Positions 1 to 40,054 of a DNA stretch of 40,054 nt are shown piece after piece. The stretch comes from a virus. The notes under the pieces were generated by a model that saw nothing but the letters and a program-made list of their open reading frames with translations, had not been told where the DNA came from and searched no databases. Position 1 is the stretch's first letter. The number at the start of each line of letters is the position of its first letter. The position numbers and the translations under genes are program-made. Location of the stretch: IMG/VR virus record IMGVR_UViG_3300036944_000610, positions 1 through 40,054 of that record. The stretch is one strand, 5' to 3'.

Positions 1-124
1 GCGGTGTTGGCGGCGATTGCAACGATGGCGACCAAGGAAGACATCAAGGCGCTCGAAAACCGGATGCAGTCATTCGTGACCCGTTCGGAGTTCGACGCGC
101 TTGCGTCTCAGGTCAAGTCGGGCA
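1..124. repeat. Left copy of 124-bp terminal direct repeat
   Basis: Bases 1-124 match 39931-40054. The first 101 bases are identical; differences fall at 102, 106, 107 and 111. All four differences are synonymous in the gene that crosses the junction (Leu CTT/CTC, Ser TCT/AGT, Gln CAG/CAA). The repeat shows that the sequence closes on itself with a unit of about 39,930 bp. Confidence 0.95.
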
Positions 125-252
125 GCATCGGGTCGGCGTTTGATCGCGGGCTGTCGCTGTTCACGCGGGTCGGCGCGGGCATCGCTGTGTTCGTCGCCCT
201 CTGCGGCCTGGTTGCCACCGCCGTGCACTTCTTTGAGCGGGTGCCGAGGTGA
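1..252 (+). CDS. Coiled-coil/C-terminal TM small protein, 3' part
   Basis: This is the 3' remainder of the 112-residue gene that begins at 39844; the true start is not in this copy. Base 1 is the first base of codon 30. The visible part has a helical segment (KEDIKALENRMQSF) and ends in one clear membrane helix (VGAGIAVFVALCGLVATAV) followed by a short charged tail. The stop overlaps the GTG of the next gene (GTGA, 249-252), so the two are probably translationally coupled. A holin-accessory or XhlA-like role is plausible but not shown by sequence motifs. Confidence 0.75.
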   Translation, partial: AVLAAIATMATKEDIKALENRMQSFVTRSEFDALASQVKSGSIGSAFDRGLSLFTRVGAGIAVFVALCGLVATAVHFFERVPR

Positions 253-452
253 ACCTCGACCAGCTTGGCGGCCGGCGCTTCCTCCTGACAATGGTCAGCG
301 GCGCCGGCACCTGGCTGCTGTGCTGGGCCGGCAAGATTGACGGCGGCGTCTACAGCGTGGTGACCATCGCCACGGTCGCGGCCTACATCACCGGCAACGT
401 CGCCCAGCGGCGGATCGAGACGCCACCGGCCCCACCAAGCAACCCGGTGTGA
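249..452 (+). CDS. Small two-helix membrane protein, candidate holin
   Basis: Sixty-seven residues from GTG at 249, overlapping the upstream stop as GTGA. Two hydrophobic segments (FLLTMVSGAGTWLLCWAG and GVYSVVTIATVAAYITGN) are joined by a short turn (KIDG), and the C-terminus is proline-rich. Size, two membrane helices and position downstream of the tail genes match class II holins, which form the inner-membrane hole that triggers lysis. No family-defining motif is visible, so holin is an inference from architecture. Confidence 0.6.
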   Translation: MNLDQLGGRRFLLTMVSGAGTWLLCWAGKIDGGVYSVVTIATVAAYITGNVAQRRIETPPAPPSNPV

Positions 453-670
453 TGCTCCACCCAGCCGCCCATGTCCCGCACATGCTCTGCGGCGACGTGG
501 CCGGGCTGGATGGCACGCGGCTGGCGCTGGATCTGCCTGCCGATCTGCTGGACCGCTGCACGGTGTGGGTGATCGGGCCGGCGATGGCCGGCGTCTACCT
601 CGACCTTGCCGGCGTGCTGGAGCTGCAGGCGCTGCTGGGCGAGGTGGCCGAAGCGATGCGGGACGAGTAG
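452..670 (+). CDS. Hypothetical protein, last gene of the late operon
   Basis: Seventy-two residues. The ATG at 452 shares its A with the upstream stop (TGATG); a GTG three bases earlier is an alternative start. The product is acidic at its C-terminus and leucine-rich (LDLAGVLELQALLGEVAEAM), with no convincing membrane helix and no peptidoglycan-hydrolase motif. It ends the plus-strand late transcription unit and faces the integrase. I do not recognise the family. By position it could belong to the lysis cassette. Confidence 0.6.
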   Translation: MLHPAAHVPHMLCGDVAGLDGTRLALDLPADLLDRCTVWVIGPAMAGVYLDLAGVLELQALLGEVAEAMRDE

Positions 671-876
671 GGCGGCGTCTGCACCCTGTTCGGACTGCGC
701 TCGCAACCTGTTGATTCACAATGCTGCGATGCAACGAATCCGGTCCTTCCGCTGATGCGCCGAATCCTTGCTAAGTGGCTGTCACCGCAACCGAAATTGC
801 GGGTTCTGTTCGTTTGCACCGGCAATACACGTTTCCCGGGCGTGTTCGGTATTTGTTCGGGATTCGTACCGCATGG
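671..876. promoter_or_regulatory. Candidate attP region with arm-type Int repeats
   Basis: This 206-bp non-coding stretch lies between the late operon's end and the integrase stop. It holds four copies of TGTTCG: 687-693 (TGTTCGG), 807-812, 843-849 (TGTTCGG) and 854-860 (TGTTCGG). The last two are exactly 11 bp apart, one helical turn, like paired arm sites of lambda-type attP. The integrase has a lambda-like arm-binding N-terminus, which makes such sites expected. The CGAATCC motifs near 736 and 759 also repeat. The crossover core cannot be located without the attB sequence. No clear T-tract terminator is seen. Confidence 0.45.
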
Positions 877-1995
877 TCAGCCGATCTTGACCTTGACCGG
901 CTTGGGCATTCCGTCACGCTCATCAAGGTAAAGCTCGGCCATCTCGTCGGTGCTGTGACCCAGTAAAGCTTTCGTGTCGACGCCGCCCTGGGCCGCATAC
1001 AGGCGCTTGGCCAGGCTGCGGATCTCGTGGAAAGTGGGCGCGCCCTTGCCGTCGATCTGGTCGGGGATGCCGGCCAGCACCCGGGCCGCAGTGAAGGCCT
1101 TGCTGATGCGGTCCGGGAAGACCTGCGAGCCGGCCGGCGCGTTGCCCCAGGGGCTGACATGGTGCACGACCCACTTCGACAGCACGGCGGTGCGGCGGCG
1201 CAGCACCTCGTCCAGCGCCCAGCCCATGGCATCCAGGCGCAGCGCCAGCGGGATCTGCACCGGGGCATTGGTCTTGCGGGTCTTCTGGCGCCAGATGGTG
1301 AGGTGACCATCCGCGATCTGCTGGCGGGCCAACCCGGCGACGGTGGAGCGGTCGCAGCCCGTCACCAGCGCGATGGCCATGGCCTGCTGCAGCCACTCAT
1401 TCACCTGGGGCGCGGCGGCGTAGATGGCGCGGAACTGCTCCAGGCTGAGTCGGGCGCGCTGCACCTCGACGGCGGGCGGTTTCGTCGGCGTGGCCGGGTT
1501 GCTGTGCATCACGCCTTCGGTCTGGCCGAATGCAAACAGCGCCAGCATGCGTGACCGGACGGCCTGGGCGGTGCGGGCCTTGTCGGCCGCCGCCAGCTCG
1601 CGCAGCAACTTGGCGCAGTCGGCGGTGGTCACCGCGGTGCAGACCTTGGCGCCGATGGCTGCGCTGATGATCTTGTCCAGGCTGCGCGACGCCTTCGCGG
1701 TGTTCTTGTTCGCGGGCGCCGGCATCATGGCGATCAGCTCGGCCACGGTCTTGTCAGTGGCGCCGGCCATGCGGCGGGCCAGCGACGGCTTGCGCTCGGC
1801 AACGTAGGCATTGGCGGCGATAGCCTGGTCTCGCGCTTCATCGAACGACACGGCGCCGATGGTCAGGCATGTGCGGCGCTGGCCGTTGACCATGATGCTG
1901 CCGCCTGGTGGCTCCCAAACCCAGTAGCCGGGCCTGGGCATGCGCAAGCCCTTCGGCCAGTCCCTGCGGGCGTGGCTGCGGCGCGCGGCGTTCAT
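877..1995 (-). CDS. int: Lambda-type tyrosine integrase
   Basis: This 372-residue site-specific recombinase inserts the phage into the host chromosome and, with Xis, excises it. The N-terminus (RRSHARRDWPKGL, then GYWVW) resembles the arm-site-binding domain of lambda Int. The catalytic domain shows the tyrosine-recombinase residues in order: R216 (TGCDRSTV), K238 (RQKTRK), H323 and R326 (FHEIRS), H347 (LLGHSTDEMA) and nucleophile Y356 (ELYLDER). The start ATG overlaps the xis stop as ATGA, so the two are co-translated. It is the last gene of the leftward operon and lies next to the candidate attP. Its length is close to lambda Int (356 residues). Confidence 0.95.
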   Translation of the reverse strand: MNAARRSHARRDWPKGLRMPRPGYWVWEPPGGSIMVNGQRRTCLTIGAVSFDEARDQAIAANAYVAERKPSLARRMAGATDKTVAELIAMMPAPANKNTAKASRSLDKIISAAIGAKVCTAVTTADCAKLLRELAAADKARTAQAVRSRMLALFAFGQTEGVMHSNPATPTKPPAVEVQRARLSLEQFRAIYAAAPQVNEWLQQAMAIALVTGCDRSTVAGLARQQIADGHLTIWRQKTRKTNAPVQIPLALRLDAMGWALDEVLRRRTAVLSKWVVHHVSPWGNAPAGSQVFPDRISKAFTAARVLAGIPDQIDGKGAPTFHEIRSLAKRLYAAQGGVDTKALLGHSTDEMAELYLDERDGMPKPVKVKIG

Positions 1996-2249
1996 ACCCC
2001 AGCCTGCCGCAGTTGCTGCACCAGCGTCAAGCGTGGCGCCGGCTGCTGCTCCTGCTGGGCATCGTTCGCGCTGGGCTCAGCCACGATCAACACAGCATCC
2101 TCGCGCACGTACCAATCGCGGCCGGTCTTCTCGGCCGGTGGGTCGAACGCGCCGGCCCGGCAGAGCTTGCGCAGCACGTAGGGCGACGGGGGCCGGCTGT
2201 AGCGGGCGGCGGCCCAGTCGGCGAGGGGCATCATCTTCGGGGCGTTCAC
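1992..2249 (-). CDS. xis: Excisionase (Xis-like)
   Basis: This 85-residue DNA-binding protein would direct the integrase toward excision. The segment MPLADWAAARY...YVLRKLCRAG...GRDWYVREDAVLI has the winged-helix layout of lambda-type excisionases: an aromatic-rich first helix, an R-rich recognition helix, and a wing ending in Y-x-V-R-E-D-A. The GTG start at 2249 overlaps the upstream stop (GTGA); in-frame ATGs lie 5 and 6 codons later. Its stop overlaps the integrase ATG. The C-terminal Gln-rich tail is probably unstructured. Confidence 0.85.
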   Translation of the reverse strand: MNAPKMMPLADWAAARYSRPPSPYVLRKLCRAGAFDPPAEKTGRDWYVREDAVLIVAEPSANDAQQEQQPAPRLTLVQQLRQAGV

Positions 2250-3085
2250 GCAACACCCGCAAACGTGATGCGGTAGCGGCTGTACTTGGCGCGGTGTTCC
2301 TGATCGCAGTAGCGGCGGAACGCGGCTTCGTGCAGTTCGCCGGGCAGCATGGCAATGCTGGTTCCGCACAGTCCGCCCTTCCATGACCCCTTCTCGGGGC
2401 CGCACTCCTTGTCGAACTCGATGGACAGGCTGCGGCTTACCTTCGGCTTGCGGAACAGTGACAGCCACTTGAACCAGCCTTCGCCGAACTTCCATTCGCG
2501 TTCTTCGATGTGGGTGGTGACGGTCAAGCGCTGGCCGTCATAGTCATCCACCAGAAACACGGCCTTGTCGCAGCGGGCCGTGGCCTCCCGCTGGGCGTCA
2601 AAGTCGCGGAACTTGGTGCCGTTGCCGCGCCGCTCGATCTGCGTCCAGAACTCAGCGCCGGCCGCGTCGTACAGGCTGAAGCGGTGGAAGCGCCATTGCG
2701 TCCAGGGCAGATGCGTGGCCCACGACTGCGTGGTGATGCTGTCGTGCGTCTGCGCGCCCAGGAACACCTGCAGGAACCCATCGGACAAGCTGAATCCGTA
2801 CTCGCGCGGGAAGCGTTCCTCGTACCAGTTGCGGCCCAGGCGCTCCACCGTGGCGGCATCCCACGACAGCGCGGTGTGGCGCACCTTGTGGTCATCCAGC
2901 AAGCGTGGCAGGCGCAGGCGGGCCACCCAGCCAAAGGCGTAGGCCGTCAGCGTGTTGGGGCCGGCGTCGTCTTCACTCGCTCCGCTGCTGTAGACCAGCC
3001 GCAGCGGGCGCCAGTCCTTACTGCACGGCGCGTAGGTGATGGGGCCAAGGTGGCGGTCTTCGTCGGTCAGGCGGGTCATTCTCAT
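2246..3085 (-). CDS. Conserved-looking phage hypothetical protein, 279 aa
   Basis: The ATG at 3085 overlaps the upstream stop as TGATG. The protein is rich in Trp, Arg and Phe, with blocks such as FGWVARLRLPRLL, YGFSLSDGFLQVFLGAQ, LPWTQWRFHRFSLYD, VTTHIEEREWKFGEGWFKWL and LPGELHEAAFRRYCDQEHR. These blocks look like a conserved globular protein rather than random coding. I recall similar uncharacterised proteins in early regions of Burkholderiales phages but cannot name a domain. It sits directly before xis in the PL operon, so it is expressed early. No catalytic motif stands out. Confidence 0.8.
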   Translation of the reverse strand: MRMTRLTDEDRHLGPITYAPCSKDWRPLRLVYSSGASEDDAGPNTLTAYAFGWVARLRLPRLLDDHKVRHTALSWDAATVERLGRNWYEERFPREYGFSLSDGFLQVFLGAQTHDSITTQSWATHLPWTQWRFHRFSLYDAAGAEFWTQIERRGNGTKFRDFDAQREATARCDKAVFLVDDYDGQRLTVTTHIEEREWKFGEGWFKWLSLFRKPKVSRSLSIEFDKECGPEKGSWKGGLCGTSIAMLPGELHEAAFRRYCDQEHRAKYSRYRITFAGVA

Positions 3086-3270
3086 CACAGTCCTTCGTGG
3101 CAGTGCCAACATTCAGATTCGGTGTACGGGTCGGTGTCGGCGCCGCAGCTCGGGCAGGCGTACCAGCCCTCAAGCTCCGGGCCTGGTTCGTCCTCCGGCT
3201 CGATCAGCGGCACCAGCGCGACATGCTTCGCGGCGACGGCTGCGGCGCGGGATCGAAGACGACGGCTCAC
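3085..3270 (-). CDS. Small zinc-ribbon protein
   Basis: Sixty-one residues. The GTG start at 3270 overlaps the upstream stop (GTGA), which fixes the start better than a longer in-frame option. After an acidic linker (EPEDEPGPELEG) comes WYACPSCGADTD...SECWHCHEGL. These are two Cys-x2-Cys knuckles, the usual geometry of a zinc ribbon. Such proteins typically bind nucleic acid or proteins. The target is unknown, and nothing nearby in the operon points to one. Confidence 0.75.
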   Translation of the reverse strand: MSRRLRSRAAAVAAKHVALVPLIEPEDEPGPELEGWYACPSCGADTDPYTESECWHCHEGL

Positions 3271-3524
3271 GGCTTCGGCTCCTGCGCCAGCCCGCGCCAC
3301 ACAAACTCAGGCCAAGCCTTCATGCGCAGCCTGCTGCGTGCCAGGCCGATGCTGATCCACCAGCCGCCATTGCGCCAGGTCGCGCGCACGATGCGTAGGC
3401 CAGGGCAGAGCCGCACCTGATACGCGCCCTCGCGCACCGGCTTGTCGGCGCGGGTAAACCACGGCGTCGGCGGCGGGCGCTTCGGGCGCGGCGTGTCGTT
3501 CATCAGGTATGGCTTGCGGCTCAC
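3267..3524 (-). CDS. Hypothetical protein, basic
   Basis: Eighty-five residues from GTG at 3524, overlapping the upstream stop (GTGA); an ATG at 3503 is an alternative start. The N-terminus is proline-rich (PRPKRPPPTPWF), followed by a compact segment with Trp-Trp (RNGGWWISIGLARSRLRM) and a C-terminal WPEFVWRGL. The arrangement PVREGAYQVR...W suggests a small beta-barrel fold. No known family is recognised. It is translated in the PL operon. Confidence 0.65.
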   Translation of the reverse strand: MSRKPYLMNDTPRPKRPPPTPWFTRADKPVREGAYQVRLCPGLRIVRATWRNGGWWISIGLARSRLRMKAWPEFVWRGLAQEPKP

Positions 3525-3979
3525 TGCGCGCCCCCGGGTGCTGCCGGTGCGGCGTCCAGCATTGCGCGCCAGCAAGCGCCGGCTTGTCCGTATTGCATCG
3601 CGTCGGCGTCGCTGATTTCGTGAAATGCCATAAGCATTCCCCCAGTCAATCCTTCAGGCACCAGCCGCCACCCTGCTGGGGCTGGCTGCGGGGTGGGTGC
3701 AGCGGCTAGGAACTCACGCGCAGTGGCGGCGTGTCCTGCAGCGTCCTGCAGCATTGCCTGCAGATGCCACATCGCGGACATGCGCTGGCTGTCGAACTGC
3801 AACGCCAGCTTGCGCCAGTCGGTCTGCGGCTCGCTGGGCACGCTGAGAGCGGCAAGGGCGCGTTCGCATTCCTCAATGGCAGAAAACACCAAGCCCGGAA
3901 ACGAGTGGTAGGAGTGCGGGTCTTCTTCGATTGCGTTCAACGCATCAAGTGCCCGCCGCAATGCTTCGGTGTGGGTCAT
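3521..3979 (-). CDS. Hypothetical protein, helical, 152 aa
   Basis: The ATG at 3979 overlaps the stop of the upstream small membrane protein (ATGA), so the longer in-frame extension is rejected. The N-terminal half is helical (THTEALRRALDALNAIEE, then IEECERALAAL). The C-terminal half contains PAPAGWRLVPEGLTGGMLMAFHEI, a linker plus motif often seen repeated in small early proteins of Burkholderiales phages. A Trp-rich tail (GQAGACWRAMLDAAP) follows. Function unknown. Confidence 0.65.
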   Translation of the reverse strand: MTHTEALRRALDALNAIEEDPHSYHSFPGLVFSAIEECERALAALSVPSEPQTDWRKLALQFDSQRMSAMWHLQAMLQDAAGHAATAREFLAAAPTPQPAPAGWRLVPEGLTGGMLMAFHEISDADAMQYGQAGACWRAMLDAAPAAPGGAQ

Positions 3980-4143
3980 AGCTTCAATTTCACTTTTCCA
4001 TCTTGACGGCAAACGCGCATGAAGGGCACAACAGGCCACGCAAGCACGATCACGACAAGAGCAAGCGCCATCACTGCGGCAAACAGCAAGACGATCAAAG
4101 GCCAGCAAAAGAAGGCAAGCGTCTTGATTGTGGAGTCGCTCAT
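3976..4143 (-). CDS. Small membrane protein, 55 aa
   Basis: A short gene that fills the gap between its neighbours exactly. Its ATG at 4143 overlaps the upstream stop (ATGA), and its stop overlaps the ATG of the next gene (ATGA at 3976-3979). The product starts MSDSTIKTLAFF, then has a long hydrophobic stretch (PLIVLLFAAVMALALVVIVL) that makes one or two membrane helices, then a basic tail (CRQDGKVKLKL). Perfect overlaps on both sides and a clear membrane segment support it as real. An early inner-membrane role, for example superinfection exclusion, is possible but unproven. Confidence 0.7.
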   Translation of the reverse strand: MSDSTIKTLAFFCWPLIVLLFAAVMALALVVIVLAWPVVPFMRVCRQDGKVKLKL

Positions 4144-4637
4144 CGCCGCCCCTCCCCGGTGGTGGGCGCCGGCACGATGCCGTGGGCGCGTTCAATGGCG
4201 CGGGCAAGCTGATAGTGCGATGCCGAAACGATAGGTTCTCTCATCCTGCCGCACTCGTCTGGACCGAATCCAACCCACGAAAGCGCCCCGCAACCAATAG
4301 CGGCTTTGATTGCCGTGTCAATCTGCTCCTCCGTCAGCGGCGCTGGCTGGGGGTGCGCTGCGGCATACAGGGGCTCGGCCTGCTCCTTGAAAACCTGCCG
4401 GCCCAGCTTGACGCTCAACGCCGACAGCAGGCCGTCACGGTCCCGTGCATGGCACCACAGGCCGTCAAGGTTGACGCGCCACGCCACGGGCTCAGCATCA
4501 GGCACTGGCTGCGCCAGGGCGGCCAGGGCGTACTCGTGCATCTGGGCGGCGGTGTAGCAGTCCAGATACTCGCTGCCGTCTTCGGGCATCACTGCGCCGA
4601 CAGGCTCGGGCAGCGGGGGCAGGGTGTGGGTTGTCAT
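4140..4637 (-). CDS. Hypothetical protein, 165 aa
   Basis: The ATG at 4637 overlaps the upstream stop (ATGA). The product begins MTTHTLPPLPEPVGAVMPEDG, a proline-rich lead followed by YLDCYTAAQMHEYALAALAQP. That motif recurs in many small phage proteins that carry a shared N-terminal 'YTAAQM' segment. The C-terminal part has EEQIDTAIKAAIGCGALSWVGFG and ASHYQLARAIERAHGI. No enzymatic motif is visible. It is part of the tightly packed PL operon. Confidence 0.7.
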   Translation of the reverse strand: MTTHTLPPLPEPVGAVMPEDGSEYLDCYTAAQMHEYALAALAQPVPDAEPVAWRVNLDGLWCHARDRDGLLSALSVKLGRQVFKEQAEPLYAAAHPQPAPLTEEQIDTAIKAAIGCGALSWVGFGPDECGRMREPIVSASHYQLARAIERAHGIVPAPTTGEGRR

Positions 4638-4957
4638 GGTGTTACTACCAGCAGGTTGCGTTGATAGGGCGCGTCGGCCAGCACATCCAGGCCGCCAAAC
4701 CCGCCCCACTGCTGGCCGTAGGCGTTGAAGCAGCCGCGCAGCTGGCCGGCGCCGTCAGCGTGGCGCAGCGTGACCAGCGCGCCGCTGTCGCAGGGCCGGA
4801 TGTCTTCGACCACATGCTCGGTGCGGACTGTCACGGTCTCAACGCCGCGGCCCAGCATGGCGCACTCTGGCGTCGGCGCGGGCATCACGCGCTCATACCG
4901 CACGCGCTGGCCGACCTCGATGCGGCCGTAGCGGGGGATGGCGCGGCCGATGGTCAT
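4634..4957 (-). CDS. Hypothetical protein, 107 aa
   Basis: ATG at 4957 and stop at 4634, both in ATGA overlaps with neighbours. The protein is rich in short beta-like stretches (RIEVGQRVRYERVM, ETVTVRTEHVVEDIRP, GALVTLRHADGAG), which suggests a small beta-barrel. It resembles phage accessory proteins with SH3-like folds, but this is only a look-alike. No known domain is recognised. Confidence 0.65.
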   Translation of the reverse strand: MTIGRAIPRYGRIEVGQRVRYERVMPAPTPECAMLGRGVETVTVRTEHVVEDIRPCDSGALVTLRHADGAGQLRGCFNAYGQQWGGFGGLDVLADAPYQRNLLVVTP

Positions 4958-5223
4958 GCTGCAGCTCCGAACATGGACCGTTGGGCCGGCGCCGCGGCCA
5001 CCGGCCGCAGGTCAACATCGGCCCAGCACGGCCCGGTGATGCACACCGGCAGGTTCACCTGCAGCGTGCGGCGCCCGCGGCGCAGCGTCAGCATCACCGA
5101 GGTGTCCAGCGGCTTGCGCTGCACGATGGTCCAGGCCAGCGACCGGCGGGCGACCTGGGCGCCGACGGCGGTGGACTGCATGCGCTCGGCATGGCGCAGG
5201 CGGGTGGCTTCGCCTGGGTTCAT
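4954..5223 (-). CDS. Hypothetical protein, 89 aa
   Basis: The ATG at 5223 overlaps the upstream stop; the stop at 4954 overlaps the next ATG. The first half is basic and helical (EATRLRHAERMQSTAVGAQVARR); the second half is beta-rich (TSVMLTLRRGRRTLQVNLPVCI). Size and charge would suit a small nucleic-acid-binding protein, but no motif confirms it. Confidence 0.65.
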   Translation of the reverse strand: MNPGEATRLRHAERMQSTAVGAQVARRSLAWTIVQRKPLDTSVMLTLRRGRRTLQVNLPVCITGPCWADVDLRPVAAAPAQRSMFGAAA

Positions 5224-5438
5224 GCTGTCACCCCCGCCGGCACATCAGCCCAGGCCACCACGCGGTGCGCCTGGATCGGATAGCCGGTGATGTCGCACCA
5301 GTCCTGCTCACCCAGCCAGCCGCCGTGCACTTCGGTGCCGTCGTCGTCGGGGTTGCGGACCTGCAGCAGCACAGTGATTTCGGAGTCGGGCAGGCCGTCG
5401 GCGGGCAGTTCGTGCCATGTGATCGTCTCGGTTTTCAT
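5220..5438 (-). CDS. DUF551-like small protein
   Basis: Seventy-two residues. The ATG at 5438 overlaps the stop of the HNH gene upstream (ATGA), so longer frames are rejected. The pattern ITWHELPADGLPDSE-ITVLLQVR...GWLGEQDWCDITG...VVAWADVP matches the W-x-x-LP...D...VLL...W...W/ADLP pattern of DUF551-type proteins, common in phage early regions. Their function is not known. Family assignment rests on the Trp/Pro pattern only. Confidence 0.65.
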   Translation of the reverse strand: MKTETITWHELPADGLPDSEITVLLQVRNPDDDGTEVHGGWLGEQDWCDITGYPIQAHRVVAWADVPAGVTA

Positions 5439-5866
5439 GCGTCCTCGCTCCACTGAGGCAAGCGCTTCGGCCACAGCCCCAGGCGGTTGATCTCTGCCCG
5501 GGTGGCGCGGCCGGCTTCGGCCTCCCACTCGCGGCGCTCTTGCTTCGGCAGCGCCCGGGCGGTGCCGATATCGTGGTGGCACTGCGCGCACCCAGGCCAG
5601 CCCAGGCGGCAGTCGGACTTGATGCCGGTTCCCTTGCCCTCGTCGGCGTGGCAGAACTGCGACCGCGGCGCCTTCCCGCATCGGTAGCAGGCCAGGCCGC
5701 GCACGGCGTCCATGTAGCCCTGGTGCTGCAGCGGCTCGGCCTTGCGCACCGGCACCGACAGCCTGGCCGTGCCGTAGCTGATCCGCTCGGCCATCTCGCG
5801 CGGGATCGGCACCACAGGCGCGCGGGGCGTGCTGTAGACCTTGCGGGCGAAGCCGGTGCGCTTCAT
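5435..5866 (-). CDS. HNH-superfamily nuclease, Ref/DUF968-like
   Basis: A 143-residue protein with a zinc-binding nuclease core: YMDAVRGLACYRCGKAPRSQ, then CHADEGKGTGIKSDCRL...GCAQCHHDIG. The Cys pairs (CYRC, CAQC), the CHADEGKG motif and the trailing HH are the layout of phage P1 Ref and DUF968 nucleases. These cut DNA and stimulate recombination, Ref doing so with RecA. It lies between ninB and the small genes of the PL operon, next to the recombination genes, which fits that role. The ATG at 5866 overlaps the ninB stop. Confidence 0.8.
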   Translation of the reverse strand: MKRTGFARKVYSTPRAPVVPIPREMAERISYGTARLSVPVRKAEPLQHQGYMDAVRGLACYRCGKAPRSQFCHADEGKGTGIKSDCRLGWPGCAQCHHDIGTARALPKQERREWEAEAGRATRAEINRLGLWPKRLPQWSEDA

Positions 5867-6255
5867 GCTGCGGCCTCCGGCGCAACATCCCAGGCTTCGA
5901 TGAACGCCAGCAGTTCGCGCACCTCGGCCTGCGTCATCTCACTGGTGCGCCGGAACACGATGTCGACGCCAGCCCCGTCCAGCGCCGGCAGCATCACCAC
6001 CGGGTCGCCAATGGCCCGGGACCACGCGGCCACCAGCAGGCGCTTCCAGACCTCGATGGGCCACTTCTTGCCCACATAGGTGCGGCGCTCGGCAATCTCG
6101 CCCAGGCGCGCATGCAGGGCAGCGTTGATGGCGCTGTTGCGGGTCGGCTCGCTGACGGTGACGACCGACCCGGGCGGCGCCTGGGTGCGAACCCACGAGC
6201 CGGCGCGCTGGGCGATGTCGTCATCGCGCAGGATGAAGGTGCGCAGGACGGCCAT
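5863..6255 (-). CDS. ninB: NinB family recombination protein
   Basis: 130 residues. The core PPGSVVTVSEPTRNSAINAALHARLGEIA...WPIEVWKRLLVAAW...EMTQAEVRELLAFIEAWD follows lambda NinB (Orf): V-V-T-V...R-N-x-x-x-N...L...W...WK...S-M...E...ELL-x-I-x-A. NinB binds single-stranded DNA and takes part in RecF-pathway-type phage recombination. It lies directly after the exonuclease gene (two bases between stop and start codons), forming a recombination module with RecT, Exo and the HNH protein. Confidence 0.85.
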   Translation of the reverse strand: MAVLRTFILRDDDIAQRAGSWVRTQAPPGSVVTVSEPTRNSAINAALHARLGEIAERRTYVGKKWPIEVWKRLLVAAWSRAIGDPVVMLPALDGAGVDIVFRRTSEMTQAEVRELLAFIEAWDVAPEAAA

Positions 6256-6257
6256 GG

Positions 6258-8003
6258 TCAGGCCGCCACACTCAGCCCGGCCAGCACGCGCGCCAGGTGG
6301 CGCTGCAGGGCGGCCACGATCAGCGGCACCTGGCTCTGGCGGTACAGCACCGCGGCGCCAGCGCGGCCGGCCGGCTGGATGTTCAGCACGCTGGCGATGA
6401 AGTCGGTGCGCAGCTGGAACCCGAGCATGTCGGAGAGGGCGCCCATGTTGATGGTGGCAGGCTCAGCCGTTGACTGGTTGGCGGGCTGTTGCGCAACCTG
6501 GGCGGCATGCGCTGCGGCCGATGCAGTCATCTGCTCGCGCGCCACCCGGTCGACAGCGGGCTCCACATAGACCGGCGCCGGGGGCGGGGAGGCAGCAGCA
6601 GCCAGAGCGGCGGCGGCCTCTCGCTGCGCCTGCTCGCGAGCGCGCTGCTCGGCCGCTGCAATGCGCGCAGCCTCGGCCGCCTGGCGCTCCTGCTCGAGGC
6701 GCGCTTCGTCAGCCTTGTGCTTGTCGACCCGCGCATCGACCAGGGTGTCGAAGTCGTCGCGCGGCTTGTGCACGATGGCGCCCAGGTCGGAGAACAGGAA
6801 CTCCAGGCCGGCGGCGCGGCGCTTGAACACCTCAAGGTTGCCGCGCACCAGGCGGGCCTGCGCGTCGGCAAGGATCTTGCCGTTGGCCAGCGCGGTGTCC
6901 AGTGCGTCCTGCATGCTGCTGATCGACCGCAGGCCTTTGATGGCGCCCGGGAAGTCAGCGGCCACCGCCAGCAGGCGCATCGGGGCCAGTTCGGCATTCA
7001 GGGCGGCAACGTGCTTGTCCAGCGCGGCGCGGGCGGCGGCGACGGCTTGCTCCTTCATCTCCAGTTTGCGGCGCTCGACCAACTTCTCGGCGGCCAGCCG
7101 GGTGTCGCGTGCCAGCTTCCGGCAGTCGGCCACGGCGCGGCGCATTGCCTCGACGTCGGTGATGCTGGCCAGGGCGCCGGCTTCGGCTTGGTCGAGCGCC
7201 TCCTCGGCCTTCTTGAGCGCCTTGCAGGCGGCGTCGACCGTGGCGAACTCGTTGTCCGTCGCCGGCTTCGTGGGCATCTTGTCGATGAAGGCGCGCAGGG
7301 CCTGGGCGAACGTGGGCAAGTTTCCGGCCACGGTCAAGGCGCCGTCCAGGCGCACGGCCACGGCGGGCAGCGATTCCATCGGCTCGGCGCGGGCCGGCTC
7401 GGGGATGGCCGGCGGCACGTAGGCGGCCAGGTCGGCGGCGAACTGCTGCCACCCGGCGATGACGTCGGCGCGCAGTTCGGGGTCGGCCTCGTACCAGCAG
7501 TGGCGCGAGTCGATCAACGTGTCGTCGGCATGCCACTTCGAGGCCATGAACAGCACGCGCTCGGCACCGGACACCATGCACTGGTGTTCCATCTGGACCT
7601 TGTAGTGCAGCGGCAGATCGTCGCCGGACATGCCGTCGCGCATGGCTTCGGCAAGGCCGGCGCTCAGGGTCTTGTGCTCAAAGGCCGTCTCGCCGCCCAA
7701 CGTCAGGCCGTCGAAGCTGGCGCTGTACTTGCCCTCGACGCCGACGCACGGGTACAGGTCATCGCCGACGATCTCCTCGCCCAGCGGCCGGGCCAGGGCC
7801 TCGAAGCGGTGGCCGGCGTTGAAGATCCGTTGCGTGCCGGCGTCGACATCGGCGGCCACCCCGGTGGACACCTCGCGCAGCAGTTCGGCGCGGGTCTTGT
7901 AGGGGCTGCAGCCCATCATGGCCGGCGCATCGCTGGCGTTGAAATAGCGGGCGCGGTGGGCATGCCACTCGGGGCTGCCCTGTTGCAGTTGAACGATCTT
8001 CAT
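6258..8003 (-). CDS. YqaJ/lambda-Exo-like recombination nuclease with long C-terminal extension
   Basis: 581 residues. Residues 1-200 carry the viral YqaJ/lambda exonuclease fold. The lead is GSPEWHAHRARYFNASDAPAM, the PD-(D/E)xK residues are the D of SASFDGL and E-x-K of AFEHKTL, and HYKVQMEHQCMV is the conserved Gln helix. This enzyme degrades double-stranded DNA 5' to 3' to give the annealing protein its 3' tails. Residues 240 onward are unusual: a long helical region (EAALDQAEAG..., EEARLEQERQ-type coiled coil) and a Pro/Ala-rich linker, then a short C-terminal domain. Lambda Exo is only 226 residues. The ATG at 8003 overlaps the recT stop. Confidence 0.88.
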   Translation of the reverse strand: MKIVQLQQGSPEWHAHRARYFNASDAPAMMGCSPYKTRAELLREVSTGVAADVDAGTQRIFNAGHRFEALARPLGEEIVGDDLYPCVGVEGKYSASFDGLTLGGETAFEHKTLSAGLAEAMRDGMSGDDLPLHYKVQMEHQCMVSGAERVLFMASKWHADDTLIDSRHCWYEADPELRADVIAGWQQFAADLAAYVPPAIPEPARAEPMESLPAVAVRLDGALTVAGNLPTFAQALRAFIDKMPTKPATDNEFATVDAACKALKKAEEALDQAEAGALASITDVEAMRRAVADCRKLARDTRLAAEKLVERRKLEMKEQAVAAARAALDKHVAALNAELAPMRLLAVAADFPGAIKGLRSISSMQDALDTALANGKILADAQARLVRGNLEVFKRRAAGLEFLFSDLGAIVHKPRDDFDTLVDARVDKHKADEARLEQERQAAEAARIAAAEQRAREQAQREAAAALAAAASPPPAPVYVEPAVDRVAREQMTASAAAHAAQVAQQPANQSTAEPATINMGALSDMLGFQLRTDFIASVLNIQPAGRAGAAVLYRQSQVPLIVAALQRHLARVLAGLSVAA

Positions 8004-8788
8004 TGCTGGGCTCCTTCGGCGGCAGTCATGTCGGCCGCGAACGCGGCGGTGTCGTCGTCGGCCGGGCCCGGGTCCACCGGCTTCAGCGCGCGGACCTGGG
8101 CCAGCTGCTCGGCGGTCAACGTGCCCTTGCTGGTGGCCAGCGCCTCGATGTCGGCGGCGGACTTCATCCCGGCCTCAACCGCCTTCTGCCAGCGGGGCAG
8201 CTGCTGGGCGAACGCGGCGTCGGGCCAGGTCGGCGGGGCGGGCGGCTGCACAACGTCAGCGGCGCCCATGTGCTTGACGGCTGGCGGCGCAGCTGCAGGC
8301 GCCGCGGTCGGCGCGTCCATCGCTTCCTCGGCCACCATCATTCCGCCGATGGCGGCCGGGTAGACGGCGCGCACGCCTTCGGCAATGCACCGGGCGCGCA
8401 GCATGGCGCGGGGGTAGTTCTTCCAGTTGTCCTTGCCGGTCAGGCCCGCCTTCTTGGCCTGCTCGAAAGTCCAGACCATGCGCAGGGCGCCGCCGGCCGG
8501 GTGGGCGAACGTGGCGTCGGCCTTGGCCTCGGTCAGTTCGTGCCACTCGACGCGGCCACCAGCGGCCTGGAAGCGGGCCAGCACGCTGTGCGTCTTGCGG
8601 GTGGCCTTGCCCTGGATGACGTCGTAGTCCTGGGCGATGGTGGCCGGGTGCTGGCCCTCGGACTGGGCCACCAGCATCAGGGCCATGGCCTGCACCGGGG
8701 ACTTCATGCCGAACAGGCCAGAGCCGGCCATGGCGTCGGCCATGACTTGAATGTCGTTCAGCGGGATCATTGCGAGCGCGTTGCTCAT
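8000..8788 (-). CDS. RecT-like single-strand annealing protein
   Basis: 262 residues from ATG 8788, with a strong ribosome binding site (AGGAGA) 5 bases upstream. The N-terminal 170 residues contain QAMALMLVAQSEGQHPATIAQDYDVI, then WTFEQAKKAGLTG and KNYPRAMLRARCIAEGVRAVYP. The last is the typical RecT-type 'Y/W-P-x-x-M-L-R-A-R-x-x-x-x-x-x-R' helix. The C-terminal third is Pro/Ala-rich and helical. It would anneal complementary strands made by the exonuclease encoded directly downstream. A hairpin (8818-8856) precedes it. Confidence 0.82.
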   Translation of the reverse strand: MSNALAMIPLNDIQVMADAMAGSGLFGMKSPVQAMALMLVAQSEGQHPATIAQDYDVIQGKATRKTHSVLARFQAAGGRVEWHELTEAKADATFAHPAGGALRMVWTFEQAKKAGLTGKDNWKNYPRAMLRARCIAEGVRAVYPAAIGGMMVAEEAMDAPTAAPAAAPPAVKHMGAADVVQPPAPPTWPDAAFAQQLPRWQKAVEAGMKSAADIEALATSKGTLTAEQLAQVRALKPVDPGPADDDTAAFAADMTAAEGAQQ

Positions 8789-8817
8789 GCGGTTCTCCTG
8801 TAGATCGTTGAAGGGGT

Positions 8818-8856
8818 GGCCCGCCCCGTGAACTCCCCCAACGGGCGGAGCGGGCC
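8818..8856 (-). repeat. GC-rich hairpin upstream of recT-like gene
   Basis: An inverted repeat pairs 8818-8829 (GGCCCGCCCCGT) with 8841-8856 (ACGGGCGGAGCGGGCC), leaving an 11-base loop. In the leftward transcript it lies between the 8863 gene stop and the recT ribosome binding site. No T-tract follows on the minus strand, so it is not a classical terminator. It could stabilise or partly attenuate the distal operon mRNA. Confidence 0.6.
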
Positions 8857-8862
8857 GGAAAC

Positions 8863-9189
8863 TCAGGCCAGCGGCCAGGTGATGTGCGCCAGATAGCCAG
8901 CCACAGCCAGCAGCAGGGCCAGGGCGATGCTTTTGGTATGCGCAGCGGTGCGACGGTGGCGCAGCATGCTTTCCGCGCCCAACTCGGTGCAGCACTCGGC
9001 GGCCTGCGGCTGCACGGGCACGGTGTCGTGCCACTCGCGGGTCGGGTGGCGGCCCTGCTGGTCCAGGCCGGCGGCCATGATGTGCCGGTGCGGGTGCCAG
9101 ATGCTGCCGGGGTTGACCTGGCGGGCTGCGTCAAGGTCGGCCGCAGTCAGCGGGCCGGCGATGGTGTCGGGAGTAGCGAGAGCGGGCAT
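8863..9189 (-). CDS. Hypothetical protein with C-terminal membrane helix
   Basis: 108 residues from ATG 9189, one base past the upstream stop. The first 80 residues are polar (TPDTIAGPLTAADLDAARQV, HPTREWHDTVPV). The last 25 residues (SIALALLLAVAGYLAHITW) form a clear membrane anchor preceded by basic residues (MLRHRRTAAHTK). That predicts a tail-anchored inner-membrane protein with a cytoplasmic head. It is an early gene of unknown role. Confidence 0.65.
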   Translation of the reverse strand: MPALATPDTIAGPLTAADLDAARQVNPGSIWHPHRHIMAAGLDQQGRHPTREWHDTVPVQPQAAECCTELGAESMLRHRRTAAHTKSIALALLLAVAGYLAHITWPLA

Positions 9190-9190
9190 G

Positions 9191-9346
9191 TCAGAACCCC
9201 TTTCCGATCAGGGCGCCGATGAAGGCGAACAAGCACAGGACGGCGACGGTCTGCACCGTCACCACGATGGCGGGCCACAGCCGCGTCAGGATCGTCACGG
9301 GCAGCACGATCAGCGCGGCCAGGATGGTGAGGAGGTAGCGGCTCAC
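9191..9346 (-). CDS. Small two-helix membrane protein, 51 aa
   Basis: A short gene between 9189 and 9343. The GTG start at 9346 overlaps the upstream stop (GTGA), and the stop at 9191 nearly abuts the next ATG. The product is almost all hydrophobic: RYLLTILAALIVLPVTILTR and then WPAIVVTVQTVAVLCLFAFI, two membrane helices with a short turn, ending GALIGKGF. Neat packing between neighbours and the hydrophobic periodicity support it. Function unknown; an early membrane protein. Confidence 0.7.
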   Translation of the reverse strand: MSRYLLTILAALIVLPVTILTRLWPAIVVTVQTVAVLCLFAFIGALIGKGF

Positions 9347-9561
9347 CGCAGCCCCCTGTGCTGTGCGCAGTGCGACGTACCCGCATCAGCCGGCCCGTTC
9401 TCGCGCCCGCACTGGCTGCAGTAGGTGGCGATGAATCGCGGCGCCCGGCCAGTGCGTGCCACCAGTGCAGCGCGCTGCTCTAGATGGCGGCGGATGGTCC
9501 AGTCGTCGGCGTTCGGCATGACTTCACGCACGGCGGCGATTTCGGCGGGGGTGAAGGTCAC
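9343..9561 (-). CDS. Small protein with CxxC...HC...H putative zinc site
   Basis: 72 residues. The GTG start at 9561 overlaps the upstream stop (GTGA). The N-terminal part (TPAEIAAVREVMPNADDWTIRRHLEQRAAL) is helical and reads like a small HTH. The C-terminus holds YCSQCGRENGPADAGTSHCAQHRG, with two Cys, then His-Cys and His, which could bind zinc. A nucleic-acid-binding role is plausible only. It is the second gene of the PL operon. Confidence 0.65.
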   Translation of the reverse strand: MTFTPAEIAAVREVMPNADDWTIRRHLEQRAALVARTGRAPRFIATYCSQCGRENGPADAGTSHCAQHRGLR

Positions 9562-9857
9562 AGACCGGCCCTCAACTGCATGCACTGGCGGCCCCACTCG
9601 GCGCACAGGCACGGGTCGAAGTTGCCGGCGGACAGCGTGTGGCCGCTGATGCTCACCTCGATCACTTCGGCAATCTCGCTGCCGCAGCGGTCGTGCGTCA
9701 GTTCGTAGCGCACCAGAACCGGCAGCGTGTCCAGCGTCAGGGCGCACTCGCCACCGTTCGGGCCGTGCTGCGGGCGGTAGCCCTTGATGCCGTTGGCCTT
9801 GACGGCCGCGGCCTCGATGGGCTGGCGGGTGCGGAGGGCTTCGAGAAGGGTGGACAT
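9558..9857 (-). CDS. Hypothetical protein, first gene of the leftward operon
   Basis: 99 residues from ATG 9857, with an AGGAG ribosome binding site about 8 bases upstream; upstream in-frame ATGs would fall close to or inside the promoter. The product begins MSTLLEALRTRQPIEAAAVK. It has a beta-rich middle (GGECALTLDTLPVLVRYELTHD) and a Cys-rich tail (FDPCLCAEWGRQC). Being first after PL, it is the position where lambda keeps N. There is no Arg-rich N-like motif, so I do not call it an antiterminator. Confidence 0.7.
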   Translation of the reverse strand: MSTLLEALRTRQPIEAAAVKANGIKGYRPQHGPNGGECALTLDTLPVLVRYELTHDRCGSEIAEVIEVSISGHTLSAGNFDPCLCAEWGRQCMQLRAGL

Positions 9858-9900
9858 CTGCGGCTCCTGTGTCGGCTGCGTTGTGCAGCGCATGGAGAGC

Positions 9901-9942
9901 AGTATTAAACGGCGCGCTTGTGTTGTCAAGCGCCGCGTTTAA
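9901..9942 (-). promoter_or_regulatory. Leftward early promoter PL with two operators (OL)
   Basis: On the minus strand there is a perfect -35 TTGACA (9924-9929) and a -10 AATACT (9901-9906) with a 17-base spacer. The start site would be near 9894, about 37 bases before the ATG at 9857. Two operators of the form AAACG-N3-CGCTT lie over it: 9907-9919 covers the -10 side and spacer, and the inverted copy at 9928-9940 covers the upstream edge of the -35. Together they form a 38-bp near-palindrome (9905-9942). Repressor binding would block this promoter. Confidence 0.82.
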
Positions 9943-10072
9943 CTTTGTGCTGGTGGTTTCCCGGCCCCTCTTTTGGGTGGATGGCGCCGGTTGATGAAGC
10001 CGGGCATGCTGCGGCTGCGGTGTTGCGTTTTGATACGCGCGCCACCTTGCCCGTTTCTGATTGCTGCCCGCC
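9943..10072. other. Non-coding stretch between OL and the STAS-like gene
   Basis: 130 bases between the outer edge of OL and ATG 10073. A rightward promoter for the STAS-like gene is expected here, but no good -35/-10 pair is seen. TGATAC near 10031 is a possible -10 without a convincing -35. No ribosome binding site precedes ATG 10073. Confidence 0.4.
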
Positions 10073-10477
10073 ATGACCCAAGCCACGAAGTTGTCGACCT
10101 CGTTTCAAGCCGAGACATGCGGCGGCGTCGTCTACGCCCAGGTGCGTGGCATCGTGACGCTAGGTGGCATTGAGGGGATCAGGCGCGAGCTGGCGCCGGT
10201 CGCCAACGACGGGGCGCCGCTGATCTGCCTGGACTACTCGCGGTCAGCACTGGCGCTGACGCAGCGCGACATGGCCGTGCTGGCACAGGCTGCGCAGCCC
10301 GGCGCAAGCGGCCTGGCCATGGCGTGGGTGGTGCCCGATGAAGCAACCGCCGATCTGTGGCGGGTTCAGGCGTTCAAGTTTGCGCTGGTTGGCCTGCGAC
10401 GCTTTGTGACGACAGACCCGGCAGAGGCTCACCACTGGGTGGCGCTCCAATCCCGAGAAGCTGCAGCGCTTCGATAG
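10073..10477 (+). CDS. STAS/SpoIIAA-like protein in the immunity region
   Basis: 134 residues. The pattern VVYAQVRGIVTLGGIEGIRREL, then APLICLDYSRSALAL, then a helix and GLAMAWVVPDEATADLWRVQAFKFALVGLRRFVTTDPAEAHHWV is the strand-helix alternation of STAS/SpoIIAA-like folds. It includes a D-Y-S in the position where some members are phosphorylated. Assignment is by fold pattern only. It lies between OL and the repressor, on the opposite strand to both, and overlaps the repressor's 3' end by 104 bp tail to tail. That is a typical place for a gene expressed from the prophage. Confidence 0.65.
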   Translation: MTQATKLSTSFQAETCGGVVYAQVRGIVTLGGIEGIRRELAPVANDGAPLICLDYSRSALALTQRDMAVLAQAAQPGASGLAMAWVVPDEATADLWRVQAFKFALVGLRRFVTTDPAEAHHWVALQSREAAALR

Positions 10478-10865
10478 CTGGCGGCAACTTCCCCGCGCGG
10501 GCCAGCGCGCACAGGTACTGGCAGATCGCGGCGCACTTGTCCTTGTCCGGGCCGGCCGGGATCATGTCAAACAGCTTCGCCAGCGTGATGCCGGCCGGGC
10601 TCAAGTCGTCGTGCGCTTGGTCCATCCATCCGGAAGGCCGGCCGCCTGCCTTCTCCATGCGCCGAGCCATTGCCGTGCCCATCTCCCGAGGGCGGCCAGT
10701 CTTTGCGTCCAACGTGCGATTGCGCAGCATGCTGACGTAGACCGGCGAAGTCTCAGCCGCTTCGGCCAACGCTTCGGCCGTCCCGAACTGTTTGATCAGC
10801 GTTTCGAGGTTGTCGAGGCGGGTCTGGCCGATGGCTTGCACAGCACGGATTGGATGCCCCGACAC
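10374..10865 (-). CDS. Phage repressor (CI analogue), HTH without peptidase domain
   Basis: About 163 residues if started at GTG 10865; a GTG 24 bases further in is an alternative. Starting at ATG 10979 would run through the operators and the cro-like gene, so it is rejected. RLDNLETLIKQFGTAEALAEAAETSPVYVSMLRN is a Xre-type helix-turn-helix, followed by MGTAMARRMEKAGGRPSGWMDQ, a typical repressor tail. The rest (about 70 residues) is helical and lacks the Ser/Lys of LexA-like self-cleaving repressors. It is transcribed away from OR and presumably binds the AAACG-N3-CGCTT sites. Induction must then use a route other than RecA-aided self-cleavage. Confidence 0.8.
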   Translation of the reverse strand: MSGHPIRAVQAIGQTRLDNLETLIKQFGTAEALAEAAETSPVYVSMLRNRTLDAKTGRPREMGTAMARRMEKAGGRPSGWMDQAHDDLSPAGITLAKLFDMIPAGPDKDKCAAICQYLCALARAGKLPPAIEALQLLGIGAPPSGEPLPGLSSQSVAGQPAQT

Positions 10866-10878
10866 GGTGCGCGGCAAT

Positions 10879-10930
10879 ATGCGCGCCGTTGAACAACCCG
10901 CTTGCAAGAATAAAGCGCGGCGTTTAACAT
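10879..10930 (+). promoter_or_regulatory. Rightward early promoter PR with operators (OR)
   Basis: On the plus strand, TTGCAA (10902-10907) and TAACAT (10925-10930) are 17 bases apart. The start site would then fall at about 10937, the A of the cro-like ATG. One operator (inverse of AAACG-N3-CGCTT) lies at 10913-10925 in the spacer and reaches the -10. A weaker copy, within 10879-10893, lies upstream of the -35. The same operator occurs twice at PL. The repressor's own promoter must lie here on the minus strand but is not clear. Confidence 0.7.
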
Positions 10931-10936
10931 CGGCCG

Positions 10937-11212
10937 ATGGACCTCCAAACTTATCTGGCCGAACGAGGCAGTCAAACACGACTCGCCACCGCGATTGACG
11001 CGCAGCCGCAGTTGGTCTGGCAGTGGGCGCAGCCAGATGGCCGGCGCCAAGTTCCAGCCGAGCGCTGCCCTTCTATTGAGCGCGCCACCGATGGCGCCGT
11101 GACCTGCGAGGAATTACGCCCCGACCTGCGCTGGCAGCGCATGGCCGATGCCGGCTGGCCGTGGCACCCGAACGGGCGCCCGCTGCTAGACGTTGCAGCC
11201 GAGGCCGCCTGA
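10937..11212 (+). CDS. Cro/YdaS-like regulator, probably leaderless
   Basis: 91 residues. MDLQTYLAERGSQTRLATAI, then QPQLVWQWAQ..RRQVPAERCPSIERATDGAVTCEELRPDLRW, is the YdaS/Cro-like helix-turn-helix family. It includes the VPAERC...IE..T.G.VTCEELRPD signature seen in Cro-type phage repressors. It lies divergent to the repressor at OR and would turn down PL/PR and repressor synthesis in lytic growth. There is no ribosome binding site before ATG 10937, and the predicted start site coincides with the ATG, so translation may be leaderless. Confidence 0.88.
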   Translation: MDLQTYLAERGSQTRLATAIDAQPQLVWQWAQPDGRRQVPAERCPSIERATDGAVTCEELRPDLRWQRMADAGWPWHPNGRPLLDVAAEAA

Positions 11213-11400
11213 TGTGCCCCGGCATCCGCGACGAAACCGAGGCCGTGCGCCCGCTGCCCCTGTGCCAGGAATGCGCGCACTGGCAGAGCAACACGGCAGT
11301 GCGCATCACGCCGCATGCCGTCATCTTGCAGCGCGACGGCCAGCAGGTGCTGACCTGCAGCCGGCGCATCGCAGCGAAGCCGCTGCCCGAGGTGGCCTGA
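11212..11400 (+). CDS. Small Cys-containing hypothetical protein
   Basis: 62 residues. The ATG at 11212 shares its A with the cro-like stop (TGATG). The sequence PLPLCQECAHWQSNTAVRI...QQVLTCSRRIAAKPL has a CxxC pair and a third Cys. That layout is common in small phage zinc-binding proteins encoded just after cro. No specific function is known to me. Translation is coupled to the cro-like gene. Confidence 0.65.
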   Translation: MCPGIRDETEAVRPLPLCQECAHWQSNTAVRITPHAVILQRDGQQVLTCSRRIAAKPLPEVA

Positions 11401-11781
11401 ATGAGTTTCACCGCCGCGCCCAGCACCTTCTTGGTGGTGCTTGTGAACAGAGCCGCTGGGCGCGGCCCCTTTTTTGTGCGCCTGCGACTTCGCGGGCACG
11501 CATCGCCCCGCCGCAGTGTGGATGGCCGAACCGGTGCAAGTCGGTACGCCAAACCACTGTGTGCGGTGGCACACCCGAGCGTCTCCATGGCTGCCAGTAA
11601 CGCAGCAGCCTTTGCCCCGGCCGGCTTCGGCTGGTCGGGGTGTTTCTCTGGAGCCGGCATCGGTGTTCATGACGGGTTTCATCTTCCGCCCATGCCTGAC
11701 GCGCCACAAGAGCGTGCAGCCGGGCGCTTCATCACTCGGGATGCTGGACTTTTGACCAGCGTCAACACGGAGAACGCATGA
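11401..11781 (+). CDS. Doubtful ORF across the structured leader
   Basis: A 126-codon frame opens with ATG immediately after the previous stop and ends in an ATGA overlap with the next gene, which argues for a gene. Against it: the frame runs through a hairpin with six T's (11452-11475) and other hairpins, third-position G+C is visibly lower than in neighbours, the product is Arg/Ala/Gly-rich without recognisable order, and the gene at 11778 has its own ribosome binding site. I think this stretch is mainly a regulatory leader, perhaps with a short translated 5' part. Confidence 0.25.
   Translation: MSFTAAPSTFLVVLVNRAAGRGPFFVRLRLRGHASPRRSVDGRTGASRYAKPLCAVAHPSVSMAASNAAAFAPAGFGWSGCFSGAGIGVHDGFHLPPMPDAPQERAAGRFITRDAGLLTSVNTENA
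11422..11475 (+). terminator. Hairpin pair ending in T6: rho-independent terminator (tR1-like)
   Basis: GCCGC (11452-11456) pairs with GCGGC (11462-11466) around TGGGC, followed by CCC and six T's (11470-11475). A second hairpin lies just upstream: AGCACC (11422-11427) with GGTGCT (11436-11441). It stops, or attenuates, transcription from PR after the cro-like gene, the position of lambda tR1. The stem is short, so partial read-through is likely. Read-through or antitermination is needed for the replication genes. Confidence 0.6.
11559..11646 (+). promoter_or_regulatory. Leader hairpins including a C(UUCG)G-capped stem
   Basis: GTGTGC (11559-11564) pairs with GCACAC (11569-11574). Further on, 11615-11625 pairs with 11630-11640 over 11 positions (two G-U) around a TTCG loop closed by C-G, a very stable tetraloop, then TGTTTCT. 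The second is a strong plus-strand hairpin with only a weak T tract, either a terminator or a pause/antitermination element. Together with the T6 hairpin, this 370-base stretch is unusually structured. Confidence 0.55.
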
Positions 11782-12560
11782 CACACACCTTGCAGCGCAG
11801 CGCCGTCCTGGCAGCCTGCGCCGACATGATCCGGGCCTGTGGCCTGACGCTTGAAGAACTGGCCGCACATCTGCACGACCCATCGGCGCCTGCCGTCCAT
11901 GTCGTCGTGCGCCCTCCAGCCGTTCGCGCGCTGAGCGACAACGACCGGCGCGTGATCGAGGCTGCCGGCGCTGCCGATGGCGTGACGGTCAGCGGCGTGA
12001 TCGACCTGCTGGGCCTGCGCGATGCACAGGCGCACAGGTACTGCGCCCTGCTGACGAAGGCGGGGCACCTGACCGGCGTGAAGAAGCCGGGCATCCGCGC
12101 TATGCACTTCTTCAGCAGCCCGGCCAGCGCGCAGGCGTGGGCCAACGACACGGCGGGGGATGCGGCACCGTTCCCCAACGTGGCCGAACACAACCCGGCC
12201 TCGGCCGCGCTCAGTGCCGACGAGCTGCGCAGCATCCGCATTCACGCGGACAAGGTGCGGGGCGCCAAGGCTGCGCCGCCGCCGCTGGGTGCCAGGACGA
12301 AGCGCGTGCAGCCCGGCAAACCCGGCGCTGACATGCTGGTCAAGGGCGGCACCGTTTCTCCGCCGCCCCCACCGATGCCGAAGGCTGCGGCCGCGCCGAT
12401 CTTCACCGACAAGACGATCCGCACGATTGACGACAAGAAGCGGCCCACGGCCCGCTGGCAGATGCAGCAGGAGGCGCCCGACGAGCGCTGGCCCAGCTTC
12501 GCGGCAGCCAAGCCGGGGATTGATCCGGCGACGGGCAAGGCTTGGGAGGTGCGGGCGTGA
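11778..12560 (+). CDS. Winged-helix-like early protein, 260 aa
   Basis: ATG 11778 follows a CGGAGA ribosome binding site. Residues about 50-115 (LSDNDRRVIEAAGAADGVTV, SGVIDLLGLRDAQAHRYCALLTKAGHL, then a wing and FFSS) look like a winged helix-turn-helix. The rest is Pro/Ala-rich and probably disordered, with a C-terminal motif WPSFAAAKPGIDPATGKAW. It opens the replication block and overlaps the helicase start (GTGA). It may bind DNA in replication or regulation, but I do not recognise a named family. Confidence 0.7.
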   Translation: MTHTLQRSAVLAACADMIRACGLTLEELAAHLHDPSAPAVHVVVRPPAVRALSDNDRRVIEAAGAADGVTVSGVIDLLGLRDAQAHRYCALLTKAGHLTGVKKPGIRAMHFFSSPASAQAWANDTAGDAAPFPNVAEHNPASAALSADELRSIRIHADKVRGAKAAPPPLGARTKRVQPGKPGADMLVKGGTVSPPPPPMPKAAAAPIFTDKTIRTIDDKKRPTARWQMQQEAPDERWPSFAAAKPGIDPATGKAWEVRA

Positions 12561-13945
12561 GCGACTACCTGCAGATGGTGCAGCGCAAGCTGGCCATGAC
12601 CGCGCCGACCGGGATCAGTGCCCGCGTGGAGATGCCTGCCGGGCTGTTCCCGCACCAAGCTGCGCTGACCGCATGGGCGCTGCGCCGCGGCCGTGCTGCG
12701 ATCTTCGCCGACACCGGGCTCGGAAAGATGCGCATGGAGCTGGTGTGGGCCGATGTGGTGAACAAGCACACCGAGCGGCCGGTGATGATTCACACGCCGC
12801 TGGCCGTGGCCGCACAGCTGGCTGCGGAGGCCGCCAAGATCGGCATCCAGGCGACGGTGGTGCGCGAGCCGGGCGAAGTGGTGCCCGGCATCAACATCAC
12901 GAACTATGACCGGCTGCACAAGTTCGATACCTCGATCTTCGGTGGCGTGGTGCTGGACGAATCTGGCTGCATCAAGCACCACGACAGCCGCACGTTCCGC
13001 CTGCTGACTGAAGCCTACGCGCACACGCAGTTCAAGCTGCCGGCCACCGCAACGCCGGCCCCGAACGACTGGACCGAGCTGGGCACGCATGCCGAGTTCC
13101 TGGGCATCTGCACCAGGCAGGAGATGCTGGCCGAGTTCTTCACCCACGATGGCGGCGACACCAGCGTCTGGCGCCTGAAGGGCCATGCGCGCAGCATCTT
13201 CTGGCGTTGGGTGGCGACCTGGGGCGCCATGATCCGCAAGCCTTCGACGCTTGGCTTCGATGACGGCGCGTACAACCTGCCGCCGCTGCATCTTCATGAG
13301 CATCACGTCGCGTTCGAGATGCCGCTGAACGGCATGCTGTTCGCGGCCGAGGCGCAGACGCTGCAGGAGCGCCGCGAGGCCCGCCGTGAGTCGCTGGCCG
13401 ACCGCGTGCGCGAGTGCGCATCCAAGGTCAACGCCGACAAGGGCGAGCCCTGGGTTGTCTGGTGCGACCTGAATGCCGAGGGTGATGCGCTGGCCAAGGC
13501 CATCCCCGACGCGGTGCAGATCAGTGGTGCCGACGACACCGAGACCAAGGAACGCCGCCTGGTCGACTTCGCCGAGGGCCGGGTTCGAGTCCTCATCAGC
13601 AAGCCATCGATCTGCGGATGGGGGCTGAATTGGCAGCACGCAGCGCGCATGGCGTTCGTCGGCGTGACCGACAGCTACGAGGCGTACTACCAGGCCGTGC
13701 GCCGCTGCTGGCGCTTTGGCCAGTCTCGGCCGGTGCATGTGCACATCTTCGCCAGCAAGGCCGAGGGCGCCATCGTGGCGAACCTCAAGCGCAAGGAGCG
13801 GGAGGCCGGCGAGATGGCTGACGCGCTGAGCGCCGAGACACAAGAGGCCGTGATGGCTGCCGTGACTGGCTCCACGCGGGAAACCAACACCTACAACGCC
13901 AGCCAGGTTGTGAGCCTGCCGGCATTTCTCAGGAGCGCAGCATGA
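12557..13945 (+). CDS. SNF2/DEAD-type superfamily 2 helicase
   Basis: 462 residues from GTG 12557 (GTGA overlap). Motif Q-like FPHQAALTAW is followed by Walker A ADTGLGKM (51-58), motif II LDESG (133-137) in place of DEAH, motif III-like PATATPAPND, and a C-terminal helicase half ending in RRCWRFGQSRPVHVHIF, the SNF2-type motif VI. It is an ATP-driven DNA translocase. It is coupled to the methyltransferase gene (ATGA), a pairing seen in phage replication blocks and also in methyltransferase-helicase antirestriction proteins such as P1 DarB. The actual role is undecided. Confidence 0.87.
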   Translation: MSDYLQMVQRKLAMTAPTGISARVEMPAGLFPHQAALTAWALRRGRAAIFADTGLGKMRMELVWADVVNKHTERPVMIHTPLAVAAQLAAEAAKIGIQATVVREPGEVVPGINITNYDRLHKFDTSIFGGVVLDESGCIKHHDSRTFRLLTEAYAHTQFKLPATATPAPNDWTELGTHAEFLGICTRQEMLAEFFTHDGGDTSVWRLKGHARSIFWRWVATWGAMIRKPSTLGFDDGAYNLPPLHLHEHHVAFEMPLNGMLFAAEAQTLQERREARRESLADRVRECASKVNADKGEPWVVWCDLNAEGDALAKAIPDAVQISGADDTETKERRLVDFAEGRVRVLISKPSICGWGLNWQHAARMAFVGVTDSYEAYYQAVRRCWRFGQSRPVHVHIFASKAEGAIVANLKRKEREAGEMADALSAETQEAVMAAVTGSTRETNTYNASQVVSLPAFLRSAA

Positions 13946-14817
13946 ACTGCATCGACCAAGTAGTGACGGACCAATACGCGCTGTACCACGGCGACGCAGT
14001 GGACATCCTGAAGGGGCTGCCTGACCAGTCCATCGGCTACAGCATTTTCTCGCCTCCTTTTTCGAGCCTTTACACATATTCCAACAGCCCGCGCGACATG
14101 GGCAACGTGCGCAACGATGCCGAGTTTTTCGAGCACTTCGACTACCTGATCGCCGAACTGCGCCGGGTGATGAAGCCTGGCCGCAACGTGTCCTTCCACT
14201 GCATGGACATGCCGGCCAGCAAGGAGCGCGACGGGCATATCGGGCTGAAGGACTTCCCCGGCGATCTGCTGCGGGCTTTCCAGCGGCACGGCTTCATCTT
14301 CCACGCGAAGGCAACGATCTGGAAAGACCCGGTGACGGCCATGACCCGCACCAAGGCTCTGGGCCTGCTGCACAAGAGCATTCGAGAGCGCAGCGAGATG
14401 ACCCGCATGGGCATCCCCGACTACCTGATCACGGTGCGCACGCCTGGCGAGTCCGAGGAGCATGTGACGCACACGGCCGAGGAATTCCCGGTCGAGGTGT
14501 GGCAGCGTGTCGCCAGTCCGGTGTGGATGGACATCAACGCCAGCAAGACCCTGCAGTACATGAGCGCCCGCGAGCACGACGACGAGCGCCACATCTGCCC
14601 GCTGCAGCTCGAGGTGATCGAGCGCGGCGTGATGCTGTGGACGAACCCGGGCGACATCGTGCTGAGCCCGTTTGGCGGCATTGGCAGCGAGGGCTATGTC
14701 GCAGTCGGCATGGGCCGGCGCTTCATCGGTGCCGAACTGAAGGCGAGCTACTTCAAGCAGGCCGTTGGCAATCTGGAGGCGGCCGCAGTCAAGACCGCTG
14801 ACCTGTTCGCAGCCTGA
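13942..14817 (+). CDS. DNA methyltransferase (N6-A/N4-C type)
   Basis: 291 residues. HGDAVDILKGLPDQSIGYSI followed by catalytic motif SPPF (37-40) near the N-terminus, and the AdoMet-binding motif near the C-terminus (SPFGGIGSEG, about 242-251, then GRRFIGAELKASYFKQA), give the permuted order of beta-type amino-methyltransferases. It transfers methyl groups to adenine N6 or cytosine N4; the target sequence cannot be read from the protein. No partner restriction gene is present, so self-protection against host restriction is likely. The start overlaps the helicase stop. Confidence 0.9.
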   Translation: MNCIDQVVTDQYALYHGDAVDILKGLPDQSIGYSIFSPPFSSLYTYSNSPRDMGNVRNDAEFFEHFDYLIAELRRVMKPGRNVSFHCMDMPASKERDGHIGLKDFPGDLLRAFQRHGFIFHAKATIWKDPVTAMTRTKALGLLHKSIRERSEMTRMGIPDYLITVRTPGESEEHVTHTAEEFPVEVWQRVASPVWMDINASKTLQYMSAREHDDERHICPLQLEVIERGVMLWTNPGDIVLSPFGGIGSEGYVAVGMGRRFIGAELKASYFKQAVGNLEAAAVKTADLFAA

Positions 14818-14830
14818 CCAGAGGATCGGC

Positions 14831-15526
14831 GTGAACTACTACGAGCGCCACCTGGGCGACTACGCCCGCGATGCCGGCCACCTGACGATGCTGGAACACG
14901 GCGCCTACACGCTGCTGCTGGACCGCTACTACACGACCGAGTGTGGCATCCCTGAAGACCAGGCGCACCGGGTTTGCCGGGCGCGTAGCAGTGCCGAGCG
15001 CGAGGCTGTCGATACGGTCCTGCGCGAGTTCTTCACGCTCAATGCCGGAGTTTGGGTGAACGGCCGGGCGGAGCGCGAGGTAACCAAGATGCAGGCCAAG
15101 GTGAAGGCAGCACAAAGCAACGGAAAGCTAGGAGGCAGGCCAAAGCGAACCCAGCAAGAACCCAGTGGGTTATCGGCGGGTTTGGTTTTGGTAACCCAGC
15201 CGAAAGCTCTCCAGTCACCAGACACCAATACAAATACCCCCCCACCCCCCAAGGGGGGCGCCGACCCGGCTGGCTTCGCCGAGTTCTGGAACTCCTGGCC
15301 GGCCAGTGAACGCAAGGTGGCCAGGAAGCAGTGCGCCGTGAAGTGGCAGCGCAAGGGATTCAACGCCCAGCTACCGGCCATCGTTGCCCATGTCGAGGCG
15401 ATGAAGCAATCGAAGCAGTGGCGTGACGGTTTCGAGCCGGCACCGCTGACCTACCTCAACCAAGAACGGTGGGGAGACGGCTTGCCGTCCGAAGCCGAAT
15501 CAACCTCAGAAGCGGGGTTCATCTGA
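14831..15526 (+). CDS. DUF1376 replication-type protein (O-like position)
   Basis: 231 residues from GTG 14831, with AGAGGAT upstream. The N-terminus MNYYERHLGDYARDAGHLTM, then LEHGAYTLLLDRYYTTE, is the DUF1376/YdaU domain found in phage replication proteins. A basic linker (GKLGGRPKRTQQ), a low-complexity Pro stretch and a C-terminal helical domain (FAEFWNSWPASERKVARKQC, AIVAHVEAMK) follow. That C-terminal layout also occurs in phage initiators. It precedes the DnaB-like helicase, matching a lambda O-P-like order. The linker DNA carries candidate iterons (15148-15199). Confidence 0.8.
   Translation: MNYYERHLGDYARDAGHLTMLEHGAYTLLLDRYYTTECGIPEDQAHRVCRARSSAEREAVDTVLREFFTLNAGVWVNGRAEREVTKMQAKVKAAQSNGKLGGRPKRTQQEPSGLSAGLVLVTQPKALQSPDTNTNTPPPPKGGADPAGFAEFWNSWPASERKVARKQCAVKWQRKGFNAQLPAIVAHVEAMKQSKQWRDGFEPAPLTYLNQERWGDGLPSEAESTSEAGFI
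15148..15199 (+). repeat. Candidate origin iterons AACCCAG inside the initiator-like gene
   Basis: AACCCAG occurs at 15148-15154, 15159-15165 (11 bp later) and 15193-15199, and its inverse TGGGTT at 15166-15171. A more AT-rich stretch follows (to about 15235), then C7-A-C6-AA-G6. Repeats next to an AT-rich segment inside an O-like gene are the layout of the lambda origin. The evidence is pattern only. Confidence 0.4.
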
Positions 15527-15873
15527 TGCGCGGACACGCCCAAATCATCGCCCTGCGGATGCAGCGCAAGGCCCCGAAGACGGTGCACATCTGGTGCGGC
15601 ACCGATGCCCTTGAGGGTTGGAAGGACTGGCACACATCGACCGGCCACGCCGAGGTCGAGATTCAGGACAGCGATGCCCTCTCAAGCCTGGACCTGCGGT
15701 TCACGGTCGGGATGGTGGTGATGGTCAACGGCACCGACCCGTTTCGGGTTGCGGCTGTCCATGCCGGGTGTCTGGCGGCCGGCGCCGCGCGTGTCGTGTC
15801 CGGTGCTGTCGGGATCGACGGCGAGATGGGCCGGCTGATGGACAGCGCAAAGGAGGCAGCATGCACCTTCTGA
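15526..15873 (+). CDS. Hypothetical protein, 115 aa
   Basis: ATG 15526 shares a base with the previous stop (TGATG). The start is basic (RGHAQIIALRMQRKAPKTV), then HIWCGTDALEGWKDWHTSTGHAEVEI and a beta-rich C-terminal half (LDLRFTVGMVVMVNG, DPFRVAAVHAGCLAAGA). No known domain is recognised. It overlaps the helicase start by 13 bases and lies in the replication block. Confidence 0.65.
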   Translation: MRGHAQIIALRMQRKAPKTVHIWCGTDALEGWKDWHTSTGHAEVEIQDSDALSSLDLRFTVGMVVMVNGTDPFRVAAVHAGCLAAGAARVVSGAVGIDGEMGRLMDSAKEAACTF

Positions 15874-16805
15874 CGCCCGACACCATCGACTTCGGGGCGT
15901 ACCTGAAGGAGACGGAAGCCAAGCAACGGGTGCGCCCGGCGAAGGAGTACGTTGCCGAACTGGCGGCCCAGCTTGGCAAGCCGTTTGTGATGCGCGGCCA
16001 GCCGCTGCCCTGGCCGAAGGTGCGCGGCCTGTTCCGCTTCCGCCCCGGCGAAGTCAGCTTGTGGGCCGGCGTGAACGGCCACGGCAAGTCGCTGATGACC
16101 GGCCAGGCCATGCTCGACCTGATCGCCTGCCGGCAGAAGGTGTGCGTGGCCAGTTTCGAGATGAAGCCGCACAGCACGCTGGAGCGGATGCTGCGGCAGT
16201 GGACCTGCTACCCGATTGACGCGGAAGTGGCGCAGCACCCGCAGTACGTCAGCGAGATGCGGACGCTGTATTCCGAGTTCGCCGCAGTGACTGACGGCCG
16301 GCTGTGGTTCTACGACCAGCAGGGCACCGTGTCGTCGGAGCAGATGATCGGCGTGGCCCGCTACTGCGCCAAGGAGTTGGGCATTCAGCACATCGTCATC
16401 GACAACCTGATGAAGTGCGTGCGAGGCGCCGACGACTACAACGGCCAGAAGAACTTCGTGGACGAACTGACCGCCATCGCCCGCGACTACGGCACCCATA
16501 TCCATCTGGTGCACCACATCCGCAAGCTGGAGAGCGAGGCCAAGAAGCCCGACAAGTCGGATGTGAAGGGCGCTGGCGAGATCACCGACATGGTGGACAA
16601 CGTGCTGCTGGTGTGGCGCAACAAGGCCGAGCCGGTCAACCGCAAGCCCACCGACCCAGATGCTGCGCTGATCTGCTGCAAGCAGCGCCACGGCGAGTGG
16701 GAGGGCGGCATCAACCTGTGGTTTGACCGCGACTCGCAGCAGTTCGTAGAGCAGCCCGGCATTGAGCCGATGAACTACAGCCAACGCCACAGGGAGGCGG
16801 CATGA
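15861..16805 (+). CDS. DnaB-like replicative helicase (RecA-fold)
   Basis: 314 residues. ATG 15861 has a perfect AGGAGG (15851-15856) 4 bases upstream. Walker A is GVNGHGKS (70-77), in WAGVNGHGKSLMTGQAML; Walker B ends in HIVIDN (D181). Then come VHHIRKLESEAKKPDKSDVKGAGEITDMVDN and CCKQRHGEWEGGINLWFD, the typical DnaB/Twinkle-like C-terminal motifs. It lacks the long N-terminal DnaB domain (DnaB is about 470 residues). It would unwind the fork after loading by the neighbouring initiator-like protein. Confidence 0.88.
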   Translation: MHLLTPDTIDFGAYLKETEAKQRVRPAKEYVAELAAQLGKPFVMRGQPLPWPKVRGLFRFRPGEVSLWAGVNGHGKSLMTGQAMLDLIACRQKVCVASFEMKPHSTLERMLRQWTCYPIDAEVAQHPQYVSEMRTLYSEFAAVTDGRLWFYDQQGTVSSEQMIGVARYCAKELGIQHIVIDNLMKCVRGADDYNGQKNFVDELTAIARDYGTHIHLVHHIRKLESEAKKPDKSDVKGAGEITDMVDNVLLVWRNKAEPVNRKPTDPDAALICCKQRHGEWEGGINLWFDRDSQQFVEQPGIEPMNYSQRHREAA

Positions 16806-17248
16806 CAAAGAAGGGCGAGGTTCGGTTGGACGCTGGCGCCGTTTTCGTGGCCGCAGCGGCTATTGCCAAGCACCCGGGCATCAAGGCCGAGGGGCTTTCA
16901 GAACTGTGCGGCTGGAGGATGCGGCACACATCGAAGGTGCTGACAGCGGCCAAGAAGGCCGGCGTGGCAGATGTGATCCGCAAGGTCGGGGGGTGCTTCT
17001 GGTACTCGCCTGACAGTTTTGCCGCCGCGCATGCGCAGCACATGCTCGACATGAACAACCGCAGCCAGCAGGCGCAGAAGTTGCGCAACGAGCGCGCCGC
17101 GATGCGCCGCATTGGTGGCCTGCCAGAGAACGAAGCGGACGACGCAGGCGACGCACCGATCCGGCGACTGGTGCCGGCCGGGAGCGCTGGCCCGCTGCCG
17201 TTCAAGTGCCGCGCTGTGTCGAGCGTGTTTGACCTGGGGGTCGCATGA
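16802..17248 (+). CDS. Winged-helix-like hypothetical protein, 148 aa
   Basis: The ATG at 16802 overlaps the helicase stop (ATGA). Residues 10-70 (AAAIAKHPGIKAEGLSELCG, RMRHTSKVLTAAKKAGVADV, then GCFWYSP) read as a winged helix: three helices then a short hairpin. A basic helical segment and a flexible acidic tail follow. DNA binding is likely by fold look-alike; no family name can be given. Confidence 0.65.
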   Translation: MTKKGEVRLDAGAVFVAAAAIAKHPGIKAEGLSELCGWRMRHTSKVLTAAKKAGVADVIRKVGGCFWYSPDSFAAAHAQHMLDMNNRSQQAQKLRNERAAMRRIGGLPENEADDAGDAPIRRLVPAGSAGPLPFKCRAVSSVFDLGVA

Positions 17249-17469
17249 CGAAGCAGATCGTACTGCGCGACAGCGTGGCAATCCTCACACCGAGGCAGCT
17301 GGATGTGCTGCGCACGGCATCCCGAGGGCTGGGCGTTGCAGCGTCTGCTGCGGTGCTGGGCATCGGCCGGGAGACCGTCAAGTCGCACCGGGAGCGGGTG
17401 CTGGTCGAGATGGACGCGCCGAACATCACTGCCGCGTGCGTCATGGCGGCGAAGGCGGGCCTGCTGTGA
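17245..17469 (+). CDS. Stand-alone LuxR/GerE-type HTH protein, candidate late regulator
   Basis: 74 residues. LTPRQLDVLRTASRGLGVAASAAVLGIGRETVKSHRERVL is a LuxR-type (GerE) helix-turn-helix: LT-x-R-Q, a helix, then G-x-G-R-x-TV-K-x-H recognition helix (about 34-55). It has no receiver or ligand domain. Overlaps on both sides (ATGA at 17245, GTGA at 17466) fix its limits. It lies just before the RusA and terminase genes, where lambda-like phages keep the late regulator (Q), so control of late genes is a reasonable guess, not proven. Confidence 0.78.
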   Translation: MTKQIVLRDSVAILTPRQLDVLRTASRGLGVAASAAVLGIGRETVKSHRERVLVEMDAPNITAACVMAAKAGLL

Positions 17470-17717
17470 AGCCGCCCATCTGGCTGGCGCCCAGCGAGTC
17501 GCGCTGCACAGGCCGGGCCTGCACCCGTGGCATGCCGTGCGCCAGGAAAGACATTCAGGACGGCGTGCGCAGGCCGCTGGCCGACTTCAGCGTGCCGGGT
17601 GGCTCGCATGTGCCCGAGTGCAACGCGCCGCTGTGGCGCAAGTTTGTCAGCCACGCGCAGGCCGTGCGCCCAGCTGCGCAGCCAGTGGCCAAAGAGTGGA
17701 TCGGAGGCAAGCTGTGA
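17466..17717 (+). CDS. Small Cys-rich hypothetical protein
   Basis: 83 residues from GTG 17466 (GTGA overlap). SRCTGRACTRGMPCARKDIQDG holds three closely spaced Cys, and a fourth follows in VPECNAPLW; together they could bind one zinc. The remainder (RKFVSHAQAVRPAA) is helical. The position before rusA resembles the nin-region small zinc proteins of lambda-like phages. Function unknown. Confidence 0.65.
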   Translation: MKPPIWLAPSESRCTGRACTRGMPCARKDIQDGVRRPLADFSVPGGSHVPECNAPLWRKFVSHAQAVRPAAQPVAKEWIGGKL

Positions 17718-18052
17718 TGGTGCTGCCCTGGCCCCCGACCGTGAACACCTACTACCGCAACGTCAAGGGCCGGGCAATCATCAGCGCTGGCGGGCGCGAG
17801 TACCGCGAGGCCGTGGCCAAGCTGGCCCTGTCCGAGGCGTGGCCGAAGTTCGGCGCTCAGCGGGTGAGCGTGCACATCGAGGCCTGGATGCCAGACAAGC
17901 GCCGCCGCGACCTCGACAACCTGCTGAAGTCGCTGCTGGACAGCCTGACGCACGCCGGGGTGTGGGACGACGACAGCCAGATCGACGGCTTGGCAATCTG
18001 GCGGGCGCCGCTGATCGGCGGCATGGTCAAAGTGGAAGTGAGGCCGGTGTGA
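17717..18052 (+). CDS. rusA: RusA-type Holliday junction resolvase
   Basis: 111 residues (E. coli RusA is 120). PWPPTVNTYYRN near the start, then RRRDLDNLLKSLLDSL and WDDDSQI, give the RusA signature. Expected catalytic residues are present: D65, D67, K71 and D86, with the same spacing as D70, D72, K76 and D91 of E. coli RusA. It resolves branched DNA before packaging. The ATG shares a base with the preceding stop (TGATG). Confidence 0.92.
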   Translation: MVLPWPPTVNTYYRNVKGRAIISAGGREYREAVAKLALSEAWPKFGAQRVSVHIEAWMPDKRRRDLDNLLKSLLDSLTHAGVWDDDSQIDGLAIWRAPLIGGMVKVEVRPV

Positions 18053-18252
18053 TCTGCCAACGCTGCCAGCGCCCCATGCAGACCCCTGCCGCCACCGTGG
18101 TGACGCGCGCCGGGCGCATGGGCTACGGCCCGAAGTGCGCCCAGGCCATGGGGATCATGCCGGCCCGGCTGAAGGTGACAGCACCGCGCCGGCCGGTTGT
18201 GCAAGCGGTGGCCGACGAGCGGCAAGCCGACTGGATTGGGGAGCCCGCATGA
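18049..18252 (+). CDS. Small zinc-finger-like protein
   Basis: 67 residues from GTG 18049 (GTGA overlap). ICQRCQRPMQTPAATVV...GRMGYGPKCAQAMG has a CxxC pair, then G-x-G-P-x-C, a layout common in phage proteins of the DUF6011 kind that are encoded beside rusA. A basic segment (ARLKVTAPRRPVV) follows. It may bind nucleic acid; no activity can be assigned. Confidence 0.65.
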   Translation: MICQRCQRPMQTPAATVVTRAGRMGYGPKCAQAMGIMPARLKVTAPRRPVVQAVADERQADWIGEPA

Positions 18253-18488
18253 AGGAGCAGATCATGACCCGCTTCGTGGCCCTGACCGCTGAGCCGGACA
18301 ACCCCGCCGGCATCGCCACCTACACCTACAGCGGCCGGTCCTTCGAGCTGCCGATGGCCAGCTTCTCCAGGGCGCGCGAGCTGGAGCAGTTCATCGGCCA
18401 CATCGTCGGCAACGCCAGCCGCATCCAGCGGCAGGCCATCCTGGCGCAGATGCGCGGGGCGATCAACACAGTGGAAGGAGAGGCGTGA
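18249..18488 (+). CDS. Hypothetical protein before terminase
   Basis: 79 residues from ATG 18249 (ATGA overlap); an internal ATG at codon 6 is an alternative. Beta-rich start (TRFVALTAEPDNPAGIATYTYSG), then a helical part (ELEQFIGHIVGNASRIQRQAILAQMRGAINT). No family recognised. It is coupled to the small terminase gene (TGATG at 18486-18490). Confidence 0.65.
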   Translation: MKEQIMTRFVALTAEPDNPAGIATYTYSGRSFELPMASFSRARELEQFIGHIVGNASRIQRQAILAQMRGAINTVEGEA

Positions 18489-18967
18489 TGGCGCAGAAAA
18501 GCACGTACACCGAGTGGCACGGCGAGATGATCTGCGCGGGGCTGGCTGAAGGGCATTCGTTGCTGTCGATCTGCGAGGCGCTGGGGGTTCCGTATGAAAC
18601 GGCGCGGCAATGGGAGGTTGACATTCCAGAGCACGGCGGTAATTCCGCGCGTGCGCGCGAACTCGGGTGCCACTACATCGCCGAACAGTGCCTGGAAATC
18701 GCCGACGACGCACGCAACGACTGGATGCAACGCCACGCGAACAAGGACGACGCGCCGGGCTGGGCGATCAACGGCGAGCATGTGACACGTTCCCGGCTGC
18801 GCATTGATACGCGCATGCGACTGATTGGGAAGTGGCTCCCCAAGATCTACGGTGAGAAGGTGGCAGTCGGCGGCGCCGATGATCTGCCGCCAATCCGGTC
18901 GGAGCGCCCGTTGGCCGACCTGACGACCGAGGAGATTCGCGCGGCGCTGGCGAAGCTGGGCGGCTGA
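18488..18967 (+). CDS. terS: Terminase small subunit
   Basis: 159 residues (P22 gp3 has 162). The N-terminus TEWHGEMICAGLAEGHSLLSI, CEALGVPYETARQW, is a helix-turn-helix for DNA recognition. It is followed by a helical assembly domain (GCHYIAEQCLEIADDARNDW, RSRLRIDTRMRLIGKWLPKIYGEK) and a C-terminal acidic/helical tail (DLTTEEIRAALAKLGG). It recognises the packaging start and recruits the large subunit. ATG 18488 shares a base with the previous stop, and its stop overlaps the large-subunit ATG. Confidence 0.85.
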   Translation: MAQKSTYTEWHGEMICAGLAEGHSLLSICEALGVPYETARQWEVDIPEHGGNSARARELGCHYIAEQCLEIADDARNDWMQRHANKDDAPGWAINGEHVTRSRLRIDTRMRLIGKWLPKIYGEKVAVGGADDLPPIRSERPLADLTTEEIRAALAKLGG

Positions 18968-20460
18968 TGGACCAAAGCGAACTCGGCGCCGAACTGTCGC
19001 GCGAGCTGGCCCGCCGCGATCTGGTGGAGTACGCGCGCCGCGTGCCGGTGCCTGGCTCGCCGATGGCTGAAGCCGACGAGGCCGCGCGCATCCCGCTGAT
19101 TGAGAGTGCGCAGGCCGAGCATCACCGACTGATCCTGGGAGAAATGCAGCGGTGCATGCAGACGCGGCACGGCCGGCTGATGATCATGGCGCCGCCCGGG
19201 TCGGCGAAGTCCACCTATGCGACCGTGGTGGCCCCGAGCTGGTATCTCGGCACGCAGAAAGACCGGCGCGTGATCCTGGCCAGCTACGGTGGTGACCTGG
19301 CGCGCAGGCACGGCCGGCGCACGCGGCAGCTGCTGCGGTCGGCTGAGTCGTCCGCGATCCTTCAGGCCAGCATCAGCGACGACAGCCGGGCGGCCGACGA
19401 GTTCAGCCTGACCAACGGCAGCGAGTACATCGCCTGCGGCATCATGGCCGGCATCACCGGCAACCGCGCGCACGGCATCGTGATTGACGACCCGATCAAG
19501 GGGCGCGAGGAAGCCGACAGCGAGACGGTGCGGGCGAAGACCTTCGCGGCCTACGAGGATGACCTGTTGACCCGCCTGATTCCGGGCGGCTGGGTGGTCA
19601 TCATCCAGACCCGCTGGCATGAGGACGACATCTCGGGCCGCATCCTGCCCGCCGATTGGGGCGGCCAGTCTGGCGACATCCTGTGCCGAGACGGCAACGT
19701 CTGGCGCGTGCTGTGCCTGCAGGCCGAGTGCCAGACGCCATCGGACCCGCTGCGCCGGCAGATCGGCGAGATGCTGTGGCCGCAGTGGTTCGACCGCAGG
19801 CACTGGGAGCAGTTCAGGTTGAACCGGCGCACCTGGTCGAGCCTGTATCAGCAGCAGCCGGCGCCGGCCGAGGGCATCCTGTTTCGCGCTGACGACATGG
19901 CGACCTATGACAAGGTGCCGGGCGGTCTGCGCATCATCGGCGGCAGTGACTATGCGGTGACGCCAGACGGTGGTGACTGGACCGAGCATGGCGTGGCCGG
20001 GCTGTCTGAGGATGGCGGGCTGTACCTGCTGGACTGGTGGCGCGGACAGACCGGGCCGGAAATCTGGATCGAGCGCCAGGTTGACATGATCGCCCGATGG
20101 CAGCCGCTGAAGTGGTTTGGCGAGGCTGGGCCGATCCGGCGCGCGACCGAGGGCACATTGCGGCGGCGAATGTCTGACCGCGAGGCGCCGTGCCTGCTGG
20201 AATGGCTGCCGTCCATCACCGACAAGCCGACCCGGGCGCAGCCGATCATTGCGACCGCGGGCATGGGCCGGCTGTTCTGGCCGCGCGCTGCTTGGGTGGC
20301 CGAGCTGCAGCGGCAGTGTCTGGTGTTCCCTGCCGGCCAGCCTGATGATGGCGTGGACACGCTCTCAGTCATTGGACGCGGCGCGGCAACGCTGGGCAAG
20401 ATGCGCAAACCGGCAGCGGTCGAGGTGATCCCGATGGCATCCCCGTTCGCCCGCCGATAG
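18967..20460 (+). CDS. terL: Terminase large subunit
   Basis: 497 residues (P22 gp2 has 499). The packaging ATPase half shows Walker A APPGSAKS (75-82), Walker B IVIDD (171-175) and coupling motif QTRWHEDD. The C-terminal nuclease half has the RNase-H-like start IIGGSDYAVT (D328) and a later acidic motif (DDGVDTLS). It cuts concatemeric DNA and pumps it into the procapsid through the portal. With P22-type portal and head genes, headful packaging is likely, which agrees with the wrap-around sequence. The stop TAG is part of a -10-like TAGAAT. Confidence 0.93.
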   Translation: MDQSELGAELSRELARRDLVEYARRVPVPGSPMAEADEAARIPLIESAQAEHHRLILGEMQRCMQTRHGRLMIMAPPGSAKSTYATVVAPSWYLGTQKDRRVILASYGGDLARRHGRRTRQLLRSAESSAILQASISDDSRAADEFSLTNGSEYIACGIMAGITGNRAHGIVIDDPIKGREEADSETVRAKTFAAYEDDLLTRLIPGGWVVIIQTRWHEDDISGRILPADWGGQSGDILCRDGNVWRVLCLQAECQTPSDPLRRQIGEMLWPQWFDRRHWEQFRLNRRTWSSLYQQQPAPAEGILFRADDMATYDKVPGGLRIIGGSDYAVTPDGGDWTEHGVAGLSEDGGLYLLDWWRGQTGPEIWIERQVDMIARWQPLKWFGEAGPIRRATEGTLRRRMSDREAPCLLEWLPSITDKPTRAQPIIATAGMGRLFWPRAAWVAELQRQCLVFPAGQPDDGVDTLSVIGRGAATLGKMRKPAAVEVIPMASPFARR

Positions 20461-20626
20461 AATCGACCCGTCGCGTGGCCGAAGGCCCGATAGGGGCCGG
20501 AGAAATCCGGTCGCGCCGAGTGCACCTTGCGGCGGAAGCGAGGACACGCGACACCCCGACCGCAATGGTCCGCTGAGCTATTCGCGCCGCCAGCAGCGCA
20601 CCCGACCCGACAGGGGAGCGTGACGC
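20458..20626 (+). promoter_or_regulatory. Intergenic leader of the portal gene, shared element A
   Basis: This stretch has no gene. TAGAAT (20458-20463) looks like a -10, but no good -35 is seen. CCGCTGAG (20570-20577), GCCGCCAGCAGC (20586-20597) and GGGGAG (20613-20618, ribosome binding site) come before ATGGC. The same three blocks in the same order precede the ejection gene at 32804. Small hairpins (for example GGCCGAAGGCC near 20477) are present. Confidence 0.5.
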
Positions 20627-22678
20627 ATGGCCCGAATCAGCACCTCAGACCGCCTGGACCAGATCCACGCGGACGCAATCAAAGAGTTCGACGCGATCCA
20701 GAAGGCCGCGCGCCCAGAGCGCATGCAGGCGCTGTCGGATCGCCGCTTTTACAGCATCAGCGGGGCGCAGTGGGAAGGCGCCATCGGGGACCAGTTCGAG
20801 AACAAGCCCCGGTTCGAGTTCAACCACGTTCACCTCGCAGTCATCCGCATCATCAACGAGTACCGGGCGAACCGGATTACCGTTGACTTCCAGACGCCTG
20901 ACGGGTCGGATGATGACGAGATGGCCGACGCCTGCGATGGCCTGTATCGGGCCGACGAGAAGGCCAGCACCGCGAACGAGGCATACGACAACGCCTACGA
21001 GGAAGCTGTCGGCGGCGGGTTCGGCGCGTTCCGGCTGCGCGCGACCTACGAAAACATGGAGGACGAGGAGAACGACCGGCAGCGGGTTGTCTTTGAGCCG
21101 ATCTATGACGCGGACGCCTCCGTGTTCTTCGACCTTGCGGCCAAGCGCCAGGACAAGGCCGACGCGAAACGGTGCTATGTCCTGACGCCGTGGCCCATCG
21201 AAGCCTACAAGGAAGAGTTCGGGGACGACCCGACCGACTGGCCCAAGAGCATCAGCGGCAGCGAGTTTGACTGGTCAACGCCAGAGCTGGTGTGGGTCTG
21301 CGAACTGTTCAAGGTGGAGGAACGCAAGGAGTTGATCCGCTGGTTCAAGGGCCTGGATGATTCCGAGATGCGCGTCCCGGATCAGGAGCTGAAGGACAAC
21401 CCCGACAAACTGGCGCAACTGCTGGCTACCGGCTTCCGCCAGGTGCGCGAGAAGCGGGTTGAACGTCGGGTGGTGCACAAGTACCTGCTGAGCGGCGGCA
21501 AGGTGCTGGAAGACTGCGGCGTGATTGCTGGGCGCTGCATCCCCATCATCCCGGTGTACGGCAAGCGCTGGGTGGTGGACGGCGTGGAGCGGTTCATGGG
21601 CCATGTGCGGCTTGCGAAGGATGCACAGCGGCTGTCGAACATGCTCATGTCGTGGCTGGCCGAGATGGCTGCGCGCTTCGACATCGAGAAGCCCATCGTG
21701 TCGCCCGAACAGGTGGCCGGGCACGCCCAGATGTGGGCGGACGACAACATCAAGAAGTACCCCTATCTGCTGTTAAACGCTGTCACCGACTCGGCCGGCA
21801 ACGCGATCCCACAGCCGCCGCTGGCCTACACCAAGGCGCCGCAGGTTCCGCCTGCGATGGCTGCGCTCACCCAGCTGGCGCAGCAGGCGCTGACCGATCT
21901 ACTCGGCAACCAGCAGGCCGGCGAGGAAGTCAAGGAGCAGGTCAGCGGCAAGGCCATCGAGCTGATCCAGAACCGCCTTGACATGCAGACGTTCATCTAC
22001 ATGAGCAACTTCGCCAAGGCCATGAAGCGGTCGGGCGAAGTGTGGTTGTCGATGATGAAGGACATCGCCGTCGAGCCGAATCGACGCATGAAGACGCTCA
22101 CCGACGATGGCCAGGCTTCTTCGGTGGAGTTGAATCAGCCGGCGTATGACCCGGAGAAGGGGCGCGAGTACGTCCGCAACGACATCACCGCGGCGCACTA
22201 CGAGGTGGATGTCGATGTCGGCCCGAGCAGTAGCAGCCTGCGCAGCGCCGTCGTGCGTGCCCTCACCGGCATCGCGTCAATCACGCAAGACCCGGAGACG
22301 CAGCAGGCGCTGACGCTGGCGACCATCGCCAACCTTGAAGGCGAGGGCCTTCAGGAACTGCGCGACTGGGGCCGGGCCAAGGCGATCCGCATGGGGCTCA
22401 TCAAGCCGACCGACGATGAAAAGGCCGAACTGCAGGCCGAGCAGCAGAACCAGAAGCCCGACCCCCAGGCCGAGTATTTGCAAGCCGAGGCGGCGAAGGC
22501 CCAGGCGCTGACCGTCAAGGCGAAGGCCGACACGTTCAAGGTGCTGGCCGATACCGAGAAGGCGAAGGCTGACACGGCGGCAACCCTGGCCGGCATTGAT
22601 CAGAAGGACCGACAGCAGGCCATAGACGCAGCCGCAGCGTTCCAGCGGGCCGCGATCCCGCCGGCTGGCGGGTTGTGA
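20627..22678 (+). CDS. P22-type portal protein
   Basis: 683 residues (P22 gp1 has 725). Typical features: FEFNHVHLAVIRIINEYRANR near the start, AYEEAVGGGFGAFRLR, the wing and stem region with RFDIEKPIVSPEQV, KYPYLLLNAV and QNRLDMQTFIYMSNFAKAMKRSGEV. A long Ala/Lys-rich coiled coil ends the protein (AKAQALTVKAKADTFKVLAD). The P22 portal also ends in a helical barrel. The portal forms the dodecameric gate for DNA and docks terminase and the gp4-like tail factor. GGGGAG 8 bases upstream serves as ribosome binding site. Confidence 0.9.
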   Translation: MARISTSDRLDQIHADAIKEFDAIQKAARPERMQALSDRRFYSISGAQWEGAIGDQFENKPRFEFNHVHLAVIRIINEYRANRITVDFQTPDGSDDDEMADACDGLYRADEKASTANEAYDNAYEEAVGGGFGAFRLRATYENMEDEENDRQRVVFEPIYDADASVFFDLAAKRQDKADAKRCYVLTPWPIEAYKEEFGDDPTDWPKSISGSEFDWSTPELVWVCELFKVEERKELIRWFKGLDDSEMRVPDQELKDNPDKLAQLLATGFRQVREKRVERRVVHKYLLSGGKVLEDCGVIAGRCIPIIPVYGKRWVVDGVERFMGHVRLAKDAQRLSNMLMSWLAEMAARFDIEKPIVSPEQVAGHAQMWADDNIKKYPYLLLNAVTDSAGNAIPQPPLAYTKAPQVPPAMAALTQLAQQALTDLLGNQQAGEEVKEQVSGKAIELIQNRLDMQTFIYMSNFAKAMKRSGEVWLSMMKDIAVEPNRRMKTLTDDGQASSVELNQPAYDPEKGREYVRNDITAAHYEVDVDVGPSSSSLRSAVVRALTGIASITQDPETQQALTLATIANLEGEGLQELRDWGRAKAIRMGLIKPTDDEKAELQAEQQNQKPDPQAEYLQAEAAKAQALTVKAKADTFKVLADTEKAKADTAATLAGIDQKDRQQAIDAAAAFQRAAIPPAGGL

Positions 22679-22785
22679 GTTCACGTCATACGAACGGTTA
22701 GACGCCCATCGTGCAAAGCGTTTGAAGTATGATGCGCGCATCTGGCATCCCTCGGGCCGCATTCCGGGGAGATTGAAGGGCACAC
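22679..22785 (+). promoter_or_regulatory. Intergenic leader of the scaffold gene
   Basis: A 107-base gap. TATGAT (22729-22734), followed by GCGCG, resembles a -10 in the same style as TAGAAT before the portal gene and TACAAT before 32804, but -35 matches are poor. GGGGAG and GAAGGG precede ATG 22786; the latter is well placed as ribosome binding site. An internal promoter for head genes is possible. Confidence 0.4.
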
Positions 22786-23673
22786 ATGGCGACACCCGGC
22801 ACCGAAAGCGACGAGGATCAAGCGGTCCTTGACGATCAGCAGCAGGACGACGAGCAGCAGGCCCAAACGCTGCCCGAGCCCGCTGGTGACGATGCGCCGG
22901 CCGGTGAGCGGGAGGCCGAGCAGGAAGCGGAAGCCTCCGAGGTGGTGGTGAGCTTGGGCGAGGAGCCCGAGCAGCCGCCCGAGGAAGACCCGAACAAGGC
23001 GCCCGAGTGGCTGCGCAATCTGCGCAAGGCCAACCGGGAGAAGGACCGGCGCATCCGCGAGCTGGAAGCCAAGCTGCAGGCCCCGGCCCCGGTGCAGCAG
23101 TCGGTGGTGGTGGGCGACAAGCCGACCCTGGCCGGATGCGACTACGACGCCGAGGTGTTCGAGCAGCAACTGAGCGAGTGGTCAGACCGCAAGCGCCAGG
23201 CCGATGACGCCCAGCGCAAGCAGCAGGCCGAGGCGCAGCAGGCCGAACAGGCGTGGCAGTCCAAGCGCCAGGGCTACGAGGCCGAGAAGGCTGAATTCCG
23301 GGCCAAGTACCCCGCGTTCGATGAGGCCGAAGAAGCCGTCAAAGACGCGCTGAACGTGACGCAGCAGGGCCTGATCCTGCATGCGATCAAGAACCGCGCC
23401 GCCCTGGTGGCCGCCCTCGGAGCGAGTCCGAAGAAACTGAAGGAACTGTCGGGCATCACCGATCCCATCCTGTTCACAGCCAGCATTGCGGTGCTGGAAA
23501 AGGAGTTGAAGGTGACGCCACGCAAGACTGCCCCACTGCCAGAAAAGCAACTGCGGGCGTCAGCGCCTGGTGCGCTGGTGTCGTCGGCAAGGCTGGACGA
23601 ACTGCGGGCGAAGGCCGAGCGGTCGGGCGACTACACCGCCTACCTCGCGGCCAAGCGCTCGATGAAGAAGTAA
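22786..23673 (+). CDS. Scaffolding protein
   Basis: 295 residues (P22 gp8 has 303). Very acidic, Gln/Glu-rich N-terminus (DDQQQDDEQQAQTLPEP), then charged helical segments (NREKDRRIRELEAKL, KRQADDAQRKQQAEAQQAEQ), and a C-terminal helix ending in basic KRSMKK, where scaffolds contact the coat. It guides assembly of the coat protein into procapsids and leaves before or during packaging. It lies between portal and coat genes, as in P22. Confidence 0.85.
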   Translation: MATPGTESDEDQAVLDDQQQDDEQQAQTLPEPAGDDAPAGEREAEQEAEASEVVVSLGEEPEQPPEEDPNKAPEWLRNLRKANREKDRRIRELEAKLQAPAPVQQSVVVGDKPTLAGCDYDAEVFEQQLSEWSDRKRQADDAQRKQQAEAQQAEQAWQSKRQGYEAEKAEFRAKYPAFDEAEEAVKDALNVTQQGLILHAIKNRAALVAALGASPKKLKELSGITDPILFTASIAVLEKELKVTPRKTAPLPEKQLRASAPGALVSSARLDELRAKAERSGDYTAYLAAKRSMKK

Positions 23674-23793
23674 CACCGCGCGAGCCTGCCGCGCGCCCCT
23701 CGGGGCCAATGCAGTGCGAAGTGGCGACCGTCCGGCCCCAACGGATGAGATGAGCGAAGCAAGACCCCCTCAATCTCAATTCTTGGAGCCATC
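23674..23793 (+). promoter_or_regulatory. Intergenic leader of the coat gene
   Basis: A 120-base gap without a gene. It has a GC-rich part with short inverted repeats (GCCCCTCGGGGC at 23694-23705), then a purine-rich, less GC-rich part. Ribosome binding site TTGGAG lies 8 bases before ATG 23794. No T-tract terminator or clear promoter is seen. The leader may tune high coat expression. Confidence 0.4.
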
Positions 23794-25017
23794 ATGCCCA
23801 ACGCACTCGCAAAAGACCTCGAACTGATGTTCGAAAACTTCGTGGAAGGCTTCGACGCCAACTGCGTGGTTTCCATGGAGGCCGAAACCTCCTACCCCGA
23901 CGCCACCGCCATGCAGCGGGCCGGCGACACCTTCTACAAGAAGCAGGACTACCAGGCCGCTGTTGTGACCGGCCTGGATGTGTCGGCCGCCTCGCGCACC
24001 GATGTGATCGAGCGCTTCGTGCCGACCGTGTTCCGGTCGCCCGACAACGTGATCTACGAACTGGACGCCAAGGAACTGCGCGACCCGCAGCACATGACCA
24101 AGATGGGCCAAGCCGCTGCCAAGCGCCTGGCCGCCGAGGTGGACAAGAACCTGTACGCATCCGTTGCCGCCCAGGCTTCGATCTTCGTCAAGAAGGTGGG
24201 CGCCATCGCCTGGGACGACTTCGCCACGGCCGAGGCCCTGATGCTGTCTCGCGGTGTGGCTTCGGGCAACCTGAAGGCGTTCCTGAACCCGTTCGACTAT
24301 CTGGTGGTCGCCAAGGATCTGGGCAACCGCGCCTATCTGGGTGATCGGTCCAAGGACGCATACGAGCGCTCCAAGGTTCCAGACATCGCCACGTTCGCCA
24401 CATTCCGCACCGACAACGTGGCGAACGTGACGACCAACGGCACGGTGACTGGCACCACGATCAACGGCGCGCAGTCGTTCACCGTGACCGCAATGACCGG
24501 CGATGTCCCGACCGACAACCGCCGGATGACCCTGACCATCGCTGGCGCCAACATCGCCAACGTGGTGACAGGCGCGGCGTTCACCATCGCTGGCGTCAAT
24601 GCGGTGCACAACATCGACAAGAGCGACACCGGCCAGCTGCAGACGTTCCGCGTCATCAGCGGCGCCGGCACGGCATCGGTGGTCATCACCCCGGCCATCA
24701 TCGCCACTGGCCCCTACCAGAACTGCTCGGCTGTCGCTGGCAACGGCGCTGCCGTCACGTTCCTGAACAACGCCACCAAGCCGGCCAACCCGTTCTGGGC
24801 GCAAGGCGCGGTGACGCTGGACTACGGGCGTCTGCAGTTCCCGGCCGGCATGGGCGCCAACGTGATGACCGCCAACACCAAGAACGGCGTGCCGCTGGTG
24901 ATGGTGGCGCAGATCAACGCGCAGACCGGCAAGGTCTTTGTCCGCAACACCACGCTCTACGCGGCGACGGTGCTGAACCCCGAGCAGTGCGGGGTTGTGG
25001 TGGCCAATCAGAGCTAG
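23794..25017 (+). CDS. P22-type major coat protein
   Basis: 407 residues (P22 gp5 has 430). The start (LAKDLELMFENFVEGFDANC) has the helical N-arm. MTKMGQAAAKRLAAEVDKNL forms the spine helix and FLNPFDYLVVAKDLGNRAYLGDRS the P-domain pattern. A beta-rich segment (NVTTNGTVTGTTINGAQSFT, VTAMTGDVPTDNRRMTLTIA) corresponds to the inserted I-domain region. The C-terminus has LQFPAGMGANVMT and a last strand region (FVRNTTLYAATVLNPEQCGV). It builds the HK97-fold shell. A homing-type endonuclease gene follows. Confidence 0.9.
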   Translation: MPNALAKDLELMFENFVEGFDANCVVSMEAETSYPDATAMQRAGDTFYKKQDYQAAVVTGLDVSAASRTDVIERFVPTVFRSPDNVIYELDAKELRDPQHMTKMGQAAAKRLAAEVDKNLYASVAAQASIFVKKVGAIAWDDFATAEALMLSRGVASGNLKAFLNPFDYLVVAKDLGNRAYLGDRSKDAYERSKVPDIATFATFRTDNVANVTTNGTVTGTTINGAQSFTVTAMTGDVPTDNRRMTLTIAGANIANVVTGAAFTIAGVNAVHNIDKSDTGQLQTFRVISGAGTASVVITPAIIATGPYQNCSAVAGNGAAVTFLNNATKPANPFWAQGAVTLDYGRLQFPAGMGANVMTANTKNGVPLVMVAQINAQTGKVFVRNTTLYAATVLNPEQCGVVVANQS

Positions 25018-25025
25018 TCGCAGTT

Positions 25026-25081
25026 TTCTCGTCGGCTAGCAGGCATGCGAATCGGGACTCATCCACCCTTGCCGACGAGAA
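25026..25081. repeat. 11-bp perfect inverted repeat between coat and HNH genes
   Basis: TTCTCGTCGGC (25026-25036) and GCCGACGAGAA (25071-25081) are exact inverses separated by 34 bases. The repeat lies right after the coat stop and just before ATG 25090 of the HNH gene. Its right arm includes GAGA, the only purine stretch that could serve as a ribosome binding site for that ATG. It may stop coat transcription in part or mask translation of the endonuclease. No T tract follows. Confidence 0.7.
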
Positions 25082-25089
25082 CTCCACGG

Positions 25090-25605
25090 ATGTCATTCAA
25101 GGATGAAATGAAAACCGATCTTCCGAGGGAGCAGGTGCAAACCTTGTTCGACTACAGCCCCGAAACCGGCGCGCTCACATGGCGCGCCGACTCCGGGCGC
25201 TGGGGGCGAATCAAGGCCGGCACTTTGGCTGGCGCTGTGTGCACCGGCGGCTATCGACAGGTGCGCGTTGATGGCCGTCTCAGGATGGTGCATCGCCTTG
25301 CGTGGATACACGCAATCGGGCCGATCACCACTGAAATGATCGACCACATCAACGGCGACCGGCAAGACAACCGGCTGTGCAACCTGCGGGAAGCAACGCG
25401 CGAGATGAACACACAGAACATCAAGCGCGCCAACTCGCGCAGCAGCCACGGGTTCCTGGGCGTCAGTCGGCAGGGCAATAGGTGGCGGGCAGAAATCAGC
25501 ATCAAGAACAAGCAACGGCTCTTGGGCTACTTTCCGACACCAGAAGCGGCGCATGCGGTTTACCTGACCGCCAAGCGGCAACTGCACGAAGGGTGCACGA
25601 TATGA
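25090..25605 (+). CDS. Free-standing HNH endonuclease with AP2 domain
   Basis: 171 residues from ATG 25090; ATG 25045 would add 15 residues and lies inside the hairpin loop. An HNH_3-type core (VHRLAWIHAIGP, IDHINGDRQDNRLCNLREAT, N-x-x-N) is followed by an AP2-like DNA-binding part (GFLGVSRQGNRWRAEISIKN, LLGYFPTPEAAHAVYLTAKR). This is the layout of phage homing endonucleases, which cut a cognate allele and spread by recombination. It is inserted between coat and gp4-type genes, with an 11-bp inverted repeat on its left. The stop overlaps the next gene's ATG. Confidence 0.9.
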   Translation: MSFKDEMKTDLPREQVQTLFDYSPETGALTWRADSGRWGRIKAGTLAGAVCTGGYRQVRVDGRLRMVHRLAWIHAIGPITTEMIDHINGDRQDNRLCNLREATREMNTQNIKRANSRSSHGFLGVSRQGNRWRAEISIKNKQRLLGYFPTPEAAHAVYLTAKRQLHEGCTI

Positions 25606-25883
25606 AGACTTTCCCCCGCATGCTTTACCGCGCAGGCGCTGGCGTGCTGGTCGATGGCGTCGAGTGCGCTGCCCTGGTGGTGCACAGCGAGGCCGAGCAA
25701 GTGCAGGCCCTGGCCGATGGCTGGGGCTTCACTGCGCATGCCGAGCCGACCGAGCCCACCGACGACCTCCCGCCGACCCGCGTCGAACTGGAAGCCAAGG
25801 CCGCCGAGCTGGGCGTCAAGTTTGACGGCCGCTGGGGCGACAAGCGGCTGTCTGACGCCATCGCTGCGGCGCTGAAGGGCTGA
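25602..25883 (+). CDS. Small head-region protein with HeH/LEM-like C-terminus
   Basis: 93 residues. The ATG at 25602 overlaps the HNH stop (ATGA), with GAAGGG upstream. The N-terminal half is beta-like (RMLYRAGAGVLVDGVECAAL, VVHSEAEQVQAL). After an acidic Pro linker, LEAKAAELGVKFDGRWGDKRLSDAIAAAL resembles a HeH/LEM or Rho-N-like helix-extended loop-helix often found at the end of phage head proteins. Likely a minor head or head-tail accessory protein; the role is not defined. Confidence 0.7.
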   Translation: MKTFPRMLYRAGAGVLVDGVECAALVVHSEAEQVQALADGWGFTAHAEPTEPTDDLPPTRVELEAKAAELGVKFDGRWGDKRLSDAIAAALKG

Positions 25884-25885
25884 CC

Positions 25886-26356
25886 GTGGCAACCAAGGGC
25901 GAACTGATCGGGGATGCCTTCGCGGAACTGGCAATCGCCTCCTACGTGTTCGATCTGGAGCCCGAGGAGCAGCAGACCGCGCTGCGGCGCATGGACGCGC
26001 TCATGGCAGTCTGGGAGTCCCGCGGCATCCGCGTGGGCTACGTCTACGGCGGCGGCCTGGCCACCGAGTCGGGCCTGCCGCAGTACGCGCATGAGCCCGT
26101 GGTCGCTGCGCTGGCTGTGCGGCTGGCGCCAGGCTTCGGCAAGGCTGTGAGCGCGCAGACCCTGGCAACCGCCAAGAGCGGCTATGACGGGCTGATGTCG
26201 CGGTCTGCATTCCCGCCCGAGCAGCAGCTGCGCAACCTGCCCAGTGGGTCAGGCAACAAGCCAGACCACTATGTGCAGCAGCCGTTCCTGCCCGTTCCGA
26301 CCGACACGCCGCTTGGCATTGCGCCAGGCGGTGATCTGACATTCACCGGGGGCTGA
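25886..26356 (+). CDS. P22 gp4-like head-completion (tail accessory) protein
   Basis: 156 residues (P22 gp4 has 166). TKGELIGDAFAELAIASYVF, DLEPEEQQTALRRMDALMAVWESRGI, YVYGGGL, then VVAALAVRLAPGFGKAVSAQTLATAKSGYDGL, is the gp4 pattern. A loop and an extended C-terminal tail (PTDTPLGIAPGGDLTF) follow. It binds under the portal after packaging and keeps the DNA in. The start is GTG 25886, 3 bases after the previous stop (ribosome binding site GAAGGG further up). Confidence 0.88.
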   Translation: MATKGELIGDAFAELAIASYVFDLEPEEQQTALRRMDALMAVWESRGIRVGYVYGGGLATESGLPQYAHEPVVAALAVRLAPGFGKAVSAQTLATAKSGYDGLMSRSAFPPEQQLRNLPSGSGNKPDHYVQQPFLPVPTDTPLGIAPGGDLTFTGG

Positions 26357-26357
26357 A

Positions 26358-26813
26358 GTGGCAACCATCATCAACTTGCCGCAAGGCTCCATCACGGCGG
26401 GTTCAACCCTGCCGTTCTATGACCCAGCCAACGGCGCAGACCGGCGCGCGTCGGTCACTGAGTTCGCCGCGCTGCTTCAAACGCTGCTGACCGCATCGGC
26501 CCCGCTGGCGCAGTACAGCGCACCAGCCGCAACGGGATTTTCCGTGACTATCGCGCCGGCTGTGTCGGGCCAATCGGTGCTGCTGCTGCTGACCCCTGCT
26601 GCCGGCTACGCAGCCGGCACGGTGGTGCTGCCTGCTGTTGCAACGGCTGTTGACGGGCAGGAAGTCTCCTGCACTTGCACGCAGTCTGTCGGCACGCTGA
26701 CGGTGAGCGGCAACGGCGCCACGGTCAACGGTGCGCCAGCATCTTTCTCTGCCAACGGCTTCTTCAAACTGCGATTCGATGGCGTCTTTGGCGCCTGGTA
26801 TCGCGTGGGCTAA
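26358..26813 (+). CDS. Beta-rich virion protein, fibre-end-like
   Basis: 151 residues from GTG 26358. The N-terminus TIINLPQGSITAGSTLPFYD, PANGADRRASVTEFAALLQ, resembles segments that trim phage fibre proteins. The rest is beta-rich and ends in FFKLRFDGVFGAWYRVG, the F...W-Y end common to phage fibre C-terminal domains. It lies between the gp4-like and the first beta-helix gene. Probably a minor virion protein or fibre part; not assigned to a P22 gene. Confidence 0.65.
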   Translation: MATIINLPQGSITAGSTLPFYDPANGADRRASVTEFAALLQTLLTASAPLAQYSAPAATGFSVTIAPAVSGQSVLLLLTPAAGYAAGTVVLPAVATAVDGQEVSCTCTQSVGTLTVSGNGATVNGAPASFSANGFFKLRFDGVFGAWYRVG

Positions 26814-26822
26814 GGATTCATC

Positions 26823-28823
26823 ATGCCAACGATCAATGCAGGCGCATCTACCGCGCTGACCGTCGCCGTCGGGACATACTTGGAGGGCACTGGCGCCGGC
26901 ATGGCTGTCATTGGCCCGGCCGCTGTCGTGGAGCCGCTGACCGCTGGCGATGCGTGGCAAGTCGGCCCGTTCGACCGCGCAACGCTGGTCAGCATCACGG
27001 CCGGCAGCGCGATCACCTACACGGTGAAGGACAACATGCGCGACCCGAGCGAGGCCGACAAGCTGCCGGTGGCGTCGGTCGCTGCAATGCAAGCCCTGGT
27101 GTCAGGGGCTGTGAAACTGAGCAACGCCGGCACCGCAGAAGCCGCGACGGCCAACAACCTGCTGTTGCAGGCCGCTGTGGATGCTGTTGGGCCTGGCGGG
27201 GTGGTGACGGTTGCCCAAAACCAGGGCGTGTGCGAGATCAGCGCCACGGTTTACCACGACAACATCATCGAGATCGGGGCCGGGACCACCGTGAAGCTGC
27301 GCACTGGCAGCACCACGACGATGTTCCGCAACCGGGGGTGGAACCCGACCCGCACGACTGCCACCAGCATGACGGCATCGGGGCGCGTGGGCACCATCAC
27401 GTTCCCGGCCACGCCCGATGATCTGACCGTGGGCAAAACGGTCAGCGTGCTGGGCTACACCACCAGCGGCTACAACGGCGCGCATGTCATCACCGGCCGC
27501 ACCGGCACCACGCTGACCGTGCGCCTGCCTCGCACCCCTGCGCTGACCACTGCGGCTGGCACCGGCACCTGCAGCCCGGTGGACGAGATGATCGGCATGA
27601 CCGGCAAGGGGGCGGTGGACTACAACGAGGCGGGCCAGGCCGCAGACGGCACGCAAAACACCATCGCGGTGATCTGGTGCAACGTGGGCCACTGCTTTGT
27701 GGGTGAGGGGCTATCCGTCCTGAATGCCAAGAAGTTCAACTTCCTGATCTGCGCGTACCGGCATGCGGACGTGGACAACCTGAACGCCGAGACGGCCAGC
27801 GACATCATCCACTTCCTCGGCCCCGGCACCGAGACAGTGTGCACCCGCGTGAAGGGCAGCAGCGGCGACGACTCGCTCGCATTCACCATCGGCGACGTAG
27901 CGTGGTTCAACCTGTCGCGTGGAGACTTCTTCAGCATCCGCGTGGATGAACTGAACACCGACAGCTTGCAAGCCTTGATCCGCATCAGTGGTCACGGCAC
28001 CTGGAAATTCTGGGATGTGGAGCTGGCAAACCTGTTCGGGTCCAGCGTTGCCAGCCCGGTGACGATTGCCGACTTCAGCGCCGATCTGCAGGGCATGGAC
28101 TTCGACCACATCAAGGTGCGCGGGGTCAACTGCGAGACGGCGACCGCCGTGCCGGTGGTGTCAATCTCCACCCTGATCGCAGGCGGCGGTGACCGGCTGG
28201 ACGTGGATGTGACCCAGCTTCCGAGCAACGGCCCGGCGCTGCGCGTCAACGCCAGCACCACCACCGTGCGCAGTGTGCAACTGCGGGTGGCAAACCCCAT
28301 CGACGGCTGCACCACGGGCGCACTGGATGTGTCGGGCGCCACGGTTGCCAGCGCACGAGTCGAGGGTCTGCGTGCCAGCTACGGAAGCAACGTGTTTGCC
28401 GTTTGGGTCAACACCTCCGGCGCCATCACTGAACTGATGGTGAGCGACTGCGAAGTCGGCGGAAGCGGCTCTCGCGTGGTGGCGCATCAAGCAACCCTCG
28501 GCCGCGTGATGATGAACAACATCAGGCATTCGAGCGGGTACTGCGTCTACGAGCAGAACGCCAGCGCAAACGCCAGCATGGTCGTCATGATGAGCAACGT
28601 GCGAGCCAACAGCCTGACCAGCCTTGCCCGGTTTGAGAAGGCCACCACCTTCCTGACAAGCAATGTGCAAGTGCCCAGCGGCGGCGTCAGCGGCAGCGTG
28701 ATCTACGCAAACGGGGCCAGCACGGTGGTGACATGGAGCGGTGATGCGGTTTACACCGGCAACACGGAAAGTTCTCTGATTGGCGGCGCCACCATCAGCA
28801 AGGTTGCCAGCGCCATCGTCTGA
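26823..28823 (+). CDS. Large beta-helix virion protein
   Basis: 666 residues. The middle and C-terminal parts have the turn-by-turn beta pattern of pectate-lyase-like right-handed helices (for example DSLAFTIGDVAWFNLSRGDF, DSLQALIRISGHGTWKFWDV, ANASMVVMMSNVRANSL). The first 150 residues are a separate beta domain (INAGASTALTVAVGTYLEG, GDAWQVGPFDRATLVSITAG). It has no P22-type head-binding domain, unlike the tailspike at 37346. P22 has no such gene between 4 and 10, so this is an additional fibre, or spike, or a decoration of the neck. Substrate unknown. Confidence 0.75.
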   Translation: MPTINAGASTALTVAVGTYLEGTGAGMAVIGPAAVVEPLTAGDAWQVGPFDRATLVSITAGSAITYTVKDNMRDPSEADKLPVASVAAMQALVSGAVKLSNAGTAEAATANNLLLQAAVDAVGPGGVVTVAQNQGVCEISATVYHDNIIEIGAGTTVKLRTGSTTTMFRNRGWNPTRTTATSMTASGRVGTITFPATPDDLTVGKTVSVLGYTTSGYNGAHVITGRTGTTLTVRLPRTPALTTAAGTGTCSPVDEMIGMTGKGAVDYNEAGQAADGTQNTIAVIWCNVGHCFVGEGLSVLNAKKFNFLICAYRHADVDNLNAETASDIIHFLGPGTETVCTRVKGSSGDDSLAFTIGDVAWFNLSRGDFFSIRVDELNTDSLQALIRISGHGTWKFWDVELANLFGSSVASPVTIADFSADLQGMDFDHIKVRGVNCETATAVPVVSISTLIAGGGDRLDVDVTQLPSNGPALRVNASTTTVRSVQLRVANPIDGCTTGALDVSGATVASARVEGLRASYGSNVFAVWVNTSGAITELMVSDCEVGGSGSRVVAHQATLGRVMMNNIRHSSGYCVYEQNASANASMVVMMSNVRANSLTSLARFEKATTFLTSNVQVPSGGVSGSVIYANGASTVVTWSGDAVYTGNTESSLIGGATISKVASAIV

Positions 28824-28852
28824 TCCCATCCCCTGCCGGTGCACATAGGCCA

Positions 28853-30265
28853 ATGACTCAGATCGCCATCATCTCGGGCATCTACGCGGACCAGTCAGGC
28901 GACTACCGCACGAGCTACCCGGAAAACCTGATCCCTGTGCCCAAGGCGCAGGGCGTCAGCAATGGCTATCTGCGTCCGGCTGACGGCATCGCATCCGATG
29001 GAACTGGCCCGGGAATCGGGCGAGGCGGCATCAACTGGAACGGCGTCTTGCACCGCGTGATGGGCTCCAAGCTGGTGCGGATCGACGCGGCCGGCGCAGT
29101 CACAGAACTGGCCGACATCCCGGGCGCCGAAGTCGTGACGCTGGACTACGGCTTCGACCGGCTGGGCATTTCGGCTGGCGGCTCGTTGCACTACTGGAAT
29201 GGCTCGGCGCTCACGACTGTCACCGATCCCGACGCCGGAACTGTGCTGGACCACTGCTGGATTGGTGGGTACTACCTGCTCACAGACGGGGCAAACTTGA
29301 TCGTCACGGAGTTGAACGACCCGACCGCCATCAACCCGCTGAAGTACGGCAGCGCCGAGAGCGACCCGGACCCCATCAAGGCGGTGGACGCGCTGCGCAA
29401 CGAGGCTTACGCGCTGGGCCGGTACACCATCGAGGCATTCCAGAACATCAGTGGCGACCTGTTCCCGTTCCGCAGAATCGACGGCGCCCAGGTGCCGCGC
29501 GGCGTCATCGGGACGCATGCCTATGCGCCGTTCGCCGGCACGTTTGCCTTCCTCGGGTCGGGCCGCAACGAGTCGCCGGCCGTCTACCTCATGCAGCCGG
29601 GTGACACGCTCAAGCTGTCCACGCGCGAGATCGACACCATCCTCGGCGAGTTCACCGAGGCGCAGCTGGCCGCCGCGGTGGTGGAGGCCAGGACCGACAA
29701 GTCCCACCAGCATCTGCTGATCCACCTGCCCGATCGGTGCCTGGTGTACGACGCCGCAGCTTCGCAGCAGATGCAGCAGCCCATCTGGTTCGTGCTGCAC
29801 AGCGGCGTGAGCGACCTTGCGCAGTACCGGGCAAGCGGCCTAGTGTGGTGCTACGACCGCTGGAACGTCGAAGACCCAACCAGCAGCGCATTTGGTCATT
29901 TCGTTGGCAATGTGTCGTCGCACTACGGTCAGGCTGTCGGCTGGCGGTTCGGCACGGCAATGGCCTACAACGGCGGGGCCGATGGCATCGTGCACGATCT
30001 GGAGCTGGTCTGCCTGCCTGGCCGGGCTGCGCTGGGCGTGAATCCGACCGTGTGGCACAGTCACAGCGCGGATGGCGTCACATGGTCGCAGGAGCGGCCC
30101 AAGGCGGCCGGCAAGCAGGGCGAGCGCGCCAAGCGGCTGGCGTGGCGCAGGGCAGGGCGCATCCAGCATGTGCGGATGGAGCGGTTCCGCGGCACCAGCG
30201 ATGCGCAGTTGAGCATGGCTCGGCTGGAGGCGCAGATCGAAGCGCTGGGGGCGGTCAATGGCTGA
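28853..30265 (+). CDS. P22 gp10-like tail (DNA stabilisation) protein
   Basis: 470 residues (P22 gp10 has 472). The signature NLIPVPKAQGVSNGYLRPAD opens the protein. GINWNGVLHRVMGSKL, AEVVTLDYGFDRLGI, VLDHCWIGGYYLLTDG, EAYALGRYTIEAFQN, FPFRRIDGAQVPRGVI and CYDRWNVEDPTSSAFGHFVG follow, the beta-propeller-like repeats of this family. It attaches below gp4 and closes the head, giving a site for the needle and tailspikes. Spacing from the previous gene is 29 bases. Confidence 0.92.
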   Translation: MTQIAIISGIYADQSGDYRTSYPENLIPVPKAQGVSNGYLRPADGIASDGTGPGIGRGGINWNGVLHRVMGSKLVRIDAAGAVTELADIPGAEVVTLDYGFDRLGISAGGSLHYWNGSALTTVTDPDAGTVLDHCWIGGYYLLTDGANLIVTELNDPTAINPLKYGSAESDPDPIKAVDALRNEAYALGRYTIEAFQNISGDLFPFRRIDGAQVPRGVIGTHAYAPFAGTFAFLGSGRNESPAVYLMQPGDTLKLSTREIDTILGEFTEAQLAAAVVEARTDKSHQHLLIHLPDRCLVYDAAASQQMQQPIWFVLHSGVSDLAQYRASGLVWCYDRWNVEDPTSSAFGHFVGNVSSHYGQAVGWRFGTAMAYNGGADGIVHDLELVCLPGRAALGVNPTVWHSHSADGVTWSQERPKAAGKQGERAKRLAWRRAGRIQHVRMERFRGTSDAQLSMARLEAQIEALGAVNG

Positions 30266-30851
30266 GCGCCCGTCAACGCTCACGCAGCCCCTGACCCGGG
30301 CGCAGATCACGGAGATGATCGGCGGCAACCCGCGCCTGGTGCGCTGGTTCGAGGGCGTCGTTCGGGACGTGACCGAGGTCCTGGCGAATGCGGCCTATGC
30401 CAATTCATCGGCAGCAGAGGCGGCCCAGGTGACGGCAGACGCAGCACGGATCGTGGCTGATGAGGCGCTGGCGCTGGTTGAGGATTCGGCGCAAGGCGCG
30501 GACACGGCCATTGCCCTGGCGCAATCCGGGCTGTCGGAGATTGGTCGGCTGTGGGCTGCGCTGGCTACTGCGGGCGGTGGCGGCGGAAACTCTGTTGCGG
30601 TCCCCGTCGATTTCGGTGCCAGCTTCACCGACAAGGCGCAGGCCGTCGTGACGGGGCAGGCGTGGGTGGCCGCAGGCTCTGAAATCGTCGCGCACCTGCT
30701 GACGCCAGCGGGCGCCGACCCGGACGAGATGCGCCTGCTGGACATGCGTACGGTCATCAGCGACATCGTGCCCGGCGACGGGTTCACGGTCACTGTTTAC
30801 AGCGAAACAGAAGCCCAGGGTTCCTACACCGTGGCGTGCATTGGAGTCTGA
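30258..30851 (+). CDS. Putative virion protein with coiled coil, 197 aa
   Basis: The ATG at 30258 overlaps the gp10-like stop by 8 bases. The N-terminal part (TLTQPLTRAQITEMIGGNPR, LVRWFEGVVRDVTEVL) is followed by a long Ala-rich helix (SAAEAAQVTADAARIVADEA), a Gly stretch (GGGGG), then a beta-rich C-terminal domain (VPVDFGASFTDKAQAVVTGQ, DGFTVTVYSETEAQGSYTVA). Helix plus beta end resembles a needle or fibre. It sits where P22 has gene 26 (tail needle), but likeness is architectural only. Confidence 0.7.
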   Translation: MAERPSTLTQPLTRAQITEMIGGNPRLVRWFEGVVRDVTEVLANAAYANSSAAEAAQVTADAARIVADEALALVEDSAQGADTAIALAQSGLSEIGRLWAALATAGGGGGNSVAVPVDFGASFTDKAQAVVTGQAWVAAGSEIVAHLLTPAGADPDEMRLLDMRTVISDIVPGDGFTVTVYSETEAQGSYTVACIGV

Positions 30852-30854
30852 CAA

Positions 30855-32336
30855 ATGGCCGGCGCAAAAATTGCCCTCTCAAACACCCTCGGCGAGCTGA
30901 AGAACGACGGCAACGGCAATGCCCTGGTGGCGCTGCCTGACATCACCACGCCTGCCGCTGTGGGGGCCATCCGGGCCTACCAAGTGGACGATCCTGGCGA
31001 CCGTACCGGGGTGCCGCATCTGAGCAGCTTCGAGGTTGACGAGGACTACCGAGCCCGCGTCGGGCAGGACGTGCTGATCGATGAAGAGCGGTTCAACTAC
31101 ACCGCGCAGAACACCGGCAAGTTCGCCTATCGCAACACCACGGCGACCATCACATGGTCAGCGGCGGGGATGTTGCTGAATGCGTCGGGCATCACCACCG
31201 TTACCACTGGCGCCGGCTTCCAGTCGTACTCAGAAGTGCCGATGGTCACGGCGACCACTCTCTACACCGAGTGCGCCGTCTCGTTCCCTGCGACAACCTG
31301 CCCGACGAACGTGCTGTTCGACTTCGGCAGCATGCGGATTGCCATCACGAACCCCTACGCGCCAACCGATGGCGTGCACTGGCGCATGTCGCCGGCCGGG
31401 CTGGTCGGGGTGATGAACTTCAACGGCACGGAAACGCAAGTCCCCCTGACTGACGCCAGCAACGCGGGGGCGAACTGGGCGCCGACCGTCAACCAGGCGC
31501 ACCGCTTCATCATCGCCATCAGCAACCGCGAAGTCGAGTTCTGGATCGACGGCGAGCTGTGGGGCGTCGGCACAACACCGGCCGGCAACCATGCGCCGTT
31601 CGCTGGCGCCTCTGTGCCCGCCTTCGCTACCCGCTTCGCCATCGCTGGCGGCGCTGCTGGCGCGGTGTACCAGCCGGTAGTGAAGGGCTACGGCGTCAGC
31701 ACTGGCGGCATGCAGGCCGGCGACCGACTCTCAGTGATGATGTCGCGCATGCTGGGCAGCTACTCGGGTCTGAGCGGCGGCACGATGGGTAGCTTGGCCA
31801 CCTACCCGAACAGCACGAACCCAACTGCTGCGGCGCCTTCCAACACCGCGCTGACTGCCAACCTCCCGGCCGGCCTGGGCGGGCAGGGCGCCGTCACTGC
31901 TGCGGTCGCTGCGGCAACCGATGGCATCTGGGGCAGCTACCAAGTGCCAGCCGGCACTGCCGCAGTTCAGGGTCGGAGGCTGGCAATCCGGGGTGTGATG
32001 ATTGACCTGGTGAACTTGGGCGCGGCGGTTGCGACCACGGCCACCACGATTCAGTTCTCACTTGCTTTCGGTCACACCGCTGTGTCGCTGGCAACGGCAG
32101 AAGGGGCTGCATCAAAGGCCGCGCGGCGTGTTGCGCTGGGCTACGCGACCTGGCCTGTCGGCTCTGCTATTGGTTCGCAGCCGCAGGGGGAGCGCATCTT
32201 TGCGGACTTTGGGGACGCGACGATCTACGTCAACCCGGGCGAGTTTGTGGCGCTGGTGGGAAAGTTCTTAGTTGGCACTGCGACGGCATCGCAGGTCATC
32301 AACTTCATCTGGCAACCTGTCTACGGCTGGGAGTGA
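30855..32336 (+). CDS. Tail or virion surface protein, 493 aa
   Basis: ATG 30855 follows GGAG. DVLIDEERFNYTAQNTGKFA, YRNTTATITWSAAGMLLNAS, then a lectin-like beta part (EVEFWIDGELWGVGTTPAGN, RFAIAGGAAGAVYQPVVK) and a C-terminal domain (RRLAIRGVMIDLVNLGAAVA, YVNPGEFVALVGKFLVG). The jelly-roll-like pattern recurs in virion proteins of many proteobacterial phages. It may coat the capsid or bind sugars. Not a P22 gene. Confidence 0.7.
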   Translation: MAGAKIALSNTLGELKNDGNGNALVALPDITTPAAVGAIRAYQVDDPGDRTGVPHLSSFEVDEDYRARVGQDVLIDEERFNYTAQNTGKFAYRNTTATITWSAAGMLLNASGITTVTTGAGFQSYSEVPMVTATTLYTECAVSFPATTCPTNVLFDFGSMRIAITNPYAPTDGVHWRMSPAGLVGVMNFNGTETQVPLTDASNAGANWAPTVNQAHRFIIAISNREVEFWIDGELWGVGTTPAGNHAPFAGASVPAFATRFAIAGGAAGAVYQPVVKGYGVSTGGMQAGDRLSVMMSRMLGSYSGLSGGTMGSLATYPNSTNPTAAAPSNTALTANLPAGLGGQGAVTAAVAAATDGIWGSYQVPAGTAAVQGRRLAIRGVMIDLVNLGAAVATTATTIQFSLAFGHTAVSLATAEGAASKAARRVALGYATWPVGSAIGSQPQGERIFADFGDATIYVNPGEFVALVGKFLVGTATASQVINFIWQPVYGWE

Positions 32337-32339
32337 CGC

Positions 32340-32690
32340 ATGGCCTACACACCGAAGGTGCTGGTCTCGCAGCAGTACGTCGAGAACGCGGCAACCCTGA
32401 AGTACACCAGCCCGGCAACGGTCGACGGCGGCAAGGGCACATGGATCGACAAGGCCACGTTCGCTAACCCGACCGCAGGCTCGGCAACGGTCACTGTCTA
32501 CATCGTCCCGTCCGGCGGGGCGGTGAGTGACGCGACAAAGGCCATCCCTCCTGTGAGCATCGCGGCAGGGGCAACGCTGTCCATCTCGGATCTGGCCGGC
32601 AAGTTCATTGCCGCCAGTTCGGCCATTCATTGGGTCGCCAGTTCGGCCAGCACCATCAACGGCGCCATCAACGGCCGAGAGGTGACGTAA
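32340..32690 (+). CDS. Small beta-sandwich virion protein, 116 aa
   Basis: ATG 32340 follows GGGAGTG. The product (KVLVSQQYVENAATLKYTSP, GTWIDKATFANPTAGSATVT, VYIVPSGGAVSD, then ISDLAGKFIAASSAIHWVAS) has regular strands typical of a small phage surface or tail protein that partners the preceding gene. Similar short proteins often follow large surface proteins in such genomes. No catalytic motif. Confidence 0.7.
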   Translation: MAYTPKVLVSQQYVENAATLKYTSPATVDGGKGTWIDKATFANPTAGSATVTVYIVPSGGAVSDATKAIPPVSIAAGATLSISDLAGKFIAASSAIHWVASSASTINGAINGREVT

Positions 32691-32803
32691 CCGAAAGCGG
32701 GCGCGACCGCCTACAATTCGCGCACCCGGGGCACGCGCCCCCGCTGAGTCACTGAGCCGCCAGCAGCTCGCTACGTCCCCCAAGTCGGGGAGGAACGCGA
32801 CAC
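32691..32803 (+). promoter_or_regulatory. Intergenic leader of the first ejection gene, shared element C
   Basis: A 113-base gap. TACAAT (32712-32717) is -10-like; no convincing -35. CCGCTGAG (32741-32748), GCCGCCAGCAGC (32756-32767) and GGGGAG (32787-32792) precede ATGGC, the same blocks and order as before the portal gene (20458-20626). CCCCC with GGGG (32776-32790) can form a small hairpin at the ribosome binding site. A shared promoter or translation control element for two virion transcripts is likely. Confidence 0.55.
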
Positions 32804-33973
32804 ATGGCACGGCTCACGCTCCAAGACCTACTGCGGCAGAACATTGCAGGCGCGCAGATTCTGGACCCGCTGACGCGGCAGCTTGGGGTCACCGACTGGC
32901 AGATCAGCGGCGGCGGGCTTGACCAGAACGGCAACCCGATGCAGGCCGGCGTGGCAGACCCCGGGAAGCTGGGCGCGCTGCAGGGCTACACCTTCGACTG
33001 GCAGAACACTGGCCCCGAGAACACGGGCACGCTGACTGCCTACGATCCAAGCGGCGTCCAAGTCGGGCAGTACGCGCAGCAGGATCAGAGCATGGGCAGC
33101 GCGCTGGGCGAATTCGCTGCGCTGACTGCTGCTGGGTTCGGTGGCGCTGGCCTGCTGGGCTTTGGTCCGCTTGGCGGCATGCTAGGCGGGCTGGGTGGCG
33201 CTGCCGGCGCTGCAAACCCGACCATTGGTAACGGCGCATTCTTGGGCGAAGCTGCGGCTAGCGGCGCTGGGGTAGGCGGCACTGCTGGTGCAGGAACTGC
33301 CGCGCAAGCCGGCTTCTGGGGCTCGGCGCTCAAGACTGCCGCCCCGGTTCTGGGCTCTGTCGTGGGCGGGCTGATCCAGTCCAACGCAGCAGGCAAGGCG
33401 GCCAACGCACAGACCGCAGCCGCGCAGGCTGGCATCGCGGCCATTCAGAAGGCGCTGGCGCCCTATCAGCAAGCCGGTGTTGGCGCAGTTGGCGGGCAGC
33501 AAGACCTACTCGGCTTGAATGGCCCCGAAAAGCAGCAGGCGGCCATCGCAGCTATTCAGGCTTCGCCGCAGTTCACCTCCATGCAGCAGCTTGGCGAGAA
33601 CCGCATTCTGGCCAACGCATCTGCGACGGGCGGGCTTCGCGGCGGCAACACACAGGGCGCGCTGGCGCAGTTCTCGCCGCAGCTTCTGTCGCAGTTGATC
33701 GACCAGCAGTACACACGCCTGGGGGGGCTCTCAAGCATGGGCGCCAATGCTGCAGCCGGTGTTGGGTCTGCGACTGCCAACCTTCAAGGCCAGATCGGAT
33801 CGGCGCAGGCCGGGCAGGCGCTGGCAAACGGCGGTGCGCTGCAGGGCGCATTCAGCAGCGGGTTTGGTGCGCTGGGTCAGTACCTGGGCGGGCAGCAGCC
33901 CATGCAGGGCATCGCGCCAACGCTCCAGACAAGCACGCCCTTCGGTCAATTCCAACTTGGCGGGGGCTTCTGA
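32804..33973 (+). CDS. Ejection (DNA transfer) protein 1, Gly/Ala-rich
   Basis: 389 residues. ARLTLQDLLRQNIAGAQILD starts it. The central Gly/Ala-rich hydrophobic region (TAAGFGGAGLLGFGPLGGML, GGLGGAAGAA) and KTAAPVLGSVVGGLIQSNAA could insert in membranes. Then come AALAPYQQAGVGAVGGQ-like and SPQLLSQLIDQQYTRLGGLS motifs, typical of phage DNA transfer proteins (P22 gp7/gp20 class). These leave the virion first and help form a conduit across the envelope. It is the first of three adjacent ejection genes. Confidence 0.8.
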   Translation: MARLTLQDLLRQNIAGAQILDPLTRQLGVTDWQISGGGLDQNGNPMQAGVADPGKLGALQGYTFDWQNTGPENTGTLTAYDPSGVQVGQYAQQDQSMGSALGEFAALTAAGFGGAGLLGFGPLGGMLGGLGGAAGAANPTIGNGAFLGEAAASGAGVGGTAGAGTAAQAGFWGSALKTAAPVLGSVVGGLIQSNAAGKAANAQTAAAQAGIAAIQKALAPYQQAGVGAVGGQQDLLGLNGPEKQQAAIAAIQASPQFTSMQQLGENRILANASATGGLRGGNTQGALAQFSPQLLSQLIDQQYTRLGGLSSMGANAAAGVGSATANLQGQIGSAQAGQALANGGALQGAFSSGFGALGQYLGGQQPMQGIAPTLQTSTPFGQFQLGGGF

Positions 33974-35295
33974 TGGGTCCGCAGAACTACACCTTGTCCA
34001 ACGCGCCCGACCCGGGCCAATCGTTCCTGCAGGGCCTGCAGTCGGGTGAGCAGCGGCTGATGCTTCAGCAGCAGCAGGCCGTGCAGATGCAGCAGCAGCA
34101 GGCCGCATTGCAGGCGCAGCAGCGGCGTGAAGAAGCGATTCAGGCGGTCCTGGCCGACCCGAGCGAGCAGAACTATGCGCGGCTGATTTCGACCGACCCG
34201 AAGAACCACGAGGCACACAAGGCGCTGTTCGCTCCGCTGGACGAGAAGCGCAAGAAGGGCGTGGTCTCGGACCTGTTGCAGTGGACGGCCGCTGTCGAAA
34301 ACGGGCACCCAGAACTCGCCGCCGAAGCCATGCGCGCACGGGCCGACATGATGGAGCGCGATGCAGGCGGCGCGAACCCAGAAGCGCAGGCACTACGGGC
34401 GCAGGCTGACGTTGTGGACGCGAACCCGGAACTCGCCGCGCGCCTGTACTTCATGCCGATGCTGTACGCGGGCGGAGCGGCGTCAAAGGACGCCATCGCC
34501 AACTTGACAGCCATGCGCGAAGAGAAGCGCAAGGCGGACGCGGCGCCGGTTGATCTGCGCAAGAAGGAGGCCGACGCGACCACGGCCGAGACGACCGCCA
34601 AGTACGCCGACCGCCAGGCGCTGGCCGATCTGGAAACGAAGGGATGGAACATCAAGGCCATCCAGAACGACATGGAGGTCAAGAAGCAGGCCAACCGCAT
34701 CGCGGTGATGAATGCGCAGACTTCGCGCGCCAACAGCGAATTGCAGCGGCAAGAACTCGCCCTGAAGCTGGACGAGGCCCGCGGCAAGCTGGCCGAGAAG
34801 GTGCGCGAGAAGGTGGCGACAGCTGAGGCCGGGGCATCCAGCATCGACAACATGATGAACACCATCGCACGCATCAAGACGCTGCCCGGTGTTCGTGAGG
34901 TTGTGGGCTCGCTTGAAGGCCAGCGGTTCTATCCGACGCAGGTTGCCGCAGTGGCAAACACGCTGAACCCGTTCACCAGCAGTGGCGACGACCGGGCAGA
35001 TGCAATCGCGCTGATCGACACGCTTGGGTCGCAGGCGTTCCTGGCGCAGATTCCAAGCATCAAGGGCATGGGTGCGCTGTCCAACGCTGAAGGCGAGAAG
35101 CTGCAGTCGGCGTTTCAGAACCTGGGCCGTGCACAGTCTGAAAAGCAGTTCAACGCCACATTGGACGAGGCAACCCGGCTGCTGATGAAGGCGCGCGAGG
35201 GGCTGTCAAAGTCAACCGGGGTTCCGCTTCCCAAGCCCGACACGCCAGCAGCGCCCGGAGCCCGCCCGCCCCTTGAGTCGTTCTTCGACAAGTGA
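33973..35295 (+). CDS. Ejection (DNA transfer) protein 2, coiled coil
   Basis: 440 residues (P22 gp20 has 471). ATG 33973 shares a base with the previous stop (TGATG). Gln-rich coiled coil near the start (MLQQQQAVQMQQQQAALQAQ), long charged helices (TAETTAKYADRQALADLETK, LALKLDEARGKLAEKVREKV), then a helical C-terminal domain (DDRADAIALIDTLGSQAFLA, IPSIKGMGALSNAEGEKLQS) and a Pro tail. Phages of this class carry such helical proteins in the head and eject them with DNA. Family by layout and gene order. Confidence 0.8.
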   Translation: MGPQNYTLSNAPDPGQSFLQGLQSGEQRLMLQQQQAVQMQQQQAALQAQQRREEAIQAVLADPSEQNYARLISTDPKNHEAHKALFAPLDEKRKKGVVSDLLQWTAAVENGHPELAAEAMRARADMMERDAGGANPEAQALRAQADVVDANPELAARLYFMPMLYAGGAASKDAIANLTAMREEKRKADAAPVDLRKKEADATTAETTAKYADRQALADLETKGWNIKAIQNDMEVKKQANRIAVMNAQTSRANSELQRQELALKLDEARGKLAEKVREKVATAEAGASSIDNMMNTIARIKTLPGVREVVGSLEGQRFYPTQVAAVANTLNPFTSSGDDRADAIALIDTLGSQAFLAQIPSIKGMGALSNAEGEKLQSAFQNLGRAQSEKQFNATLDEATRLLMKAREGLSKSTGVPLPKPDTPAAPGARPPLESFFDK

Positions 35296-35302
35296 GCGCG
35301 TG

Positions 35303-37339
35303 ATGGCATTCGATCTTGAGGGCGCACGCAAAGCGGGTTACTCGGATGCCGAGATTGCCGACCTTCTGGCGCGGCGGTTCAACTTCGACATCAAGGGCGC
35401 GCGGAGTGCGGGCTACAGCGACGGCGAGGTGATCGCGCAGCTTGCGGGCAAGGCCGGCATTCCGGGGCAGCAGACGCCCGAGTCGCCAGGGTCAACCGGC
35501 ATGCTTGAGAAGGTGGCCGGCGCTGGTGAGGCGGTGCTGTCTGCTGTGTCCAGCATCCCCGCGTCTATCGGCGCTGCAGGCGGCGCGCTGGGCGCCGCAG
35601 CCGGCGCCATCGCATCGGGGGAGTTCGGCACCAAGCAGGCGGCCGACAAGATTGAACAGGCGGCGGCCGATGCCATGCAGGGCATGACATACACCCCGCG
35701 CACGCAGACCGGCCAGGCCATCATGGGCACGTTGGGCGATGCGATGAACAGCATCGGGTTGCCGGCCATCGGTGCGGCGCAGGGCCTGCGGGCTCCTGCT
35801 GGCGCCATGCGGGCCGGCATGCAGGCTGCGCGCATTCCTGCGGCGGCTGTGCTGGATCGTGCCGCAACTGCAGTGCCTGCGGCTGTGCGTGAACTGCCGG
35901 GCCGCGTGGCTGCTGCTGTGCGGCCTGGGCAGGCACCGACCCCCGGCACGATGGGCAGCGTTGGCGCGGCGGGCCTGGACATGGCGACCCAGCGCACCAC
36001 GGCGGCGCAGTCCCTGCCGGTCCCGGTGCGGCTGACCACTGGGCAGTCCACGCGCAACTTCGAGCAGTTGCGGTTTGAGGGCGAGACGGCCAAAGACCCG
36101 CGCACGGGCGCGCCGCTGCGCGAGTTCGCAGACCAGCAGCGCGCGGACGTTCTTGCCAACTTCGACCGCTTCATCGACATGAGCGGGGCGGAGGCGCCCG
36201 ACCTGCCTGCCGCTGGCCGCTCCGTCACTGGCGCATTGACCAAGAGCGCGGCGCGCGACAAGGCAGAGATTCGTACGGCCTACAAAGAAGCCGAGAAGGC
36301 CGGCGAACTGTCGGCGCCGGTCGAGCTGCGCACACTGGTGGACTACCTGAACGAGTCAGCCCCTGACGCGGCGACCGCGCCCCTGCTGACCACTGCGCGG
36401 AGCTGGGCGATCAAGCTGGGCATTGCCAGGGAAGAGGGCGGCCGGATGGTGCCGAATGCTGCCGAGACAATGCCGGGCGACTCCCTAATGAACGTGCGCC
36501 CGTCTGCCGGCGTGACGCTCAAGACTGCCGAGACGTTCCGCCAGGCGGTCAACCGCAACACCGACTTTGAGCCGACCAACATCCGGCAGGCGACCATCCT
36601 CAAGGGGTTGATCGACCAGGCCACAGAGAACCATGGCGGCGACAAGTACCGGGCCGCTCGGGCGCTGCGCCGCAAGTTCGCCGAGAAGTACGAAGACCGC
36701 GCCGTCATTGCCGACCTCATCACCAATCGGAAAGGCATGGCCGATCCGAAGGTGGCAGTGGACAAGGTGTTTCAGCGGTCCATCTTGCAGGGCTCGCCCG
36801 ACGATGTGCTGTTCTTGCGCCGAACGCTGCAGAGTGCCGGCCCTGACGGTGTGCAGGCTTGGAAAGAGATGCAGGGCGCCACGCTGCGCCACCTGTACGA
36901 CCAAGCCACCCGGGGCGCTGGATCAGACCAGCGCGGGGCGCCGCTTATCTCCGTGGCCGGTCTGGACAACGCAGTCAAGGCCCTGGACAAGAACGGGCGC
37001 CTGCCGATCATCTTCGGCAAGCAAGGCGCCCAGCAGCTGCGCGACATCAACGACATCGCCAAGGTTGTCAACACCGTTCCGCCCGGGGCAATCAACACCA
37101 GCAACACGGCATCGGTGCTGCTGGCTGCGCTGACCGAGGCGGGCGTTACCGGCTCCATGACGGGCCTGCCGATTCCGGTGCTGTCCGGGCTGCGCGCGAT
37201 CACGCTGCAGGTTAAGGACCGGCGCATTCAGCAGCGCGTGCAAGCGGCCATAAAGAACGAGGCCCTGCGCCAGCAGAAACGCGCCCCAGGCAACCCAGGC
37301 GCCCCCATCCAAGCCCCCGGCCCCAACACCATCCAGTGA
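35303..37339 (+). CDS. Ejection protein 3 (gp16-like position)
   Basis: 678 residues (P22 gp16 has 609). ATG 35303, with GTG three bases before it as alternative. The N-terminus holds a tandem pair: FDLEGARKAGYSDAEIADLL (3-22) and FDIKGARSAGYSDGEVIAQL (28-47). A hydrophobic Ala/Gly region (AGAGEAVLSAVSSIPASIGA, AGGALGAAAGAIASGEFG) follows, then a long helical part with VRLTTGQSTRNFEQLRFEGE and EKYEDRAVIADLITNRKGMA. No lytic transglycosylase motif is visible, although this class sometimes has one. It would be ejected with the DNA. Confidence 0.8.
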   Translation: MAFDLEGARKAGYSDAEIADLLARRFNFDIKGARSAGYSDGEVIAQLAGKAGIPGQQTPESPGSTGMLEKVAGAGEAVLSAVSSIPASIGAAGGALGAAAGAIASGEFGTKQAADKIEQAAADAMQGMTYTPRTQTGQAIMGTLGDAMNSIGLPAIGAAQGLRAPAGAMRAGMQAARIPAAAVLDRAATAVPAAVRELPGRVAAAVRPGQAPTPGTMGSVGAAGLDMATQRTTAAQSLPVPVRLTTGQSTRNFEQLRFEGETAKDPRTGAPLREFADQQRADVLANFDRFIDMSGAEAPDLPAAGRSVTGALTKSAARDKAEIRTAYKEAEKAGELSAPVELRTLVDYLNESAPDAATAPLLTTARSWAIKLGIAREEGGRMVPNAAETMPGDSLMNVRPSAGVTLKTAETFRQAVNRNTDFEPTNIRQATILKGLIDQATENHGGDKYRAARALRRKFAEKYEDRAVIADLITNRKGMADPKVAVDKVFQRSILQGSPDDVLFLRRTLQSAGPDGVQAWKEMQGATLRHLYDQATRGAGSDQRGAPLISVAGLDNAVKALDKNGRLPIIFGKQGAQQLRDINDIAKVVNTVPPGAINTSNTASVLLAALTEAGVTGSMTGLPIPVLSGLRAITLQVKDRRIQQRVQAAIKNEALRQQKRAPGNPGAPIQAPGPNTIQ

Positions 37340-37345
37340 GGCACC

Positions 37346-39262
37346 ATGCCCGCAATCGTCGCCCCTCTGCCGCAGTTCTTCGACCTGGCCGGCGCTCCGC
37401 TGGAATCCGGCTCTGTCTACATCGGGGCCGCAGGCGGCAACCCCGAGACCGCACCCGTTTCGGTGTATTGGGATTCCGACCTGACGCAGCCTGCTGCGCA
37501 GCCGCTGCGCACAACGCGCGGCTTTGTGGCGCGCGGCGGCACTCCGGCCCCGGTGTACGTCAGCGGCTTGCACTCGCTGACTGTCAAGCAGCGCAACGGA
37601 GTGCGGGTGTTGTACTCGCCAACCTCACTGGATGCGGATAACGCGACCGCGCTGCGTGATGACCTCGTAAGCACCGCCAGCAGCAAAGGGTCCGCGCTGA
37701 TCGGGTATCTGCCAGCCGGGACAGGGGCGGTCGGTCGGACAGCGCAAGCCAAGTTGCGCGAGGTCGAGGCGTCGGTCGCTGACTTCTTGCCAGCCGGTTA
37801 CGTCACTGACGGCAGCGTCAACTACACGACTCAGATCCAGGCCGCGATTGACTCGGCGCAAAGCGCTGCGCTGGTGACCTATGGAAAGTTCGGCCGCTCC
37901 ATCGCCCGCCTTAAGTTGCCATCGGGCAACTTCAGCGTCAGCGGCCTGACGATCACCCGGCCGCTGAGTTTCGTCGGCAACGGGCGCGAGACAACCATGC
38001 TCAACCTCGTGGCCGGCTCCACGGTGCCATTGATCAATGTGCAGGTTGCCCACGACTCGTTCGACTACTTCGCGTTCGGCATGCCAGCCTGGGTGCTGCT
38101 GTCCGACATGACGCTGACCGCCGACAGCGCAGCCGATGTGCCGGGGCAGGGCGTTGCCCACGGTGTCTACGCCACCGACGCGACCACGAACCCGGTCTCA
38201 ACGTGGCTCGTCATGGAGCGCATGTCCATCGTCGGCATGCCTGCAACTGGAGTCTATGGGTCGTCAATGACAAAGGGCGCGGCGTTCCTGCGCGACGTTC
38301 AGAGCTACTACTGTGGGCAGGACATCCTGCGCGTTTTCTCTTGCGCGGATTGGCGAGTCATCAGCTGCGACTTCGGCGGCGGTAGCGGCACAAACGCATC
38401 CGCGATTGTCAACATCTCCGGCTCGACTGGCCTGGAGTTCACCGACAGCTACTTCTACACCGCGAAGGAGAACGTGCTGACGGCGTTCAACGCCGTGGCC
38501 GACTTCAAGGGGTGCTACTTCGACCTGGCGGGGAAGTCCGCTGTCGCGGCCAACATCAACCGCACGGGCAGCTACGACGCGGTGCTGACTTTCAGCCAGT
38601 GCTTCTTCCGCTGGGCCGGTCAGACCACCGACAACGCCTACCCGACGTTCGACATCACGACCGGCACGGGTGGGCTGATCAAGCTGCTGGCCTGCGACTT
38701 CCGCTCCATCGACAACCCGTTCGGGTCGAACAAGACGAACGGCGACATCATCTTCGCAGCGGCTGGCGTGGGCGTTGGCACGCGGGTCTACATCGACGGC
38801 GCGACCAAGTTCGACCGGGGATTCCCGGGCGGCACTTCGGCCGATGGGCGCAGCGTCACGAACCGCACCGACTACCTGCTCGGCTTCGCGTCCACCAGCA
38901 CAGTGGGCAATACCGGGGCGCAAAAGTCCCTCGGCGCGCTGGCGTCACAGCGCACCACGCTGTCCTATGCGGCCACCGTCAACATCAACGCATCGCTGGG
39001 CAACTTGTTTGAAGTGACGGCGAACAACGGCGTGGCCTTCGCCATCGCTGCGCCGACGAACCCGACGGACGGCCAGCGCATCACCGTGATGACCAAGAAC
39101 ACCAGCGGCGGCGCGCTGGGTGCGATCACGCCGAATGCGGTGTTCAAGCTGACCGGCTCGGCCTGGCCGACCCCTGCGACCGGCACCAACATCAAGCTGT
39201 ACCTGTACTACGACGGCACAAACTGGACCGAAGAAGGCCGGTCTGGCGCCGTCCCGAACTAA
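37346..39262 (+). CDS. Tailspike with P22-type head-binding domain and beta-helix
   Basis: 638 residues (P22 gp9 has 667). Residues 1-95 match the P22 tailspike head-binding layout: PLPQFFDLAGAPLESGSVYI, PVSVYWDSDLTQPAAQPLRT, then GTPAPVYVSGLHSLTVKQRN and VLYSP. From about 155 a pectate-lyase-like beta-helix begins (NYTTQIQAAIDSAQSA, RLKLPSGNFSVSGLTITRPL). The last 90 residues (NINASLGNLFEVTANNGVAF, YLYYDGTNWTEEGRSG) form a fibre-end domain. It binds and probably cleaves a surface polysaccharide of the host; the substrate cannot be read. Confidence 0.92.
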   Translation: MPAIVAPLPQFFDLAGAPLESGSVYIGAAGGNPETAPVSVYWDSDLTQPAAQPLRTTRGFVARGGTPAPVYVSGLHSLTVKQRNGVRVLYSPTSLDADNATALRDDLVSTASSKGSALIGYLPAGTGAVGRTAQAKLREVEASVADFLPAGYVTDGSVNYTTQIQAAIDSAQSAALVTYGKFGRSIARLKLPSGNFSVSGLTITRPLSFVGNGRETTMLNLVAGSTVPLINVQVAHDSFDYFAFGMPAWVLLSDMTLTADSAADVPGQGVAHGVYATDATTNPVSTWLVMERMSIVGMPATGVYGSSMTKGAAFLRDVQSYYCGQDILRVFSCADWRVISCDFGGGSGTNASAIVNISGSTGLEFTDSYFYTAKENVLTAFNAVADFKGCYFDLAGKSAVAANINRTGSYDAVLTFSQCFFRWAGQTTDNAYPTFDITTGTGGLIKLLACDFRSIDNPFGSNKTNGDIIFAAAGVGVGTRVYIDGATKFDRGFPGGTSADGRSVTNRTDYLLGFASTSTVGNTGAQKSLGALASQRTTLSYAATVNINASLGNLFEVTANNGVAFAIAAPTNPTDGQRITVMTKNTSGGALGAITPNAVFKLTGSAWPTPATGTNIKLYLYYDGTNWTEEGRSGAVPN

Positions 39263-39270
39263 GGCGAGCC

Positions 39271-39450
39271 ATGATCGAAGCAATCGGAACCATCCTGGCC
39301 GCGCTGTCCCTCATGGTGCTGGTCGGCGTGCTGATCGTGGCCTATGTGGTGTGGCGGTCGAATAGGCGCATGGATGACGCGGCGGCAGAGATGGCTGCAC
39401 AGGCAAAGCAGGGCAGCGGCGGCGGCGGTGGCCCTAAAGAGCCGGCGTGA
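39271..39450 (+). CDS. Small single-pass membrane protein, 59 aa
   Basis: ATG 39271 is preceded by AGGCGAG. The product starts MIEAIGTILAALSLMVLVGV, one membrane helix (to YVVW), then RSNRRMDDAAAEMAAQAKQG and a Gly run. An N-terminal helix with a polar cytoplasmic or periplasmic tail is common in small phage lysis-cassette proteins. It overlaps the next gene. Exact role unknown. Confidence 0.7.
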   Translation: MIEAIGTILAALSLMVLVGVLIVAYVVWRSNRRMDDAAAEMAAQAKQGSGGGGGPKEPA

Positions 39451-39835
39451 ATCGTGGGCGCTGGCCTGTGAACTGCTGCTGATCGTGGCCGCACGCGAAC
39501 ACCTGTGGCCGCTGGTGCCTGCGCACCTTCAGGGCATGGCGTCCAAGGGCCTGGGCGCGGCGCTGGTGCTTGTACTGCTGTCGATGCTATGGAGACATGC
39601 CCCACGCTCTCGCGTGCTGCTGGGCGTCATTCTGCTGGCCTGCTGGTACTCCCTGCAGACGCTGATCTGTTCCGGCGCCTACATGGTGCAGCCGTGGACG
39701 GTGGAAGCAGGGCATGGCATCTGCAGCGCCCGCCTGGACTTCGATCTAGGCGCCCTGGGCGTGATGCTGTGCGCGTGGTTCGCGTTCTGGCTGTCGGAAC
39801 CTGTAAGACCTGACAGTACCCAACACTTGAAGTAA
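39428..39835 (+). CDS. Multi-pass membrane protein, 135 aa
   Basis: Start chosen at GTG 39428, overlapping the previous gene by 23 bases; a later ATG would lose the first helix. Hydrophobic segments: ALACELLLIVA, KGLGAALVLVLLSMLW, VLLGVILLACWYSLQTLICS and LGALGVMLCAWFAFWL, so three to four membrane helices with a short basic N-terminus. It stands in the presumed lysis cassette. A holin is possible, but four helices with a 30-residue loop are unusual for known holin classes. Confidence 0.65.
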   Translation: MALKSRRESWALACELLLIVAAREHLWPLVPAHLQGMASKGLGAALVLVLLSMLWRHAPRSRVLLGVILLACWYSLQTLICSGAYMVQPWTVEAGHGICSARLDFDLGALGVMLCAWFAFWLSEPVRPDSTQHLK

Positions 39836-39843
39836 GCGGAAAA

Positions 39844-40054
39844 ATGAACGACACCGACCCACAAAGCCGCCCGACAATTTCACTGGATGTTGTCGACATC
39901 CACCTCGACTACCTGCGCAAAGACATGCGCGCGGTGTTGGCGGCGATTGCAACGATGGCGACCAAGGAAGACATCAAGGCGCTCGAAAACCGGATGCAGT
40001 CATTCGTGACCCGTTCGGAGTTCGACGCGCTCGCGAGTCAAGTCAAGTCGGGCA
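39844..40054 (+). CDS. Coiled-coil/C-terminal TM small protein, 5' part (continues at base 1)
   Basis: The ATG at 39844 opens a frame that runs off the right edge and continues at base 1. The joined product is 112 residues. The N-terminal part seen here is hydrophilic and charged (begins MNDTDPQSRPTISLDVVDIH) and looks helical. It starts 8 bases after the stop of the preceding membrane-protein gene, with GGAAAA just upstream as a weak ribosome binding site. The full protein has the layout of small phage XhlA-like lysis-associated proteins: soluble helical N-terminus and one C-terminal membrane helix. Function in lysis is inferred from layout and location only. Confidence 0.75.
   Translation, partial: MNDTDPQSRPTISLDVVDIHLDYLRKDMRAVLAAIATMATKEDIKALENRMQSFVTRSEFDALASQVKSG
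39931..40054. repeat. Right copy of 124-bp terminal direct repeat
   Basis: Second copy of the window's first 124 bases, differing at four positions near its right end. It lies inside the coding region that starts at 39844, and the reading frame is kept across the junction. This fits wrap-around of a circular or circularly permuted phage genome better than a packaged short terminal repeat, because a physical phage terminal repeat would normally be identical in both copies. Confidence 0.95.

What the first reader, a model, noticed from the sequence alone, without database searches (positions are those of the whole stretch)
39271..40054. No recognisable endolysin in a complete genome; lysis genes unknown
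The genome closes on itself, yet no lysozyme, amidase, transglycosylase or peptidase motif is seen. The lysis position holds four small membrane proteins (39271, 39428, 39844 joined to 1-252, 249-452) and one soluble protein (452-670). Either the endolysin is too divergent to recognise, or lysis uses a single-protein or other undescribed mechanism.
Basis: partly seen in the sequence, partly recalled or inferred. Interest (0 to 1): 0.65.

Follow-up and report, generated by a model that had tools for sequence, protein, structure and literature searches.

The report
Phage lysis cassette lacking an endolysin
A complete-looking P22-like phage carries, where its relatives keep a cell-wall-cutting enzyme, only small membrane proteins (one of them clearly a lysis-cassette protein), and the same set recurs in two otherwise unrelated phages that also show no wall-cutting enzyme; this may be an unusual way to burst bacteria, but an unrecognised enzyme elsewhere in the genome is not excluded.

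Summary
The 40,054-bp record closes through a 124-bp near-identical terminal repeat (39931-40054 = 1-124; 4 mismatches, all synonymous), so the unique genome is 39,930 bp. The five cassette ORFs exist, and the gene joined across the ends is real: a homologue in another contig is collinear over its whole length. No muralytic family was found in the cassette or elsewhere with Pfam, PHROGs, NCBIfam, family-specific HMMs or motif scans. The four-TM protein has no hydrolase fold. No spanin pair was seen. Thirteen P22-like relatives carry an endolysin after the tail gene (8 confirmed by Pfam).

The lysis genes are not wholly unknown. 249-452 belongs to a widespread small membrane-protein family; in 15 of 29 other loci a GH24, M15, GH108 or GH19 endolysin lies beside it (14 directly adjacent). 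It is probably the holin. 39428 and the joined gene are known here only from three phages: this one, a podovirus with divergent head genes (also sharing 249) and a siphovirus (also sharing 39271 and the start of 452). None shows an endolysin at that site.

Best reading: a mobile, membrane-protein-only lysis cassette. How the wall is broken is inferred, and a divergent endolysin elsewhere remains a serious rival.

The parts
1..124 (.). left copy of the terminal near-direct repeat (circular closure); matches 39931-40054
   Evidence: 101 bp exact, then 4 mismatches, all synonymous in the joined gene
39931..40054 (.). right copy of the terminal near-direct repeat
39271..39450 (+). 59-aa small membrane protein, one TM, C-terminal GGGGGPKEPA
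   Evidence: 60-aa homologue with the same C-terminal motif in siphovirus contig L065; a short ORF ending GGGGGPKEPP in L060
39428..39835 (+). 135-aa four-TM membrane protein with conserved SKGLGA and GICSAR-x-x-FD-x-GA motifs; start overlaps the end of 39271
   Evidence: about 50% identical homologues in G016/L060 and G017/L065 only; AlphaFold 4 helices (pLDDT 74, pTM 0.66); no PDB or BFVD fold match with E <= 0.001; codon position 2 more conserved than position 3
39844..40054 (+). 5' part of the 112-aa joined gene (coiled-coil region plus C-terminal TM); use 39844-39930, then continue at base 1
   Evidence: homologues of the whole protein in G016 (48%) and G017 (38%); profile matches coiled-coil PDB chains 5apz and 6h9l
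1..252 (+). 3' part of the joined gene, with the C-terminal TM segment
249..452 (+). 67-aa 1-2-TM protein, probable holin; 4-bp overlap with the joined gene
   Evidence: 30 relatives in viral contigs; an endolysin of GH24/M15/GH108/GH19 type lies within 3 kb in 15 of the 29 other loci, directly adjacent in 14; beside DUF5675 and an Rz-like gene in Curvibacter phage PCA1
452..670 (+). 72-aa protein of unknown role, last gene of the cassette
   Evidence: first 24 residues 67% identical to a short ORF at the same place in G017; no database match
37346..39262 (+). 638-aa tail protein directly upstream; marks the place where relatives carry the lysis cassette
   Evidence: N-terminal region shared with tail proteins of relatives
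35273..37339 (+). 688-aa ejection-type protein without the transglycosylase-like N-terminus seen in some relatives
   Evidence: same type of N-terminus in L048/L049, which carry a separate GH24 endolysin

Best explanation
39271-670 is the phage's lysis cassette, of a membrane-protein-only type: a small TM protein and a four-TM protein (39271, 39428), a coiled-coil protein with a C-terminal TM (joined gene), a holin-type protein (249-452) and a small accessory protein (452-670), with no classical muralytic endolysin and no recognisable spanins. SHOWN: the genes, the closure, the recurrence of the core in three phages, the lysis-cassette family of 249-452, and the lack of any endolysin hit. INFERRED: 249-452 permeabilises or depolarises the inner membrane, with the joined protein as partner or timer; the wall then fails either because the conserved four-TM protein interferes with wall synthesis (amurin-like) or because the damaged membrane releases or activates host wall hydrolases. 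Which of the two is not known.
For: Position: relatives carry holin and endolysin right after the tail gene. 249-452 family: endolysin gene within 3 kb in 15 of 29 other loci, 14 directly adjacent. 39428 and the joined gene recur in G016 (different head genes, 24-27% identical) and in siphovirus G017; with G017 the only other match is a 54-residue stretch of a methyltransferase, so the module travels as a unit. No endolysin family hit in the three phages. Most of the window's late virion genes have counterparts in relatives that also carry a separate endolysin, leaving the cassette genes as the distinctive late set. The four-TM model shows no hydrolase fold.
Against: No experiment. G016 and G017 are incomplete contigs (31.8 and 32.0 kb). 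HMM searches miss some real endolysins. Position-analogous small-ORF plus four-TM pairs occur beside normal endolysins in L048, L049 and G008, although they are not homologous, so 39271/39428 may be accessory and not a substitute for the enzyme. Tailed phages are described as commonly using holin plus endolysin (PMC9327680).
Confidence: 0.5

Rival explanations
1. The phage has an endolysin too divergent to be recognised, encoded by one of the unassigned genes outside the cassette, and works as an ordinary holin-endolysin phage.
For: Pfam missed an M15-motif endolysin in relative G010. Several window genes have no family (4140-4709, 11778-12560, 15469-15873, 16802-17248). Even in a curated spanin study the endolysin was named in only 46 of 58 u-spanin phages (PMC6139136).
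Against: Most unassigned late genes have counterparts in endolysin-bearing relatives and look structural; the unassigned early genes are not in the late operon. HMMs seeded from endolysins of these same phage groups found nothing in the window.
Confidence: 0.33
2. The genome has lost its own endolysin and lysis uses enzymes of the host or of a co-resident prophage after holin triggering.
For: The order joined gene-249-452 looks like the order coiled-coil/TM gene - M15 endolysin - 249-like gene of L079 with the enzyme gene missing. The phage has an integrase.
Against: The same enzyme-free order is conserved in G016, so it is not a fresh deletion. No host is known.
Confidence: 0.12
3. Assembly artefact: the endolysin was lost where the contig was closed.
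For: The contig ends lie inside the cassette, and the repeat has 4 mismatches, so two strains may be mixed.
Against: The joined gene and the next gene are contiguous and in the same order in an independent contig, G016/L060.
Confidence: 0.05

Closest known systems
Holin-endolysin(-spanin) lysis cassettes of P22-like and other tailed phages (e.g. Pseudomonas phage PfAn1, IMG/VR relatives L048/L049/G005/G008)
   Same: Position after the tail gene; holin-type small membrane proteins; overlapping late genes
   Different: No GH24, M15, GH108, GH19 or transglycosylase gene and no Rz/Rz1-like pair found in the window
Lysis cassettes with 249-452 homologues (L073, L076, L078, L079, L084, L090, L094, L096, L098, L101, L102; Curvibacter phage PCA1)
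   Same: Homologous 1-2-TM protein, often overlapping or abutting its neighbour
   Different: There it lies next to an endolysin (or DUF5675 in PCA1) and often next to Rz-like genes; here its neighbours are the coiled-coil/TM gene and a 72-aa protein
Single-gene lysis proteins (amurins) of ssDNA/ssRNA phages (phiX174 E, Qbeta A2, MS2 L)
   Same: Would break cells without a muralytic enzyme, if 39428 is the effector (inference)
   Different: No sequence match seen; here several genes in a dsDNA tailed phage, plus a holin-type protein

Membership tests
Holin-endolysin lysis cassette | a peptidoglycan hydrolase gene | tested here: not met
   no hit with Pfam, PHROGs, NCBIfam, custom HMMs or motifs; sensitivity limited
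Holin-endolysin lysis cassette | a holin-type small membrane protein | tested here: met
   249-452 family beside endolysins in 15 of 29 other loci; activity not tested
Holin-endolysin lysis cassette | location at the end of the late operon after the tail gene | tested here: met
   same place as in relatives
Holin-endolysin lysis cassette | spanins (o-spanin lipoprotein in any frame) | tested here: not met
   no lipobox ORF in the cassette except a segment inside 39428's own TM; the scan found o-spanins in G005 and G007 but none in L050, where an Rz1-like ORF is visible by eye, so its sensitivity is partial. 91 of 677 phages in one survey also had none found (PMC6139136)
Single-gene lysis / amurin | one protein suffices for lysis without muralytic activity | not testable with these tools
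   needs expression assay
Single-gene lysis / amurin | sequence similarity to known amurins | tested here: inconclusive
   no named amurin family among PHROGs/Pfam/NCBIfam hits of 39428 or the joined gene; amurin sequences were not compared directly
P22-like podovirus | P22-type portal, gp4-type adaptor, gp10-type head closure, ejection proteins | tested here: met
   portal tblastn to P22-like phages; PHROGs Ad3, Hc3 and DNA-ejection families; coat and scaffold homologous to relatives annotated P22-like

The most novel reading that the evidence does not exclude
A mobile lysis module of tailed dsDNA phages that bursts the host without any muralytic enzyme, the conserved four-TM protein (39428 family) acting as a wall-synthesis inhibitor alongside a holin.
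Probability: 0.15. Interest if true: 0.85.

Novelty: new variant of a known kind. Interest (0 to 1): 0.5.

Why it matters
Tailed phages are described as using a holin together with an endolysin. A conserved, horizontally moving cassette with a holin-type protein but no enzyme would make lysis by a tailed phage without its own endolysin directly testable, and could reveal a new protein that targets the cell wall. If a hidden enzyme is found instead, it would be a new, currently undetectable endolysin family.

Tried and rejected
Scans for 39428-family relatives in bacterial genomes found none with 2- and 3-sequence profiles; plasmids: no match for 39428 or the joined protein; phage records: no match for 39428 or 452. 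The joined protein's best phage-record hit, under a 'lysozyme' annotation, had E = 0.6 and was set aside as chance. Fold of the joined protein's homologue: low confidence (pLDDT 50), not used. Profile comparison of 39428 with the position-analogous four-TM proteins of L048/L049/G008: no detectable homology. Considered 2246-3112 as an endolysin: it is an Acb3 CBASS inhibitor. Considered the gp4-like adaptor 25886-26356: P22 gp4 is listed as a virion-associated lysozyme (PMC5380687), but for entry, and the gene is shared with relatives that also carry an endolysin. Considered a frameshift fusion of 39271 and 39428: both have normal starts in relatives, so coupling by overlap is simpler. Literature searches for tailed phages without endolysin gave nothing directly on point.

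Full report
CHECK OF THE OBSERVATION. The record's first and last 124 bases are a near-direct repeat: 101 bases are identical and 4 of the remaining 23 differ, all synonymously in the gene that spans them. Collapsing the repeat gives a circular genome of 39,930 bp and restores one reading frame, 39844-39930 plus 1-252 (112 aa); joining base 40054 to base 1 directly would break it. Homologues confirm it: contig IMGVR_UViG_3300046002_004916 (L060/G016) encodes the whole protein uninterrupted (48% identity, residues 2-112) and follows it at once with the 249-452 homologue. The other ORFs are as described.

WHAT THE PHAGE IS. It is a temperate P22-like podovirus: portal, scaffold, coat, gp4-type adaptor, gp10-type head closure, ejection proteins, integrase and repressor. 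Its nearest annotated phages share about 57% portal identity (MW202475, MW202867); IMG/VR relatives share up to 77%.

NO ENDOLYSIN FOUND. Pfam, PHROGs and NCBIfam scans of the cassette and of the unassigned genes gave no muralytic family. Motif scans of all six frames gave nothing credible in the window, while the same patterns picked up M15, GH24 or GH19 proteins in relatives. HMMs seeded from endolysins of these phages and iterated over about 100 loci found none in the window, G016 or G017. A lipobox scan found no o-spanin in the cassette. Sensitivity is imperfect: Pfam missed an M15-motif endolysin in G010 and the transglycosylase-like N-terminus of G007's ejection protein.

WHAT RELATIVES HAVE AT THIS PLACE. 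Thirteen relatives carry an endolysin after the tail gene. Pfam confirms GH24 in L048 and L049, M15 in G008, G011 and L055, and GH108 in G005, G006 and PfAn1; MW202475 and MW202867 are so annotated; L056, G010 and L050 show M15 or GH19 motifs. One relative, G007, has a holin followed directly by Rz/Rz1-like genes and no separate endolysin seen, but its ejection protein has a transglycosylase-like N-terminus. The window's ejection protein lacks that part, as do those of L048 and L049, which have a GH24 endolysin instead.

249-452 IS A LYSIS-CASSETTE PROTEIN. A profile of it found 30 loci. Besides G016 itself, 15 of 29 carry a GH24, M15, GH108 or GH19 endolysin within about 3 kb, 14 of them directly next to or overlapping the 249-like gene, often with Rz/Rz1-like genes near; some of these loci are near-identical pairs (L073/L074, L076/L077, L079/L080). 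The other 14 gave no hit with these HMMs; several are fragments, and other enzyme types were not tested. In Curvibacter phage PCA1 the homologue precedes a DUF5675 gene and an Rz-like gene. So a holin-type role is the best inference, not shown by assay.

THE MODULE MOVES. 39428 and the joined gene have relatives only in G016 and G017 among everything fetched. G016 is a podovirus whose head genes are only 24-27% identical to the window's; G017 is a siphovirus in which, apart from the cassette, only a 54-residue stretch of a methyltransferase matches. The 59-aa gene ends GGGGGPKEPA; G017 has a 60-aa homologue and G016 a short ORF with a similar end. G016 shares 249-452; G017 has a different two-TM gene there and the start of 452. 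Codon position 2 is more conserved than position 3 in 39428 (0.72-0.74 against 0.45-0.53), so the protein is under selection. Both contigs are incomplete, so their endolysins could lie in missing parts, although the region after the tail genes is present.

HOW IT MAY WORK. AlphaFold gives four membrane helices for 39428 (pLDDT 74, pTM 0.66), with no PDB or viral fold match at E <= 0.001. The joined protein matches coiled-coil structures by sequence (5apz, 6h9l) and has a C-terminal TM; its fold model was poor. The most economical reading is a complete lysis cassette in which 249-452 attacks the membrane, the joined protein assists or times it, and the wall fails either through the four-TM protein or through host enzymes. 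The last step is inference. Against it, similar small-ORF plus four-TM pairs, with no detectable homology, stand beside normal endolysins in L048, L049 and G008, so the pair need not replace the enzyme.

VERDICT. A hidden endolysin is the main rival.

Noticed in passing
window 2246-3112 (-): Strong Pfam match to Acb3, a CBASS inhibitor (PF25187, E = 1.2e-65): an anti-defence gene next to the integrase.
   Followed up: no
L032/L033 (G007) 32909-33766 and 28469-31189: A P22-like relative has a holin directly followed by Rz/Rz1-like genes with no endolysin between; its 906-aa ejection protein has a transglycosylase-like N-terminus (by eye, Pfam silent).
   Followed up: partly
L062 (Curvibacter phage PCA1) 3852-4289: A DUF5675 protein sits in the endolysin position between a holin-type gene and an Rz-like gene; it may be a lysis enzyme.
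   Followed up: no
window 30855-32336 and L068 13098-14576: A 493-aa virion-type gene is 77% identical to one in G016 although head genes are only 24-27% identical: recent exchange.
   Followed up: no
L048 ~13770-14403, L049 ~14230-14739, L035 ~8580-9103: A Gly/Lys-rich small ORF overlapping a four-TM gene lies after the tail gene in several relatives, analogous in place but not detectably homologous to 39271/39428.
   Followed up: partly
window 102-111 against 40032-40041: Four synonymous differences between the two terminal repeat copies suggest two strains in the sample.
   Followed up: partly
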